A DNA stretch of 64,000 bases. Origin: Nitrospinaceae bacterium. Lineage in GTDB: Bacteria > Nitrospinota > Nitrospinia > Nitrospinales > VA-1. The stretch's first letter is position 1. The number at the start of each line of letters is the position of its first letter. Where the stretch lies: assembly GCA_021604505.1 (NCBI GenBank), contig BQJC01000002.1, positions 1-64,000 of the forward strand, written 5' to 3'. Position numbers and translations under genes: made by a program. The notes under the pieces were generated by a model. It did not search any database. It had not been told where the DNA came from and worked only from the letters and a program-made list of their open reading frames with translations. Of the stretch, positions 1-64,000 are shown one piece after another.

Positions 1-410
1 GGACCCGCATTCTCCAGAAGAGGCTGGTCCGCCAGGGCAGCCACGATCTCTTTTCTATATTTTAATATCCGGGCACTGCAGGCCAGCAACTGCTCATTCG
101 AACAATGCAACTCCCCGTCTTTAAGTTCACTATCGCCCGGAATCAACAATTCATGGTCGCTCCCAACACCGCGCACGGCGTTCTGGATTTCCAGAATCGC
201 CGTGTCTGAAAAACCGATCGTCTTCTTCGGGTTCGTCGATTTTATTTGCACCGTCAGGTCCTTGAGACCCTGGTGCGTCAGGGTTTTGTCATAAAACTCC
301 CCGGAAGGATGCGCCTTAAAGGCTTCTGACAGACCCGGCCATTGAATGACGGCAAACATTACCGATAAAAAGATTGTTTTAAATATAGGAGTGGATCTTA
401 AAAAATTCAT
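1..410 (-). CDS. Secreted protein of unknown function, 3' end outside window
   Basis: An open frame begins at the ATG at 408-410 and runs without a stop to the window edge, giving 136 codons of an incomplete gene. The N-terminus is a typical Sec signal peptide: a basic start (MNFLRS), a hydrophobic stretch to about residue 22, then LSEAFKAHP. The mature part contains LTHQGLKDL and a segment beginning GFSDTAILEIQNAV. It also has two cysteines (LHCSNEQLLAC) that could form a disulfide. I do not recognise the family. It follows the giant secreted protein on the same strand after about 175 bases, so the two could be co-transcribed. Confidence 0.7.
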   Translation of the reverse strand, partial: MNFLRSTPIFKTIFLSVMFAVIQWPGLSEAFKAHPSGEFYDKTLTHQGLKDLTVQIKSTNPKKTIGFSDTAILEIQNAVRGVGSDHELLIPGDSELKDGELHCSNEQLLACSARILKYRKEIVAALADQPLLENAG

Positions 411-585
411 ATTTATTCCCTAAGCATTTTCGTTAAAATTTCTTCATCTATTCCGCGTCCATCAAAAAAGTCAGCCGCTTGTCACAAATTGTCCCTCAAC
501 CTGAAATCCAGGCCCCAGCATTATTCTAACCCCACTGGCACTCTTATAACCGGTCCCTGCTTTTTTCTGGTATCTATTATAGTAT

Positions 586-3500
586 TCAGCTGCATGGGCT
601 CGTAACATATTCTACGTGTAACAGGGGCGCGGCGCTTGAGACTCCGTTGTACGATTCAGCCACCCGTTCTCCCGTCCCATTGATGATGACCGCAAGCGAA
701 TTGCCGCTCTCCCAGCCCGACCGGTCAATAATTTCCTGGACGATTGAAGATATATCCGGAGTCCGTTGATTCGGTCCAGCCTCTCCCACCGAGTCCCAGG
801 GCGCCGGGGACCACGCCACCGAAGCCGTTGTCAGGGACCGCGAGGTGATATTGTTCGTAGTGGTCCGAAACACACCGGCGTTGTCGGTATCGTGCCCCCG
901 AACCGTGAGCGACGTCGGTCCAGAATGCGTTTCATCCGTTTGGAACTGAATATAGGCTTTGGTGATCGTGGAACAATTTGGAATGCCCACTCCTCTGAAA
1001 CGAAGACCAACACTCTGCGGGCCACCTCTATCAAAAACCAGTTCCAGGTCCGAACTCCCACGGTTCACACTTCCGGAGATTCGCTCTTCCGCATCGTCCG
1101 AACCTGATGAAATCCGGATGTCCAGAGTCTCACCGGAACCTGGCGACCCGGCAGAGACGACTAAGTTCACGGCGCTACCTGGGCCGACATTGCTTCCAGC
1201 GGTTGGGTTCTGGCTGATCACTGATCCCACCGAAACGCTGGAACTGTTTTTTGTCGTGACCGTTCCAACGGCCAACCCGGCACCCGTGATAGCTGACTCG
1301 GCGGCGGCCTGTGACTGACCCACCACCGCCGGAACCGGGATCGGTCCGGGGGAACCGCTGGAGAAAACCACATGCAATAAAGGCGCGCCACTTGGTGTGC
1401 TATCAAACGATTCTGCCGCCCGCTCCCCCGTTCCGCTGATGATGACCGCCAGTGGATTGCCACTTGCCCATTGCGGCAAATTAATGATTTCCTGAACGAT
1501 GGAAGATATATCCGGAGTGCGCTGCTTCGTTCCGGACTCTCCCAATGAGTTCCAGGGCACCGGTGACCAGGGCACGGATGCTGTCGTTAATGACCGCGAA
1601 CTGATATTATTGCTCGCGCTGGTGAACGTTTTAGGGTTGGCCGCATCCTGGCCTCGAACCGTGAGCGAGGTAGCCCCCGAATGCTTTTCATCCGCTTGAA
1701 ACTGAACGTAAGCATTGGTGATCGTCGCACCCTGAGGAATGTTCACTCCTTGAAAGCGCAGGCCCACCACTTGGTTGCCGCCGGCATCAAATGTGAGTTC
1801 AAGATCAGAACTGGTCAGCGACATGCTTCCTGTCGCTCGCTCCTCCCCATCGTCGGAACTCGAAGCAATCCGGATATCAAGGACCCCTTCGGATCCTGGG
1901 GAACCGGAGGAAACCACTAAATTTACGGAACTTCCCGGCGCCACACTGGTGCCGCCTGCAGGGTTCTGACTGATCACATCACCCGTTGGAACCGTGGCAC
2001 TGCTCGTCGTTGACGCGTTTCCAACCGTGAGACCCGCGCCGGTGATATTCGACTCCGCGGCGGCCTGTGACTGCCCCACCACACCCGGAACCGAAACCGA
2101 CCCGGAACCAGAGGAAACCACGAGGTTCACGGAACTGCCTGGCGTCACACTGGTGCCGCCTGTGGGATTCTGACTGATCACATCCCCTGTTGGAACCGTG
2201 GCACTGCTCGTCGTCGAAGCGTTTCCAACCGTGAGACCCGCACCGGTGATGTCTGACTCTGCGGCGGCCTGTGACTGCCCCACCACACCCGGAACCGAAA
2301 CCGACCCGCCGGAGCCGGAAGAAAAAACCAGGTGCAGCAAAGCCGCGGCGCCTGGAAGACCATCAAACGATTCCGCCGCCCGTTCCCCTGTTCCGTTAAG
2401 AATAACAACAAGAGGATTGCCACTCGCCCATTCCGGCAGGTCAACGATTTCCTGAATGACCGATGAAATATCCGGAGTTTGCTGACGCGATCCGGCCTCT
2501 CCCACCGAATTCCAGGGAACCGGTGACCAGGGCACGGAAGCTGTCGTTAATGACCGCGAACTGATATTATTGCTGGCGCTGGTGAAAGTTTTAGGGTTGG
2601 CCGCATCCTGGCCTCGAACCGTAAGGACCGTGGTCCCTGAATGTTTTTCATCCGCTTGAAACTGAACGTAGGCATTGGTGATCGTCGCACCCTGGGGAAT
2701 GTTCACTCCCCGGAAGCGCAGTCCAATTTTCTGGTTGCCGCCGCCGTCAAAAGCGAGTTCGAGGTCGGAACTGGCAAGCGACATGCTTCCTGTCGCTCGC
2801 TCCTCGGCATCGTCGGAACTCGATGCAACCCGGATGTCGAGGGTGGTTTGGCCGTTGCCGCTGCCTCCGCCTTCGGTCACCGTCACAGTCTGAATGCCCG
2901 TAGCGGAATTGCCCGCTTCATCCGTGGCCGTCCAAGTCACTTGAGTGCTGCCAAGCGGAAAGCTGGACGGTGCATTCTCGGTGATCGCAATATCACCCGG
3001 AGCGCTCACATTATCGGTTGCCGTAGCGGTGCCCAGGGCCACCACCGTTTGGCTTCCGGTTGCTGCAGCCGTCACATTGGGCGGAGGGATGATCACCGGA
3101 GGAGTGCTGTCCGTGCCTCCTTCCCCAGTGACAGTCACGACCTGCGTCGCAGTGCCAATGTTTCCCGCGGCGTCTAAAGCAACCCAAGTGACTTCATGGA
3201 TTCCAACCGGGAACAGACCTGTTGAGTTATTTGAAAGGAAGAACACGCCCACATCATCGGTTGCCGTCGCCTGACCAATATTTACCGGGGTCAGTGAGCC
3301 CGTGGAGTTGACACTTTTATTAGAGGGAGGCGTCACCCTGGGAGGTGTCGTGTCCACGACGACGGGAAACGTGAGAATATCTTTATTTGAAATATCGGGA
3401 TCTGAGGTGTTAGAGGCAACCGCAGTGAGGATCACTCCCGTATTTACTGGAGTGCCGGAAGGAGCACGGATATCGACTTCCACACTACGGGTGGCTCCCC

Positions 3501-4167
3501 GGCCCAAAGAAAAATTTACTGGAGAAACCCGGGTGATCAAGCCTGTAATCTCCCCTCGTGGATTTTGAGTAGTCCAGTCGATGGCAATATCGGTGACATC
3601 TATCGAAAATGAGCCGCTGTCACCATGATTGGTCACATCAATAAACAATGTCGATGTGTCCCCGCTTTTGTTGGCCGTGGTTCTGTCAAAATTAACCTCA
3701 ACGGTCTGGGGTGTAAAAATTTTAGAGAATAAAATGTTATAAGAAACACCGTCGGTATCCACTCCGCTGACCCCGACCTGGAAGGGCTGATCGGGTGGTG
3801 TGAACGATCCTGTAAATTCGCCGAATCCCGTTCGACGGCCATCGTCAAAAGGCAGAGTCAGATTGATGCTTTGCAGATTACTCCCGGAAAGAGAAACCAG
3901 CCGAAAAGCCGCCGTATCAAATGAGCCCGTCAAAGTCGCTGTGACGGTTTGAGAATTTCCGGCGATGGGGTTGCCTGAGACAGGGACAAGGGCTTCATGG
4001 CCAATCGGCCCCCTCAACTCTGCAAAATCGAAACTCTGGAATACCACGGGGCCGTTGGTCTGAGCAAAACTGGATTCCGCATTCAGGAAACTTAGCAAAG
4101 CGAGTCCAAGAAAAATAAAACCAGCAAGCTTGGAATTCCTCATTACTAATTTACCTTGAATGTTCAT
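586..4167 (-). CDS. Giant secreted HYR/PASTA repeat surface protein
   Basis: This 1193-residue secreted protein has a signal peptide (hydrophobic core about residues 14-36, cleavage near SSFAQ). The ATG at 4143 is an equally good start and sits directly before the signal peptide. Region 40-270 is a beta-rich segment I cannot name. Two HYR-type Ig-like domains follow at about 272-350 and 352-433, each opening with TPPxVxPP and ending VTWxAxDxAGN. The rest alternates an unnamed ~175-residue module (three copies, about 439-619, 762-940 and 1012-1190) with PASTA-like modules (two at 619-762, one at 940-1012; VPGVVGQSQAAAES, ISQNP). The ~175-residue module begins DIR(I/V)xSxSDDAEER, contains GLRFxGV, TPDISS and GERxAES, and ends LLHVxF/Y. 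There is no LPXTG or PEP-CTERM tail. It is probably a surface or matrix protein. The modular composition matches the giant protein near 18800-24466. Confidence 0.85.
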   Translation of the reverse strand: MNIQGKLVMRNSKLAGFIFLGLALLSFLNAESSFAQTNGPVVFQSFDFAELRGPIGHEALVPVSGNPIAGNSQTVTATLTGSFDTAAFRLVSLSGSNLQSINLTLPFDDGRRTGFGEFTGSFTPPDQPFQVGVSGVDTDGVSYNILFSKIFTPQTVEVNFDRTTANKSGDTSTLFIDVTNHGDSGSFSIDVTDIAIDWTTQNPRGEITGLITRVSPVNFSLGRGATRSVEVDIRAPSGTPVNTGVILTAVASNTSDPDISNKDILTFPVVVDTTPPRVTPPSNKSVNSTGSLTPVNIGQATATDDVGVFFLSNNSTGLFPVGIHEVTWVALDAAGNIGTATQVVTVTGEGGTDSTPPVIIPPPNVTAAATGSQTVVALGTATATDNVSAPGDIAITENAPSSFPLGSTQVTWTATDEAGNSATGIQTVTVTEGGGSGNGQTTLDIRVASSSDDAEERATGSMSLASSDLELAFDGGGNQKIGLRFRGVNIPQGATITNAYVQFQADEKHSGTTVLTVRGQDAANPKTFTSASNNISSRSLTTASVPWSPVPWNSVGEAGSRQQTPDISSVIQEIVDLPEWASGNPLVVILNGTGERAAESFDGLPGAAALLHLVFSSGSGGSVSVPGVVGQSQAAAESDITGAGLTVGNASTTSSATVPTGDVISQNPTGGTSVTPGSSVNLVVSSGSGSVSVPGVVGQSQAAAESNITGAGLTVGNASTTSSATVPTGDVISQNPAGGTSVAPGSSVNLVVSSGSPGSEGVLDIRIASSSDDGEERATGSMSLTSSDLELTFDAGGNQVVGLRFQGVNIPQGATITNAYVQFQADEKHSGATSLTVRGQDAANPKTFTSASNNISSRSLTTASVPWSPVPWNSLGESGTKQRTPDISSIVQEIINLPQWASGNPLAVIISGTGERAAESFDSTPSGAPLLHVVFSSGSPGPIPVPAVVGQSQAAAESAITGAGLAVGTVTTKNSSSVSVGSVISQNPTAGSNVGPGSAVNLVVSAGSPGSGETLDIRISSGSDDAEERISGSVNRGSSDLELVFDRGGPQSVGLRFRGVGIPNCSTITKAYIQFQTDETHSGPTSLTVRGHDTDNAGVFRTTTNNITSRSLTTASVAWSPAPWDSVGEAGPNQRTPDISSIVQEIIDRSGWESGNSLAVIINGTGERVAESYNGVSSAAPLLHVEYVTSPCS
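1881..2310 (-). repeat. Tandem PASTA-coding direct repeat, two ~204-bp units
   Basis: Two successive units encode near-identical PASTA modules. The marker gatcacatc recurs at 1972 and 2176, a period of 204 bases (68 codons). Long stretches are almost identical at the DNA level, which suggests recent duplication or gene conversion. Confidence 0.8.
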
Positions 4168-4278
4168 ATAAATAATTCTCCAAAAATTTGAACCCAGTTC
4201 ATCGTTAGATGGAACTCAGTTATTTTGACTATTAATCATTAATTTAATTGGACTTTCTTAAAAACACCTTGAACAGCT

Positions 4279-4316
4279 TTCTATTAGATTATTGATTCTG
4301 TGTAATTCTAATAGAA
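4279..4316. promoter_or_regulatory. 10-bp inverted repeat upstream of giant surface protein
   Basis: TTCTATTAGA at 4279-4288 is matched exactly by its reverse complement TCTAATAGAA at 4307-4316, with an 18-base spacer. It lies about 110-150 bases upstream of the start at 4167. It could be a transcription factor site or a leader hairpin. The AT-rich arms favour a DNA-binding site. Confidence 0.45.
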
Positions 4317-4368
4317 CCAAAGTATACACGAGTATCGCAGCTAAAAAATGACAAAGACCACTAAAACC

Positions 4369-4384
4369 AGTGATAATAATCACA
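4369..4384. promoter_or_regulatory. CRP/FNR-type dyad upstream of giant surface protein
   Basis: The sequence AGTGATAATAATCACA contains GTGA-N6-TCAC, close to the CRP-family consensus TGTGA-N6-TCACA. It lies about 200 bases upstream of the start at 4167. A better match to the same pattern lies at 54496-54511. Confidence 0.4.
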
Positions 4385-4401
4385 TGAATACATAGAAAAA
4401 G

Positions 4402-4419
4402 ATCATAATTTCATATGAT
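4402..4419. promoter_or_regulatory. AT-rich inverted repeat ATCATA/TATGAT
   Basis: ATCATA at 4402-4407 and TATGAT at 4414-4419 form a perfect 6-bp dyad with a 6-base centre, just upstream of the CRP-like dyad as read from the giant gene. Its function is unknown. Confidence 0.25.
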
Positions 4420-4753
4420 TACAGAAAATTTTCGCATTATTTTCGTTCCGATGAACGCTTGGATTGGGCAGACTCGAACTTCTCGGTTGGGTGCGGGCGC
4501 GGAATATCGGGCAGACAATATTTCAACCCGAACGGATCCTCATATTTTTGGAAGGCTGAAAACTCAAGGGAGCAAATACGTGGGTCGCCAAAAACAAAGA
4601 CCCCTATGCCTGAAGCCGCAATATGAAAAAACTGATGCGACAACACACATTTTAGTTGAAGAGACTTAGGATATCCGGAGGGGGGGGATTGCAGATCAAT
4701 CGCAAGAAGTGGATTGCAAAATGGGGTTTCTGACAGATCTAAAGAAATTTTTC

Positions 4754-4799
4754 AACGGCAAGTTAAAAAAACCAAGCGTGAGGCAGGCAACCTGCCGTT
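4754..4799 (-). terminator. Possible terminator of BY-kinase-like gene
   Basis: Directly after the stop codon the minus strand reads GGCAGG-TTG-CCTGCC (4782-4796). A T-rich run follows about ten bases later. A wider alternative pairs AACGGCA (4754-4760) with TGCCGTT (4793-4799). The T-run is not adjacent to the short stem, so termination is plausible rather than certain. Confidence 0.4.
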
Positions 4800-5601
4800 A
4801 TAGACCTTTGTAAATGAATTTTGGAATGTAGTATCTTCGTTTATTAAAGACAATACCTAGAATTTTTCCACCACTCTTTAAAATTTTATCTTTAACACTT
4901 TCCACCACCTGCCAACGGGTTTTTTCGGCTTCCAGAACCAGAACCACACCATCCACCTTACGGGGGAAAGCCATTCCATTTGTAGAAACCGAGGCCGGAA
5001 GCGAGTCGACAAGTATGAAGTCAAACCTTTGCTTCAAATTTTCCCAAAAATCACCTCGGTTTAATGGATCGGAAGCTTGGAGAGCCGCCGATGTGACCGG
5101 TTGGGCAAAGGTTCTCACAACAAATAAGCGCGATTCTGCGATCTGACACAGCGCCTTCTCAAGCGGCACACCGTCCCGGAAAGATTCTTCCAGACTATAC
5201 CCTGACTTAATATCGAAAAAGAGAAACTGACTGGTTTTTTGCATGTCGGTGTCTAAAAGCAGAACCGATTTGCCAAATTTGCCGGACGCGACTTTAGCAA
5301 ACTGCCTGACAATCGTGGATGTCCCTTCTCCTTCCTTTGAGCCTATGAACTGAATCGCTTTTTTTTCAGAATCGGGAAGCAAAGATTCAATCGTCTGATA
5401 GAGGTCGATCATCTCTTCTTCCATTTCCACATCAGAAATTTCTGGAGCATCAGAGGTTTCAGTGGCCTCTGAAGCTTCAGAAGTTTTGAAGGAATCTTTC
5501 GCGGGCCTGGGAACAACCACCGGCTGCTCTAAACCCATCTCACCATTTCGCTCAGATTCAAATTCCCGCTCAGCCTCAAATTCTTGGTTTATTTTTTTCA
5601 T
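4798..5601 (-). CDS. CpsD/BY-kinase-like exopolysaccharide ATPase
   Basis: This 267-residue cytoplasmic P-loop ATPase resembles the kinase partner of Wzz-type chain-length regulators. Residues 1-65 are an acidic, low-complexity linker. The nucleotide site follows: KEGEGTST at 89-96, a Walker A' segment VLLLDTDMQ at about 113-121 and a Walker B-like FILVDSLPA. The usual P-loop lysine (GEGKST) is threonine here, although a lysine sits at the position of the signature lysine of deviant Walker A motifs. The tail ends with a short Tyr-containing segment (RRYYIPKFIYKGL) rather than a long tyrosine cluster. The start is supported by AAAGGATG just upstream of the ATG. The adjacent upstream gene is the Wzz-like protein, as expected for a split PCP/BY-kinase pair that controls polymer length. 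Confidence 0.8.
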   Translation of the reverse strand: MKKINQEFEAEREFESERNGEMGLEQPVVVPRPAKDSFKTSEASEATETSDAPEISDVEMEEEMIDLYQTIESLLPDSEKKAIQFIGSKEGEGTSTIVRQFAKVASGKFGKSVLLLDTDMQKTSQFLFFDIKSGYSLEESFRDGVPLEKALCQIAESRLFVVRTFAQPVTSAALQASDPLNRGDFWENLKQRFDFILVDSLPASVSTNGMAFPRKVDGVVLVLEAEKTRWQVVESVKDKILKSGGKILGIVFNKRRYYIPKFIYKGL

Positions 5602-5684
5602 ATCATCCTTTTACAGGGTATTGCTAGATCAACATTGGCGGCGCCCAAGGGCTCCTTATATAATAACTTTTGATGACAAATCTG

Positions 5685-7202
5685 TCATCCCTTATGTGGA
5701 ACCGATGTAAGAACCGGCAGGCCCAGACGTCTTTCCGCCTCTTCAGGTGTGGAAAGCCCCTGGGTTAAATATTCAGAAAGAAAAGCGAGACCCAATCCCG
5801 AGAAAGCCCCGAGAACAACACTCATGATCACATTCAATTTTTTGTTGGGTTTTATCGGTTTTGGGGGAACGGTGGCCTCCTGAATCACTTTTATATTGTC
5901 CAGTTTCATCTGATCCATTTCTTTCGAAACATTGGCCTCTTCAGATTTCCGCAGGTAAGTTTCATAGTTTTTCTCGTTGGTATCCAGTTTACGCAACAGC
6001 ATCTTATAATCCTGTCCTTTGCGGTCTAAAACCAATAGGTCCTTATCCAACTGGTCCAGTTGCTTCTCAAGATTTTCCTTTTTAGCACCCAGCGAGCTCA
6101 GGTCTGCCCTGGCACTGATCAGGTCCAACTCTATTTTTTGATGGACAATATTTCTTCCCAAACTCTCGCTTTCTTTTAACTCTTCTTCCTGTTTTTTTAT
6201 AAAATCTTCTACAAGCTTTATTTCCTCGCGCACGCTGGATAACAGTTGAATACCCGCATTAAAATTCTTATACTTCCCCACGAGCTCGCTTTCCTTGCGT
6301 TTTAGATCCAGCAAATTCGACTTGGCTTCATCAATGATTTGAAAGCGGTTGCCGCCTCCTCTGGATTGATTAGGTTCATTTTTGGGAATGCCCTGCATCT
6401 GTTCTTCCAAAGAGCCTATTTTTTGTCTCAATTCGCCGATACGGTTTTGAGTGTCCTTCAAAGTGGAATCCAATTCCACACGCTGTTTCAATAAAAGACT
6501 GGTTTGTTCACCGCCAGAAAAAATTTTATGTTTTTGCTTGAAGATCTCTAAATTATTTTCCGATTCCCGCAGTTTTTCCTCATAGATCTTCAGCTGTTTT
6601 TCATACAAGGCAGACATGGAACTGCCAAATATTTGAATGTGTTTCTCCTTGAATAACTCCACCAGCAAATTGATCGCCTTGGCGGCCATATGCGAATCGT
6701 GATGCCGAAAGACAATGTCAATGACATCCGAGTCTCTGACCACTCCAAAGGAAACATTTTCCTCAAACCGTTTGACAGCCGCTTCTAAAGGAGTCATACC
6801 TTTCCGGGGGTTAGCCATCAAAAATGGGTAGATGGTTTCGACCCCCAAAGCATTGATGGTTTTTTCCTTCAGGTCCCGGCTGGTGAGAATTTCAAGCTCC
6901 GTATTCATGACTTTCTTTGGATCAGCAGAAAAAATTTTATTTGTTTCTCCCACTTCAGGACGGTAAATATTCGCTCGTCCCAATTTGATCATGATGCTTG
7001 TTTTTGCCTCATACGTCGGCGAAGCGGTGAATGATCCGACTGTAACGGTTATCACAGTCGCCAGGAAAACAATCCAGATTTTGTGTTTATGCTTAAATAT
7101 TATGGTAAGAAAATCTCTTACACTATATGCGGGTCGGTCTTGTTCCAAAACTGATTGCTCCTTTAAATGATTAAAATCCGCGGTTCTTTTTTCCGCACCC
7201 AA
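5685..7202 (-). CDS. Wzz/GumC-type polysaccharide chain-length regulator
   Basis: This 505-residue inner-membrane protein has the layout of a polysaccharide co-polymerase. It has a cytoplasmic N-terminus, a first transmembrane segment at about 37-58 (IWIVFLATVITVTVG) and a Wzz domain (YEAKTSIMIKLGR, MNTELEILTSRDL). A long periplasmic coiled coil (about 195-430, rich in E, K and L) follows, then a proline-rich PPKPIKPNKK and a second transmembrane segment near 450-485. Such proteins set polymer length and bridge to the Wza export channel. The start is a TTG with AGGA upstream; a nearby start is possible. It lies 84 bases upstream of the BY-kinase-like gene. Confidence 0.88.
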   Translation of the reverse strand: MGAEKRTADFNHLKEQSVLEQDRPAYSVRDFLTIIFKHKHKIWIVFLATVITVTVGSFTASPTYEAKTSIMIKLGRANIYRPEVGETNKIFSADPKKVMNTELEILTSRDLKEKTINALGVETIYPFLMANPRKGMTPLEAAVKRFEENVSFGVVRDSDVIDIVFRHHDSHMAAKAINLLVELFKEKHIQIFGSSMSALYEKQLKIYEEKLRESENNLEIFKQKHKIFSGGEQTSLLLKQRVELDSTLKDTQNRIGELRQKIGSLEEQMQGIPKNEPNQSRGGGNRFQIIDEAKSNLLDLKRKESELVGKYKNFNAGIQLLSSVREEIKLVEDFIKKQEEELKESESLGRNIVHQKIELDLISARADLSSLGAKKENLEKQLDQLDKDLLVLDRKGQDYKMLLRKLDTNEKNYETYLRKSEEANVSKEMDQMKLDNIKVIQEATVPPKPIKPNKKLNVIMSVVLGAFSGLGLAFLSEYLTQGLSTPEEAERRLGLPVLTSVPHKG

Positions 7203-7287
7203 TCAAAGGGTGTCCTGCGCGAAGTATGCTAGCTCCAGTCTGTGCCAAAAATTACCATGCCACTTAACCCTTTGTCGATCTATTTCG

Positions 7288-8001
7288 TTAAAGGACCTTA
7301 GAACCATTTTGCATTTCAAGAGGTTTAGAACCGAAAATATTTTTCCTCAATTCGCACACACCAAATACGACATAAACAAACGCGTAATTGGTTTCCTTAA
7401 ACTCGTAGACTTTTAGTTGGTTACTTAAAGACATATCCAAATCGGCATTCATCACCACCTGCACAAGAACATTATTGATTAGAATCAATCCAGCCAGCCA
7501 TAAGGGAGGGCATGGAAGTCCAATATGGGTGAAAAATTTATTTGCCCAGGAAGAATAGGTATTTAAAAGAGGAAGAAGGACAAAGTAAGATAGACAAAAC
7601 AGAGTAAATATAAGCAGTAAATTGAAATCTCCCACATAAAGAATATCAAGATTGTGCAGATTGGTTTCATTTTGCCGGTTTAACTCTTCCAGGGCCGCTG
7701 GCGTTTCCCACCCGATGATTCGCTGCCCCCAGGAAATTTCTTCTCCAAAACAAACGAACAATAAAAGACCCAGCAAAATATAAAAAACGTTTCTCTTTAT
7801 GTGAAATTTACCGAACCTGTTACCGGAACCACTATCTTTAAAATAAATAATACAAAATAAGGCGGAGGAGATAAGAAAATAAATCGCTCCTATATTTTCA
7901 ATCGGCCCATCTTCCTTTGCCAGCCGGTTCACAATAGTTTCATCAAAAAGGAATATGCCGTAGGTAGAAATCACAAAGATATACAGAAGTATTTTTACCA
8001 T
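7288..8001 (-). CDS. Unknown multi-pass membrane protein, EEISWGQR family
   Basis: This 237-residue protein has about five or six membrane segments. The most conserved stretch follows the third segment: CFGEEISWGQRIIGWETP, then LNRQNETNLHNLDI. Other marked positions are GPIENIGAIY near 32-41, NRFGKFH and LPCPPLWLAGL. A close paralogue lies at 27419-28126, and the motifs are almost identical between them. I know of no assigned function. The invariant polar and charged residues at a membrane edge suggest an enzyme or transporter rather than a scaffold. It sits between the PssD/PssE glycosyltransferase pair and the Wzz-like gene on the same strand, which implies a role in polysaccharide assembly. 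It is shorter than a typical Wzy polymerase. Confidence 0.8.
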   Translation of the reverse strand: MVKILLYIFVISTYGIFLFDETIVNRLAKEDGPIENIGAIYFLISSALFCIIYFKDSGSGNRFGKFHIKRNVFYILLGLLLFVCFGEEISWGQRIIGWETPAALEELNRQNETNLHNLDILYVGDFNLLLIFTLFCLSYFVLLPLLNTYSSWANKFFTHIGLPCPPLWLAGLILINNVLVQVVMNADLDMSLSNQLKVYEFKETNYAFVYVVFGVCELRKNIFGSKPLEMQNGSKVL

Positions 8002-8116
8002 GGCAGATTCAGACCCCTTAAAACAACGTTTCCTTTTTTAGCCAAACACCCGTTTGGTTAAACTCAATACCCATGCTCAATTGGCAATCCATATCAGACA
8101 AAGAAGCGACAAATCA

Positions 8117-8605
8117 TTAACCCAAAAGTCCGGTCAAATGCTCATCCAGTCTGAGACGATCCACACCAGAGGTTTTATTATTTTTTATATCATTCACCAG
8201 GTTATGGTAATTCTTGATGGCAAAAAGCAATTCTTCCTCGTTATAGACAACAATGGCTTTTTTAACTGTTTGAAACTTTTTTGAGAACTCCAGCTGGTGA
8301 TCATCCAAATGTTCATTTTTCTCGTACATCCTTGGCAATAATATAGGAACCTTTCCTAACTCGAGGCATAATAGAGTCGATCCTATACCCGCATGCATAA
8401 TGACGATATCCGCCAATTCGATGTTTTCCACCATCTCGTCATAAGCAATATAATCTTTGAATTGATAGTGCCTCGGACGATAGCCAGAACAGCCGGTCTG
8501 GGCAAAAACCGTGCCCTCGATATCTCTACTTTCTATCCCCTTGTCTATGCATTCCAAGAGACGATCAAATTGAAAGTTTTCTGTCCCAACAGAAACAAAT
8601 ATCAT
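8117..8605 (-). CDS. PssE/Alg13-like glycosyltransferase catalytic subunit
   Basis: This 162-residue protein matches the GT28 C-terminal half family (Alg13, EpsF, PssE). It starts MIFVSVGTE and carries the UDP-sugar binding motif HAGIGST at 71-77, followed by GKVPILLPR and DDHQLEF. Members form a two-part enzyme with an Alg14/PssD membrane anchor and add the second sugar to a lipid-linked acceptor. The PssD-like gene lies immediately upstream and the two overlap by four bases (8602-8605), which fits translational coupling of the two halves. Confidence 0.88.
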   Translation of the reverse strand: MIFVSVGTENFQFDRLLECIDKGIESRDIEGTVFAQTGCSGYRPRHYQFKDYIAYDEMVENIELADIVIMHAGIGSTLLCLELGKVPILLPRMYEKNEHLDDHQLEFSKKFQTVKKAIVVYNEEELLFAIKNYHNLVNDIKNNKTSGVDRLRLDEHLTGLLG

Positions 8606-9051
8606 AGGACCTGTCCTTTAAAACTGGCTTTCTTGAACTTGCCTGCCAACTCCGGCCATTGAACCAACAGGTGATCGACCACCGGATAAATCAATTTACC
8701 CGTCAAAGAAAGATCGTCTACCCGGGTCAGCGACTCAACGTATACCGTTTTTATTCCAAATAATTTGGCCGTATAAACAAAGGGAACAGCGATGCCGGCT
8801 CCTGTTGTGAGAATCAGATCGGGTTTTTCCCTTTTTAAAATTTTGAAAGCTAAAAAAGCATTTCTAAATAAATTTTTTATATTCCTATTGGTCGGCGAAT
8901 ACGCCCAATAATGATCGTCCTGGCTCAGCAAAGTTTGGGTATCCGGCTTTTTAAAAGTAACCCAAAGGCGCGTGTGTCTTTTCCAAAACTCTTTTAGACA
9001 ATAAAGCTGTCTGAAATGACCTCCCGAAGAGCAAACCAGGCAAATTTTCAT
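8602..9051 (-). CDS. PssD/Alg14-like glycosyltransferase anchor subunit
   Basis: This protein of about 149 residues belongs to the Alg14/PssD/EpsE family. It has the N-terminal CSSGGHFRQL motif, then ILTTGAGIAVPF and YVESLTRV. These proteins tether the catalytic PssE-type subunit to the membrane. I chose the ATG at 9051; a TTG two codons upstream (9057) is also open. The stop overlaps the PssE-like start, so they are certainly co-transcribed. Confidence 0.87.
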   Translation of the reverse strand: MKICLVCSSGGHFRQLYCLKEFWKRHTRLWVTFKKPDTQTLLSQDDHYWAYSPTNRNIKNLFRNAFLAFKILKREKPDLILTTGAGIAVPFVYTAKLFGIKTVYVESLTRVDDLSLTGKLIYPVVDHLLVQWPELAGKFKKASFKGQVL

Positions 9052-9065
9052 TCGCAAATCATCAC

Positions 9066-10316
9066 TTATTTTTCGACCCTTTCTCTTATTGACCCGTTGC
9101 CATGGAATTTTTGCACATAAAGTTCTTCCATTTTATCATATTTTTCCTGAAGCACTTTTTGAGGGGTGAACTCCCTGATCGAGTCTACGCAGTTGCTAGC
9201 GGTATAAACATGGGGATTATCAACGACTTTGAATAAAGACTGCGCAATCATGCCAGGATCAACCGTTTTTACAACTTCCCCGGAAAAATTATTTCGCACC
9301 ACACGGCTCACCTCCCCCACTTCATTGGAAACGACAGGCAGCCCACATCCCAGTGCTTCCAGAACGCTCATCGGCATTCCTTCAAAATTGCTTGTCATCA
9401 AAAATGCATCTGATGCCTGATAGAGTTTGACGATGTCATTTGGGTTCACATTGCCCAAAAAAATCACGTTTTTCTCAACGCCCAATTCTCTGGCATGATT
9501 TTCCGCCGCTTTTCTAAGGTTTCCTTCACCGGCGATCAACAAATAAGAAGACGTATCCTTCAAATTATATTTTTGAAACACTTCAAGCAATCGTATCGGA
9601 TTTTTTTGCTTTTGAAGCCTCCCAACAAACAAAATCCAATGAGCCTCGGGGTCAACATTTTCGAGTTGTCGAGCTATTTCTTTTTTAAGAGCCGGTTTAT
9701 CCGTAATTTTAACCACCCTGAATTTTTCCACATCAACAAACGTCGGAATAAAAGCGAATTTATCTTTCCATTTAGAATATTTTTTACAATAAAAGTCCAG
9801 AGTACTCATGCTGACTGTATAAATCCTGTCCAGACCGGGGAATACCTTGTCCTCAATTTTGAGATAAAGTTTTGGAAACTTACTCCACAACACCTCTCCC
9901 CCACTTTTTAGAATTTGTTTTTCGATATCATTATGAGTGATGAGGAATTTAGGCACGCGTTTATTCCTGAATAAAATTGCAGGTTCCAGCCGGTTAAAAA
10001 ATAAAACGTGATGGTCAAAGTTCAAATTTGACATTTTCAATCGGAACGAATACCTCAATGACAATGGAATGAAGGATTTTTTATTGGCATCTTCCTCAAA
10101 AAATAATGGAAAAAAATTGAACGGTTTGCCGCCGATATCCAGTTTTATCCATTTCCCCGGCTTACATTTTTCTCGATCCGTGCTGATTCCTACAAAATCT
10201 ATATCGAAGTGGGACGGAGCATTTTTGATAAAATCCCTGATAAACGTCTCAATTCCACCCACCTTGAAACCCAGTGGATCGCCAGGATGCAATATGGTTA
10301 CTTTCACGCGATTCAT
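9066..10316 (-). CDS. GT4-family glycosyltransferase
   Basis: This 416-residue GT-B glycosyltransferase has the N-terminal acceptor-side motif GGIETFIRDF near residue 20 and HNDIEKQIL in the middle. The C-terminal donor domain begins near ILFVGRLQKQKNP and contains EGMPMSVLEALGCGLPVVS. The paired glutamates spaced by seven residues are the donor-sugar signature of GT4 retaining enzymes. It probably transfers a sugar from a nucleotide donor to the growing lipid-linked repeat unit at the cytoplasmic face. It is 14 bases upstream of the PssD-like gene. Donor and acceptor cannot be read from sequence alone. Confidence 0.88.
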   Translation of the reverse strand: MNRVKVTILHPGDPLGFKVGGIETFIRDFIKNAPSHFDIDFVGISTDREKCKPGKWIKLDIGGKPFNFFPLFFEEDANKKSFIPLSLRYSFRLKMSNLNFDHHVLFFNRLEPAILFRNKRVPKFLITHNDIEKQILKSGGEVLWSKFPKLYLKIEDKVFPGLDRIYTVSMSTLDFYCKKYSKWKDKFAFIPTFVDVEKFRVVKITDKPALKKEIARQLENVDPEAHWILFVGRLQKQKNPIRLLEVFQKYNLKDTSSYLLIAGEGNLRKAAENHARELGVEKNVIFLGNVNPNDIVKLYQASDAFLMTSNFEGMPMSVLEALGCGLPVVSNEVGEVSRVVRNNFSGEVVKTVDPGMIAQSLFKVVDNPHVYTASNCVDSIREFTPQKVLQEKYDKMEELYVQKFHGNGSIRERVEK

Positions 10317-10828
10317 AATATCTTATACAAACCTGAAGAAAAAAATTTACAGTCGATCTCAAATTTCCGCCGGAGCAAAATCGAGAGTTGTTCCTCCCCT
10401 TCACTAGGCCTCACACATGACAAGGTCCTTGCGCACCAAAGCACACAAAGGACCTGAAAAGGCCCTGTGGTTGTAGGAATTCTCTGGGATGACGTCTTAT
10501 AGAATCTAGAAGCTCAAGCGTTTTTCTAATCCAGGTTTATTCCAGCCTGGTCATGCGTCATCATTTTGGTACTGGATTTTATCGTAATGAGCGAATGAAG
10601 CCGGGTTCGCCAAAGCTAAAGATTGCGCCAGCTTCTTCATTCTTGTCGCGTGAGTGAGGCCGGGGTGAAGAAACTTAAACGATCGAAGGTTTCTCAAACC
10701 CTGAATGCGAACTGCGTCCCGGCAGAAATTTACAGCATATCGCCGCATGCTTGGCAATCAGATGCCCAAAGAGGATAGACAAGCTCCATTGCCGAACATC
10801 ACATTCACCTTCCACACACCCACTTCAC
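10317..10828. other. Intergenic region between two EPS genes
   Basis: About 510 bases without a convincing gene. An 8-bp inverted repeat, AGGTCCTT (10423-10430) and AAGGACCT (10448-10455), could form a hairpin or bind a protein. The short open frames here have no supporting start signal or recognisable protein. The GT4 gene may have its own promoter here. Confidence 0.5.
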
Positions 10829-12349
10829 TCAATATGCATTCTTTTGAGAGGCAACGACCGAGGCAGTCATAGCCAGAATCTTAGCGTCAAAAAGCAAAGA
10901 CCAGTTTTCGATATAATAAATATCGTGCTCCACACGGGCCCGCATTTTCTCTGGGACTTCCGTTTCCCCGCGCCAGCCATTGACCTGTGCCCAACCAGTG
11001 ATTCCCGGTTTCACCCGGTGCCTGGCAAAATAACCATTGATAATTCGGGAATATTCTTCATTGTGTTCTACGGCGTGCGGCCTTGGCCCCACGACCGACA
11101 TGGTTCCATTGAGGACATTAAATAGTTGCGGCAGTTCGTCTAAACTGGTTCTGCGAAGAAAGGCACCGACCCGGGTGATGCGGGGGTCCGTTTTCGTTGC
11201 CTGCGGGACGCCTTTTTCTGGTGGACGCCCGTGATACATACTGCGAAATTTATAGATCATGAACTCATTATTATTGAATCCATAACGTTTCTGTCTGAAA
11301 AAAACCGGTCCAGGGCTTTCGAGTTTAATGGCCAAAGCGATGATCAATAGAATCGGGGAAAGCAGAGCCAAAATGAGCAGACCCAGAATTTTGTCTTCAA
11401 TCATTTTCCAAACATAGGTCCAGCCGTCCAGAGGTTTGTTCACCAAATGCAGCATGGGAACGCCGCTGATAAAGCTAAAACTCGGGAACAAATGCACGAA
11501 ACCCGCCAAGTCTGAACCCAGGCGAATATGTATAGGGAGCTCTCCAAGTTTCTTAGTTAGATCGAGGATACGATGATAAGCATTCCAGGGGAGCGAAATA
11601 ACAATATCATCAACGCGATGCTTCCGCGCGTAACAGAGGAGGTCGTCAACCGTTCCTAAAATCTGATATCCCATAAAGGAAGGCCCGATCCGCTCTTTTC
11701 TATCATCAAACACTCCTGCAACCTCGAGCCAGGGCTCCTTAGCACTTTGCATTTGCTCAAGAAATTTTTTGGCTTGCTCTCCGGCACCAACAATGACAAT
11801 TTTATGAGAAACCCGCCCCATATGGGCCCATCGCCAAAACAGAAAACGGCAAAGGCTCCTTTCCAAAAAAATTAAAAGACAAGACAGCAAAAACCAGGAA
11901 AAAACCCACACGCGCGAAAAATCGCCGACAATTTTCAACGCAAAGGCGATTGCTAAAAACGACAAGAAGGTGACAGCACCGATTCCCAGAATTTTGTGCA
12001 TGTGGCCCTTCGGGTTGCATATCGTCTCTACGCTGTAAAGATTTGCCTGAGAGAAGGCCACAACGACCGTTGTGGTCACTAAAACCATCGCCAGGGCATA
12101 ATCCAGAAAAATAGGAGACCCCAAACCCACGTAGTACCAGAAAATGCCAAAACCGGTACCCAGCAGAATCAATGCGTCGGCGATAGTGACAAGACCCGAG
12201 GCGATGTTCATAGAATAAACAAGACGGGTCGTTTGCGCATCCAATCCGGGTTTGAGTGCCGCATCAAAACCCACCTCCGAACCAATGCCGGCATCGCTTC
12301 CCTTTTGGGTTATTTTAATGGAGGATTTTAATTTACCGCCGACTGTCAC
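10829..12349 (-). CDS. WcaJ-like polyprenyl-phosphate glycosylphosphotransferase
   Basis: This 506-residue membrane enzyme starts repeat-unit synthesis by moving a sugar-1-phosphate from a UDP-sugar to undecaprenyl phosphate. The N-terminal half has about four transmembrane helices and a Rossmann-like domain (IVIVGAGEQAKKF). Another helix near residue 320 precedes the catalytic domain. There PVFFRQKRYGF, IYKFRSMY, RRTSLDELPQLFNVL, MSVVGPRP and VKPGITGWAQV are the standard motifs of the bacterial sugar transferase family. The DELPQ and GPRP motifs are intact. The GTG at 12349 is the assigned start. A second enzyme of this family lies at 35003-36376. Confidence 0.92.
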   Translation of the reverse strand: MTVGGKLKSSIKITQKGSDAGIGSEVGFDAALKPGLDAQTTRLVYSMNIASGLVTIADALILLGTGFGIFWYYVGLGSPIFLDYALAMVLVTTTVVVAFSQANLYSVETICNPKGHMHKILGIGAVTFLSFLAIAFALKIVGDFSRVWVFSWFLLSCLLIFLERSLCRFLFWRWAHMGRVSHKIVIVGAGEQAKKFLEQMQSAKEPWLEVAGVFDDRKERIGPSFMGYQILGTVDDLLCYARKHRVDDIVISLPWNAYHRILDLTKKLGELPIHIRLGSDLAGFVHLFPSFSFISGVPMLHLVNKPLDGWTYVWKMIEDKILGLLILALLSPILLIIALAIKLESPGPVFFRQKRYGFNNNEFMIYKFRSMYHGRPPEKGVPQATKTDPRITRVGAFLRRTSLDELPQLFNVLNGTMSVVGPRPHAVEHNEEYSRIINGYFARHRVKPGITGWAQVNGWRGETEVPEKMRARVEHDIYYIENWSLLFDAKILAMTASVVASQKNAY

Positions 12350-13274
12350 ACCGAATCTCCATCTTTAAATAAACCATTAAAAAATTTATTGAATCCAACC
12401 CGTAAAGCACTTACCTCAAAGCCACCTGCACGGCCCCAAAAAATTGAAACCCGGCAGACATCTTCCAACCCAACATCTAAACCTTTGAAATTCCATTTAA
12501 TTCAATCAATAATCCACTGCCTCTAAAATCAACGAAGGAAAAATACTTCGCCTAAGAAACACGGCCACCGTCCGCCCTGCACTCGAAGGTTGGATTTATC
12601 GACCCAGCCAGTGCTTTTGAATACCATTTAAGCTCACAATAAGAAAGTTGATGTAAATATTTATCCACATATTACATAAACAGCCAAAACATATAGCATA
12701 GTGCGTGCGTAAATGTCCAGAAATTTGGACAAAACCGCTTATTATCGGAATTCTGATCCACCTCTGATGGAAATGTGATCCTTTTCCCAACGGGCAAGTT
12801 TGCTGTCAAACTTACAGAGATCGCGTCCTCATCGGCTTAATCCATACACATTTTCTTTCCTTCTTTCCTTTCCTCTGGTGTTTAGGTAAAAAGGTCTTTT
12901 TCTGTTGGAAATCCGCTCTATCGGGCGCAACTCAGAAAAATTAACGACAACCCGGGCCAAAGTTGTTGTTTGTAGGTATTAATATGCTTTAACGATATTG
13001 AGAAGGGGTTACGGGAATGCAACAAAATTGTTAATACCACTTCCTGGAAAAATTACCTGCAGGCCAATTTACAAAACCCGTCTTTCAGGGGTCCCAGTGC
13101 CGATGGTTTTCCTAAAACGGGCTGAAAATCCGCTCAGCCACTTCCCAGGCCTGCCGCAAATACAGGAAGAGCCTTTTGGACACAATGAAAGCCATGAAAC
13201 CTGGGGGGATAGCTGAAACTAAGTAAGATGGGTCGTTGCTGGAAGGAGGATTGATTCTCGCCAGGCGGGGGTTC
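12350..13274. other. Long intergenic region with dyads, likely promoter region
   Basis: About 925 bases with no credible gene upstream of the WcaJ-like gene. It contains a perfect dyad at 12714-12731 and an imperfect one near 12651-12680 (ATGTAA and TTACAT arms). The length and the dyads make it a candidate control region for the left-hand polysaccharide operon. Confidence 0.5.
12714..12731. promoter_or_regulatory. TGTCCA/TGGACA dyad
   Basis: TGTCCA-GAAATT-TGGACA is a perfect 6-bp inverted repeat with a 6-base centre. It lies about 365 bases upstream of the WcaJ-like start. It looks like a dimeric regulator's operator, but no copy elsewhere in the window supports this. Confidence 0.35.
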
Positions 13275-14024
13275 TCATTCTCGTTGCCCAATCCCTTTGG
13301 AAAAACCATCTAGGATAGTCCGTATTTTGGATTCCACCGCATGGGGCTCAACGGAAGTATCGACCATAAACACTTGCACCCCATTTGCCCTGAATTTTTG
13401 GACGACATCCTCAATGACCTGTTCAAAGCGAAGAAGAACTTCTTTGACCTCGGGTTCCGAACTAATGGTTCGCGGCCAGTTCTCAGGCAAACCCCGTTTA
13501 ATGACCCGGTTCAAGGCATCCTTCATCGGAACTTTAAAATAAAAAATAGCGATTTCATGCGAGGGTATTTTTTTCAGTAGTTTTTTAGGCAGATCGGAAA
13601 AACCGGCCCCTCCCCAGACTTTAAAACTCGCGCTGTGATGAACCAGCCCTTCGTTCGGGATGTAAAAATTTGGATTTTGCGCGAAGGGTTTAATTTTGTG
13701 GAGAAAAAAAGTGGAGAGGTGAATATCCTCCGCCAGCCATGAAAACACCATACGGCGGCGCTGGGCCAGGAACTCGCGAAAAATTCCTCCGCCCAAACCG
13801 GCACTGATCAAGGAGTTCCAGATCGACAGGCGGTACAATCGGTTTGAGAGCATGCGAACTGGCGGATGGTCTTTATAGTTTGGGGTGAGGATGGCCTGCT
13901 TACACCTATCCTTTAGTTCCGCCCGGGAGATGACATCGATTCCCCGCTGCTTTAAGCCAAGGATGAGAGACGGTTCATAAGTTGTTTTCCCCGCCCCCGG
14001 AAGGCCTGTGAGTTCAACAATCAC
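13275..14024 (-). CDS. P-loop kinase, thymidylate-kinase-like fold
   Basis: This 249-residue protein opens MIVELTGLPGAGKTT, a textbook Walker A at residues 6-15. Later segments include PNEGLVHHS (where nucleoside kinases have a catalytic or base-binding DE-type motif) and a LID-like basic stretch (NRVIKRGLPENWPRT). It belongs to the broad NMP or small-molecule kinase group; the substrate is unknown. Its GTG start overlaps the stop of the upstream nucleotidyltransferase-kinase fusion by three bases, so the two are coupled. Their place between a flippase and a glycosylphosphotransferase suggests phosphorylation of a sugar or other polysaccharide precursor rather than dTMP. Confidence 0.7.
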   Translation of the reverse strand: MIVELTGLPGAGKTTYEPSLILGLKQRGIDVISRAELKDRCKQAILTPNYKDHPPVRMLSNRLYRLSIWNSLISAGLGGGIFREFLAQRRRMVFSWLAEDIHLSTFFLHKIKPFAQNPNFYIPNEGLVHHSASFKVWGGAGFSDLPKKLLKKIPSHEIAIFYFKVPMKDALNRVIKRGLPENWPRTISSEPEVKEVLLRFEQVIEDVVQKFRANGVQVFMVDTSVEPHAVESKIRTILDGFSKGIGQRE

Positions 14025-15484
14025 GCCTTCAACTTTGCGTTTATGGGGTCGAGCGCCGTTTCTAAAATAAAGTCCATAGAGGCATTTGCGTCAATAATGA
14101 CTAAGTTTGAGTTGCTGGAATTTTTCTCAATAAATCGTTCAAAGGCGGTTGTTTTTTTTCGAATCACCTCTGGAAGATGATCGGGCTTGCGTTCGATCGC
14201 ATTTTCAGAATCGACTTGCAGCACAAAAATAATGTCCGGCGCACCAATCTGATCGTAGCACTTTCGTTCGTTCTTCTCAAAACAGGCACTGCCGGAAAGC
14301 GAACCCCCGTCCCCTCCCAGGCCCTGAAACAGTGGAAACCGCTCATACAAAACGATAGCCCCTCGTTCCGCTTCAGACTTTCCCCTGCGATAGCGGTTTT
14401 GTTTCTCTTTGGCCATCAGATAATTTGTATAACCAAAATAGAGCCGCTCTATCCTATCGACGCCTGGCTGGAAACCCAGTATCCTGCAGAGCTTCCTAAT
14501 TCCCAAAAAGAGTTTTCTAAAACCAATTGAAAATATCCATCGGGGAAGGTCTCTGGAAGAATTGTTACCTCCCATATAAAAACGAGCCACCTTGAAATGG
14601 CGGCGAAGTAGATTCTCGATAGAATCGACCAGGGTCGTTTTTCCGGACCCGTCCGGGCCGCAGAAGGCAAAAGACAAGCCCTGCTTAGGCAATACTTTCC
14701 CCAGCCCAAAAGACTTTTTCTGGCTTGAGCGCGAAAGATGGACCCAGAAACGCATCAGCGTTCCGTACCTGCGGTAGGGAGCAATGCATCTTTTAATCTG
14801 GCGGCGTCGACTATAATTTAATGAATGGATATCATCGAATGTTTCCAGAACCAGGTTCCCGTCGATGAATGAAAATGCAGGGTCCTCCAACAACGCCTTG
14901 AGAAGGTCTCGATCACAGCGCGGGTGAATGTGCTCAAACTCCGGGATCAGATTTAAATAAATCCGTCTCGGGTCCCGGCGGCGGATCACACGGGCATAAT
15001 CCCGAAGACTGACCTTCAAGGACAGCCGCAGAATGAAAACGCACATTTCCAGTTCAGGCATCGCATAAAAAATCCCCTCCCCTTCGACAGCCGTCTTCAG
15101 ATACAGGGATTCCAACGGCAGCGAAAGGCTTTTGATCAACTTTTCGCCCATGACCAATCTGAAATGCACGTGGAAATGAATGAACTTTTTGTGCACCGGA
15201 TCGTATTGAAGAAAATCATGCACATCGGGAAAACGACGCCACGGTTCCGAAAGCACCTCGCACCATCCGTTCTGCCGAAGGGTGTTGAAAACCAACTGAC
15301 GTTGCTCTTTTTCCATTAAAATATCGAAATCCGTCGCTCCCCGGATTCCTTCTTTAAGGCGGTCAAAGCTTTTCCACAAACAATATTTGATATCCGCTTC
15401 GCGCAATCCGACCAGGGTTTGGTAGGCAAGGCTCGCCCTCTCCAAGGAAGAGAGAGATGTTTCAGGGGCAAATTGTGTCGTCAT
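14021..15484 (-). CDS. Nucleotidyltransferase-like plus thymidylate-kinase-like fusion
   Basis: This 487-residue two-domain protein is unusual. Residues about 25-200 resemble the NTP_transf_5-type nucleotidyltransferase fold: CLWKSFDRL, then ATDFDILM carrying the DxD metal pair. Where family members usually have an IDxHW-type strand it has FIHFHVHF, so the third carboxylate may be missing. Residues about 270-487 are a thymidylate-kinase-like domain with Walker A FCGPDGSGKTTL, a basic LID-like segment (RRGKSEAERGA) and VLYERFP. A strong AAGGAGG precedes the ATG. It is coupled to a second kinase gene downstream. I infer a two-step modification, nucleotidyl transfer and phosphorylation, of a polysaccharide-related substrate. 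Confidence 0.72.
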   Translation of the reverse strand: MTTQFAPETSLSSLERASLAYQTLVGLREADIKYCLWKSFDRLKEGIRGATDFDILMEKEQRQLVFNTLRQNGWCEVLSEPWRRFPDVHDFLQYDPVHKKFIHFHVHFRLVMGEKLIKSLSLPLESLYLKTAVEGEGIFYAMPELEMCVFILRLSLKVSLRDYARVIRRRDPRRIYLNLIPEFEHIHPRCDRDLLKALLEDPAFSFIDGNLVLETFDDIHSLNYSRRRQIKRCIAPYRRYGTLMRFWVHLSRSSQKKSFGLGKVLPKQGLSFAFCGPDGSGKTTLVDSIENLLRRHFKVARFYMGGNNSSRDLPRWIFSIGFRKLFLGIRKLCRILGFQPGVDRIERLYFGYTNYLMAKEKQNRYRRGKSEAERGAIVLYERFPLFQGLGGDGGSLSGSACFEKNERKCYDQIGAPDIIFVLQVDSENAIERKPDHLPEVIRKKTTAFERFIEKNSSNSNLVIIDANASMDFILETALDPINAKLKA

Positions 15485-15533
15485 ACAGCCGTCCCTCCTT
15501 GCCTGCCCTCAGATCGAAACGAAATAAAATCAA

Positions 15534-17036
15534 TCAATTTAACGCCCTCACCTTTGCATAGGTTGCACGCAATCCATTCAGCCGGATATTGTCCCAGAGT
15601 TTCTGCAGATACTTTTTTTCAGTGGGCGTGAAAAAGCCTGTGCTAAAAATAATCAGGATGTAAGAAAGCAGAATAAAAAATTTCAAGCTCAGATCAATGG
15701 CCATGGTGCCCGTATTAGCAATTCCAAGAGAAAGCAGGTACACGCCGACACCCACAACGGTGATATGCGACAGGCGGGCCAGGTCAAAATGCAAATCAAA
15801 AAATTTGGCGGAACAGTACAATCTGAGCCCGTTCAAAACCATGAAGCAACAGAGGGTGGCAAAAGCCGCTCCCATGATTCCCCATTTTGGAATCAAAAGA
15901 AAATTAAGCCCGATGTTTACAAGCGCTCCAATCAGGACATTCACCGAAATGCGAAACCCGTTTTTTGTCATCACCAGTCCCCAGTCAAAAAAACTGCCCA
16001 ACCCTGCCAGAATATAAGAATAGGCGATAACAGGAACCACCACCCAACTTCCCCAAAACTCCTCTTTCCGGGCGACGATTTCGATGGCTTCCTTACTGAA
16101 CAAAGACAAGAAAAGGCAAACAAACATTCCTGCCAGATAAAAATAGGTGCAGGTTTTTCTTAAAAATTCTTTTTGCCGGACAGGGTCGCCTTCCTGCTTG
16201 AACGTGATTGGCAACAGGGCGCTGGTCAGTGGTAAAACAATCAAAATATTAATGATCCCGGCGATCTGATAACCAAAACTGTATAACCCGACGCTCGACA
16301 AGGTGGAAAACATCATTAAGACGTAGCGGTCTCCGGATTGAATCAAAAGATTGGAACATCCGCTGATGATGCGTGGATATCCGTACTTAAGAGGTTGCAC
16401 CAATACCGAAAATGAAACCCTATGCTCCGACTCCCTCCAAAAAGTGGGAAAGATACAGCACGCCTTAAAAACGACGCCGACCAGGGTTCCATATACCAGC
16501 GCCATCACGCCCAAATCAAAAATAATGAGACCGGACAATACCGTACCGGCATAAATAAGGCTGTGTGCCCAGGAAATCAGAACGGTTAATTTCGCTTTTT
16601 CGATCTGTTTTAAAAGGGTGAGCAAAAACTCTGACAGCGGGTGAAAAAACAATATAACCGCATAAACCTGAACGATGAAAATCAGTTCCTCATTATTTAA
16701 AATAAGAGAGGCGAGGGTTTTGCTGAACCCAAAAAACACCAGAGAGAAAAACAGAGATTGAAGCGTTAGAAAAAATAAACTGTTGAACAACAGCAGCCCT
16801 TGTTTGTCTTTAAATTCAGGGGCGAAATAATGCCTGATAAATCCCTGGTTGATCGGCGGATAAAATAATTTGCCGCATATTCCAACCGTAACCCACATCA
16901 ATCCGATGATTCCATAGTCGGCAGTCGCCAGGTAAGTCGTATAAATGGGAATGAAAAAAAATGACATGCCTTTTTCCAAAAGACTGCCAATAGAATACAA
17001 CCCTCCCAGATAGACCAACCTTTTGATTCTTTTCAT
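15534..17036 (-). CDS. Wzx-type polysaccharide flippase
   Basis: This 500-residue inner-membrane protein has about 12-14 hydrophobic segments and the MATE/MOP flippase pattern. The N-terminal helix region reads LGGLYSIGSLLEKGMSFFFIPIYTTYL, where STxxYG-type residues (TADYGIIGL) follow, as in polysaccharide translocases. It would flip the undecaprenyl-linked repeat unit to the periplasmic face. The downstream gene is the nucleotidyltransferase-kinase fusion 49 bases away. Repeat-unit specificity cannot be read. Confidence 0.85.
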   Translation of the reverse strand: MKRIKRLVYLGGLYSIGSLLEKGMSFFFIPIYTTYLATADYGIIGLMWVTVGICGKLFYPPINQGFIRHYFAPEFKDKQGLLLFNSLFFLTLQSLFFSLVFFGFSKTLASLILNNEELIFIVQVYAVILFFHPLSEFLLTLLKQIEKAKLTVLISWAHSLIYAGTVLSGLIIFDLGVMALVYGTLVGVVFKACCIFPTFWRESEHRVSFSVLVQPLKYGYPRIISGCSNLLIQSGDRYVLMMFSTLSSVGLYSFGYQIAGIINILIVLPLTSALLPITFKQEGDPVRQKEFLRKTCTYFYLAGMFVCLFLSLFSKEAIEIVARKEEFWGSWVVVPVIAYSYILAGLGSFFDWGLVMTKNGFRISVNVLIGALVNIGLNFLLIPKWGIMGAAFATLCCFMVLNGLRLYCSAKFFDLHFDLARLSHITVVGVGVYLLSLGIANTGTMAIDLSLKFFILLSYILIIFSTGFFTPTEKKYLQKLWDNIRLNGLRATYAKVRALN

Positions 17037-17419
17037 TTCAAAAAAACTCGGAAAAAAAGTGACTCAATGCAGGTTTCGAAACAGGATTGCCAATCCTTTA
17101 GAGTGAAAAAATAAACCAACTAAAAAACCTTTCAAAACTTCGTGCAAAAACCTTCAACGCCATCCCCCTGCAAGCAGGCAGAAACCATCCGCATTATATT
17201 GACTGGGCAATATTAAGAATGGGTGAAAGGATTATAACTTTTTCCAAACAGATTCTAAGGGGGGAAAGGCTCAATAGTGCCATTAATATGATAAAAATTC
17301 AAATGGCGGCAGGGGTTACAATGCATGTAAAAATATATAATCAGGAGGGCGAACCTCAACTCTCCACCACCTGTTAAAAAATTCTCAGGTTTGTTTTCGA
17401 TCTAAAAAACCCCATCCCA
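17037..17419. other. Intergenic region before flippase gene
   Basis: About 380 bases without a gene. A TATAAT on the minus strand (17193-17198) could be the -10 of a flippase promoter, but I see no good -35 at the right distance. A small CCTGC-AA-GCAGG palindrome lies at 17167-17178. Confidence 0.35.
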
Positions 17420-18733
17420 TCACTCTATAAACTCATTACTTCCTAAATCTGGCGCTGTGCCAAAGAAATCTGCCGACAAAATGGTGAGGACCGTCTCTGC
17501 ATTATGCACAAAATCCGCCGTTCCCGAATTGATTGCCGGCGAGCCCGCCTGCAGTTCAAACGCGGGCGTAAAAAGCGGATCTTGGACGATTGTCGTCGCT
17601 AAATCCACGTTGCTTCCGGTGTGATCGGTCGTGTTGTTAAAAAACAGGGTGTGCGCCACGATAGACGTATTATCAATATTTTTGATTCCGAGCACGGAGG
17701 AGTTCGAAATGATGTTGTTGACGGCAATAAGATTGTCTCCACCTGTGATCCCGTGGGAGTTGCCGTCAAAGGTATTGTTAAAAACATGAATGCGCTCCGG
17801 CATGCTAGCGGCCCTGAAGTCTTCCACCGTCTCGGCATTGTCCATGAGCCCGAGACCCACATCGACGCTGTTTGTTATCAGATTACCCTCTATAACGAAT
17901 TTTCGGTTCGCGGTTCCTGGAGAATCGATCAGCTGAATGCCGTCCTCACCGCTTCCCGTGATCGTATTGCCTCTAATGGTAACGGTGACCAGGGCTCCGG
18001 AATAATTACCGTTGCGGGCTTCAATGCCGTCATCTCTTGCGGCATCGATGATATTGTCCTCGATCAGGAGGTCACTCTCGGGGCGATCGACGTCGAAACA
18101 GTCGTCGCTGGGGCTGAAACACACGTTTCCTCTTGCGACACCGCCCACATGCTCAAAACTGACCGCATCGCTTCCATTGTCATCGAAATGGTTTTCAAGC
18201 GCGGAACCGTTGGCAAAAAACACCACCGATTTCGTGCCCGCAGTAAAACGCAAACCTTTGATGATCGTTCCCGGAGCGGTTTCTTCGATGCTGATACCAG
18301 GCGCTCCTCCCTCGATCGTCGTCTGATCGATGAACGCTGGGTCCCCCGTAGTGTGAAAATGAGACGCCAGGGTGATCGCTTTTCCGGAAATTATGATGCC
18401 GCCAGGGTAAACGCCCGGCCCCACAAGAACCAAATCGCCATCCGCCGCGGCATTCACAGCCGCCTGAATCGTTGCATGGTCCTCTGGAACGCGAAGGGTC
18501 CCAGGTGGTGGCGGTGGCGGCGGCGGAACCCCATTGTCAACGGTCACCGTGACCGGGCTGGATAGTTTCTGATTGTTCGACGTATCCGTCCCCAGGGCGG
18601 TCAACGTCACAGGGCCATCTCCCTCCAGAGTCGTGTCCCAATCACAGGTGTAGGGCGGGGAGGTGTCTGCCACACAGCGGTTTTGACCATCCACCCGAAA
18701 CTGAACACTTGCAACATCAACCGTGTCCGACAC
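17420..18733 (-). CDS. Ig-like plus right-handed beta-helix tail of interrupted surface protein
   Basis: This frame (437 residues from a GTG at 18733) holds the rest of an Ig-like domain, a proline linker (VPPPPPPPP) and a right-handed parallel beta-helix. The helix begins TLRVPEDHATIQAAVNAA, GDLVLVGPGVY, as in pectate-lyase-like and NosD-like folds, and continues with repeated N- and G-rich turns. There is no signal peptide or ribosome site. The reading frame is open and clearly coding back to 18796: the segment EGATVSGTITLTA is the standard start of this Ig domain. That frame is exactly in phase with the giant protein upstream, from which only the TGA at 18797-18799 separates it. I read it as the C-terminal part of that protein. 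Confidence 0.75.
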   Translation of the reverse strand: MSDTVDVASVQFRVDGQNRCVADTSPPYTCDWDTTLEGDGPVTLTALGTDTSNNQKLSSPVTVTVDNGVPPPPPPPPGTLRVPEDHATIQAAVNAAADGDLVLVGPGVYPGGIIISGKAITLASHFHTTGDPAFIDQTTIEGGAPGISIEETAPGTIIKGLRFTAGTKSVVFFANGSALENHFDDNGSDAVSFEHVGGVARGNVCFSPSDDCFDVDRPESDLLIEDNIIDAARDDGIEARNGNYSGALVTVTIRGNTITGSGEDGIQLIDSPGTANRKFVIEGNLITNSVDVGLGLMDNAETVEDFRAASMPERIHVFNNTFDGNSHGITGGDNLIAVNNIISNSSVLGIKNIDNTSIVAHTLFFNNTTDHTGSNVDLATTIVQDPLFTPAFELQAGSPAINSGTADFVHNAETVLTILSADFFGTAPDLGSNEFIE

Positions 18734-18796
18734 GGCTGCCGTGAGTGTGATGGTTCCTGAGACTGTAGCGCCTTCAGAAGGAAAGCTTATGAAGGT

Positions 18797-18799
18797 TCA
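18797..18799 (-). other. Single in-frame TGA splitting a giant surface protein
   Basis: On the minus strand the frame reads GTA CCG CCA TGA ACC TTC ATA AGC. The codons before it end a conserved repeat module and those after it lead directly into an Ig-like domain, in the same frame. It may be a nonsense mutation, a sequencing error or a readthrough site (UGA followed by A). Confidence 0.8.
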
Positions 18800-21700
18800 T
18801 GGCGGTACCGTTGAATATTCGACATGTAAGAGCGGCGCGGCGCCGGGAACGCCGTTGAACGATTCGGCCGTCCGCTCCCCGGTCCCGCTGAGGATGATCG
18901 CCAGCGGATTGCCGCTTGCCCATCCCGGCAAATTGATGATTTCCTGAATCACTGCAGAAATATCCGGTGTGCGCTGATCCAATCCAGCCTCGCCCACCGT
19001 GTTCCATGGAGCCGGAAACCAGGGCACCGCGGCCGTCGTTAAGGGCCGCGAAGTGATGTTATTGACCACCGTTGCAAACGAGGCGGCGTTGATAACGTCT
19101 TGCCCCTGAACCGTAAGAGACGTGGCCCCGGTGTTCACCTCATCCGCCTGAAATTGGACATAAGCGTTGTTGATCGTGGCCCCTGGTGGGATCGTCACCC
19201 CCTGGAAACGCACGCCAACGGTCTGGTTGCCGCCGCTATCGAACACCAGCTCAAGATCAGAGCTTCCATTGTTGACCGTCCCGTTCGCACGTTCTTCCGC
19301 GTCATCCGAATTGGAGGAAACCCGGACATCGAGGGTCAAACCGGTTCCTGGCGGTCCAGAAGAAACGACCAGGTTCACGGAACTGCCCGGCGCCACACTA
19401 CTGCCCCCAACCGGGTTTTGACTGATCACATCCCCGGCAGGGACGGTCTCGCTGCTCTGCGGTGTAACCGTTCCAACCACCAGGCTCGCGCCGGTAATCG
19501 CCGATTCCGCAGCAGCCTGCGTCAGACCCACCACATCAGGCACGTTCACAGGCGCACCAGCTGAGAAAACCACATGTAAGAGCGGCGCGGCCCCTGGAAC
19601 TCCATTGAACGATTCGGCGACCCGCTCCCCGCTTCCACTGATGATGACCGCCAGCGGATTGCCGATCGCCCATCCCGGCAAATTGATGATTTCCTGAACG
19701 ATCGATGAAATATTCGGAGTCTGCTGATTCAACCCGGCTTCGCCCACCGAATTCCAGGGAGCCGGTGACCAGGGCACCGAGGCCGTCGTCAAGGGCCTTA
19801 ACGTAATATTATTGGTCGCGCTGGTGAACGTTGCAGGATTGGCGCTGTTCTGGCCACGCACTGTGAGGGTCGTGGCCCCTGCATGCGTTTCATCCGCTTG
19901 AAACTGAATGTAAGCATCGGTGATCGTCGCCCCAGGGGGAATGTCGACTCCAGCAAAACGCAGACCGACGGTCTGGTTGCCGCCGCTGTCAAAAACCATC
20001 TCAAGGTCCGTGCTGGAAAGCGACATACTGCCCGTCGCCCGTTCTTCCGCATCGTCCGAACCCGCTGATATCCGAACATCGATAGTCAGGCCAGAGCCTG
20101 GCGGTCCTGAAGAAACGACCAGGTCCACGGCACTGCCCGACGGAACGCTGGTGCCGCCGATCGGATTCTGACTGATCACATCCCCTGCCGGAACGGTGTC
20201 ACTGCTTTGTTGTGTAACTGTCCCCACCACCAGACCTGCATTGACAATGGCCGATTCCGCGGCGGCCTGCGCCAGACCCACCACATCCGGGACGTTGACA
20301 GGAACCGGGCCTGTGGAAACCACCAGATCAACAGCACTCCCCGGCGCCACACTGGTACCGCCAATCGGATTCTGGCTGATCACATCCCCTGCTGGAACTG
20401 TAGCGCTGCTTTGTTGCGTGACCGTTCCCACAACCAGACCCGCATTGACGATCGCCGTTTCCGCCGCCGCCTGCGCCAGGCCCACCACATTCGGTACGTT
20501 TACCGGCGTTGGACCGCTGGAAACCACCAGATCAACAACACTCCCCGGATCCACACTGGTGCCGCCAATCGGGTTCTGGCTGATCACATCCCCTGCGGGT
20601 ACCGTGGGGCTGCCTTGCGTCGTCACCGTTCCCACCACCAGACCCGCATTGACAATCGCCGTTTCCGCCGCCGCCTGCGCCAGACCCACCACATTAGGAA
20701 CATTGACAGGCGGCCCTAAAGAAACCACAAGGTCCACGGCACTGCCAGACAACGCAGTGGAACCGCCGATCGGATTCTGGCTGATCACATCCCCTAAGGG
20801 CACCGTGGCGCTGCTTTGTTGCGTGACCGTTCCCACCACCAGACTCGCGTTGACAATCGCCGTTTCCGCCGCCGCCTGCGCCAGGCCCACCACATCTGGA
20901 ACGTTCACAGGAACGCCGGTGGAATAAACCACGTGCAACAGAGGTGCGGCGCTCGGGATTCCATTGAACGATTCCGCCACCCGTTCCCCGCTTCCACTGA
21001 TGATGACCGCCAGCGCGTTGCCGCTCGCCCATCCCGGCAAATTAACGATTTCCTGAATGACCGATGAAATATCCGCGGTCCGTTGATCCGGTCCGGCTTC
21101 CCCCACAATATTCCACGGGACCGGAGACCAGGGCACCGAGGCCGTCGTCAAAGGCCGTGAGGTGATGTTATTGGTCGCGCTGGTGAACGTCGCAGGGTTG
21201 GCGCTGTTCTGTCCTTGAACCGTGAGAGATGTAACCCCTGAGTGCGTTTCATCCGCTTGAAACTGAACGTAGGCCTCGGTGATCGTCGCTCCAGGCGGAA
21301 TGGCCACGCCCAGGAAACGCAGACCCACGGTCTGGTTGCCGCCGCTATCGAACACCAGCTCAAGGTCGGTGCTGGACAGCGACACGCTTCCCGTCGCCCG
21401 CTCTTCCGCATCGTCCGAACCCGCTGATACTCGAACATCGACAGTCACACCCGATCCAGGCGGGCCTGTGGAAACCACAAGATCGACGGCACTGCCCGAT
21501 GGAACGCTGGTACCGCCGATCGGATTCTGACTGATCACATCCCCTGCGGGAACGGTGTTACTGCTCTCTAGAGTGACCGTTCCCACCACCAGACTCGCGT
21601 TGACAATCGCCGTTTCCGCCGCCGCCTGCGTCAGACCCACCACATTCGGCACGTTGACAGGCACCGAGCCTGTGGAGACGACCAGATTCACAGCCGTGCC

Positions 21701-24466
21701 TGGGGCCACACTGGTGCCGCCAATCGGATTCTGGCTGATCACATCCCCAACAGGAACGGTAACACTGCTCTGTTGCGTGATCGTTCCCACCACCAGATTC
21801 GCGTTGACAATTGCCGCTTCCGCCGCCGCCTGCGCCAGACCCACCACATCCGGAACCGTTTCCGACCCCACAATGGTAGAAAAAACTATGTGCAAGAGAG
21901 GCGCGGCGCTCGGAGTGCCATCGAAGGATTCAGCCGTCCGCTCACCGGTTCCCCCAATGATGACCGCCAGTGGATTGCCACTCGCCCATCCCGGCAAATT
22001 AACGATTTCCTGAATGACCGAAGATATGTCCGGGGTGCGCTGATCCAATCCGGCCTCCCCCACCGAATTCCAGGGAGCCGGTGACCAGGGCACGGAAGCC
22101 GTCGTCAAGGGCCGCAAGGTGATGTTGTTGCCTGCACTGGTAAACGTCGCGGGATTGGCGCTGTTCTGTCCCTGAACCGTGAGAGGCGTGGCCCCGGTGT
22201 TTACCTCATCAACTTGAAACTGAACATAGGCGCTGAGAATGGTAGAACCTGGGGGAATATTCACTCCCGTAAAACGCAAGCCAACGGTCTGGTTGCCTCC
22301 GCTGTCAAAGACCATCTCAAGATCGCTGCTGGACAGCGACATGTTTCCGGTGGACCGTTCTTCCGCGTCATCCGAACTCGCCGCAATACGAATGTCCACG
22401 GTCGCTTCTCCAAAATTTGAAGCGGTAACGGTCATATCATCAAAACGCGTCTGCTCACCGTCAAAGGCACTCAGGCGCAAAACGTAGCTTCCCGCTGTCG
22501 AAAAACTCGCCGTCGTGTCCTCGACATTTTCATTCGCGAAAGTCACCGTGCCCGGACCGCTCACCTTGCTCCAGGTGATGGTCGGAACCGGTAATGTTTC
22601 GCCGTCATCGGTGACGGTTCCATCCAGAACCGCATCGTCAGGCAAAGTGATCGCCTGGTCTAGCCCCGCATTAACATCCGGCGGCGTGTTGCCGGGGGTG
22701 ACGGAGTTCGGAATGGTGAGTTCATAAACTTTACCGTCGTTCTCGTTGGGGTCGGCATTGTTATCTACACCGCGGTCCGCGAGATAGAGACTGTTCAGCG
22801 CCGGATTCCCGCTACTGGGCGCGAAGGCCAGGCCGGCCGCCTTGATCGGATTCGCCGCTGAAATATCAATGTTCTGTATAAGAGCGCCTGCCGTCGTCAG
22901 GGCCACAATGATATCCTGACTGCTTCGACCGACAACGTACAAGAGTTGAGCGACCGTATCGTAGGTGATGCCTTCAGGATCCTGCACACCCAAAACGCCT
23001 ACGTCGAAGCTCGTCACCACATCGTCCACCCCCACGCCATCGAAAATTCCATTCGGTCCCGGAGAAATTTCGTAAACTTCGCTGTTGATTCCATCCACCA
23101 TATAGAGGAACCCTTGAAACGGATCGTAAGCGATCCCTTCCGGGTCCGTACTGCCAAACGCTGTGGTGTCAAAAGAGCTCAGGACGTCGTCTGCGGTGTT
23201 GAACTGACCGTCGGCCCCCGGATTGAGTTCAAAAATGCGTTTCGCATCATCATCGGAAATAAAGAGGTGATTATTGGATGAATTGAAAGCGATCCCGGTC
23301 GGCTCATCCGAAAAACTGATCGCCGTCAGCGTGTCCAGGAGAATCCCATCCAAAGTAATATTGAAAAGGTTATCGCCGGTAAAGAGCGAACCGATTTCAT
23401 TGACTTCCGAATCGGCCAGGAAAAGGGTTCCCGAATAAAATCCGGAGCTCATAAAAGCCACCCCTGCGGTGTCGGGGCTGGGAGGTGAAAACGCAGAAGC
23501 GTCGATGGTGCGGATCAGTGTGGAAACAAAATCCGGCTCCTGGGCCTGTGCCGAGGCGCTCGCCACTGGAGCCGCTTGCGTCAGTTGCAATTCCGTAATG
23601 TTACCAGCCGCACCGCCGAGACCGCTGTCGGCAATATAAAGGTTCAGTACGGAAGGATCGTCGGTCTGGTCCCCGCTCGGAGCAAACACCATGCCCTGGG
23701 GATCAGACAGACCCAGGCCTGAAACGTCCCGGCTCACCGCAACCAACCCTGTTTCAGTCACTTCATAAAGCAACTGACCAATTGAATCCAGCATATGAAA
23801 ATTGCCAGTTACAGGATCGAAGGCGATTCCTCGCACGCCGTCCAGGCCCTTCCCTGCCAGGCTCACCGTGGAAACCGTCGCCTGTGCAAACCCCTGGCTG
23901 GCATCCGGCACGATGCGAACGATATTGGGCCCATTGCCATCCAGAATGTATAAATTCCCGCTTTGCGGATCGACCGTCATACCCCTGGGATCCTGAAGCC
24001 CGAACTGGCCGGCATTTATGCTGGTGAGCGTATTGGGTTGAAGAACACCGAATGCATCGGCGGCAATCTCCAACAATTCCTGGGAACCGGGTTGAAAAAT
24101 CAGCAAACGGTTTCCCTGGTTATCAAACGTCATGTTGAGAGGATTCTCTACGCTGGCCGCCAGGGTCGCGGTCCCCAATAGATCCCCCACCTCGCTAATC
24201 ACAATGACATCAGAAGTCGAAGCCGGAGGAGTTGCCGGGCTTTCCAGAACAAGAAAGGTTCCCGCAGCATTGGAAAAACCCAGACCCGCAGGCGAAGGAT
24301 AACCAAGTGGTTCTGTATCGATATGCCGGACCACAACGGCATCATTCGATGACTGCGCCCAAGCCGACGGCCCCGAAACTGAGAAAAAGAAGGCGATCAA
24401 AATCCAAAGGAAGGTTACAAGGTTGGATCTAAGGAAACGGAGGCTGGGATATATTGCTAGAGGCAT
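18797..24466 (-). CDS. Giant secreted NHL/PKD/PASTA repeat surface protein
   Basis: I start this protein at the ATG at 24466, where a signal peptide begins (LVTFLWILIAFFFSV, cleavage near SAWAQ). The open frame extends to 24604 but adds only a non-secretory leader. Numbered from 24604, the domains are as follows. NHL/beta-propeller-like repeats span about 75-620 (GNLYILDGNG, GIAFDPVTGNFHMLD). A PKD-like domain spans 638-733 (PPDVNAGLDQAITLP). An unnamed ~175-residue module occurs four times (about 733-908, 1053-1226, 1504-1681 and 1754-1935). PASTA-like modules occur seven times (two, four and one between them; VPNVVGLAQAAAE, ISQNPIGGTS). The beta-propeller may bind ligand or carbohydrate, and PASTA modules can bind peptidoglycan. 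An in-frame continuation beyond the TGA encodes Ig and beta-helix domains. It is likely a matrix or cell-surface adhesin. Confidence 0.85.
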   Translation of the reverse strand: MPLAIYPSLRFLRSNLVTFLWILIAFFFSVSGPSAWAQSSNDAVVVRHIDTEPLGYPSPAGLGFSNAAGTFLVLESPATPPASTSDVIVISEVGDLLGTATLAASVENPLNMTFDNQGNRLLIFQPGSQELLEIAADAFGVLQPNTLTSINAGQFGLQDPRGMTVDPQSGNLYILDGNGPNIVRIVPDASQGFAQATVSTVSLAGKGLDGVRGIAFDPVTGNFHMLDSIGQLLYEVTETGLVAVSRDVSGLGLSDPQGMVFAPSGDQTDDPSVLNLYIADSGLGGAAGNITELQLTQAAPVASASAQAQEPDFVSTLIRTIDASAFSPPSPDTAGVAFMSSGFYSGTLFLADSEVNEIGSLFTGDNLFNITLDGILLDTLTAISFSDEPTGIAFNSSNNHLFISDDDAKRIFELNPGADGQFNTADDVLSSFDTTAFGSTDPEGIAYDPFQGFLYMVDGINSEVYEISPGPNGIFDGVGVDDVVTSFDVGVLGVQDPEGITYDTVAQLLYVVGRSSQDIIVALTTAGALIQNIDISAANPIKAAGLAFAPSSGNPALNSLYLADRGVDNNADPNENDGKVYELTIPNSVTPGNTPPDVNAGLDQAITLPDDAVLDGTVTDDGETLPVPTITWSKVSGPGTVTFANENVEDTTASFSTAGSYVLRLSAFDGEQTRFDDMTVTASNFGEATVDIRIAASSDDAEERSTGNMSLSSSDLEMVFDSGGNQTVGLRFTGVNIPPGSTILSAYVQFQVDEVNTGATPLTVQGQNSANPATFTSAGNNITLRPLTTASVPWSPAPWNSVGEAGLDQRTPDISSVIQEIVNLPGWASGNPLAVIIGGTGERTAESFDGTPSAAPLLHIVFSTIVGSETVPDVVGLAQAAAEAAIVNANLVVGTITQQSSVTVPVGDVISQNPIGGTSVAPGTAVNLVVSTGSVPVNVPNVVGLTQAAAETAIVNASLVVGTVTLESSNTVPAGDVISQNPIGGTSVPSGSAVDLVVSTGPPGSGVTVDVRVSAGSDDAEERATGSVSLSSTDLELVFDSGGNQTVGLRFLGVAIPPGATITEAYVQFQADETHSGVTSLTVQGQNSANPATFTSATNNITSRPLTTASVPWSPVPWNIVGEAGPDQRTADISSVIQEIVNLPGWASGNALAVIISGSGERVAESFNGIPSAAPLLHVVYSTGVPVNVPDVVGLAQAAAETAIVNASLVVGTVTQQSSATVPLGDVISQNPIGGSTALSGSAVDLVVSLGPPVNVPNVVGLAQAAAETAIVNAGLVVGTVTTQGSPTVPAGDVISQNPIGGTSVDPGSVVDLVVSSGPTPVNVPNVVGLAQAAAETAIVNAGLVVGTVTQQSSATVPAGDVISQNPIGGTSVAPGSAVDLVVSTGPVPVNVPDVVGLAQAAAESAIVNAGLVVGTVTQQSSDTVPAGDVISQNPIGGTSVPSGSAVDLVVSSGPPGSGLTIDVRISAGSDDAEERATGSMSLSSTDLEMVFDSGGNQTVGLRFAGVDIPPGATITDAYIQFQADETHAGATTLTVRGQNSANPATFTSATNNITLRPLTTASVPWSPAPWNSVGEAGLNQQTPNISSIVQEIINLPGWAIGNPLAVIISGSGERVAESFNGVPGAAPLLHVVFSAGAPVNVPDVVGLTQAAAESAITGASLVVGTVTPQSSETVPAGDVISQNPVGGSSVAPGSSVNLVVSSGPPGTGLTLDVRVSSNSDDAEERANGTVNNGSSDLELVFDSGGNQTVGVRFQGVTIPPGATINNAYVQFQADEVNTGATSLTVQGQDVINAASFATVVNNITSRPLTTAAVPWFPAPWNTVGEAGLDQRTPDISAVIQEIINLPGWASGNPLAIILSGTGERTAESFNGVPGAAPLLHVEYSTVPP
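20091..20925 (-). repeat. Tandem array of four PASTA-coding repeats
   Basis: The marker gatcacatcccct recurs at 20174, 20378, 20582 and 20783, giving periods of 204, 204 and 201 bases. Units are highly similar at the DNA level. Further single or paired copies lie near 19430, 21535 and 21740. Such an array can change copy number by recombination and is prone to misassembly. Confidence 0.85.
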
Positions 24467-24981
24467 AGGGTCTTGGTTTTCCGAAAAGGGTTTAAAAGTC
24501 AAGTGAGTGAGGGAATCATTTTGCCAAAAACAGCTATTTCTTGATTGAAGCCGTCTAACTTTTAAAAACGGGAAGTACAGAAATATATTCCTATTTACAT
24601 GCAATGTATATTAAAAGAAAGACCTTTGTTTATATCTGCATTGGGATTTTCTCATTTCCTTCACTTGCCGTCAATCCAGGAAAAGCGAAAAAACGTCTAC
24701 TTTTCACCTATTTACTTACCATTAATGTAAATTAATAAAAGCCGACGGTGCATCTTTTTTATCAAAACCTTGTCAACCTTTGCAAACGACCGGGTCGAAA
24801 CATATAAACACGCACGTATTACGATAATATGGAGCACGTGTCACAGTTTTGTCAACCGTACAACTAAGACGGACAACAAGATTTACTTTTTACAGTTGAG
24901 CCTATACAATGACAGTAGAAATGGCGGGCCGCTTTCAGCAGATTCCACCCGTTGGACTATTTCAGGCCCCCCTAAAAACCT
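24467..24981. other. Divergent intergenic region
   Basis: This spacer separates the giant surface protein (minus) from the STN-domain protein (plus). It is AT-rich and has a near-palindrome ATTAATGTAAATTAAT (24721-24736) and two copies of TTGTCAACC (24770-24778, 24849-24857). It probably contains both promoters; I cannot assign them reliably. Confidence 0.45.
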
Positions 24982-25728
24982 ATGAAACTAAAAAACAAAA
25001 TTATCAAAGGAAGCGTTTTAGGCGTTTCGTTGCTCTTATTGAGCGACACCGCTCACGGGATTTCGAAAGCCCCCTCCGCACCTTCCGAAGAACCACTGCA
25101 AATTTCTGATTTCAGGAAGAGTGGGTTGTCCTCAGAAAAAAACTCAGCGTCTGCTTCCTCAATCCATATTGGGCCGACTGCAACCGGAATCCGGATTTAC
25201 GTCAACAACGGATTGCTGGTCGATGTCTTGCAGCAGGTAGCCAATTACACCGATATTCAATTCAGGCTGGCGAATGCTCTGAATTCTAAAAGGATCAATG
25301 TCAATATCCAGGCCCGGGACTGGGAATCCGGGGTGGAACGTCTTCTCAAGGATTTCAGCAAGGTCACGGTATGGGATAAACATGCAAGAATGGATAACAT
25401 TTTACTTCTGGGAATGAATCATTGGGAACCTGAAGAAGCGCTTCAAACCAATACCCATAGCCATTCATCGGAAGTGCCTCAAAAGGCCCAGGGAAAACCT
25501 GGGTTGCCCATCTCCAAACTCAAGCAATTGGTTCAGGTGAAACCCGGACAATCCATTCCTCCTGACTTATTTGCCGACGAGGAAGTCCAGCGTTATTTAA
25601 AGCTAAAAGGCATTCGCTCTTCAAGCGATTGGAAACAAATAAAAAAGGGAAGAGTCGTGCACCACCTGGCAAAACGGGAGTTGGTAAGATTGCTGTATGA
25701 ACAACAGAGAAAAACCAGGGTCAATTAA
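24982..25728 (+). CDS. Secreted STN-domain (secretin N0-like) protein
   Basis: This 248-residue protein has a signal peptide (hydrophobic core about residues 10-22, cleavage near AHGIS). Residues about 62-130 resemble an STN/secretin N0 domain: IRIYVNNGLLVDVLQQVANYTDIQFRL, then INVNIQARDWESGVERLL and a final VxxDNILLLG strand. Such domains occur in secretins and TonB-dependent receptors and mediate periplasmic contacts. The remainder (about 140-248) is basic, lacks a pore domain and has no family I recognise. It stands alone on the plus strand, divergent from the giant surface protein, so a shared function in surface-protein export is possible but unproven. Confidence 0.7.
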   Translation: MKLKNKIIKGSVLGVSLLLLSDTAHGISKAPSAPSEEPLQISDFRKSGLSSEKNSASASSIHIGPTATGIRIYVNNGLLVDVLQQVANYTDIQFRLANALNSKRINVNIQARDWESGVERLLKDFSKVTVWDKHARMDNILLLGMNHWEPEEALQTNTHSHSSEVPQKAQGKPGLPISKLKQLVQVKPGQSIPPDLFADEEVQRYLKLKGIRSSSDWKQIKKGRVVHHLAKRELVRLLYEQQRKTRVN

Positions 25729-26003
25729 AAATTTAATAATTGGTTTCCAGCACTTAAAATTCCAAATCCGATTGGCTTTTTTCTGAGCAACCTGAAAGTA
25801 AAAGCGCCCGCTTTTCGCCCCCTTTCACGATGCCATCCAGGTGTCAATCCCCTCGCCCCTTTTTTTGAGTTTTCCAAATCGTGACGTTTCCGTCATTCTC
25901 CCGGCAAACAAATATTTAATAATGATCCAACGCTTGTTATCCTGGGCCGCTGAACAGCTTGCGCCGTTTGGCCGGCATCGCCCCTTAATATGTGCAGGGT
26001 AAA

Positions 26004-27140
26004 ATGAAAATTGTAGTGGTTTCCCACCATACAAAATCTTTATTAAACTTTCGAGGTCAGATGTTGTCCGGTTTTGTCGAAGCCGGCCACGAGGTGACCG
26101 CCTGCGCTCCGGAAAACAATCCGGAGTTTATCGAAAAATTTACCCAAATAGGCGTTTCCTTCATCACTTTTCCTCTCGCGCGCAATGGGATGAACCCGGT
26201 CAAGGATTTGTACGCAATTGCGTTTCTCGTCAAAACTTTGCGCAAAATCAAACCCGAATATGTTTTTTCCGCTTCGATGAAACCGGTGATTTACGGGTCC
26301 CTGGCTGCCCGCTTGGCAGGGGTTCCCAAAGTTTTTTCTCTGATCTCAGGCTCCGGCTACGCATTCATGAAGACCTCTCTCAAAAACTGGTTGATAACCA
26401 TCGTGGTGACATCTCTGTACCGTTTGAGCCTTCCCAAAAATCGCACCGTCTTCTTTCAAAACCCGGACGATCTGTCGCAGTTTGTGGACTTAAAGTTGGC
26501 TCGCAAAGAGCAGGCGGTTCTGGTCAACGGCTCGGGAGTGGATCTGGAATATTACCGGCCGGCTCCGCTCCCTGAAAATGGACCTGCGTTTTTGTTGATC
26601 TGCAGGTTGATTCGCGATAAAGGAGTCGTCGATTATGTGGACGCGGCGCGGATCCTAAAAAAACGTTATCCTCATGCTACCTTTAACCTACTCGGACCGT
26701 TTGACAGCAATAACACATCGGCTCTAACCAAAGCCCAAATCGAACAGTGGCATCAAGAGGACCTCATCCGCTATTGCGGAGAAACCGAAGACGTGCGCCC
26801 GTTTATTTCTGCTTCCTGCGTTTATGTTCTCCCCTCCTACTACAGAGAGGGCACGCCGCGCTCGGCATTGGAAGCCATGGCCATGGGACGGCCGATCATC
26901 ACCACCGATGCCCCGGGATGCCGGGAAACAGTGATTGAAGGAAAAAACGGATTTCTTGTTCCCATTAAAGATCCGCAGGCTTTGGCCGAAGCGATGGAGC
27001 GCTTCATCGTTAATCCGGATTTGATTCAGGAAATGGGCGAATCCAGCCGGGATTACGCCGTCGAAAAATTCGATGCCCACAAGGTCAATGCGAAAATAAT
27101 GAAGACTATGGGATTGCTAAATGAAACAGGGAAAGATTAA
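26004..27140 (+). CDS. GT4-family glycosyltransferase, PglA-like
   Basis: This GT-B glycosyltransferase of about 378 residues begins MKIVVVSHHTKSLLNFRG, and the middle reads SASMKPVIYGSLAARLAGVP and SLISGSGYAF, as in PglA/WbpX-type enzymes. The donor domain has LLICRLIRDKGV and REGTPRSALEAMAMGRPII, with the paired glutamates of the family. The ATG at 26004 is preceded by AGGG at a good distance; a GTG four codons upstream is open but weaker. It probably adds an N-acetylhexosamine-type residue to a lipid-linked acceptor, though the donor is inferred only from family resemblance. It lies on the opposite strand to most of the cluster. Confidence 0.86.
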   Translation: MKIVVVSHHTKSLLNFRGQMLSGFVEAGHEVTACAPENNPEFIEKFTQIGVSFITFPLARNGMNPVKDLYAIAFLVKTLRKIKPEYVFSASMKPVIYGSLAARLAGVPKVFSLISGSGYAFMKTSLKNWLITIVVTSLYRLSLPKNRTVFFQNPDDLSQFVDLKLARKEQAVLVNGSGVDLEYYRPAPLPENGPAFLLICRLIRDKGVVDYVDAARILKKRYPHATFNLLGPFDSNNTSALTKAQIEQWHQEDLIRYCGETEDVRPFISASCVYVLPSYYREGTPRSALEAMAMGRPIITTDAPGCRETVIEGKNGFLVPIKDPQALAEAMERFIVNPDLIQEMGESSRDYAVEKFDAHKVNAKIMKTMGLLNETGKD

Positions 27141-27418
27141 ATTCTTTCAGGCTGGAGGTTTGTGTTGTAGAAAACCTAGAAAGATGAATACGGGGAATTG
27201 TTTGAAGTTCGGTGGGGTTTTCCGTAAAATGCGATTTTAGCTTTCAAGGAAACCAGATTTGGAGGGCGGTTTTTCTGCACGACCATGCCTTGCCGAAAGC
27301 CTTTTACTCTTGATAATTTTTTCATTGTTAAAAATTTCATTGGAGGATTTACTCAAAACTACTGTTAGAGAAAATCTTTGAAAGAGAATATTCCCCTTTG
27401 GTAAGGGCAGATCCTATT

Positions 27419-28126
27419 ATGATAAAAGCCTTCATATTTGTTTTTATAATTTTCACCTACAACATCATCTTTCTGGATGTAGACACCCTTGCCCGTATAG
27501 GCGATGAAGACAACCTGATTGAAAATCTTGGGGCCATTTTTCTTTTGACCGCTTCCATTCTATTCATAACCATATATTCTAAATCCTCAGGACTGGGAAA
27601 CTCCTTTGGCAAATATCATACAAATAAGAATGTCTTTTACATTCTTCTCGCGGCCTTTTTTTTCTTGTGTTTTGCAGAAGAAATCAGCTGGGGGCAACGA
27701 ATCATAGGTTGGGAGACCCCGACCGCGATTAAAGAAGTGAATCTGCAGGAAGAAACCAATTTACACAATCTGGAGATTTTCGATTGGGGACAAATCAACT
27801 TAGTTACTTTATTTTCCGTATTCTGGCTTTCTTATTTTGTTTTTGTACCCCTGCTGAATCGGTATTCCAGCCGTGCCAATGGTTTTTTTAAAACAATCGC
27901 CCTGCCCTGCCCACCTCTTTGGATAGGAGGGTTGTTTCTGGTAAATTATTTCACGGCAAAATTTGTTTACTTGAGCAACGCGGATGCACATAAATCGATA
28001 ATCGACGCCATCAATGAACTCAAGGAAAGCAACCACGCATTTAATTTCGCTGTATTTGGAATATACGAATTGAAAGCCGTCCTTTTAAAATTAAAAGGGC
28101 GAGAGAAAAAACCTCCCCACCCATAG
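27419..28126 (+). CDS. Unknown multi-pass membrane protein, EEISWGQR paralogue
   Basis: This protein of about 235 residues is a close paralogue of the one at 7288-8001. It shares LIENLGAIF, NSFGKYH, CFAEEISWGQRIIGWETP, EETNLHNLEI, LPCPPLWIGGL and a similar set of five or six membrane segments. The C-terminus is more basic (KLKGREKKPPHP). The start at the ATG at 27419 has AAGGG upstream and aligns with the paralogue; a TTG at 27398 is less likely. It follows the PglA-like transferase on the same strand, so both copies sit beside glycosyltransferases. Function unknown. Confidence 0.8.
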   Translation: MIKAFIFVFIIFTYNIIFLDVDTLARIGDEDNLIENLGAIFLLTASILFITIYSKSSGLGNSFGKYHTNKNVFYILLAAFFFLCFAEEISWGQRIIGWETPTAIKEVNLQEETNLHNLEIFDWGQINLVTLFSVFWLSYFVFVPLLNRYSSRANGFFKTIALPCPPLWIGGLFLVNYFTAKFVYLSNADAHKSIIDAINELKESNHAFNFAVFGIYELKAVLLKLKGREKKPPHP

Positions 28127-28206
28127 TTTTGCGCCCTGCACTCACCTGTCCCTCCGAAGTCGAATCACCTACAGAGTTTAAACGGCTAAAGCCAAATCCT
28201 TCCGTA

Positions 28207-29214
28207 TCACGTTTTGTAATAACCGGTGTACCACTCCACGAAATTTTTGACCCCCACCTGAACATCAAATTTTGGCTTATAACCGAAATCTTCAATGAGG
28301 CCCGAAACATCCGCATGGGATTTGTGAAAGTCACCCAGTTGGAAGGGCATGAGATTCAATTCAGCCTTCATCCCCAGGTTTTTTTCAATTTCCAGGATGA
28401 AGTCCATCAATTTGACCGGCGCATTGGAACCAATATTGTATAAGGCGTAAGGGGCGGGAGACGATGCCGGAGCGGGATGGGTTCCGTCCCAATTCGCATC
28501 GCCTTTGGGAATTTTCATGACCACGCGAACCACCCCCTCGACGATGTCATCGATATAGGTGAAATCCCGCACCATGTCACCGCGGTTAAAAACGTCAATA
28601 GGTTTACCTGCCAGAATGTTCTTGGTAAAAAGGAACAACGCCATGTCCGGACGCCCCCAGGGACCGTACACCGTGAAGAAGCGCAATCCCGTCACCGGTA
28701 ATTTGAAGAGGTGGGCGTAGGAATGGGCCATCAATTCATTATCCTTTTTCGTGGCGCCGTAAAGCGATACCGGGTGATTGACGCAATCGTGCACTGAAAA
28801 CGGATACTTGGTGTTCAACCCATAAACGGAGCTGGTGGAGGCATACACCAGATGTTCCACCTTATTGTGGCGGCATCCTTCCAGAATATTTAATGTGCCC
28901 ACCACATTGCTTTGAATATAAGCGTGCGGATGATCCAAAGAGTAACGGACGCCTGCCTGCGCTCCCAGATGAACGACCCGCTGGAGTTGTTCTTTTTTGA
29001 AAAGATTCGCTACCGCCTCGCTATCGGCCAGATCATCTTTATAGAGCTTAAATTTTTCGAACTCGTTTAATATGGCTAATCGGGCATTTTTTAATTCCAC
29101 CGAATAGTAATCGTTGACGTTATCCAGGCCGACGATGTCGTGACCTTCCTCTAAAAGTCGTTTTGCGGTGTGAAATCCGATGAAGCCAGCGGCGCCTGTG
29201 ACAAGAATTTTCAT
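28207..29214 (-). CDS. Nucleotide-sugar epimerase, UDP-glucuronate 4-epimerase-like
   Basis: This 335-residue extended short-chain dehydrogenase begins MKILVTGAAGFIGFHTAKRLL with the NAD-binding GxxGxxG. It has the catalytic serine region ASTSSVYG and the YxxxK pair in LYGATKKDNE. The segment NVNDYY after the Rossmann fold and the length fit the CapI/UDP-glucuronate 4-epimerase subgroup, which interconverts UDP-glucuronic and UDP-galacturonic acids or their amino derivatives. AAGGAAG lies upstream of the ATG. It is last in a four-gene minus-strand set with the UDP-sugar dehydrogenase, the oxidoreductase-acetyltransferase and the aminotransferase. It may therefore act on the modified uronic acid made by them. 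Confidence 0.87.
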   Translation of the reverse strand: MKILVTGAAGFIGFHTAKRLLEEGHDIVGLDNVNDYYSVELKNARLAILNEFEKFKLYKDDLADSEAVANLFKKEQLQRVVHLGAQAGVRYSLDHPHAYIQSNVVGTLNILEGCRHNKVEHLVYASTSSVYGLNTKYPFSVHDCVNHPVSLYGATKKDNELMAHSYAHLFKLPVTGLRFFTVYGPWGRPDMALFLFTKNILAGKPIDVFNRGDMVRDFTYIDDIVEGVVRVVMKIPKGDANWDGTHPAPASSPAPYALYNIGSNAPVKLMDFILEIEKNLGMKAELNLMPFQLGDFHKSHADVSGLIEDFGYKPKFDVQVGVKNFVEWYTGYYKT

Positions 29215-29302
29215 AAAAATTTACTTCCTTAAGATATTAATGATTTATTTTTGATTAAACTTTAGTTCCGCGATCGACTCTTCAGACAAAACCCGCTTAT
29301 AC

Positions 29303-30442
29303 TCAGCTTTTAAAAAATGATTCGATCTGTTGCACGACGGTTTCCTGTTGCTCACGATTCAAACCTGGGAAAATCGGCAAGGCCAGGGTTCGCTCCGCCG
29401 CCCGTTCGGATTCCGGGAAATCTCCCTCCCTGTGGCCAAGGTAATGAAAGCATTGTTGCAGATGCAGAGGAAGGGGATAATAAACTTCCGTCCCGATTCC
29501 TTCTTTTTGCAGATAATCGCGCAACGCATCGCGGTCAGCAACCTGAATCACGAATTGATTATACGTATGATGATTCAAAACATCAGAATCCGCGTACACC
29601 GCTTTCGGACATTGCACCTTCTGGGTTTCGGTCAAACAACTTTCCTCAAACAACATCTCATAGAGAAGCGCGTTTTCCCGCCGCGATTGATTCCACGCTT
29701 CCAAATGAGGAAATTTGACGTTTAAAACCGCCGCTTGAATGGCATCCAGACGAAAATTTCCGCCAACCAGTTGGTGATAATATTTAGGCTGACTGCCGTG
29801 CATTCTCAACATTCGTACCCGGTCATTCATTTCCGGGTGATTGGTGACCACCATGCCTCCATCTCCAAAGCACCCCAGGTTCTTGGTTGGGAAAAAGGAA
29901 AAACATCCCAGATCCCCCATATTTCCGGCCTTGCGTCCATCCTTGTATTGCGATCCGATGGCCTGCGCGGCGTCTTCAATCACATAGAGATTGTGCTTTT
30001 CGGCGATTTTTAAAATCGTTTCACTGTCCGCACATTGCCCATAAAGATGCACGGGGAGAATGGCTTTTGTTCTGAGAGTGATTTTTTCTTCAATTTTGTT
30101 CGGATCAATATTATAGGTCACCGGATCGATATCGACAAAAACCGGTTTCGCGCCCAGGCGGGTGATGGAGCCGACCGTTGCAAAAAAAGTATAAGGCGTC
30201 GTGATGACTTCATCCTGAGGGCCGAGGCCAATAGCCATCAGGGAAACCAACAGCGCATCCGTCCCCGATGAAACCCCGACGGCGAACTGCGTTTCACAAT
30301 ATTCTGCGATTTGTTTTTCGAGCCTGTTGACCTCCGGCCCGAGGATGAAGGCGTTGCTACCCACGACCTGGTTCAACGCCTGGGCGATTTCATCGTGAAG
30401 CGGTTGGTGTTGATGACTCAAGTCCAGTAAAGGGACGTTCAT
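29303..30442 (-). CDS. wbpE: DegT/DnrJ/EryC1 sugar aminotransferase, WbpE-like
   Basis: This PLP aminotransferase of about 379 residues begins NVPLLDLSHQHQPL. It has the family motifs GVSSGTDALLVSL, EVITTPYTFFAT, VEDAAQAIGSQY-type (EDAAQ) and FSFFPTKNLGCFGDGG, whose lysine binds PLP. In the WbpA-B-E-D pathway this enzyme aminates C3 of the 3-keto sugar produced by WbpB. I took the ATG at 30442; the ATG at 30463 overlaps the upstream fusion gene's stop by eight bases. Position directly after the WbpB-WbpD fusion supports the assignment. Other 3-amino sugar pathways use similar enzymes, so the symbol is by context. Confidence 0.85.
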   Translation of the reverse strand: MNVPLLDLSHQHQPLHDEIAQALNQVVGSNAFILGPEVNRLEKQIAEYCETQFAVGVSSGTDALLVSLMAIGLGPQDEVITTPYTFFATVGSITRLGAKPVFVDIDPVTYNIDPNKIEEKITLRTKAILPVHLYGQCADSETILKIAEKHNLYVIEDAAQAIGSQYKDGRKAGNMGDLGCFSFFPTKNLGCFGDGGMVVTNHPEMNDRVRMLRMHGSQPKYYHQLVGGNFRLDAIQAAVLNVKFPHLEAWNQSRRENALLYEMLFEESCLTETQKVQCPKAVYADSDVLNHHTYNQFVIQVADRDALRDYLQKEGIGTEVYYPLPLHLQQCFHYLGHREGDFPESERAAERTLALPIFPGLNREQQETVVQQIESFFKS

Positions 30443-30455
30443 GATATTGGAATTC

Positions 30456-32030
30456 CTATCCATTTCCTAAAAAAGCCGGTTGAATTTTATTGTCCTTTAA
30501 AATATAGCGTCTGCCGCATGCGAGGCAGGAAGGCTCAGACTTATCTTCTTCCAGTCTTTCGCCGCATTCGCACATCCACCCGATGGTTTTGGCAGGGTTC
30601 CCCAAAACCAGGGCGAAATCCGGGACATCGCTGGTGACCACGGAACCTGCGCCGATAAAGGCAAATTTACCGATGGTGTTGCCGCAGATAATCGTGGCAT
30701 TGGCGCCTATGGAAGTTCCTCGGCGAATGATCGTGGTTTTGAATTCATCTTTTCTCGGGATCGCGCTCCTCGGGTTGATCACGTTGGTAAAAACACACGA
30801 AGGCCCGCAGAATACATCATCCTCCAAAACAACACCTTCATAGACGGACACATTATTCTGAATTTTGACATTGTTTCCAATAAGACCATTCGGGCCAATC
30901 ACTACATTTTGCCCGATACTGGCATGATTGCCGATTTTGGAACCCTTAAGAATATGGGAATAATGCCAGATTTTCGTGCCTTTACCAATCGTGCATTCCT
31001 CATCGACATAACTGGACTCATGAACAAAGTAATCCGAGTCGCTTTCTGGGCCCATGCCCCCTCCCATGCTGGCTTGCGCCTGCTGCAGGACTTTTAAAAC
31101 CCGGATTCCCTCTTTCCCGTCAGTGACCACGGGTTTCCCTTCGATACCATCCAAAAAAGCTTGGCACTCCGTGATCAAAGGTTCCTTCCAGTCGGGCGCT
31201 AAATCGATAATAACGCCTTCCTTCTTTTCCGGGACGGGCATGTTCCCCTGCCAGAGAATGTTGTGCGGATAAATAACCAACTTTTCTTCCCGGCGAACCG
31301 TATCGTCAAAAACGACCATTTTCCGGTCACCGATCACCACCAGCTTCTGCTCCTTAAAAGGGTGAAGCCAGGAAACGAATATGTGCGCTGAAACCCCGCT
31401 CGGAAATTTTAAATGGGTGAGCGTGGTGTCTGTGATCCTCGGGTGCAAAATGGACGACCCCACCGCTTTCACAGAATAGGGTTCCTCATTCACCAGAGAA
31501 AGGATGATCGAGATATCGTGCGGCGCAAACGACCAGAGAATGTTTTCTTCTTTTCTGAATTTTCCCAGGTTGAGGCGGTTGGAATAGATGTATTGTATCT
31601 TTCCAAGCTCCCCACTATCCAGCATTTCCTTTATTTTGCCGATGGCCGGATGGTAATGAAGGATGTGGCCGACGAATAAAACGTTGCCGGTTTTTTCCGC
31701 CAAATCACTGAGCTCGCACCCTTCCTTTTCCGTTAAGGCCAGAGGCTTTTCGACAAAAACATGCTTACCCGCCAGCAGGGCATCCTTGACCATGGAGTAA
31801 TGCATGGCTGCCGGTGTCGCGATGACAAGGCTTTCGATATCTTCCCGGGCCATCGTTTCTGAAAACGAGGTGGAAGTTTCTATGTTGGGATATTTGTCTT
31901 TCTTGACCTTTAAAATATCTTCCGAAGGATCACAGACCACCCTCAAGACCCCAAGCTGATTGAGGGCCCTTGCCAGGTTTTTCCCCCAATAGCCGCCTCC
32001 AATCAGGGCAACGTTTAATTTTTTGGGCAA
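30456..32030 (-). CDS. Fused Gfo/Idh/MocA oxidoreductase and hexapeptide acetyltransferase (WbpB-WbpD)
   Basis: This 524-residue bifunctional protein joins two pathway steps. Residues 1-315 are a Gfo/Idh/MocA dehydrogenase: NVALIGGGYWGKNL (NAD site), EKPLAL (the conserved EKP) and GHILHYHPA. Residues about 330-500 are a left-handed beta-helix acetyltransferase with hexapeptide repeats (IGKGTKIWHYSHI, IGNHASIGQNVVIG) and FIGAGSVVTSDVP. The tail has a small zinc-ribbon-like pair (CEC...CLAC). The fusion would oxidise C3 of a UDP-HexNAcA and, after amination by the WbpE-like protein, acetylate the new amine. The start is a TTG directly behind an excellent GGAGGT. I infer UDP-2,3-diacetamido-uronic acid as product. 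Confidence 0.88.
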   Translation of the reverse strand: MPKKLNVALIGGGYWGKNLARALNQLGVLRVVCDPSEDILKVKKDKYPNIETSTSFSETMAREDIESLVIATPAAMHYSMVKDALLAGKHVFVEKPLALTEKEGCELSDLAEKTGNVLFVGHILHYHPAIGKIKEMLDSGELGKIQYIYSNRLNLGKFRKEENILWSFAPHDISIILSLVNEEPYSVKAVGSSILHPRITDTTLTHLKFPSGVSAHIFVSWLHPFKEQKLVVIGDRKMVVFDDTVRREEKLVIYPHNILWQGNMPVPEKKEGVIIDLAPDWKEPLITECQAFLDGIEGKPVVTDGKEGIRVLKVLQQAQASMGGGMGPESDSDYFVHESSYVDEECTIGKGTKIWHYSHILKGSKIGNHASIGQNVVIGPNGLIGNNVKIQNNVSVYEGVVLEDDVFCGPSCVFTNVINPRSAIPRKDEFKTTIIRRGTSIGANATIICGNTIGKFAFIGAGSVVTSDVPDFALVLGNPAKTIGWMCECGERLEEDKSEPSCLACGRRYILKDNKIQPAFLGNG

Positions 32031-32126
32031 CTGCGACCTCCGATGGATTAGAGCCTGTTGGTGGGTTCAGCGACTGAAGTTATAGTATGCAGACGGCCCC
32101 ACAGAGAAGGAGTGGGGCGATGGTCA

Positions 32127-33455
32127 TCAGGCCTTGACGATTTTATCCGACTCAATGTTTCCGCAGGCATTTCTGGTGTCCACAACGATTTTGGACCGCT
32201 CCACGATGTCCACATAATCATAGTTGGAATGGTCGGTCAGAATCACCGTCATATCGTATTTAGGTAAATCATCCAGGGACACGCTCTTTTTTCCAACAAA
32301 CTGATTATATTCCCGTTTCGGTCCGAGAACAACCGGAACATAAGGATCGTTAAAATCCACCTGGGCTCCATACTCCTCCAGAAGTTCCATGATCTTAAAA
32401 CTGGGGGATTCCCGGTCGTCATCGACGTTTTTCTTATAAGCCATTCCCAGGATGAGAATCCGGCTCGCCTTCAAGCTTTTCCCGACATTGTTCAATGCCC
32501 ACAGAATTTTCTGCAAAACATACTCCGGCATCGACACGTTGACCTCACCGGCAAGCTCGATAAATCGGGTGGAAACTCCAAACTCTCTTGCTTTCCAGGT
32601 CAGGTAAAAAGGATCGATCGGAATGCAATGCCCTCCCAGGCCGGGACCGGGGTAAAACGGCATGAAGCCAAACGGTTTCGTGCTGGACGCTTCGATCACT
32701 TCCCAGACATCGATCCCCATTTTGTCGAAGATGATCTTCAGCTCATTGACCAAAGCGATGTTGACGGAACGGAATATATTTTCCACCAGCTTGGATGCTT
32801 CCGCGGCTTTGGTGTCGGAAACGGGAACGGTTTTGCTGATAACCGATAGATACAGAACATTGGCCGCTTCCAAACCTTCCGGATGGTCCGCACCGATCAC
32901 TTTGGGGATGGTGGCTGTGGAAAATTGTTTGTTGTTGGGATCTTCCCTTTCTGGGGAATAAGCCACAAAAAAATCCCGGTTCGCCTTCAGACCGCTTCCT
33001 GACTCTAACTCCGGCACCAACACATCCTGAGTGGTTCCCGGATAAGTTGTGGACTCAAGAACAACCAATTGTTCTTTCCTTAAAAACGGGGAAATCTTCT
33101 GCGCGGTTTTCACGATATAGCTCATATCGGGCTCCCGGTTGTCATTGAGAGGCGTAGGAACGCAAATGAGCAGACAGTCGCAGTCAGATGCCTTTGCAAA
33201 ATCGGTTGTGGCTTGGAAACGCCCGGTCTTCACAATTTGCGAGATGGCCTCACTGGGAATATGGCGGATATAACTTTCCCCTTTGGACAACTTATCGACT
33301 TTATTCTGATCTATATCCAGACCGATCACCTGAAATCCCGCCTTGCCGAATTCCTGAACCAGGGGCAAACCCACGTATCCCAGGCCAATCACCCCGATAC
33401 AAGCTGACCGTTCTTTTATTTTTTGAATAAGCAAAATAGCTCTCCCAATTTTCAA
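32127..33455 (-). CDS. wbpA: UDP-N-acetylglucosamine/UDP-sugar 6-dehydrogenase, WbpA-like
   Basis: This 442-residue protein is of the UDP-glucose/GDP-mannose dehydrogenase family. It has an N-terminal NAD fold (GVIGLGYVGLPL), the middle-domain KLVENIFRSVNIALVNE and the catalytic cysteine in GLGGHCIPIDPFYL. A C-terminal UDP-binding domain starts near ILILGMAYKKNVDD. It oxidises C6 of a UDP-hexose or UDP-HexNAc to the uronic acid with two NAD. The WbpB-E-D-like neighbours favour UDP-GlcNAc as substrate. The assigned start is a TTG with AGGA upstream; a TTG ten codons in, with GGGAGAG before it, is an alternative. It heads the nucleotide-sugar subcluster. Confidence 0.87.
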   Translation of the reverse strand: MKIGRAILLIQKIKERSACIGVIGLGYVGLPLVQEFGKAGFQVIGLDIDQNKVDKLSKGESYIRHIPSEAISQIVKTGRFQATTDFAKASDCDCLLICVPTPLNDNREPDMSYIVKTAQKISPFLRKEQLVVLESTTYPGTTQDVLVPELESGSGLKANRDFFVAYSPEREDPNNKQFSTATIPKVIGADHPEGLEAANVLYLSVISKTVPVSDTKAAEASKLVENIFRSVNIALVNELKIIFDKMGIDVWEVIEASSTKPFGFMPFYPGPGLGGHCIPIDPFYLTWKAREFGVSTRFIELAGEVNVSMPEYVLQKILWALNNVGKSLKASRILILGMAYKKNVDDDRESPSFKIMELLEEYGAQVDFNDPYVPVVLGPKREYNQFVGKKSVSLDDLPKYDMTVILTDHSNYDYVDIVERSKIVVDTRNACGNIESDKIVKA

Positions 33456-33474
33456 CTATTTTCCTAAGTTTGAA

Positions 33475-34548
33475 TCAATTCAATCCACAAAATTTTTGAT
33501 CTAAAATCCGTTGCGCGATTCTTTGATGTCCGAGACGGTTTGGATGATTCCAGTCCAATTTATCTCCTTTATCGAACACAAAAAATTCTCCGATTCGGTT
33601 TTCATTTAGCGATTGCTTCGCTTTATTTACGTCGACAAACGCATAGTACGCGTCGAGATAAGGAACCTCAGGGTCGATGATCTCCAACATGCGGTTTTGC
33701 GCACTGCGGTTTAGAAAACCTTCCTCCCATTGGATCCCCAATTCACCATAGTGCCGAGCCGCTTCATTGGATATCTGCATTTCATAAGGAAGAAGAACCA
33801 CACAAAAATTAACGTTATTTTCTCTCAGTTTCTTGAAGGTGGCATTTACGCGCTGGCCCGTTTGTGCAAATATATTGGAATATTTTTCTGGAAACAATTC
33901 ATACGCTTGAAACCCCGACTGATTATAACCATAAAGTATCAGCAGGGTTTTTATCTTGGTACGAAAAAAGTTATATAAATAAGATTTTCCCCTTAGCTGA
34001 TCCAGATTTTTTTTTGCAAACAGAATCGATCTTCTTAAAAAATTGCCCTGATGTTTCTTCTTAACCTCATCAGGCAAAATATCGTTCAGGTTCAAAAAGT
34101 AAATGATGGTGTCCAGACTGTAGGTTTTTGCCAAATCCCATAATTTCTCAGGGTTTTCGATGCCAATGGCCAATGCCCCGAAGGTGAGATGGTCGGCATT
34201 TTGCACATTTTTTCTTATGATATCCTGGACTCGGTACCCTTGCCCGGCTCCCACACCATAAATAACCGAATCGCCTGCATACCCTATTCTGGGCTTGGTG
34301 CCTACAGAAGGAAATTCCTCATCGGACTGCCCATCGGAGTTTATCTTAATGGTTCCATAAGGATAGGTTCTGATCCCCGGTTCGTGCTTGCCGGCATAGT
34401 AATCGATTGCATAGTCGATATAGAACCTGAGAAAAATTTCCAGGACCAAACATAGTAAAAATATTCCCACTAGTATCGCAATAGCAATAGAAGTCTTTGG
34501 TTTTCTTTCAAAAAAATTCTTTTGTGTCGTAGCGTTCAAAATTATCAC
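33475..34548 (-). CDS. Membrane-anchored SGNH hydrolase-like protein
   Basis: This 357-residue protein has one N-terminal membrane anchor (about residues 20-42, IAIAILVGIFLLCLVLEIFL) and an extracytoplasmic domain. Block I is IGYAGDSVIYGVGAGQGY with the GDS serine. A middle LNLNDILPD resembles the block III asparagine. Near the end, DWNHPNRLGHQRIA supplies the DxxH-type catalytic pair. This fits the SGNH/GDSL fold used by enzymes that add or remove O-acetyl groups on polysaccharides. It overlaps nothing and lies 19 bases upstream of the UDP-sugar dehydrogenase, so it is probably in that operon. Whether it is an esterase or an acyltransferase is open. Confidence 0.72.
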   Translation of the reverse strand: MIILNATTQKNFFERKPKTSIAIAILVGIFLLCLVLEIFLRFYIDYAIDYYAGKHEPGIRTYPYGTIKINSDGQSDEEFPSVGTKPRIGYAGDSVIYGVGAGQGYRVQDIIRKNVQNADHLTFGALAIGIENPEKLWDLAKTYSLDTIIYFLNLNDILPDEVKKKHQGNFLRRSILFAKKNLDQLRGKSYLYNFFRTKIKTLLILYGYNQSGFQAYELFPEKYSNIFAQTGQRVNATFKKLRENNVNFCVVLLPYEMQISNEAARHYGELGIQWEEGFLNRSAQNRMLEIIDPEVPYLDAYYAFVDVNKAKQSLNENRIGEFFVFDKGDKLDWNHPNRLGHQRIAQRILDQKFCGLN

Positions 34549-35002
34549 TTATAAAAGCGCGTCTTGGTTTTCCAAGGGTGGTATCTAAGGCGATCTACAT
34601 AATGCAGAGAAAGAGTAACAGAGAACCGTAGATCTTGATAACGGACTGCTTTTTCACTGTTGCTAACCAAAATTCGGATCGGTCTTAAAGAGCCCTTTGG
34701 TTTTCTAAAATTATAGAACCGCTTCTAGAGGCTGAACAACAATACTATTTCCGGATCGTCAGGCCATGAAAAAAAGGCCAGGGTCTTAAGATATATTTAT
34801 GGTTTGGGGTTGTTTGTAGAAAGTGCAGGACACAGACCCTTACATTGATACTTTAAAGTAATCTCAGTCTGGATTCAATCCACAATCCAGCGATCGCAAC
34901 CAGTCCACTTCGATAACTTTTCTAAAACCGGCTTTTAAGAAATCGCAATGATAATAAATTGCCTGTGATTTCAGACTAACAACCGCTATCGAACCGCCCG
35001 TT
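34549..35002. other. Intergenic region before SGNH hydrolase gene
   Basis: About 450 bases without a gene. TACTTTAAAGTA at 34849-34860 is a perfect 12-bp palindrome. No reliable promoter or terminator could be placed. Confidence 0.4.
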
Positions 35003-36376
35003 TTATCTCCCTGCTCCCAGGGTCATTTTTCTCAGCGTTTTTAAAACAATATTGGCATCTAACTTGAACGAAAAATGCCGGATGTAATACAAATCATATT
35101 CGAATTTTTTTATCGCATCGTTCAAATCTTCTCCGTATTTGTAATTCACTTGCGCCCATCCCGTAATGCCCGGCCTCACCAGATGCCGGAAACGATAGCA
35201 GAAAAACTGCTTCTCATAAACCTCGGTTAATTTCGCTTGTTCCGGCCGCGGACCGATCATACTCATATCCCCTTTCAGCACATTCCACAGCTGAGGCAAC
35301 TCATCAAGGTGCAAATACCGGAGCCATTTCCCCACCTTGGTGATCCTGGAATCCGATTCCTCCGTGCATGCAGGGCTGTTGACCTGAGTCGTCACCATCG
35401 TTCGAAATTTGTAGCATTTAAAAGGCACATTGTCCTTTCCGGTCCGCACCTGTTTAAAGATGACCGGATCTTTATCCTCCAACCGGATCAAAAGAGGGAT
35501 CAGGAGAAAAAAGGGAGCCGTCAATATCAAGCCAATAAGAGCGAGGACGATATCCGAAAATCGTTTTACTTTGGAAAATACAGGGTTTCTTGGAAAGTGA
35601 AACCCTTCCCCCAAAAGCAGTTGTGGATGAACCAGCGAACTGGGAATCCGTTGAAGATAGTTTTCATAAAATTTTTCAACGGAAATAATCGGGACTCCGT
35701 TAAAATGACATTTGATCAGCTTCTCTACGAACTCTCTTTTCATACTGCGTCTGTCATCCGCAACAATCACAGCATCGTGAGATCCATTCAAAGTATCAAA
35801 TTGCTTTGCAGGCGCCGCTTCAATCACAGGCGAATCGCTCCCGCACAATTTTTGTCCAACCTTATTTTGGCTGAGATCCAGAACCCGAAAATTCTGGGTG
35901 ATACCTGAATGAAGACAATCCATATAAAATTCTTTCGCCAGGCCTCCGGTCCCAAGGATGATAAAATAGCGTTGCCTTTGATGTTTATGAAACAGGGAAT
36001 AAATATATCCACGGTAGAACAGGGAAATGGCGATGAAGGTGACGTAACTCAATGGAAGGACACTTCGGCTGAAAAAATATCCCGGTTGGAATGTGAAAAT
36101 ATAAACACCGACAATGGTCAACACGATTGCCGTCAGTCCCGCAATAATATGCTCCGTAACATAGCTCAGACTGCGCATATTATTTTTCAGTGAAAATCCG
36201 TCAACGAGATGGATCATCAATGGAGTGATCGCCAGGGGAATCATCAGGGCTGGCCAAAGAGCTTCCGGAGGAGGCTCTCCCTGAAGACGGATGAAGCTAA
36301 AAATGTAAAACAAGCCCCCGAGAGTGATCGTGTCCAGAACCAGAAGACACAATGGCATTAAATATTTAGGTTTCAT
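35003..36376 (-). CDS. Second polyprenyl glycosylphosphotransferase
   Basis: This 457-residue enzyme is of the same class as the one at 10829-12349 but clearly diverged. About four N-terminal transmembrane helices are followed by a Rossmann-like domain (YFIILGTGGLAKEF), another helix near residue 275 (DIVLALIGLILTAPFFLLI) and the catalytic domain. That domain has VIFKQVRTGKDN, CYKFRTM, LHLDELPQLWNVL, MSMIGPRPEQ and VRPGITGWAQV. It would transfer a sugar-1-phosphate from a UDP-sugar to undecaprenyl phosphate. AGGATC precedes the ATG. Two initiating enzymes in one region suggest two different glycans or alternative first sugars. Confidence 0.9.
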   Translation of the reverse strand: MKPKYLMPLCLLVLDTITLGGLFYIFSFIRLQGEPPPEALWPALMIPLAITPLMIHLVDGFSLKNNMRSLSYVTEHIIAGLTAIVLTIVGVYIFTFQPGYFFSRSVLPLSYVTFIAISLFYRGYIYSLFHKHQRQRYFIILGTGGLAKEFYMDCLHSGITQNFRVLDLSQNKVGQKLCGSDSPVIEAAPAKQFDTLNGSHDAVIVADDRRSMKREFVEKLIKCHFNGVPIISVEKFYENYLQRIPSSLVHPQLLLGEGFHFPRNPVFSKVKRFSDIVLALIGLILTAPFFLLIPLLIRLEDKDPVIFKQVRTGKDNVPFKCYKFRTMVTTQVNSPACTEESDSRITKVGKWLRYLHLDELPQLWNVLKGDMSMIGPRPEQAKLTEVYEKQFFCYRFRHLVRPGITGWAQVNYKYGEDLNDAIKKFEYDLYYIRHFSFKLDANIVLKTLRKMTLGAGR

Positions 36377-37171
36377 TGAGATCCTATTACAATTTGCCGA
36401 TCAAATTTCCCATCAATCCAAGGGTTTGCAGGTTCTTTAATTAGAAAATTCCCCATTCAGAACACCTCGGAACCTCCACCGCTACGGCTCAAATTTAATC
36501 AATCTCCGTGCCTGTAAGAATGCCACCCCTGGGTTAAGAAATGATTAAGGGTCCGACACAGATTGGCAACGAATTCAAATATAAGTCGGGATATGTGTTA
36601 GGAGTTTCGGGATGGAAGCATAAAAAGGACACCCCTCTGGAAGCCCAAAGGTCATTTGGGATATAAAATTACATTTTCTTTCTGATATCATTTATAGATT
36701 TACATTTATAGCAATACTACATAATTGCGGGGATGTTTGCAAGGAAACAATGCGCGGCAAGCCAGACTACTATCAATTAATCAATACTTTATTATGCTTT
36801 GCCGCGTGACCGAAGACCGTGGTTCAAGTCGTGGGAAGGTGGAAATATGTCAAAAATTGAAGACTACCCGAATAGCTTACCCCGGATTTTTTAGGAATGG
36901 ATCGTCTTCACCGCGACTAGATAGAAATTTAGTGCCGCATTAAAAGGGCTACAGGACACGATTACAGTCGGTTCAACAATCCGGGTCTTTGAAGCATGAG
37001 GAAGAAACGAAGGGAGGGTGAACGAATTACAGCAGGAAGCGCGAACAATAATTTTGCGCAGAAAAAAACCCGCTGTCTTACGGAAGGACCGCATTTAATT
37101 CATACGAATCCACCGGTAATAAAGCGGGTATTTAGAGGATGCTTTTCTTTTGAGTGATGACGATTGTGCGT
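36377..37171. other. Long intergenic region with a GC-rich long-range inverted repeat
   Basis: About 795 bases without a credible gene. CGCGGCAA (36753-36760) pairs with TTGCCGCG (36799-36806), and the match extends with a GC pair and one bulge; the loop is 38 AT-rich bases. This could be the folded part of an untranslated RNA, or a remnant of mobile DNA. It lies between wza and the second glycosylphosphotransferase gene. Confidence 0.45.
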
Positions 37172-38104
37172 CTAAAAGAAGCTCCTGGGAACGTGAATGA
37201 TGTCTCCGGGTTTTAGTTCTAAATTTTTTGACAAATCACCCTCGAAGATCACTTTATCAAGGGGCACACTTATTTTTTGAATTCCGCCCCCTGTACGCAC
37301 TTGCGATAAATTTTTTCTATACACCTTGGTGCCATTGGCTTTAGCGATGTCCGTCAACCCTTCCGCCAGGAGAATGGCGTCCATGACCGTCATTCCCTCT
37401 TGATAGGTAACAACCTGCGGCTTTTCGACTTCACCCATTATATTGATTCGGTTGCCAAAATTGTCATGAATAAAAACAAGATCATTCGGTTTCAGCCAGA
37501 TGTTTTGAGTAAAATCATCCTCTTTCACCAATGAATAGATGTTTATTTTAACCTTGCGACCATTGCGTAAAAGATAGGATTTTCTTAAATCAGCCTTTTC
37601 CGTAAAACCCTTCACCATGGAAAATAAATGCATCAGAGTAATGGGCCGGTTGACCTTATAGGTACCGGGCTCTACCACCTCGCCGGCCACCGAAATATTG
37701 ATGCTGTTGATTTCCTGCACAATCACCGTAACACTTGCATCGGTAATATAGTTCCTAATTTCTTTTGCGATAGTGTCCTTCAACTGGGCCGGGGTCAATC
37801 CTTGCGCTTTAACATCTCCTATCAAGGGATAAGATATCGTTCCATCGGGGCGAACCGGCATTTCCGTGGTCAATTCTTTATTTCCCCAAACGGAAATCGA
37901 GATGAGGTCTTCCGGGCCCAAAACAAATGGATTGCTTTGGTTGATAATGGGAGTCGATGGTGAAAAATCCTTTTCCAGCTTTCCCCCTTTCCTGGCGGAA
38001 TCACTGGCGGAACTACCAAATACCTGCGCACCGGCTGAATGAGACAGCAAGAAACACGCGGTCAAACAAATAAATATAATTACCTTCATCTTAATGCACT
38101 TCAT
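37172..38104 (-). CDS. wza: Wza-like outer-membrane polysaccharide export protein
   Basis: This protein of about 310 residues has a signal peptide (VIIFICLTACFLLSHSAGAQ) without a lipobox. A Poly_export domain follows (NPFVLGPEDLISISVWGNKELTTEMPV, PDGTISYPLIGDVKAQGLT), then two SLBB-type segments (INISVAGEVVEPGTYKV, RINIMGEVEKPQVVTY). These proteins form the periplasmic and outer-membrane channel for exported polysaccharide and partner the Wzz-like protein. The ATG at 38104 is chosen because GGAG lies eight bases upstream; the frame is open to 38134. Lack of an acylated cysteine differs from E. coli Wza and fits the GumB/EpsA-like group. Confidence 0.88.
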   Translation of the reverse strand: MKCIKMKVIIFICLTACFLLSHSAGAQVFGSSASDSARKGGKLEKDFSPSTPIINQSNPFVLGPEDLISISVWGNKELTTEMPVRPDGTISYPLIGDVKAQGLTPAQLKDTIAKEIRNYITDASVTVIVQEINSINISVAGEVVEPGTYKVNRPITLMHLFSMVKGFTEKADLRKSYLLRNGRKVKINIYSLVKEDDFTQNIWLKPNDLVFIHDNFGNRINIMGEVEKPQVVTYQEGMTVMDAILLAEGLTDIAKANGTKVYRKNLSQVRTGGGIQKISVPLDKVIFEGDLSKNLELKPGDIIHVPRSFF

Positions 38105-38205
38105 AGGTCGCTCCAAAATACGGCTGTTGTTCATCCCTGAAAACGATCAAAATTTTCACAGTTATAGAAAAATATTTAAACGCCAATTCAACACATGACA
38201 TGCAA

Positions 38206-38245
38206 GCCAAGTTAACTGGCGATGCCCGCCTTCAAGGCTGGCATC
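38206..38245. promoter_or_regulatory. Two adjacent hairpins upstream of wza
   Basis: GCCAAGTTAACTGGC (38206-38220) abuts a stronger imperfect palindrome at 38221-38245, whose 12-base arms (GATGCCCGCCTT and AAGGCTGGCATC) have one mismatch. They lie between the beta-barrel gene's stop and the wza start. There is no T-run, so they may shape a leader RNA or process the transcript rather than terminate it. Confidence 0.4.
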
Positions 38246-38382
38246 TTATTCTGCCTTGAATGCTATCAAGACACAAAATGAGGAAGGGGTGTGGGGTATT
38301 TCAATAAATATTCCCAGGCTGCACCATCTGGTGAGATATTAGACAAGATTCCGAAGATCGCTACACCCACAAAGGAGAAAGC

Positions 38383-39672
38383 CTAATATTTTGCCGCGAT
38401 TTCAAAAAGCCCAATGTGGTTTATAAAATCTCTGTCATCAAAATTGGAGATATTCTCCTCATATTTATATTTAGCGGTTGCTTCCAGCCACTTTTGGATA
38501 TCATACTTGAGACCCGTGGCCCCTGAAACCGTATTATCTATTCGAGTTCGAATCCCTCCCCCATTGGCGCTATCCGGGGCCGATCTCCGGTAGTCCAGGT
38601 GCTCGTGAATGAGGTCAATAAAGGCACTCATTTTTTTCCCTAACCGTTGACTGGCCTTCAACCTGGCACTTGACAACACATACGATTGAATTGTGCTGAA
38701 GGTGGAGTCTACGATTTGGCGACCAGCCTTAAAAGTGATTTTAGTGCGCTTCACCGGACGATAGCGCAAATCAACCTGATACACCAGATTCTCGCTGTTA
38801 TCGCCCTTGATATTCTTATATCTCTTGGTGTCATAACCCACCGCGAACTCTCCGAAAAAAAGTGAGCTCGGCTCCCATCTCAGCGCCAGAAAAACCTGAT
38901 CTGCCTGGGAATTATCGTTACTCGGAGTGGGCAGCTCGTATTCCCTGATTTTATGATTGTACTTGATACCAAAAGCCGCCGGCGTGGTCGCCTGCCAAAA
39001 CAAGGCTCCGCCGGCGTTATACTCATCCACATTTTGAGCTCTTCTTGCCTGGTATTTATTATCTTCCACGCTGACGTTTAGCTCCAGCTTAAAAATTTTC
39101 GAAATCGAATAAATCAAATCGGCGTACCCGGTGTAGGTTCTCCTGACCTGCCGGTTTCCGATATTGGAATTAAAATCCCGGCTTCCACCCCCGGCCCTTT
39201 TCTCCCAACTGCCGCCGATAGTAAGATCACTCCGGCCTCCAGGGCCGCCTAGGTTGACCCCGCCGCCAACTTCGTGATTGAAAAAATTCTGCGTCCCACC
39301 CTCTTCCAAATAGCTTTCATCCCGGCCTTCATAGTCCACAAAAAAACCAAACACTTCGCCCGGCGCCCTGTCTAACGCGATTCCCATGGAAGGTTTGATG
39401 GTAAAAATAAAATCGTCCGTCGGGTCTTCAGTTTTAGTCTGAAAATCCCGGTCCGCTTCTTCAAAAATGTTGGATTCATAGCGCGATTCGAAGGCCAGAC
39501 CAGGGTGCAATTTCACCCGCCCAACACGCATATCGCCCGGTTCCAGGGAATAACCGTCTTTAGTCAACGCATCAAACTTGGGAAAAGGATTGTCTCTGCC
39601 TGTTGCTGAGGAAGGAAGAATTAAAAGAAGCAAAATTACCGGAATGAAGATCCTACCCATATACTTTCCCAT
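38383..39672 (-). CDS. Outer-membrane beta-barrel protein of the EPS cluster
   Basis: This protein of about 429 residues has a signal peptide (IFIPVILLLLILPSSATG). It has the alternating, Tyr/Arg-rich strand pattern of an outer-membrane barrel and a final aromatic strand ending IAAKY. The N-terminal FESRYESNIFEEADR and GIALDRAPGEVFGFFVDYEGR match the putative beta-barrel porin 2 (BBP2, EpsL-like) proteins that accompany exopolysaccharide loci. It probably helps the polymer cross or dock at the outer membrane. The ATG at 39672 is preceded by AGGGG. It lies upstream of wza on the same strand. Confidence 0.8.
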   Translation of the reverse strand: MGKYMGRIFIPVILLLLILPSSATGRDNPFPKFDALTKDGYSLEPGDMRVGRVKLHPGLAFESRYESNIFEEADRDFQTKTEDPTDDFIFTIKPSMGIALDRAPGEVFGFFVDYEGRDESYLEEGGTQNFFNHEVGGGVNLGGPGGRSDLTIGGSWEKRAGGGSRDFNSNIGNRQVRRTYTGYADLIYSISKIFKLELNVSVEDNKYQARRAQNVDEYNAGGALFWQATTPAAFGIKYNHKIREYELPTPSNDNSQADQVFLALRWEPSSLFFGEFAVGYDTKRYKNIKGDNSENLVYQVDLRYRPVKRTKITFKAGRQIVDSTFSTIQSYVLSSARLKASQRLGKKMSAFIDLIHEHLDYRRSAPDSANGGGIRTRIDNTVSGATGLKYDIQKWLEATAKYKYEENISNFDDRDFINHIGLFEIAAKY

Positions 39673-40283
39673 CACTACCCCTATAGATGAAGGTCAGACC
39701 ACGATACTTTACACAGGAATGCATCAAAGCAAAACGAAGACGTTGAATCTAAAAAATCTGCAAATCGCTCAGAATATCGGGTCATCCGATTTCGGCTACC
39801 CAAAGAGGAATCACAAAAGCTCCCCCCTTCCCATTCTGACCAATCCTAAACACTAACGAAACCTATTTGGGCACTCTCTCCAAAGGCCCAAAAATCGCCT
39901 TTCCGTTCCCTGGAAGCCTTTTCTTCGTTTGAATAAACCCTTTGGAAAAAAGACATTTGGATAGGAAAAACTAAGGACCAAATATAGCTTTATATCCCTA
40001 TGGTGTCAATACAAAGAATCAATTGATTTTAGTTTACTTTCGATAAATACCTTAAAACGTTACCCTATAATTAGTATAAATTTGTTCAAATTAAACATAA
40101 AAAAATTATCTTATCAAAATTAGATGGAAAAAGATAGCGATGCAACCAATATTAGGCTGAAAAATGCATTTAAATATTTATTTACCAATGCTTTATTGAT
40201 GTTTCTCTAAGTTTTTTTTCAAGAAACAGGAAAGTGGGGGCATTGCTATGCAAAATGGGTCAAAAGCAAAACTTTGTCACTCC
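39673..40283. other. AT-rich intergenic region upstream of beta-barrel gene
   Basis: About 610 AT-rich bases with no credible gene on either strand. It is a likely promoter region for the beta-barrel/wza genes. I cannot place promoter boxes with confidence. Confidence 0.4.
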
Positions 40284-40520
40284 CTATCGATCCTGAAACC
40301 TGAGGGAAGCATGAAGCCCCCCCTTCCGTATCAGCAAGCACCCTTCTTTTTTTGGAAGAACATCAGGAGACAGTCTTCTTTTAAAAATCAAAACTTCTGA
40401 ATTATCGTCTCCACCATTGGGGACGAATTCCCAGCCGTGGATTTCAAGGTTTTTGATTTTGGTTTTGATATCACCCTGGCGAAGCTTAGGCATATCAAGA
40501 AACCAATATTCCCAATCCAT
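40284..40520 (-). CDS. Small DUF4177-like protein
   Basis: This 78-residue protein begins MDWEYWFLDMP. It contains LEIHGWEFVPN and SEVLIFKRR, the pattern of DUF4177-type small domains (WEY start, GWE turn, final FKR strand). GGGAGAAAG precedes the ATG at good distance, which supports a real gene. Its role is unknown. The C-terminal 25 residues are unrelated to the domain. Confidence 0.65.
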   Translation of the reverse strand: MDWEYWFLDMPKLRQGDIKTKIKNLEIHGWEFVPNGGDDNSEVLIFKRRLSPDVLPKKEGCLLIRKGGLHASLRFQDR

Positions 40521-40787
40521 ACAACTTTCTCCCTATAAAATAAATTCTTGCCGTAGCCCTGAAATTAGATTCACACTTTGTGCCAAACGAAAAACGCCAA
40601 AAAATAAGGCATTTTCACCACCTGGAAACCCTGCTCTGGAATTAATTTGCAATTTTTCATACAGTTATGCAAAAAATTGCAACAAATAGACTGAAAAAGG
40701 ACTCTTGAAAGATCCCAGAAGTGGCTAGAGGGGGATTGGATGATTGATTAAGCGCGTGGACGCTTTCGTGAAAATTCTACTGGGGAT

Positions 40788-41555
40788 CTATAACACTTTC
40801 TGAGGAGCGGAACTTTGTCCTGAAAGAGGCGCAGATTTTCTCTTCTTTTTAAGAATGGCAAGAATGCGGGTCATATGATCATAGCCCATTTGGTCTTTCA
40901 AAGCCGCGAACGTTTCTTGAGCCTGAGCGAAGTTTTTTTCGGCCTCAGTTAAATCATCTGTTTTCCAAAAAAACTGACCAATGGACTCATAGACTTTGGC
41001 CAAATCTCGATGCGGCGCGGCGTTTTTTACCGCCCGTCCCGATTTTTGATACCACTTTTTCGCTTCGACAAACTGTTCAAGATCCATATAAAGATCCCCA
41101 ACCTGCATCAGAGATCGCCCCTCGCCCACCGAATCCTGGTTTTGCGAGTGATAACTCACCGCTTTCAGATAGCTGGATTCCGCCTGCTCGACATCGTGGG
41201 CAAATTTAAACAAATCTCCCAGCGATTCGTAGGTTCTGGCCGCCTTCTGAAAATCCTTACGCGATTCAAAAATGGCGATGGCCCGACGATAGTTCTCAGC
41301 GCCCTTTCCAAATTCATGAAAAAAGTAATTTTCCGACGCCTGCTGGATAAAACGGTCCGCCTCGTCTTCCGCATTGATTGGGGGTTTGTAGAAATTACTG
41401 TTCTCATCGGCCGCGCCGTTGCGGGAAAAGTCGGCAGGTTCGTTGGATATATTAAATTTGTTGAACCATATGGAAACACCGGCCAATAAAACGAGGGAAA
41501 CCATCAAAATGGATGTGGTTTTATTTTTGAAAATTTTTGCCATTGGGTGAGCCAT
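40788..41555 (-). CDS. Membrane-anchored TPR protein
   Basis: This 255-residue protein has one N-terminal membrane segment (about residues 14-31, TSILMVSLVLLAGVSIWF) and at least four tetratricopeptide-like helix pairs from about 75 to 230. Examples are AARTYESLGDLFKFAHDVEQAESSYL-type, SLMQVGDLYMDLEQFVEAKKWY-type and YESIGQFFWKTDDLTEAEKNF-type units (aromatic or Gly at position 8, Ala at 20). It probably scaffolds an envelope complex. It lies just downstream of the GHMP kinase gene on the same strand, 79 bases away. Confidence 0.8.
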   Translation of the reverse strand: MAHPMAKIFKNKTTSILMVSLVLLAGVSIWFNKFNISNEPADFSRNGAADENSNFYKPPINAEDEADRFIQQASENYFFHEFGKGAENYRRAIAIFESRKDFQKAARTYESLGDLFKFAHDVEQAESSYLKAVSYHSQNQDSVGEGRSLMQVGDLYMDLEQFVEAKKWYQKSGRAVKNAAPHRDLAKVYESIGQFFWKTDDLTEAEKNFAQAQETFAALKDQMGYDHMTRILAILKKKRKSAPLSGQSSAPQKVL

Positions 41556-41634
41556 CTCATAACAAGAATAAGCTAACGGCCATTATACACGAGGCGGAAA
41601 CGCAAATTTTCTTAAACTGGAAGGGATTGAACTT

Positions 41635-42630
41635 TCAATGAGTTTGAACGCGAAGACCGCGGTTCACAAATCGAAAATCGAGCACTTTGGCGCCCTGTTT
41701 GCTCAATGCATCCTGCACTTCGGATTTTCGATCCTTCGCCACAAAAAACGCCACACAGCCTCCGCCTCCCGCGCCGCACACCTTAGCCGCCAAAGCCCCA
41801 CGTTTCATTGCCGAGCGAATAAGACGATCCATCTCAGGGGTGCTGATTCCAGGAGCCAGTGCTTTTCTCGCTTTCCACTCGGCGGCAAACACAGGAGCCA
41901 ATCGTTCTAACGGACCGTTCAGCAGAACTTCCTCCATATGGAGAGCCGCCTGTTGGATTTTTTTTAAATAGCCAATGGTTTTTTTATTCCCATCCAACGC
42001 GTCTTTCACCACTTTCCAATTATTGATTCCAGACTGCCGGGGCTTGCCGGTATAACAGAGGACGAAGCGCCCGGTCATTGCATCGAGACTCCGGCGGATC
42101 CGGCTGAACTCCACCCCCAAAACACCCGGCCGGACTGCCAACGCTCCACCATACAGAGCCGGAAAATAATCCTGCCAACCCGCAGGGACGGATATCACCT
42201 GGGTTTCAATATTTTTTGCAATTTCGGGCAACTGGCTTTTGGGATAGCGGTGACCCATTAAAGCATTCAAGGCGCCATGGAGCGCGATATTCAATGCAGA
42301 AGAACCTCCAATCCCGGAACCCGCCGGGGCCTGGCAGTCGGTGGTCACATCCAGCCCCTTTTTCGGAGAATAAAATGCCACCGTTTTCAGAATGAGATCG
42401 AGAGCGTGTTTTTTGGGGAAAGCGTCTAAAGAGGGGAAATCCGCTTTTAAATTTAAATCTTTCGATTGAACAACAATCCGTTTATCTTTTCGGGGTGTGA
42501 GCTCAACCGTCGCATAAAGATTAATGGCCGCGTTCAGCGTCGGGGGGTTATCAAAGAAAAGATGAAGGGGCCAGATATCCAGTGTGCCCCCGGCAAGGTC
42601 AACCCTGGTGGGAGCCGAACTCCTGATCAT
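41635..42630 (-). CDS. GHMP-family sugar kinase
   Basis: This 331-residue protein is of the GHMP superfamily. Motif 1 is MIRSSAPTRVDLAGGTLD, the ATP-binding motif 2 is APAGSGIGGSSALNIAL, and motif 3 is AAKVCGAGGGGCVAFF. The first motif (RVDLAGGTLD) resembles heptose and fucose kinases, which phosphorylate a sugar hydroxyl with ATP. A mevalonate-type substrate is less likely. No sequence feature here fixes the sugar. Position at the upstream end of the polysaccharide block suggests it feeds a nucleotide-sugar pathway, though it could belong to lipopolysaccharide core synthesis. Confidence 0.82.
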   Translation of the reverse strand: MIRSSAPTRVDLAGGTLDIWPLHLFFDNPPTLNAAINLYATVELTPRKDKRIVVQSKDLNLKADFPSLDAFPKKHALDLILKTVAFYSPKKGLDVTTDCQAPAGSGIGGSSALNIALHGALNALMGHRYPKSQLPEIAKNIETQVISVPAGWQDYFPALYGGALAVRPGVLGVEFSRIRRSLDAMTGRFVLCYTGKPRQSGINNWKVVKDALDGNKKTIGYLKKIQQAALHMEEVLLNGPLERLAPVFAAEWKARKALAPGISTPEMDRLIRSAMKRGALAAKVCGAGGGGCVAFFVAKDRKSEVQDALSKQGAKVLDFRFVNRGLRVQTH

Positions 42631-42709
42631 GAATTCAAATATTGGGAATAGGAAAAAACGATGGCAAGCCCCTTTACTGGGAACTCTTTATTGAGAGGTA
42701 TCAAAAAAA

Positions 42710-43348
42710 TTAAAGATTCTCGGAATTTGCACCCCCGTTACCATTTTCGATTTCCTGAATCTTGTCTGATAACCGTTTCACCAAAACCTCGTAGGACTCT
42801 TTTCGAATAATCTTGGTGAACTGGGAGCGGTAATTGCGGATCAAACTCACGCCTTCAATCACAAAGTCGTACACCATCCATTCGCCATTATTCCGGATCA
42901 ATTTATAGTCAACCGCAACCGTACTGTCTTTACGTACGATTTCAGTTTTGACCAGGGCATAATTCCCTTTGATGATTTCATCGACGTAGTTGATTTTTTC
43001 ATCGCTATAGGATTCAATTTTACTGGCATAGGAATTTTCCAGAAGCCTCTTGAACAGATCCTGGAATTCTTCTTGCTCTTTGGGCGTTCGTTTCTCCCAG
43101 TCCTGTGCTAAAGAACGCCTGACCATCTGGCGAAAGTTAAAACGTTTACCTATCGCTTCACGGACTTTCGCCCTGCGCACCTTTGCCTGATCTTTCAGGT
43201 TTTCATCCGTCACGATGGTAATGACTTCATCGATAGTGGCCTTAACGCTTTTGGTAATCTCGGAAGCGAACACGGATTGAGGACAAAACAACAACATAAA
43301 CATGAAACCAATGGCTGCAAATCCAACCTTACAGTGTCCTTTCACCAT
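42710..43348 (-). CDS. MlaC/Ttg2D-like periplasmic lipid-binding protein
   Basis: This protein of about 212 residues has a signal peptide (GFAAIGFMFMLLFCPQSVFA). It matches the MlaC/toluene-tolerance Ttg2D family: RRAKVREAIGKRFNFRQMVRRSLAQDW, FQDLFKRLLENSYASKI and WMVYDFVIEGVSLIRNYRSQF are the hallmark segments. These proteins carry lipids through the periplasm; HpnM is the version tied to hopanoid transport. The ATG at 43348 follows AAAGGA; the frame is open to 43366. It lies 230 bases downstream of the RND exporter on the same strand. No MlaD, MlaE or MlaF is present, which favours an HpnM-like role over a Mla ABC system. Confidence 0.87.
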   Translation of the reverse strand: MVKGHCKVGFAAIGFMFMLLFCPQSVFASEITKSVKATIDEVITIVTDENLKDQAKVRRAKVREAIGKRFNFRQMVRRSLAQDWEKRTPKEQEEFQDLFKRLLENSYASKIESYSDEKINYVDEIIKGNYALVKTEIVRKDSTVAVDYKLIRNNGEWMVYDFVIEGVSLIRNYRSQFTKIIRKESYEVLVKRLSDKIQEIENGNGGANSENL

Positions 43349-43581
43349 GGGATTTTCCTTTATCAAAATAGATTAGAATTGATGGTCACAATCTAGCAAA
43401 ATAATTAACATGGATCAAGCATTCTAAATCAACTTTTGAGACAAAGTTCGTCATTGATTCTTCGGATTTCTTTCCTTCTCAGATTAGCAGAAAATGAGGC
43501 ATCCGGACTTTTTTTGACTGAGCCATTTCCCCATTCTGGTCTCGCCGGCAAAGGGGATAACTGGCAGGAGAACCCTTTTTT

Positions 43582-46125
43582 TTACGCCGCCTTCGGTTCA
43601 GGCCCCAGAGGTTTGAACCTGACGATCAATAGCGGCAACAAAATCAAGTTTCCCAGCAGAGCCAGAATCATGGCCAGCCCGGTCAACAAACCAAAATATA
43701 AAGTGGGAATGAAGTTCGACAGAGTCAGAATAGAAAAGCCCACCGTCACCGTGATGGAAGTGTAATAAATCGCCCGCCCAATGCTCCCGTGACAGCGCAG
43801 AACATCCTGGGCATAATCCGGGTTGGAAGCGAACTCGCGTTGAAACCTATGAATGTAGTGAATGGTGTCGTCGACCGCGATGCCGATGGTGATGGCGGCA
43901 ATGGTGATGGTCATCATATCCAGCGGAATGTCCAGCCATCCCATCAACCCCAGAATTGCCAACGCCGAAAAAATATTTGGAACCATCGCCAACAGCGCTA
44001 GAAAAAAACGCCGAAATAAAATGACAAACATGAATAGGATCGACAAAAACACCATCCCCAGAGTTAAAATCTGCGACCGGTAAAGGCTTTGCAGCATATT
44101 ATTGTATAAAACCGTCATTCCGGTGAATCGAATTCTTTCCTCGTCGATCTCCATCTCGTGGACCAGGAATTTTTTTATCTTTTCAATCAGTTTTCCGCGG
44201 TTGAGTTTAGGATCGGTTTCTTCAATACGCATGCTGATTCGGATCTGGTTAGCGTCTTTCGATAAGTAAGGATCGAGGAAACTTTTTTTAGGCTCTTCAG
44301 GGAAAAGCTTGCGGTATAGCGTCAGATCGTAATCATCCGGGACCTTATCGCCGCTTAAAGATCGGACGACCTTCAAGGTCGTGGCGATGGAAAGAACCTT
44401 TCCGATCTCGGGAAGAGATTCCAGATAATCGTGTATTTTTTCGACCTCAAGCAGCTTGTCCGGGTGAAACCAGTAATTCTCCTCTATCTCATCCTCCATC
44501 TCACTGAACGGATCGTCAAAAATATCCTTCTCACCCTTTTGCTCGTTCAATTCCGCTAAATAATCGAAAAAATCCTGGTCCGCATTGATGATGATGTCCA
44601 GCGGTGTGGTGCCGCCCAGCTTTTTATCGATGACGCTCAGCCCCTGGTATATTTCTGTATCGGTTTTAAAATAATCAATGAAGCGGTTATCGACGCGCAA
44701 TTGCGAAATCCCCACGCCGCAGAGCAAAACGAGGATGGCAGTCAATCCAATGATCCTGTTTTGATGGTGAAGCGTGAACACCGCAATGGCGTTCGTCATA
44801 CGCTTGGTAGCATCCTGGCTCGAAACCGATCCTTTGGGACTCATCAAACTCAAAAAAGAGGGAAAAATAATGAAGGCCAGGACAAATCCCATGGCAATGC
44901 CAAGAGTCATGATCCAGCCGAAATCAATCACCGGCCGGATGCCGCTGACCACCAGAGAGGTAAAAGCCACGATGGTGGTGATTGAAGTATAAAAGCAGGG
45001 TTGAAATATAAGCTGAATGGTCTTGCGGACAAGGCTTTTTTGGTCCATATCCGGATTTTCAGCATGCAGTTCTCCATAGCGGACGATCAGATGAATCGTC
45101 AGGGAGATGGTGATAATGATCAATATGGAAATAAAATTGGAGGAAATGACGGTTATCCGCCAATCCAGCCAACCCAGTGTCCCGACAACCACCCACACGG
45201 CAACGGCACAGCAAAGGATGGGCAGGGTCACCCAGCGTTTTCTTCTGAAAAAGAGCCACATCACGACGATCATCAGCAACAGAACACCGGTGCCGAATGT
45301 GGAAATATCGCTGGCGATGAAATCGATCATGTCAGCCGTGATCATGGTCACGCCGCCCAGGAAAATTTTCGCCCGGTCGCGGTATTTGTCCAGAATAGCC
45401 CGCACCTCGGCGATTTCCTTTTTTTGAATCTTATTTAACTCAGCAAGATACTGTTTGAATTCCCATGAAACTTGTTTCAGGGTTTGTTCTTCTTCCGCAG
45501 ACAGGCGCCCTGAGGTTCGCTTTTTTTCCCTGAGATCGTTTCTTTTTTCAAGAAGGGAGAAGTATTTTTCATCGCGCTTGTAGGTGGCGAGAATGGCTGT
45601 AGTTGTACCGTCTTCACTGGCGAGCAGTTTTCGGTAAATCGGGCTTTCTCTGAACTCCCGAAAAGCCATCTCTTTATCGACACCGGGAGTTTCGATCGTC
45701 CGGTTGTTTTCACCCAACTCGGATATTCTGACCTTGGGGCTCTCAAGCAAAGGAACGTTTAAAATGCTGACCACCGAATCCATTCTTGGCAGCTCGGAGA
45801 GATCTTTTTTCAATCCTCTGAGGCCCTCAAGGGATCGGTCGGACAGCAAGCCGTCGAAGGGAGCGTAAGTGATGACCAAAAAGTCATCGCTTCCATAGAC
45901 TTTGTTGGTTGCGCGAAAATAACGAAGGTCTTCGTCATTTTCCAGGACCAGAGAATCCGCCGAGGCATCCAGTTTGAAATCCTGGGCATGCAGTCCACAA
46001 ACCACCATCAATAGAGCAATCAGCACCAGCCAGACACGAGGATAGTTCAGAACGGCCTTTTCATAGATGCGGAATAAAAGGGAACCCATGCGGTCAGAAA
46101 CGGGAGGAATTTTTAAATAGACCAC
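43582..46125 (-). CDS. RND-superfamily (MMPL-type) exporter, HpnN-like
   Basis: This 847-residue inner-membrane protein is built as two halves, each with one helix, a large periplasmic loop and a bundle of five helices. The first half has ISILIIITISLTIHLIVRYGEL and the second ITIAAITIGIAVDDTIHYIHRFQRE. The GIAVDDTIHYI segment in transmembrane helix 10 is the signature of the predicted RND exporters that include HpnN. Such proteins move lipids or hydrophobic compounds using the proton gradient. The start is a GTG at 46125; an ATG at 46089 is also plausible. Pairing with an MlaC/HpnM-like carrier suggests lipid, perhaps hopanoid, export to the outer membrane. Confidence 0.87.
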   Translation of the reverse strand: MVYLKIPPVSDRMGSLLFRIYEKAVLNYPRVWLVLIALLMVVCGLHAQDFKLDASADSLVLENDEDLRYFRATNKVYGSDDFLVITYAPFDGLLSDRSLEGLRGLKKDLSELPRMDSVVSILNVPLLESPKVRISELGENNRTIETPGVDKEMAFREFRESPIYRKLLASEDGTTTAILATYKRDEKYFSLLEKRNDLREKKRTSGRLSAEEEQTLKQVSWEFKQYLAELNKIQKKEIAEVRAILDKYRDRAKIFLGGVTMITADMIDFIASDISTFGTGVLLLMIVVMWLFFRRKRWVTLPILCCAVAVWVVVGTLGWLDWRITVISSNFISILIIITISLTIHLIVRYGELHAENPDMDQKSLVRKTIQLIFQPCFYTSITTIVAFTSLVVSGIRPVIDFGWIMTLGIAMGFVLAFIIFPSFLSLMSPKGSVSSQDATKRMTNAIAVFTLHHQNRIIGLTAILVLLCGVGISQLRVDNRFIDYFKTDTEIYQGLSVIDKKLGGTTPLDIIINADQDFFDYLAELNEQKGEKDIFDDPFSEMEDEIEENYWFHPDKLLEVEKIHDYLESLPEIGKVLSIATTLKVVRSLSGDKVPDDYDLTLYRKLFPEEPKKSFLDPYLSKDANQIRISMRIEETDPKLNRGKLIEKIKKFLVHEMEIDEERIRFTGMTVLYNNMLQSLYRSQILTLGMVFLSILFMFVILFRRFFLALLAMVPNIFSALAILGLMGWLDIPLDMMTITIAAITIGIAVDDTIHYIHRFQREFASNPDYAQDVLRCHGSIGRAIYYTSITVTVGFSILTLSNFIPTLYFGLLTGLAMILALLGNLILLPLLIVRFKPLGPEPKAA

Positions 46126-46599
46126 CGGTTAGCAATTGCATGCAGAAATCGGGAGTCTAGGTTGAAATGTTGACCTCATCAGAATCCTTTTTCTGGGAGG
46201 TTGGAAAGGACAAGGGTGCGGAAAATGGCCCCTGGATTCGCAGGGCAGATAAAACACAAAAAACGCCCCATAATTAAGAAATTCCTTATAAATAAGCGAA
46301 ATACAGAGGATTTCAAGCCCAAACAACCTTGAAACCGCTTAGGCAAACGGAAATTATCATGATTTAGGAGTCGGGTCAACAAATATTCCCCCGCAAAAAA
46401 CTTATAACCCATTTATTTTATTAGCGTTATATACTGGCCAGGGCTAAACGGTTTTGATCGAGCCGGAAAACCGGGGAATGGCGTTCATTTTCACCTTACC
46501 TGAAACTTTCCTGCAGATTGTGTTTGATAATCCCGCGCAAATGCGTCAAAATGTAGTGTAATATTTAAAACATCAATAAGTTACAGAAACTTCCAAGGC
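46126..46599. other. Divergent intergenic region between exporter and lipoprotein
   Basis: About 470 bases separate the minus-strand RND exporter from the plus-strand lipoprotein genes. Both promoters should lie here. A TTGATA near 46522 is a possible -35 for the plus-strand gene, but no good -10 follows it. No gene is seen. Confidence 0.4.
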
Positions 46600-47541
46600 A
46601 TGAAAAATTCTCCCAAACATGTATTGATGGCGATCGTCTGTTGCCTGATTTTGGCAAATTGCGCGGCCCCAAAAGTCCATGTGAGCAAATACCTGGAAAA
46701 CAAAGCCGCCTCCCCAAGGTCAGTGGCCATCCTGCCGTTCACGATGGCAAATACCATCAAGGTGGAGGAGTCTCCCAACGATATTTTCCGCGATGTCTTC
46801 TTCAATAACTTCAGTTTTTTGGGCTACAGCGACATGCCCTTGGACGAAGTGGATCAAAAACTGCACCATGCGGGAGTCCAGATAGAAAACGCCTCGAAAC
46901 TAAGACATCATGAACTCAGAAGAATCCTGGGAGTCGACGCTGTGGTCCGCGGTCACCTTCTGGAGGTCAACAATTTCACCGCCGGTTTTCATGCGGAAAC
47001 CCGGATACACGCTCAACTGAATATGATGGATTTAAAAACCGGAAATTTATTGTGGGAAGTCGACCACACGGAAATGGCCTATTCGGGGATTGCCAGCCCC
47101 ACGATCGTGGATATCATTCAGGAACAGGTGGAAAACGCCAAGGTCAAGCAGGCATACTATAAAAACGCCGAAATGTTTTGTCAGCAGATCCTCTCCCAGA
47201 TCCCCGACCCTTCCGCAGATCGGGTGGCCGAGGTTAAACTACCTAAAATCTCCAGCATTGAAACCAATATTCGACCCGACCGGAAACTGAAACCTTCCGA
47301 CAGCATCTACGTGAGCATGCGCGGCCAAGCCGGTTTGCAGGCAACGTTCGACATCGGCAGTTGGCGGACCAGTATTCCCATGAAGGAAGTGTCACCGGGC
47401 CTCTACACAGGAACCTATGTGGTCAAAAACGGCGACTGGGTATTGAGCGCATTCATCATTGGCACTTTAAAGGATAAAAAAGGACTCGCCAGTAAAAAAT
47501 ATTACAAGACGGCCCTGGCAACTATCGAGAAACAAGAATAG
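46600..47541 (+). CDS. GNA1162/DUF799-like lipoprotein
   Basis: This 313-residue lipoprotein has the lipobox LILANC at about residues 16-21. The core resembles the GNA1162/DUF799 family: SVAILPFTMAN, then LRRILGVDAVVRGHLLEV and the final MMDLKTGNLLWEVDHTE. The C-terminal 90 residues form a separate Ig-like segment (SPGLYTGTYVVKNGDWVLSAF), which I do not see in the other two family members here. The function of the family is unknown; it is outer-membrane associated. It is followed 54 bases later by a second family member, so they are likely one transcript. Confidence 0.75.
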   Translation: MKNSPKHVLMAIVCCLILANCAAPKVHVSKYLENKAASPRSVAILPFTMANTIKVEESPNDIFRDVFFNNFSFLGYSDMPLDEVDQKLHHAGVQIENASKLRHHELRRILGVDAVVRGHLLEVNNFTAGFHAETRIHAQLNMMDLKTGNLLWEVDHTEMAYSGIASPTIVDIIQEQVENAKVKQAYYKNAEMFCQQILSQIPDPSADRVAEVKLPKISSIETNIRPDRKLKPSDSIYVSMRGQAGLQATFDIGSWRTSIPMKEVSPGLYTGTYVVKNGDWVLSAFIIGTLKDKKGLASKKYYKTALATIEKQE

Positions 47542-47595
47542 TGAAAGCCCTCCGTCAAAACAACAGCCTTCAAAAAAAACCAAAGGAACCTAAGA

Positions 47596-48837
47596 GTGAA
47601 TAAATCTTCCACTTGGGCAGCACGAAGCGTGATATTGGCCATCCTGGCGGTCAGTTTGTCGGCCTGTGCGACGGATCTGCAAACCAAAGTATCTGGAAAC
47701 CTCGACTTGCTCTCTCATAATCAAACCATAGCCATTTTACCTGTGGAAGCGGTGGATAAGTCTCAGCGCGAAGCGGCCAACATGTTCCGGCAGACGCTTT
47801 ACGCCAACCTGAAAGAGTCGGACTTTAACCTGCTCGAACCGTATCAGGTCGATGCTCTGCTCAGAAAAAACGGCCTGACCCACCCGGAACAATACTCGCA
47901 ATTGAACCCCATGCATCTGGGAGAAGTTTTAGGTGTCGATGCGGTGCTCATCAGCCGGGTCAACAAAATGCAGCGCGCCTATTTGGTCCTGCACTCCTCC
48001 ATAGGGCTCAGCGTATCGTTACAAATGGTGGACACGCGGACCGGAGAAATTCTCTGGCGCGCAGAACAAACCGAAACCGATTCCCAGGGACTGTGGAAAA
48101 TCCCCACCGGAATGACAGCCGCGGTTCTCGCACCCATTTATTTTGTGACCAATAAACTCAATCTGAACCGGCTCACATCCAAGATGGTCGCCAAACTCAC
48201 GGCCGGCATCAGACAGCCTTTTGGAAAGGAAAAGGAAACAATCTTCGAGCAACCGGTGATCACCACCGCCGCACGCCGCGATATCAGCCGTCTCGAAAAG
48301 GCAGAAGAAGTGAAAGCCAAATGGGCTCACAAAGAACAGGAAAAACTCGAAGACGCTGGCGTATCCCTGGCCTCTGCCAACTTGTTTCCCATCCCTCCGG
48401 TAACGATTTCCGCCGGCTACCGGCCGCAGAGAAATACCCCTCTCAAAACCCTGGAACCCGAAATAGAAAAGATTGCCATCTCTGCCAATAAGGAAATCAC
48501 TCCCAGAAACCCGGAACCAGAATTTCAAAAAGTCTCTGCCCTAAAAAGTAAAACCATCGTTTCCAAACCCTTAAAATTGAGCCCCAAATCCCCCTTTCTT
48601 TACACCATTCAAGTGGGGGCCTATAAGACCAAGGCGTTCGCCGAAAACATGATCCACTCCCTGGCTGACAAAGGATATCAGGCATTCATCACCCTGCTCC
48701 CCACTAAGGAAAAAACCCTCATGTACCGCGTCCGGGTCGAAAAGTTTCAAAACAAAGATCAAGCCCGCCAACTCGCCGAAAAACTCGAGAGCCAGGAAAA
48801 CCTGAAAAATTTCGTCACCGCCCTGAATCCCGGATGA
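47596..48837 (+). CDS. GNA1162/DUF799-like lipoprotein with C-terminal SPOR domain
   Basis: This 413-residue lipoprotein starts at a GTG with AAGGA nine bases before it and has the lipobox VSLSAC. Residues about 30-205 match the GNA1162-like family (TIAILPVEAV, MFRQTLYANL, LGEVLGVDAVLISRV, MVDTRTGEILWRAEQTE). A linker of about 130 residues leads to a SPOR domain at about 335-410 (FLYTIQVGAYKTKAFAENMI, MYRVRVEKFQNKDQARQL). SPOR domains bind denuded peptidoglycan, often at division sites. The N-terminal part is very similar to the protein at 53329-54276. The stop TGA abuts that of the convergent aminotransferase gene. Confidence 0.8.
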   Translation: MNKSSTWAARSVILAILAVSLSACATDLQTKVSGNLDLLSHNQTIAILPVEAVDKSQREAANMFRQTLYANLKESDFNLLEPYQVDALLRKNGLTHPEQYSQLNPMHLGEVLGVDAVLISRVNKMQRAYLVLHSSIGLSVSLQMVDTRTGEILWRAEQTETDSQGLWKIPTGMTAAVLAPIYFVTNKLNLNRLTSKMVAKLTAGIRQPFGKEKETIFEQPVITTAARRDISRLEKAEEVKAKWAHKEQEKLEDAGVSLASANLFPIPPVTISAGYRPQRNTPLKTLEPEIEKIAISANKEITPRNPEPEFQKVSALKSKTIVSKPLKLSPKSPFLYTIQVGAYKTKAFAENMIHSLADKGYQAFITLLPTKEKTLMYRVRVEKFQNKDQARQLAEKLESQENLKNFVTALNPG

Positions 48838-49980
48838 TCAGGTTTTCTTCCTGAACCGGTCCAATAGATCAAAGAAACGTTCGATCTCGTTTTCGCTGTT
48901 GTAAAAATGTGGAGAAAGGCGCACCATTCCATCTCTCGCGGTGAGCGACACCCGGTTTTCCATCATAAAATCCGAAAACTTTTTAAGATCCATGGCACCA
49001 TTAAAAGTAATGATCCCCGACCGCTCCTCCGGAATCATCGAATTCAAAATCTTAAAACCTCTCCGCTGAAGCGCCTCGATAATTTGGTCTCCAAGACGCT
49101 TAACCCGCTGTTCGATAGTTTCCACGCCCACCTCATGAAATAAAGAAAGCGCCGCGCCAAACGCCTGAATGCTGAGCGTATTGAAACTTCCCTCCTCGAA
49201 ACGCCTGGCGTCCGGCCGGAAGGTGAAGTCGTAATTCATGAAATCGTAGGCGTTGATCACGCTGTCCCAGCCCACCACGGCGGGGTAAATTTTATCCAGG
49301 GCTTCTGAAGAAATATAAAATCCACCCAGTCCCTCGACACTCAACATCCACTTGTGGCCATCGGCGGCGAGAAAATCGATGTGATCGCGTTTGACATCCA
49401 TCGGAAGGACCCCCAGGCTCTGGATGGCGTCCACACAAAAAAGAATGCCTTTTTCTTTGCAAAAAGCCCCGATGCGGTTGAGGTCATTTCTAAACCCGCT
49501 GTTGCATTCAACAGAACTGACCGAGACGATCCGCGTCCGGGAATCGACTTGAGCCGCCAGATCGTCAAACAAAACCCGCCCGTCCACCGCGTGCACGAAC
49601 CGGGTCTCCACTCCCAGCCGTTTCAGATTCCACCAGGGGTACACGTTGGCCGGAAACTCGATATCGGGAATCACCACGTTGTCCCCCGCTTTCCAATCGA
49701 GACCGTTGGCCACGATCGAAATTCCCTCAGACGTGTTTTTGACAAACGCGATTTCTTTAGAATCGGCGTTTATCAATTGAGCATAACTTGCCCGAACAGA
49801 CTCCACCTTCGCCATCCACTCGGGGTAGTTTGCGGTGCCAAACAAACTCGCATCCTCAACAAACGCGTTCACCACCTTTCGCACCCTGTTTGGAAGCGGC
49901 GACACTTTGGCATGGTCAAAAAAAATCCGGTTCTGAGTGACCGGAAACTCCTCACCGATATTCATTTTTTCAAGATCCAT
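48838..49980 (-). CDS. Class V PLP aminotransferase (cysteine-desulfurase-like)
   Basis: This protein of about 380 residues is of aminotransferase class V. It has FFDHAKVSPLP, VKNTSEGISIVANGL and CVDAIQSLGVLPMDV, with the PLP lysine in AADGHKWML at about residue 210. A later FNTLSIQAFGAALSLF follows. The catalytic-loop cysteine region of true cysteine desulfurases is not recognisable, so a kynureninase- or isopenicillin-N-epimerase-like reaction is equally possible. The ATG at 49980 has AAGGAAGG upstream; the frame is open to 49998. It is last in the lexA-led block, 33 bases after dinB. Confidence 0.82.
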   Translation of the reverse strand: MDLEKMNIGEEFPVTQNRIFFDHAKVSPLPNRVRKVVNAFVEDASLFGTANYPEWMAKVESVRASYAQLINADSKEIAFVKNTSEGISIVANGLDWKAGDNVVIPDIEFPANVYPWWNLKRLGVETRFVHAVDGRVLFDDLAAQVDSRTRIVSVSSVECNSGFRNDLNRIGAFCKEKGILFCVDAIQSLGVLPMDVKRDHIDFLAADGHKWMLSVEGLGGFYISSEALDKIYPAVVGWDSVINAYDFMNYDFTFRPDARRFEEGSFNTLSIQAFGAALSLFHEVGVETIEQRVKRLGDQIIEALQRRGFKILNSMIPEERSGIITFNGAMDLKKFSDFMMENRVSLTARDGMVRLSPHFYNSENEIERFFDLLDRFRKKT

Positions 49981-50013
49981 TAACGCCTTCCTTTTCAATA
50001 ATCGTCTTTCACA

Positions 50014-51201
50014 CTAATAGCCACCTCTGCGGCTGGCGGCCCGCAGGATCGAGCGGAACCCGTATTTATTTCTGATGCGGTCGATCCCCTGATAGAGGCG
50101 GTCCCACTGCTCACACGTCACATTCTGGAACAGGCCGGTTTGCCTGCAGGAATTCCGGGTGAGAGATGAAAGACAGATCCCGATCAACCGCACACGCTTA
50201 GAAGGAATGAACGACTTCCTGAAAAGTTGCACACCGGTTTGAAAGATCACATGATCTTCCGCCGTTGGCTGGGATAACGTATGAGAGCGGGTCACGGTTG
50301 TAAAGTCCGAGGTGCGAAGTTTTAAAGTCACCGACCGGACGTAAAGCTCAGACTCGCGCAATTGCGCCGCCGCCTTCTCCACCAGGTAACTGAGCGTCGA
50401 CTCCAGGAACCGGGCGTCTATCGAATCGCTTTCCAGCGTGGTTTCCCGGCTGATCGACCGGCTGTCCGTATCTTCACTCACCACCCGGCCATGGCAAATG
50501 CCCCGGGATTTCAGATAAAGCCCGGTTCCCCACTTTCCGTAGAGGGTTTCAAGCCGTTTTCTGGGAAGCGCTGTCAGATGGCCGACGGTCTTAACCCCTA
50601 AACGATTTAACCACTCACCGCTTCTCGGACCCACCCCGGGAATGCGCCCCACCGGAAGCGGTTTTAAAAACCTTCCTTCTTTACCGGGAGCGATCCAGAG
50701 AATGCCGTTGGGTTTGACAAAATCAGACGCAACCTTGGCCAGCAGTTTGTTGGAAGCGATGCCGATCGAAGCGTTGATTCCCACTTTGGCTTTGATCTCG
50801 TCTCTTATCCTCTCCGCGGTCGAGAGAACCGGGCCGTGCAGTTTCTGGCATCCGGTGAGATCGACGTAAGCTTCGTCCAAAGACATCGTCTCGACCAAAG
50901 GAGAATAATTTCTGAGCAATGCAAAAATGCGTCTCGAAAACTCACCGTAGACCCCGTGCGACCCGCGTAAAAAAATCGCATGCGGACACAGCCGGTACGC
51001 CTTAGAAAGTGGCATGGCGGAATGGATGCCATACTTGCGTGCCGCATAAGACGCCGCCGCCACCACGCCCCGGCCTTTCTTAGGGTCGCCGCCCACCACC
51101 ACCGGTTTGCCCACAAGCGACGGGTCGCGCACCTCTTCCACGGACACAAAAAACGCGTCCATATCCACGTGCAAAATTTCTCGATTTACAATCAAAATCA
51201 A
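50014..51201 (-). CDS. dinB: DNA polymerase IV (Y family)
   Basis: This 395-residue translesion polymerase has the catalytic DMDAFFVSVEEV at the N-terminus and SLDEAYVDLTGC at about 105. A GIASNKLLAKVASDFVKP palm/finger segment, the helix-hairpin-helix region (VGRIPGVGPRSGEWL) and a little-finger domain ending with VRLIGICLSSL follow. It copies past damaged bases without proofreading. Length is slightly above the family average (about 350). The assigned start is a TTG. It lies 19 bases downstream of the methyltransferase gene, in the same strand block as lexA, which suggests SOS control. Confidence 0.92.
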   Translation of the reverse strand: MILIVNREILHVDMDAFFVSVEEVRDPSLVGKPVVVGGDPKKGRGVVAAASYAARKYGIHSAMPLSKAYRLCPHAIFLRGSHGVYGEFSRRIFALLRNYSPLVETMSLDEAYVDLTGCQKLHGPVLSTAERIRDEIKAKVGINASIGIASNKLLAKVASDFVKPNGILWIAPGKEGRFLKPLPVGRIPGVGPRSGEWLNRLGVKTVGHLTALPRKRLETLYGKWGTGLYLKSRGICHGRVVSEDTDSRSISRETTLESDSIDARFLESTLSYLVEKAAAQLRESELYVRSVTLKLRTSDFTTVTRSHTLSQPTAEDHVIFQTGVQLFRKSFIPSKRVRLIGICLSSLTRNSCRQTGLFQNVTCEQWDRLYQGIDRIRNKYGFRSILRAASRRGGY

Positions 51202-51220
51202 CCACCGATCAACAGGTTCG

Positions 51221-51925
51221 TTATGCCCACCATATTGCAGTGCCTGAATTTTTAATGCGCATCATCTTATTGCCACCGCGCTGAAATTCGTAAGGCACTT
51301 TCTTCACCTCCACCTTAAAGCCCGCGCTCTTGAACCGTTCTATGATTTCATTCAAATAAGGGGAAGGCTGTCCTGCAAGTTCCAGCAAGGGAAAGACCCG
51401 CACCTCGCCTGCAACTCTCAGCATTTCCGCGATCGCTCGATGATGAAACTCAAGCGATAACTGCTTGGAATACAAAAACAGAAAGTGAGAGCACAGAGCA
51501 AGATCAAACCGACCGTCTTCAAACGAAAGGGATGGTAAGCTTTCAGCAAAATAACGTTTTTCCTTTTTCCCTTTTTCGAAGTCCGCTAAAAACTCACGCA
51601 TGGCCGCCAAGCGAACCCGACCTAACTCATCCATTGATCGCACCGTTTCCCAAACAAAATCTTCTTTGTTTCTGGACACCTGCTCGATAACATCGTCGAA
51701 GGTTTTATTAATTTGTTGTTCGATTTGCTCGCCACTGAATTGGTAAATGGGGTCAATGGATGTGACGGTATGCCCAAGTTGATTCATTTCACAGTTAAAG
51801 CTGGCCGGACCGTCTCCACAACTTAAGATTCGTGATTTGAAGTCTTCGCCCTCAAGATCGAACATCTTGACGTACTCTGCAAACGAACGGCCCCAGGGAA
51901 CCACTTCATTCAGTACAAATCCCAT
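51221..51925 (-). CDS. Putative SAM-dependent methyltransferase
   Basis: This 234-residue protein has a class I methyltransferase layout. Motif I is degenerate (ILSCGDGPASFNCEM), motif II is VTSIDPIYQF with the acidic residue that contacts SAM, and motif IV is FDLALCSHFLFL. The C-terminal strands follow (FKVEVKKVPYEFQRGGNKMM). Substrate unknown. AAAGGATAAG is just before the ATG. It sits between the osmC-like gene and dinB. Confidence 0.75.
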   Translation of the reverse strand: MGFVLNEVVPWGRSFAEYVKMFDLEGEDFKSRILSCGDGPASFNCEMNQLGHTVTSIDPIYQFSGEQIEQQINKTFDDVIEQVSRNKEDFVWETVRSMDELGRVRLAAMREFLADFEKGKKEKRYFAESLPSLSFEDGRFDLALCSHFLFLYSKQLSLEFHHRAIAEMLRVAGEVRVFPLLELAGQPSPYLNEIIERFKSAGFKVEVKKVPYEFQRGGNKMMRIKNSGTAIWWA

Positions 51926-51999
51926 TCTTATCCTTTCACCAAACCCAATGCCCGGATTTCATTGCTGACATCCCAAGTTCACTGAGACATCAAATAGTA

Positions 52000-52449
52000 T
52001 CAGCGCGATTCGATCGTGACTTCCGTGAGTATGGAATTGGCAATAAAGCACGCGCCGTGCGCCTTTTGATGAATCGCATCTATTTCTTCGCTGGTGGGCG
52101 TTTTATCCCCTCTCCACACCACTTTCGGCCGCAGGATCGCACGCGTGACCGCCAGCTTGCCGTCCGCATTTTTTTCCAGAAATCCCACCGCATCGTCATC
52201 GTAACTTTTAACGTTCAAGCGCTTCTTCGCGGAAATGGCCAGGAAAGTGAGCATGTGACAACTGGATAAGGCCCCGACCAGCGCTTCCTCAGGATCGACG
52301 CAATCGGGATTGCCCTTAAAAGAAGGCGCTGAAGACGCCTTGATCTCGGCTCCGTTTTCGAAAGTCAATAAGTGATCCCGATTGAAAGAATCATAAACAA
52401 ACGCTTCCGAATCATTAATCCAATTCACTCGCACTCGATGTTCCGACAT
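52000..52449 (-). CDS. OsmC-family peroxidase-like protein
   Basis: This protein of about 149 residues matches the OsmC/Ohr fold. It has ALVGALSSCHMLTFLAISAKK with the first reactive cysteine and HGACFIANSI with the second. Members reduce organic or inorganic peroxides with the cysteine pair. The ATG at 52449 is chosen because GAGGAG lies just upstream and the protein then starts at the usual place; the frame is open to 52518. It follows lexA by 65 bases on the same strand. Confidence 0.87.
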   Translation of the reverse strand: MSEHRVRVNWINDSEAFVYDSFNRDHLLTFENGAEIKASSAPSFKGNPDCVDPEEALVGALSSCHMLTFLAISAKKRLNVKSYDDDAVGFLEKNADGKLAVTRAILRPKVVWRGDKTPTSEEIDAIHQKAHGACFIANSILTEVTIESR

Positions 52450-52514
52450 ATTCTTTCTCCTCTCTTGCCAATAACGATAGATGACCCCTTTTCCCACCGG
52501 GCGGGGCCCGGCGG

Positions 52515-53117
52515 TCACTTGAATTTCCGCATCACCCCGATCACCACACCCTGGATTTTAAAATCACCCTCTTTAACGATGATCGGTTCCATCTCCAGGT
52601 TGGCCGGCTGCAAACGGACCTGACCCTTTTCCCGGTAAAACCGTTTCAAGGTCGCTTTTTCGTTGTCCAGTAACGCCACCACCGTTTCCCCGTTTTCCGC
52701 CCACTCCCGGCGCTCGGCAATGACGTAATCGCCATCACGGATATGATCCTCGATCATCGAATCGCCTTTGACACGAAGCACGAAGACATCTTTATCTGCC
52801 GCATCGGGCATGAGGGCAACCACCTCGCGGTTTTCCAGAACCTCGATCGGCTTTCCCGCCACAATATGGCCCAGTAAAACGTATTCCCGGGATAAGGCGC
52901 TCTCCGCCTCCTCGGTGATTTCGATGGCGCGGCTCAGGTTGTGTTGTTTTCGGATCAAACCCTTGTCTTCCAGGTGGGTTAGATGTTTGTGCACCGTCGC
53001 CGGAGAGTTGAGGTTGAACTGTTTGCCAATTTCCATGATGCTCGGCGCGTACCCCTTCCTGCTGATGTGATCTTTCAGGTATTGGTAGATCTCTTGCTGA
53101 CGTTTGGTCAGATGCAT
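52515..53117 (-). CDS. lexA: SOS repressor LexA
   Basis: This 200-residue protein begins MHLTKRQQEIYQYLKDH. It has the winged-helix N-domain with recognition helix region NSPATVHKHLTHLEDKGLI and the self-cleavage site Ala-Gly in IVAGKP. The serine-lysine dyad is in VKGDSMIEDHIRDGD and ATLKRF. It represses DNA-damage genes and is cut when RecA is activated. The frame is open to 53165, but the ATG at 53117 gives the canonical LexA start and length. The following genes include dinB. A good promoter lies upstream. Confidence 0.93.
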   Translation of the reverse strand: MHLTKRQQEIYQYLKDHISRKGYAPSIMEIGKQFNLNSPATVHKHLTHLEDKGLIRKQHNLSRAIEITEEAESALSREYVLLGHIVAGKPIEVLENREVVALMPDAADKDVFVLRVKGDSMIEDHIRDGDYVIAERREWAENGETVVALLDNEKATLKRFYREKGQVRLQPANLEMEPIIVKEGDFKIQGVVIGVMRKFK

Positions 53118-53191
53118 TCCGCCATTCCTCATCTCGTTATTCCAAAACTGGCCCCCTCTTCTCAAAGGGGAAACCGGGGGGTTTTTGTTTG

Positions 53192-53220
53192 AGTATAGGC
53201 GAAAATTAAACGAAAATCAA
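53192..53220 (-). promoter_or_regulatory. lexA promoter with direct-repeat operator candidate
   Basis: On the minus strand a -35 TTGATT (53215-53220) and a -10 TATACT (53192-53197) are separated by exactly 17 bases, close to the sigma-70 consensus. The spacer contains a direct repeat, CGAAAA (53200-53205) and CGAAAA (53211-53216) on the plus strand, with an 11-base period. This is a good place for autoregulation by LexA. The sequence is not the gammaproteobacterial or Bacillus box. Confidence 0.6.
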
Positions 53221-53305
53221 CTGCCGGCCACAGGGGCAGGACCAACAGGAAATGGATCAAAAGAGGAGTAAGCTTGGATGGTTTTGGATGAAAGGCCAAA
53301 AGCGG

Positions 53306-53326
53306 AACGGGCAATCAGTGCCCGTT
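53306..53326 (-). terminator. Intrinsic terminator-like hairpin after lipoprotein gene
   Basis: AACGGGCA-ATCAG-TGCCCGTT is a perfect 8-bp stem with a 5-base loop, starting three bases beyond the stop of the lipoprotein gene. On the minus strand it is followed by CCGC then TTTT, a weak U-tract. It separates the lipoprotein from the lexA transcript. Confidence 0.5.
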
Positions 53327-53328
53327 TC

Positions 53329-54276
53329 TTAGAACGAAATTGCGGAGGATTTGGTTTTATCCTTGGAAATCGAAGCCGGCTGAGTGCCAAGAGCGGGTTT
53401 TTCTGAAGAGACCACCTGCTTCGAAACAGCGACAGGGTTTTTCTGAAGAACCGGAATTTGATCTTTCAGACGATCTTTTAAAATACCCGGAGCCTGAGAA
53501 GATGCGACCTTGCTGGTATCGGGAGATTCAGCCCCAATAACGTCAGCCCAGTAAACTTTTTGGTTTCCTTCTCCCTCTCCACCATTCCACGCCGTGGCGA
53601 TCTTCGGCTCATGAAAAGTTTTTTCCGCATCCGCCTGACCCGGGTTTTTCACGATGGAAGTCAGTTTATCGACCATATTCGAGGTCAGTTCATTCAGCTT
53701 CAATTTGTTGGTCACCAGATAGATGGGCGCGATCACCGCCGCGGCCATTCCAGTGGGAATTTTCGCGATGCCCTGGATGTCCGATCCGGTTTGTTCCGCC
53801 ACCCATAAGATTTCGCCGCTGCGCGTGTCGATCATCTCCACCGAAACACTGAGTTCGATAGAAGAATGGATCAGGAAATAGCTTTTTTGCACTCGATTGA
53901 TCCGGCTCAATAAGACCGCATCGACCCCGAGAACCTCACCAAACGTGACCGGGTCCAGTTCTCCGTATTTGGCCGGGTCCATTAACCCATGATTTTTTAA
54001 TTGACCGTCGACAATATAATGTTCCAAAACCTTAAAGGGCGACTGCCTCAAGTTGGCGTGCAGGTTTTGGCGGAACATATGAGCCATTTCCATCTGCCCG
54101 TCGTTCTGCACTTCCACAGGCAGAATGGCCACCGTTTGCAGGGAAGACAAGTTGTTCAAATTGCCTGAAACCCGGGTTTGCAAATTGTTCGCACACGCGG
54201 AAAGCCCCGCCGCTAAAACAAAAATCAGCAGAAAGCGTATTCCTTTTTTGTAAATCGGCGGCATATTCTTCATCAT
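53329..54276 (-). CDS. GNA1162/DUF799-like lipoprotein
   Basis: This 315-residue lipoprotein has the lipobox AAGLSAC (cysteine about residue 28). Residues about 30-205 closely match the protein at 47596-48837: NLQTRVSGNL, TVAILPVEVQ, MFRQNLHANL, FGEVLGVDAVLLSRI and MIDTRSGEILWVAEQT. The last 100 residues are a low-complexity Lys/Pro/Ser linker with no SPOR domain. Two paralogues plus the diverged one at 46600 make three family members within 8 kb. It diverges from the phosphatase gene across a region holding a CRP-type site. Confidence 0.78.
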   Translation of the reverse strand: MMKNMPPIYKKGIRFLLIFVLAAGLSACANNLQTRVSGNLNNLSSLQTVAILPVEVQNDGQMEMAHMFRQNLHANLRQSPFKVLEHYIVDGQLKNHGLMDPAKYGELDPVTFGEVLGVDAVLLSRINRVQKSYFLIHSSIELSVSVEMIDTRSGEILWVAEQTGSDIQGIAKIPTGMAAAVIAPIYLVTNKLKLNELTSNMVDKLTSIVKNPGQADAEKTFHEPKIATAWNGGEGEGNQKVYWADVIGAESPDTSKVASSQAPGILKDRLKDQIPVLQKNPVAVSKQVVSSEKPALGTQPASISKDKTKSSAISF

Positions 54277-54615
54277 TTTCGTCCAGGTTAAATTCCGGGT
54301 TCACCCGTCCAGGTTTTGGAAGCCGGCCCAATCCAGATTTTTTGAGTATTTTCTGGAATGATGTGCAGGGAATATGCCAAAAGTAGGAAGTATTTATCAT
54401 TTTAAACAATCATCAATTTAACAATGCATTTATTTTATAAATATTATTCACCTGAAATTAATGTTAAAAATTTTTAGCACAATTTAATCCTTATGTGTGA
54501 TTTATATCACAGTATTTTTAAGAAAATAAGCGCGGTTCCTCAAGTCTTTAATTTTTCCCGAAAAAATAAACTGGGTTAATATAAGAGTTCTGAGCACTTA
54601 CCCTGAAGGAATACC
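54277..54615. other. Divergent AT-rich promoter region
   Basis: About 340 AT-rich bases between the minus-strand lipoprotein and the plus-strand phosphatase genes. The main feature is the CRP-type dyad listed separately. No gene is seen. Confidence 0.5.
54496..54511. promoter_or_regulatory. Perfect CRP-family binding site
   Basis: TGTGATTTATATCACA matches the CRP consensus TGTGA-N6-TCACA exactly and is symmetric over 6-bp arms. It lies 104 bases upstream of the phosphatase start (54616) and 220 bases upstream of the divergent lipoprotein start. FNR-like or other CRP-family regulators could also use it. Confidence 0.6.
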
Positions 54616-55752
54616 GTGAAAAAAATCTATACATCCTCATTGGCAATACTGACTTTTTTATTCACTATGGGGCTGGATGGAAGGGTTGCGGCTGACCAAA
54701 ATCCTTCTAAAACCGCGCCAAAGAACGCCAATCTACGGATCGGCGTGATCGGGGATACCGGAATCGGAGAACGGGCCTTTCACTGGGGATTTTTAGCCGT
54801 CCAGAAAGCCCTTCGGGAATCCCGTCCTGATGTTTTGCTGCATTTAGGGGATTTTGTCTATCAGCCGAAATTTCAACCGCAAACCTGCCCCACAAAATAT
54901 ATCCGGGAAATCCGGGAAACCCTGGTCGACCCTTACCCTTTCCGCCTATTCGTCCCAGGAGACAACGACCTGCCGTCTCACATTCGAAAACCCAAGGCTT
55001 CCGGGTGTTGGAACCACATCGACCTCCTGGACACCCCTTTTGATGGGAATTCTGGTCCAAATGAAGATCCGCCCCGTTTTGAGGGCACGAAAACCATCGG
55101 CAATACCTTTTTCGCCATTTTAAACACCTATCCCTGGAAAGACCCCACCAGCTGGCTGGCTCCCAAAATAAAAGCCGCAAAAGACAAAGGTCTGTGGATC
55201 ATCGTGGCCCTGCACGAGCCCGCCATCACCACCGCCTGGTACCTCAACAAGCGGGACACGGTGTTAAAGCAGCTAAACGCCCTGAAGCCGGATCTGGTAT
55301 TTTCCGGGAACCAGCATTCCTACGAGCGGTTTCATCCTTTGGGAATACCGAGGAAGGGAGAAAAGTTACCGGTGCATAAATCGCAGTCTTTCACATACCA
55401 AAGAGGCCAGGGAACGATCCACATCATTTCAGGTGGAGGAGGAGCCACCTTCAAACCGTTTGCCGACCAGCAGGGATACAAAGACCGCACCGCGCCCGAG
55501 GATGTGTTTGACGCGCTAGCGAAACGCGCGTTGATGAATCACTATATTATTCTGGAAGTTTCAGCAAAGGTTCTTAAAGGAACCACTTACCGGGTGTGCC
55601 CTGGGAGCGATCCGACAGGGAAATCGGACACCCGTTGGAAAGCGAATAAACCGATGTGGGAAAACATCACTTTGGAATGCACGGGCAAACCGGAGGGAGT
55701 TAAAAAATTCGATCAGTTTGAAATTTTAAGGGAAGATCCTTCAGGAAAATAA
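54616..55752 (+). CDS. Secreted metallophosphoesterase, purple-acid-phosphatase-like
   Basis: This 378-residue secreted protein starts at a GTG with GAAGGA before it and has a signal peptide (SLAILTFLFTMG to about residue 25). The metal-binding blocks run in the order of purple acid phosphatases: IGDTGIG, HLGDFVY, PGDNDLPSH, VALHEPA and GNQHSYER. The third and fifth blocks differ from the usual GNH[DE] and GHxH, so metal coordination may be altered. The remainder has SGGGGA near residue 275 and a short C-terminal beta region. It probably hydrolyses phosphomonoesters outside the cytoplasm. Its stop is only 10 bases from that of the convergent malate dehydrogenase gene. Confidence 0.85.
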   Translation: MKKIYTSSLAILTFLFTMGLDGRVAADQNPSKTAPKNANLRIGVIGDTGIGERAFHWGFLAVQKALRESRPDVLLHLGDFVYQPKFQPQTCPTKYIREIRETLVDPYPFRLFVPGDNDLPSHIRKPKASGCWNHIDLLDTPFDGNSGPNEDPPRFEGTKTIGNTFFAILNTYPWKDPTSWLAPKIKAAKDKGLWIIVALHEPAITTAWYLNKRDTVLKQLNALKPDLVFSGNQHSYERFHPLGIPRKGEKLPVHKSQSFTYQRGQGTIHIISGGGGATFKPFADQQGYKDRTAPEDVFDALAKRALMNHYIILEVSAKVLKGTTYRVCPGSDPTGKSDTRWKANKPMWENITLECTGKPEGVKKFDQFEILREDPSGK

Positions 55753-55762
55753 TTGCCCAGCG

Positions 55763-56719
55763 TCAGGAATCGCATTCTTTAAGCAACGCGTCCACTTCGT
55801 CGCAGGTTTTTTTGACTTCTTCCGCGGAGTTGTTCAACGCGGCGGTTTCTTCATCGGTGAGTTTCAGTTCGATGATTTTTTCCATCCCGTGGATCCCCAT
55901 TTTGACGGGGACCCCGAAAAAGATATTGCTCCACCCGTATTCGCCTTCGAGATAAGCCGTGCAGGGGAGGATTCTCTTTTTATCGTGCAAAATCGCTTCA
56001 ATCATTTTTGCCACAGACGCACCGGGAGCCAGAAAGGCACTGCCCTTTTTCAATAGTCCCACAATTTCCGCCCCGCCTTTACGTGTCCGCTCCACAAGCC
56101 GGTCAATTTGCTCCTGAGTCATGAGTTCGGTGATGGGAATCCCCGAAACCGTCGTGTACCGGGGAAGAGGCACCATCGAATCTCCATGTCCACCCAACAC
56201 CATGGCGTCCACATCGACCAGGGAGCAATCTAACTCCAGAGACACAAACGTTCTGAGCCGGGCGGAATCCAGCACCCCGGCCATCCCCACAATTTGAGTT
56301 CTGGGAAGGCCGGATACTTTTTTGGCCAGATAAACCATGGCATCCAGCGGATTGGAAACCAGGATGATGATCGGGTTCCGGGAATACTTCATGATCTGTT
56401 CCGTCACGGACTTGACGATTTTGGCATTTATCGCAAGAAGCTCCTCCCGGCTCTGCCCCGGTTTCCTGGGAAGACCGGCGGTGATGACCACAATGTCGGA
56501 TTCCGCGGTGTCCTTATAATCGTTGGTGCCGACGATGAGACTGTCGAAAACCTGGAGACAACCCGACTCCTGAAGGTCCAAAGCTTTCCCCTGCGGAATA
56601 CCATCCGCGATATCAATGAGCACGACATTGCCAAGATTATTGTATGCACACAGCTGGGCAACGGTGGTGCCCACCTGTCCGGCTCCGACCACCGTGATTT
56701 TTCTCCGCGAGGAATTCAT
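55763..56719 (-). CDS. mdh: Malate dehydrogenase, LDH-like type
   Basis: This enzyme of about 318 residues has the NAD fold (ITVVGAGQVGTTVAQLC). The substrate-specificity loop AGLPRKPGQSREELL has the arginine pair of malate dehydrogenases, NPLDAMVYL follows, and the catalytic histidine is in VLGGHGDSMVPL. It interconverts malate and oxaloacetate in the citric acid cycle. The ATG at 56719 has AGGA upstream and matches the family's start; the frame is open to 56779. It follows the isocitrate dehydrogenase gene after a strong hairpin, so it may have its own promoter or be expressed by partial readthrough. Confidence 0.9.
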   Translation of the reverse strand: MNSSRRKITVVGAGQVGTTVAQLCAYNNLGNVVLIDIADGIPQGKALDLQESGCLQVFDSLIVGTNDYKDTAESDIVVITAGLPRKPGQSREELLAINAKIVKSVTEQIMKYSRNPIIILVSNPLDAMVYLAKKVSGLPRTQIVGMAGVLDSARLRTFVSLELDCSLVDVDAMVLGGHGDSMVPLPRYTTVSGIPITELMTQEQIDRLVERTRKGGAEIVGLLKKGSAFLAPGASVAKMIEAILHDKKRILPCTAYLEGEYGWSNIFFGVPVKMGIHGMEKIIELKLTDEETAALNNSAEEVKKTCDEVDALLKECDS

Positions 56720-56750
56720 ATTTATCGGTCCTGTGAGGTTATGGAAAAAT

Positions 56751-56778
56751 TGGGATTGGGGCTTGCGCCCCAATCCCA
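56751..56778 (-). terminator. Strong intrinsic terminator after isocitrate dehydrogenase
   Basis: GGGATTGGGGC (56752-56762), a TTGC loop and GCCCCAATCCC (56767-56777) form a perfect 11-bp stem, extended by one T-A pair. On the minus strand AATTTTT follows at once. This is the clearest terminator in the window. It lies 24 bases beyond the isocitrate dehydrogenase stop and 32 bases before the malate dehydrogenase start. Confidence 0.85.
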
Positions 56779-56801
56779 TTTTGCAATCAGCTCAAAAACA
56801 A

Positions 56802-59045
56802 TCAACCCGCCAAGCTGTCCAATATGCCGTTGAAAGTGGCGCTCGGACGCATACCAGCTCTGACCTTTTCCGGGTCGGGACGATAATAACCGCCGATATC
56901 GACCGGCTTGCCTTTCGCGGCAGTCAGCTCTTTGAGGATCGTATCCAGTTTAGCCTCAAGTTCCTTCGCCACAGGAGTGAAACGTTTTTTAAGATCCTGA
57001 TCGTCATTTTGCGCCGCCAATTCCTGCGCCCAGTAAAGTGTCAGGTAAACATGAGTTCCGGCGTTGTCCAACTCACCCACCTCACGACCCGGCGATTTTT
57101 TATTTTCCATCAACTTGCCGGCGGCCCGGTCCAGCGTCTCAGCCAGCACCTGCGCTTTGGCATTGTTGGTCGTTCTGCTCAAATGCGCCAAGGACTCCGA
57201 AAGAGCCAGAAACTCACCCAGCGACTCCCATCTCAAATGCCCTTCCTTAACAAACTGCTGAACGTGTTTAGGCGCCGAACCTCCCGCACCGGTCTCAAAA
57301 AGACCGCCACCTTGAATCAGCGGAACGATGGAAAGCATTTTTGCGCTGGTACCCAGTTCTAAAATCGGGAACAGGTCAGTCAGATAATCCCTGAGAACAT
57401 TTCCAGTTGCGGAGATGGTGTCTTTGCCTTCTTTTGCCCGCTGCAGGGCATGTTTCATGGCATCGACAGGAGCCATGGTTTGAATGTCCAGACCGCTCGT
57501 ATCGTGATCCTTCAAATAGCGGTTGAGTTTTTCAATGAGCTGGGCATCGTGCGCCCGGTCTTTATTCAACCAGAAAACCACCGGCGTTTCGGACAAGCGG
57601 GCTCTGCTGACCGCCAGCTTGACCCAGTCCTGAATGGGAATGTCTTTCACCGCACAACTGCGGAAAATATCGCCTTCTTCCACATCGTGCTCGTGCAGGG
57701 TTTGACCGGCGCCGTCGACCACCCGGATGGAGCCTTTTCCGGGGGCTTCGAAGGTCTTGTCATGCGACCCATATTCCTCCGCTTTTTGAGCCATGAGACC
57801 AACGTTGGGAACCGTTCCCATCGTGGTCGGATCGAATTCGCCGTTGTCCCGGCAAAAATCGATCGCCGACTGATAAATTCCCGCGTAGCTGTTGTCCGGA
57901 ATAAGGGCCAGTGTGTCGTGTTCCTTACCATCAGGACCCCACATTTTTCCTGAGGTTCGAATGGCGGCCGCCATCGAAGCATCGATGATGATGTCACTTG
58001 GAACATGCAACCCGGTAATGCCTTTGTCCGAATCCACCATAGCCAGTTCGGGCCCATTTTTGATGCAGGTCTGAATGTCCGCTTCGATCTCTTTTTGTTT
58101 GGCTTCCGGCAAACTTTTGATCTTCGCGTACACATCGCCCAGACCGTTATTGGCGTTGACTCCCAATTCCTTGAAAGTATCCGCATGCTTTGTAAATACG
58201 TCCTCAAAGAAAACAGTGACGCAATGGCCAAAAATGATAGGGTCGGAAACTTTCATCATCGTGGCTTTCATGTGCAAAGAAAACAAAACTCCCTGTTTTT
58301 TTGCTTCCGCGATCGATTCCTTGATGAATTTTCGTAAAGCCGCTTTGCGCATCACCGTGGCGTCAACCACATCGCCTGCGTCAAACGTCAATTTGTCCTT
58401 TAAAACCGTGGTGCTTCCATCGGCGCCGACAAATTCGATTTTGCCTTTGCCCGCCGACTTGTCGGTGATGGTCGTGGACTTTTCATTGGAGAAGAAATCA
58501 TCTCCCTTCATGTGGGCCACATTGGTTTTAGAATCCTTCGACCATTTCCCCATTTTATGGGGATTGCTCTTGGCATAATTCTTGACCGAAACCGCCGCCC
58601 GGCGATCGGAGTTTCCCTGCCGCAAAACCGGGTTGACGGCACTGCCTTTTACTTTGTCGTACTTGGCTTTGATTTCCTCTTCTTCCTTATTTTTGGGATC
58701 TTCAGGATAATCGGGAAGGTCATAACCTTGAGCTTGCAATTCCTCGATCGCGCCTTTGATCTGCGGGATGGAGGCACTGATGTTGGGCAATTTGATGACA
58801 TTGGCTTCCGGCTTCATCACCATTTCACCCAGCAAAGCCAGATCGTCCGGTTGCTGTTTATCTTTGGGAAGCCTGTCAGGAAACTGCGCAATGATTCGGC
58901 CCGCCAGCGAAATATCTTTCGTGCCGACCTTAACGCCTGCGACCTGGGAAAAAGATTGAATGATGGGAAGAAAAGATCCGCTCGCAAGTTCGGGAGCTTC
59001 ATCGACTTTTGTGTAAATAATGTCTGGTTGTTCTGTATTTGCCAT
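56802..59045 (-). CDS. icd: NADP-dependent isocitrate dehydrogenase, monomeric type
   Basis: This 747-residue protein is the large single-chain type. It has [19 protein letters not shown] at the start, [19 protein letters not shown] and [17 protein letters not shown] in the substrate region, and SVKFFGKM-like segments replaced by long family-specific insertions. [17 protein letters not shown] lies near residue 585, and it ends [20 protein letters not shown]. It oxidises isocitrate to 2-oxoglutarate with NADP. The ATG at 59045 follows GAGGAAAAG and gives the standard start; the frame is open to 59096. It is transcribed away from glnD, which senses nitrogen through 2-oxoglutarate-linked PII. 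Confidence 0.93.
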
Positions 59046-59525
59046 GATCGTACTTTTCCTCAAAAAATGTTCGGGTTGATTATGGATTACCGACACGGTC
59101 CGAGCCGGAAGAATGACATGAAAACACTTGAAAAACAGAAGAATTTGGATGGGGGGTAAACTAAATTATTCGCCTGATTTTGTCAAGCAAATTTGCCCCC
59201 ATCTCTATGGAATCATTGGGAAAAAAGTCCTTTTGCGTCAGGCATCATAGGTAAGGAGAAAACTTTCCCTTGCAAAAGGTTTTGCCATTTCTGCATTTCA
59301 TACCGCCAACCCCCTTAATTCTATGGCTTTATTTCCATTACACCAATTTGCCGTTTGATGATATCCTGACTGTATCCAGGGGCGATTTTCAAAATGCGGA
59401 CACAGTTTTGAGTCCACCCTTTTCATGCATAGGTCTTGAATAAATGGATAAACCCCGCTACAACCCGTCGTAGATACAATTTAATTCGCCCCCGCAATTT
59501 TTATTTAACTGGACCCCCTTTTTTC
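59046..59525. other. Divergent region between icd and glnD
   Basis: About 480 bases without a gene. It contains the likely icd promoter (listed separately). The glnD start at 59526 has no clear ribosome site; a TTG at 59436 opens the same frame earlier. Confidence 0.5.
59158..59186 (-). promoter_or_regulatory. Probable icd promoter
   Basis: On the minus strand TTGACA (59181-59186) is a perfect -35 and TAGTTT (59158-59163) a weak -10, separated by 17 bases. Transcription would start near 59150, giving a leader of about 105 bases before the ATG at 59045. Confidence 0.5.
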
Positions 59526-62228
59526 ATGAACGATTCGATCCATCATTACAAATTCGGGCTCGATTTTAGTCCGGTCCAGAATGTTCCTGAAGACCCCAAG
59601 GAACGGCATGCATTTTTTTCAGCCTTCAAGACCTTGCTCAACGATGAAAAAGAAAAAATCCGCACTTGGCACCGGGGCGGTGCGGGAGGCCGGGAAGTCA
59701 TACAAACCCACACCTGTCTGATCGATGAAGTCATCCGTCATCTCATCGATGCCCTGGCATCCAACCCGCTTTATTCGAAGTCGAACATCTTAGAAGAGTT
59801 CGCACTGGTCGCCGTCGGCGGTTATGGCCGAGGGGAAATGAACCCCCTCTCAGACATCGACCTGTTATTTCTCCGCCCGGAAAAAGTAAAAAAAACCACC
59901 GACCAGTTCATCCAGGACCTCATCTCCATCTTCTGGGGAATTGGGCTTGAAATCGGTCACAGCTGTCGAAGCATCAAAGAGTGCGTCCAGCTCGCCAAAC
60001 AAGACCTGACGATCAAGACCTCGATGATAGAAACCCGGTTTTTGACCGGCCAGAAAGAAATTTACGAAAGCTTCAACCGATCTTTTGACAAAGACGTTCT
60101 CAAGAAAAATATCAATAAGTTTCTGGATTCCAAATTGAACGAAAAATACGCCCGTTACGGAACGGACGACGAGCTGGTGTGCGCTCAGGAACCCAACATC
60201 AAAGACGGACCCGGCGGATTGCGGGACTACCACACCGCTTTGTGGGCCACGGCGGTCCGGTTTGACTGCCTGTCGATACGCGAAATCGGTCCCAACGACA
60301 TGATCTCCAGCGGCGAAGTGGACATGCTTTACGAATCCGTCAACTTCATTCTGAGAGTGCGCAACGAACTGCATTACCTCGTGGGAAACAAGTCGGATAT
60401 CCTCAGTCTCGATATCCAAAAAAACCTCGCAATGAATTTAGGCTACACAGAAGCCAACGAGGCCGCCGGTGTCGAAAACTTCATGCAGGAATACTTTCTC
60501 CATGCCACCAACATTTATAAATTTTCCCACACCGTGTTCGAGCTTTGCCGGCAATCCAACCGTTCCATCAAAGAAGTGCTGTCAACGTTTACTAAAAAAT
60601 CTCTAGGAGAGGGATTCATTGCCAACGCCTCAAAACTTTCGATGGAAGGAGATCCGGGAGAACGATTTCAAAAAGACCGGACCCTGTTTCTTAAACTGTT
60701 TGACCTTTGCCGGAAAAATAACCTGCAACCCGACTTCCGCTTAAAAAGACAACTCAGGCGTCACAAACATCTGCTGGATCATGAATTTATAAAAGAAAAC
60801 GCCGTCAAAGAGTTTCTTTTTTCCCTTCTTGAAAACCCGCATTCAGAAAAGAGCCTTCGGCTTTTACACGAGTCGGAAATACTGGGACAGATCCTTCCGG
60901 AATTTGGCCGGGCGCATTGCATGGTCAGCTACGATTTTTATCACCGCTACACCGCCGACGAACATTCCCTCAGAATGGTTCGCTTCCTGGAGGAACTGAT
61001 CAATTCCACAGGGCACGGCCTGGAGGAGTTGATCCGTATTTACCAAGACCTTCCCGAAAAACCGCTCCTCAAGTTCGCGGTCCTTCTCATGTCCATCGGG
61101 AAAGATCACGGATCGCAGACCGACTGCAATCAGGGAGAAATTTTGTCCACCATCACCGACCGTTTCAAACTCACCCCTTCTGAAGCCGAGACCCTGCACT
61201 TCCTCATTACAAACCAAATTGAAATGATTGAAACCGCTTTGCATCAGGACATTCACGAACCCACTATCATCAAAAACTTTGCAAAACGCGTCGAAAACGA
61301 AGAGCGATTGAAGCTTTTGTATCTCATGAGTTATGCGGACCTTCGAGCCGTGGCTCCGGGGACCTGGACTTCATGGAAAAGTGTTTTGCTGTCCGAGTTG
61401 TATCACCGCGCCCTCCAGTACCTGGAAAGGCCCGCATCCCTTAAGGAAAAACCGCAAGCCACCAGCGATGCCGTGTACCAGGCCCTTCAATCCGAGTTTC
61501 CGGTAGCAGAAATTGAACATCATCTGGACCAGCTTCATGAAGACTATCTGCGGTCATCAAGGTCCGACGAAATCGCACTGCACCTTCGCCTCATTCGTTC
61601 GCTCGGGGGGAAAAAGTTTATTTTAAATCATCAGTACAACGAGGCGGGAAACTTCCATCATTTGACCCTGTGCTGCCTGGCAAAACTGGAAGCCTTTAAA
61701 AAGCTGGTGGGAACGTTGACCGCCAAAAACCTCAATATTTTAGGAGCCCGAATCTATTTAAAAAAAGACGGGATCGTCATTTTATCCATTCAAGTAGGAG
61801 CCGCCAAAGAGGACCCGCAGAACCTGCAAATCTGGAAAGCCGTGAAACAAAACCTCGGAGAAGTTTTCGAAGGCAAAACGAGCCTTAGAACCTTATTAGC
61901 GGGCCGTACCCGCTACGTGACGCAAAAATCCGCAGCGCTGGCCATCACTCCTAAAATTCAAGTGGACAATTCGATGCAAACGCCGTTCACGTTTGTCCGC
62001 ATAGAGGCTAGGGACCACATCGGCATGCTGTTCAAAATCGCCACCGTGTTTGCCGAATTCGGCATCCAGGTGCATCGCGCCAAGGTCTCCACCAAAGGCG
62101 ACCGCGGGGTGGACGTATTTCATGTGTCCCTGAACGACAAAAAAATCGTATTCCCGAAACTGATCCGCCGGATCAAAGAGAAACTCGTTCAAATCCTGCT
62201 GACGGAAAAGTTGGAAGACATCGCCTGA
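59526..62228 (+). CDS. glnD: GlnD-like PII uridylyltransferase with degenerate HD domain
   Basis: This enzyme of about 900 residues has the nucleotidyltransferase domain (VAVGGYGRGEMNPLSDIDLLFL, catalytic aspartates present), EPNIKDGPGGLRDYHTALW and a GlnE/GlnD linker. An HD-like region follows, then two ACT domains (about 780-835, FHHLTLCCLAKLEAF; about 845-900, TFVRIEARDHIGMLFKIATV). In the HD region only the first histidine (ADEHSLRM) and a final YADLRA aspartate remain. The usual HD dyad is MS (LLMSIGKDHG), the GGDHS histidine is gone and the HH pair is NQ (ITNQIEM). The uridylyl-removing centre therefore looks lost, while the transferase looks intact. ATG at 59526 chosen; a TTG at 59436 is open upstream. 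Confidence 0.88.
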   Translation: MNDSIHHYKFGLDFSPVQNVPEDPKERHAFFSAFKTLLNDEKEKIRTWHRGGAGGREVIQTHTCLIDEVIRHLIDALASNPLYSKSNILEEFALVAVGGYGRGEMNPLSDIDLLFLRPEKVKKTTDQFIQDLISIFWGIGLEIGHSCRSIKECVQLAKQDLTIKTSMIETRFLTGQKEIYESFNRSFDKDVLKKNINKFLDSKLNEKYARYGTDDELVCAQEPNIKDGPGGLRDYHTALWATAVRFDCLSIREIGPNDMISSGEVDMLYESVNFILRVRNELHYLVGNKSDILSLDIQKNLAMNLGYTEANEAAGVENFMQEYFLHATNIYKFSHTVFELCRQSNRSIKEVLSTFTKKSLGEGFIANASKLSMEGDPGERFQKDRTLFLKLFDLCRKNNLQPDFRLKRQLRRHKHLLDHEFIKENAVKEFLFSLLENPHSEKSLRLLHESEILGQILPEFGRAHCMVSYDFYHRYTADEHSLRMVRFLEELINSTGHGLEELIRIYQDLPEKPLLKFAVLLMSIGKDHGSQTDCNQGEILSTITDRFKLTPSEAETLHFLITNQIEMIETALHQDIHEPTIIKNFAKRVENEERLKLLYLMSYADLRAVAPGTWTSWKSVLLSELYHRALQYLERPASLKEKPQATSDAVYQALQSEFPVAEIEHHLDQLHEDYLRSSRSDEIALHLRLIRSLGGKKFILNHQYNEAGNFHHLTLCCLAKLEAFKKLVGTLTAKNLNILGARIYLKKDGIVILSIQVGAAKEDPQNLQIWKAVKQNLGEVFEGKTSLRTLLAGRTRYVTQKSAALAITPKIQVDNSMQTPFTFVRIEARDHIGMLFKIATVFAEFGIQVHRAKVSTKGDRGVDVFHVSLNDKKIVFPKLIRRIKEKLVQILLTEKLEDIA

Positions 62229-62273
62229 ACTGTAAAAATTTCCTTCCTCGTTTAGGAAGAGTAGAATATTCGT

Positions 62274-62295
62274 CCTCTCCCCCTTGGGGGAGAGG
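62274..62295. repeat. Perfect 22-bp palindrome (intergenic hairpin)
   Basis: CCTCTCCCCC-TT-GGGGGAGAGG is a perfect palindrome, followed by ATTCAGGTGAGGGAGG. This palindrome and tail resemble short hairpin elements seen repeatedly between genes in many bacterial genomes. It could also act as a glnD terminator or an mRNA stabiliser. Only one copy is seen in this window. Confidence 0.55.
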
Positions 62296-62355
62296 ATTCA
62301 GGTGAGGGAGGATGTTTTTAAAAAATACTTTCAAAAATTTTCCGCACCCAAAACC

Positions 62356-62712
62356 ATGAATCTTTCCTTGATAGGACTTTTATTATTCCCCGGATGGCTG
62401 TTGGCGTCCTCTCACGATGCACCACAACCCAGACTGGAATTAGGAAAGGAAATTTATCTCAAGCGATGCAAGGTCTGTCACGGAATGAATGGGGATGGCA
62501 AAAGCTTCGCCGCCAACGCATTGAATCCGCCGCCCAGAAACTTCACCTCTCCGGAATCAAAAAAACAACTCACCCTGAAACGCATGATCGACGCCGCCAC
62601 CAACGGCCGCCCCGGCACCGCCATGATGCCCTGGAAGGACAATCTAACGACGGGTGAAATCCGAGCTGTCGTGCATTACATCCGAACAAAACTGATGGGC
62701 TTAAGTCATTGA
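62356..62712 (+). CDS. Small periplasmic class I cytochrome c
   Basis: This protein of about 118 residues has a signal peptide (LSLIGLLLFPGWLLASS). It has a single heme-binding CKVCH (in YLKRCKVCHGMNGDG) and a distal methionine in TAMMPW. Such small cytochromes carry electrons in the periplasm. The ATG at 62356 places the signal peptide at the N-terminus; the upstream open frame to 62284 runs through the hairpin repeat and is not credible. It is followed 100 bases later by a lipoprotein gene. Confidence 0.88.
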   Translation: MNLSLIGLLLFPGWLLASSHDAPQPRLELGKEIYLKRCKVCHGMNGDGKSFAANALNPPPRNFTSPESKKQLTLKRMIDAATNGRPGTAMMPWKDNLTTGEIRAVVHYIRTKLMGLSH

Positions 62713-62813
62713 AAATTAGGAGAAAAGGTTTCTAAAAATGGACTTTCCCGCCAATACAGGCTATAAGTTCATTTAAGGAAATTCATCTTACATTTAAAAA
62801 TCGAGTTAAGCGA

Positions 62814-63383
62814 ATGGGAATAATCCTTATTAAAAGATCAAACCAAGTTAAAGGATCAATAATAATCATCTTCTTGGTATTACTAACCGGGTGCTCAACT
62901 AAAGACATAGTATTAAACTATTCCCCTAGCTCAACGATGACGGTTAAAGGGGCTCTAGACGTGGGTAGGTTTGAATACTTACCGGCCAAAAACAATGATA
63001 TTAAACCCAATCAAATTAAAAATAGCGCACTGGGTAACGTTCTATTCGAAAAGAATATTCACGAATACTTCGAAGCCGCTTTATTTACGGAAGCAAGATT
63101 CGTGGGTATTGAGGTTAATAATTCTAATGCTTCCGTTTCTGGAGAAATAAGAGAATTCTTCATAGATGATTTAGGGTTCAGTGTCGATTGGACTTTAGAA
63201 GTCACTTACCTAGTTAAAAAAAACGGCCAAAGATCAAACTGTTACCATAAAACCAAAAAGATCGAAAAGAATACAGAAAAATTTGCGAATGTATTTGGCA
63301 CGTTAAATGAAATAATAAAGCTTAATATCGAGGAAGCCTTTAAGGATATGGAATTCACTGAGTGCATTAGGCTTGCATCCTAA
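62814..63383 (+). CDS. AT-rich lipoprotein of unknown function, YajG-like
   Basis: This 189-residue lipoprotein has the lipobox LLTGC at about residues 22-26. The following region (VLNYSPSSTMTVKGALDVGRFEY) and the later FEAALFTEARFVGIE recall YajG-like outer-membrane lipoproteins, but the resemblance is weak. Codon use is visibly AT-richer than in the neighbours, which suggests a different origin. It has no clear operon partner. The glycerophosphodiesterase gene converges on it. Confidence 0.65.
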   Translation: MGIILIKRSNQVKGSIIIIFLVLLTGCSTKDIVLNYSPSSTMTVKGALDVGRFEYLPAKNNDIKPNQIKNSALGNVLFEKNIHEYFEAALFTEARFVGIEVNNSNASVSGEIREFFIDDLGFSVDWTLEVTYLVKKNGQRSNCYHKTKKIEKNTEKFANVFGTLNEIIKLNIEEAFKDMEFTECIRLAS

Positions 63384-63422
63384 TATATATCCAATTCCCT
63401 GCAATCAAGCCCAATAGTGCAC

Positions 63423-64000
63423 TCAATCCAACACCTTCCCCAACTCCAACGCAATTCGCCGCAAGGTCCCTGGTCTGTCCGTCACAATGCCGTCCACCCC
63501 GAGATGGATCAGACACCATAATTTTTCCTCATCGTTAAAGGTCCAGCTGATCATCTTTATATAGTTCGAATCGCTTTTCTGATAGTTGTCCCGGATTTTG
63601 AAATCCATGGTCAAGATATGCTGGTAGATTTCCCAGGGGCTGAGAATTGGCGAACCGGTATGCATCTGCAATCCAATACCGGCAAACCGGTTTTTGAATT
63701 GCATGGCATGGGGAACCGAAGTGAACCTGTGGTAATTTGTGATTCCAACGGCGGGAATTTCCCGGTCATAGGAAAACAAAAAATCACTGAATTGGTGTTT
63801 GACCCGGTTTAAAATTTCCTCGTGTGGAGTCACAAAAATCAGGTCAAAACCCGGCGGCGGATGCATGCGATCCACCCCGTTTTTTATCGCTTGCAACATA
63901 AGCGGAGCCAACCGGCTTTCATCAGCCGGAACCCGCAACTTAAAAAAAACGGCCCTGAGTGTTTCCTGTCCAGCCGCCCATCCGATAAAGTCTTCAATGG
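63423..64000 (-). CDS. Glycerophosphodiester phosphodiesterase, partial
   Basis: The frame runs open from the stop at 63423 to the window edge with no true start inside (a TTG at 63938 is internal), so the N-terminal half is missing. The visible part has the GDPD C-terminal motif ISWTFNDEEKLWCLIHLGVDGIVTDRPGTL-type arrangement (strand 8 Trp and terminal DGIVTDRP). It cleaves glycerophosphodiesters to glycerol-3-phosphate and an alcohol. Catalytic residues of the N-terminal half lie outside the window. Confidence 0.87.
   Translation of the reverse strand, partial: IEDFIGWAAGQETLRAVFFKLRVPADESRLAPLMLQAIKNGVDRMHPPPGFDLIFVTPHEEILNRVKHQFSDFLFSYDREIPAVGITNYHRFTSVPHAMQFKNRFAGIGLQMHTGSPILSPWEIYQHILTMDFKIRDNYQKSDSNYIKMISWTFNDEEKLWCLIHLGVDGIVTDRPGTLRRIALELGKVLD

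Follow-up and report, generated by a model that had tools for sequence, protein, structure and literature searches.

A nonsense mutation as the probable cause of truncation of a giant modular surface protein in a Nitrospinaceae bacterium

A single in-frame TGA interrupts a giant reading frame on the minus strand of the window, by which we mean the whole stretch of 64,000 nucleotides analysed here. Its best explanation, to which we give a probability of about 0.6, is a nonsense mutation that truncates the tail of a secreted giant surface protein of this uncultured bacterium. The translation shows where the stop lies and that a single frame runs on both sides of it; we infer that a mutation caused the stop and that the truncated form is the product of the cell. 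An event of this type is of an ordinary kind.

Results

The frame runs from 24466 to 17420 and encodes 1,889 residues, a TGA at 18797-18799, and a further 458 residues that end at a second TGA (17420-17422). Its parts, and the paralog used for comparison, are as follows.

18797..24466, minus strand: upstream reading frame of 1,889 aa with a signal peptide, NHL-type repeats, a PKD domain, four SDDAEER modules and seven PASTA domains
18815..19330, minus strand: fourth SDDAEER module, directly 5' of the stop, of the internal type, with the loop PPGATI and no cysteine
18797..18799, minus strand: in-frame TGA read as Pro-Pro-UGA-A, close to position two of the Big_7 domain
17420..18796, minus strand: downstream open frame of 458 aa, in the phase of the upstream frame and without a usable start
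18596..18790, minus strand: Big_7 bacterial Ig domain (PF17957), profile positions 5-70, with a first strand that reaches back across the TGA
17432..18496, minus strand: right-handed beta-helix (PF13229/NosD-like), with Pfam Beta_helix and NosD matches
586..4167, minus strand: paralogous giant of 1,193 aa, with a natural end at a cysteine-bearing version of the module (NCSTI ... SPCS*)

In the upstream frame Pfam recognizes the seven PASTA domains and the PKD domain (PF22352), and the four SDDAEER modules span about 172 aa each. The tail is not a chance frame, since 458 open codons would arise with a probability of about 3e-9 at its own base composition, its five other frames contain 4-36 stops each, and it scores the same in codon usage (0.190) as the frame before the stop (0.197). 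We saw no second stop or frameshift within its 458 codons, and its coding character is intact. The Pfam matches thus bear out the earlier sequence-only reading, which had placed an Ig domain and a beta-helix beyond the TGA at 18797-18799.

That reading had also held that the tail lacks a start and a ribosome site of its own, and this is what we find. The first ATG, GTG or TTG in phase past the stop is the GTG at 18733, codon 22, which lies within Big_7, and no Shine-Dalgarno sequence is present near it; an internal start was rejected, as a protein begun there would lack part of the Ig fold. Coupled translation via the ATGA that overlaps the stop was likewise rejected, the ATG opening an eight-codon frame in another phase. 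Shuffled sequence has promoter- and terminator-like sites at least as often as the region around the TGA. The AlphaFold model of the read-through Ig-beta-helix has a pLDDT of 43, too low to be of use.

The continuation after the TGA, TFISFPSEGATVSGTITLTA, matches Big_7 at 56 bits, against a cut-off of 24. With or without the upstream sequence, the match opens at profile position 5, which falls at the third residue past the TGA, so that the TGA falls within the first strand of the domain, and the domain opens with P-stop-T-F. The stop therefore lies inside a domain of one reading frame, as is the case in a gene interrupted by a nonsense codon. The downstream beta-helix is 27-32% identical to beta-helices of secreted proteins from other phyla.

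The module just upstream of the stop allows us to weigh a different explanation, in which the giant properly ends there and the Ig-beta-helix frame is the start-less remnant of a different gene or a product of recombination. The three giants of this genome contain eleven SDDAEER modules, and two paralogous giants do end at this module type (natural C-terminal modules at 586-1122 of the window and at 1456-1991 of locus L064). The EYSTVPP that precedes the TGA is as long as EYVTSPC and EYVPNPC at the natural ends, and its module groups with the terminal module of the paralog, although with weak support (0.78). However, both natural C-terminal modules carry one loop cysteine (NCSTI, GCSTI) and a second cysteine that is the last residue or adjoins it (SPCS*, NPC*), a pair that occurs in none of the internal modules of the three giants and is missing from the module before the TGA. 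The pair presumably forms a terminal disulphide clamp, as judged from the sequences; the rule rests on two terminal modules of this one genome, and three more distant module matches contain one or two cysteines. The earlier statement that the homologous giant at 586-4167 ends naturally at the same module thus holds for the module type, but the copy found there is the cysteine-bearing C-terminal version. A Pro-Pro C-terminus, moreover, is found in only one of 366 long frames sampled from the genome, namely the frame that ends at 18797-18799, and Pro-Pro is known to hinder termination in E. coli (PMC3834316). With the Ig domain starting exactly at the stop, in frame and with its first strand across the TGA, we regard a natural end as unlikely.

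The third giant (contig C4) has the same module type, followed by PPTVGINAPADG. PP*TFISFPSEG aligns with this stretch one-for-one, without an indel, which argues for a substitution rather than an indel at the stop. Read by eye, this 2,943-residue giant (1456-10287 of L064) appears to join a subtilase-type protease to HYR and FG-GAP-type repeats; it also seems to contain a stretch similar to metallophosphatases, besides its four SDDAEER modules.

Homologous modules of Rhizobiaceae also continue past the corresponding point. Those of Sinorhizobium/Ensifer plasmid giants (L110, L111) are 56% identical, and one of these loci (L110) shares the NHL-type repeats in the same protein family. In the stretches compared, all seven modules continue into a next domain, four of them through EYxVPP; these giants differ from ours in that no stop separates the modules from the Ig-like domains that come next, and in that a beta-helix is missing at this point. 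Among the module matches in other lineages, none ends its frame at a Pro-Pro tail. The Big_7 strand across the TGA, the missing cysteine pair and the uninterrupted EYxVPP tails of the Rhizobiaceae together place the stop inside what was formerly one protein, and the domain boundary, the cysteines and the homologues all support the original proposal of one protein interrupted once.

Searches of four congeners, the rest of the 100 genomes, the genome contig collection and plasmids brought up no ortholog of the tail; they yielded only weak matches, each confined to the Ig part or to the beta-helix part. For the N-terminal part, another genus of the family (G013) has a homolog at 53%, on a contig that stops before the modules. 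Synteny is of no help, as the neighbouring flippase gene is not conserved within the genus. Since the genomes searched hold no intact ortholog, the intact ancestral state is one that we infer. Beta-helix proteins that carry their own signal peptides exist elsewhere, a point in favour of a natural end of the giant; they are distant (about 30% identical) and have other domain orders, and so leave the one-protein reading standing.

The possibility of UGA recoding was considered next to that of mutation. A selenoprotein was rejected: the genome contains no tRNA-Sec above the cut-off (the eight matches examined are Ser, Leu, Arg, Phe and Tyr tRNAs), SelA was not found, and the hairpin after the stop, where a SECIS would lie, is no better than in shuffled sequence (z -0.5). 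Reassignment of UGA to Trp, as in code 4, is likewise unsupported: TGA is the stop of 164 of 387 long frames, prfB is present and the tRNA-Trp(CCA) is ordinary, with a 5-bp anticodon stem. The same observations speak against functional readthrough, in which a near-cognate tRNA would decode a weak stop and give a minor long form with a beta-helix tip. What favours such a product is the intact tail and the stop context Pro-Pro-UGA-A, for in E. coli Pro-Pro interferes with and slows termination (PMC3834316), RF2 has a low affinity for UGAA, and UGA stops can be leaky (PMC5373646). In-frame stops with conserved flanks are, in addition, reported to be widespread in prokaryotic genes (PMC7918605). 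We consider functional readthrough very unlikely on balance, and it is more improbable still that Pro-Pro-UGA-A is a built-in leaky switch, with the truncated giant as the main product and the full-length form with its Ig-beta-helix tip as a minor one. Of the readthrough that had been suggested earlier, dedicated recoding finds no support, while a low-level leak at this stop is plausible from its context. The suggested phase-like variation found no support: direct repeats are absent from the site, such inverted repeats as occur within 400 bases are weak and at chance level, and a phase-variable gene switched by slipped strands or inversion was rejected for want of a repeat tract at the stop.

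Finally, the consensus base could be wrong or could represent one strain of several, with the population encoding the full-length protein. The genome is a draft of 14 contigs with an estimated completeness of 96%, and the single stop is the sole defect in a 7-kb frame whose tail is otherwise undecayed, as would be expected from an error or a minority variant. Single-base substitution errors are rare in assembled consensus, however, and we judge this explanation rather unlikely, though it ranks second after mutation. A scan for split frames over 495 kb returned mostly ordinary neighbours and shadow frames; it also missed the site at 18797 and hence provides no base rate.

Discussion

Based on the above data, we favour a scheme in which a nonsense mutation interrupted a single gene. 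The ancestral gene would have coded for a single secreted protein, about 2,350 residues long, with a signal peptide, NHL-type repeats, a PKD domain, seven PASTA domains interspersed with four SDDAEER modules, and finally Big_7 and a beta-helix at the C-terminus. The TGA at the start of Big_7 would have arisen by a single-base change. Ribosomes would now mostly halt at this codon and release a protein of 1,889 residues, which would keep the signal peptide and most of the modules and lose the Ig-beta-helix tip. The tail, with neither a start nor a signal of its own, would then be a pseudogene remnant that is still undecayed.

The age of such an event is only loosely bounded. If the tail decays neutrally, about 0.16 substitutions per site must accumulate before a second stop is 95% likely, so that the word "recent" can be no more than a loose bound; the tail would also have stayed intact if a readthrough product were under selection or if the stop were a sequence error.

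The arrangement resembles the prokaryotic genes with a single in-frame stop described by Belinky et al. 2021 (PMC7918605), with one stop in an otherwise undecayed gene and coding character on both sides. It differs in that their stops were required in orthologs of at least two species, and ours is seen in one genome.

If the stop is a nonsense mutation, it offers a clean case in which a modular giant of the cell surface has been shortened at the border of a module, with the rest still secreted and probably able to function; it also warns that the tail will enter annotations as a hypothetical gene in its own right. Were the tail made by leakage instead, the site would be a simple natural test of the Pro-Pro-UGA-A stop context in a little-studied lineage. 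The terminal cysteine pair could mark natural ends in the family, provided that it is valid beyond the two cases.

As to the modules themselves, the approximately 172-aa modules of the paralog P0001 match DNRLRE (NF033679, also CBM96; PMC9971899) weakly, with a score of 22.2 that falls short of the curated cut-off of 34 bits. DNRLRE domains are repeated in surface proteins of archaea and bacteria (PMC9971899). A search of solved structures with the module profile returned no relevant match. Within the class the modules were found in this genome only, and they are patchy in distant lineages, a distribution that suggests their horizontal spread.

The giants of the window are located in an exopolysaccharide gene cluster with genes for Wzz, a sugar transferase, a flippase and glycosyltransferases (4798-17036 and 25992-27140). 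On a viral contig, an SDDAEER module (52% identity) is part of a secreted protein in which a Thr-rich linker joins it to another domain (L113, 3728-5533). Decayed module copies are also present in the genome that contains the three giants, a point in favour of the mutational reading. On contig C6 a copy with a part missing (an internal gap) is followed by an open YD-repeat (RHS-type) frame (L065, 3400-4400), and on contig C1 module fragments adjoin several near-identical REP-associated transposase-like genes (L066, 4913-8070).
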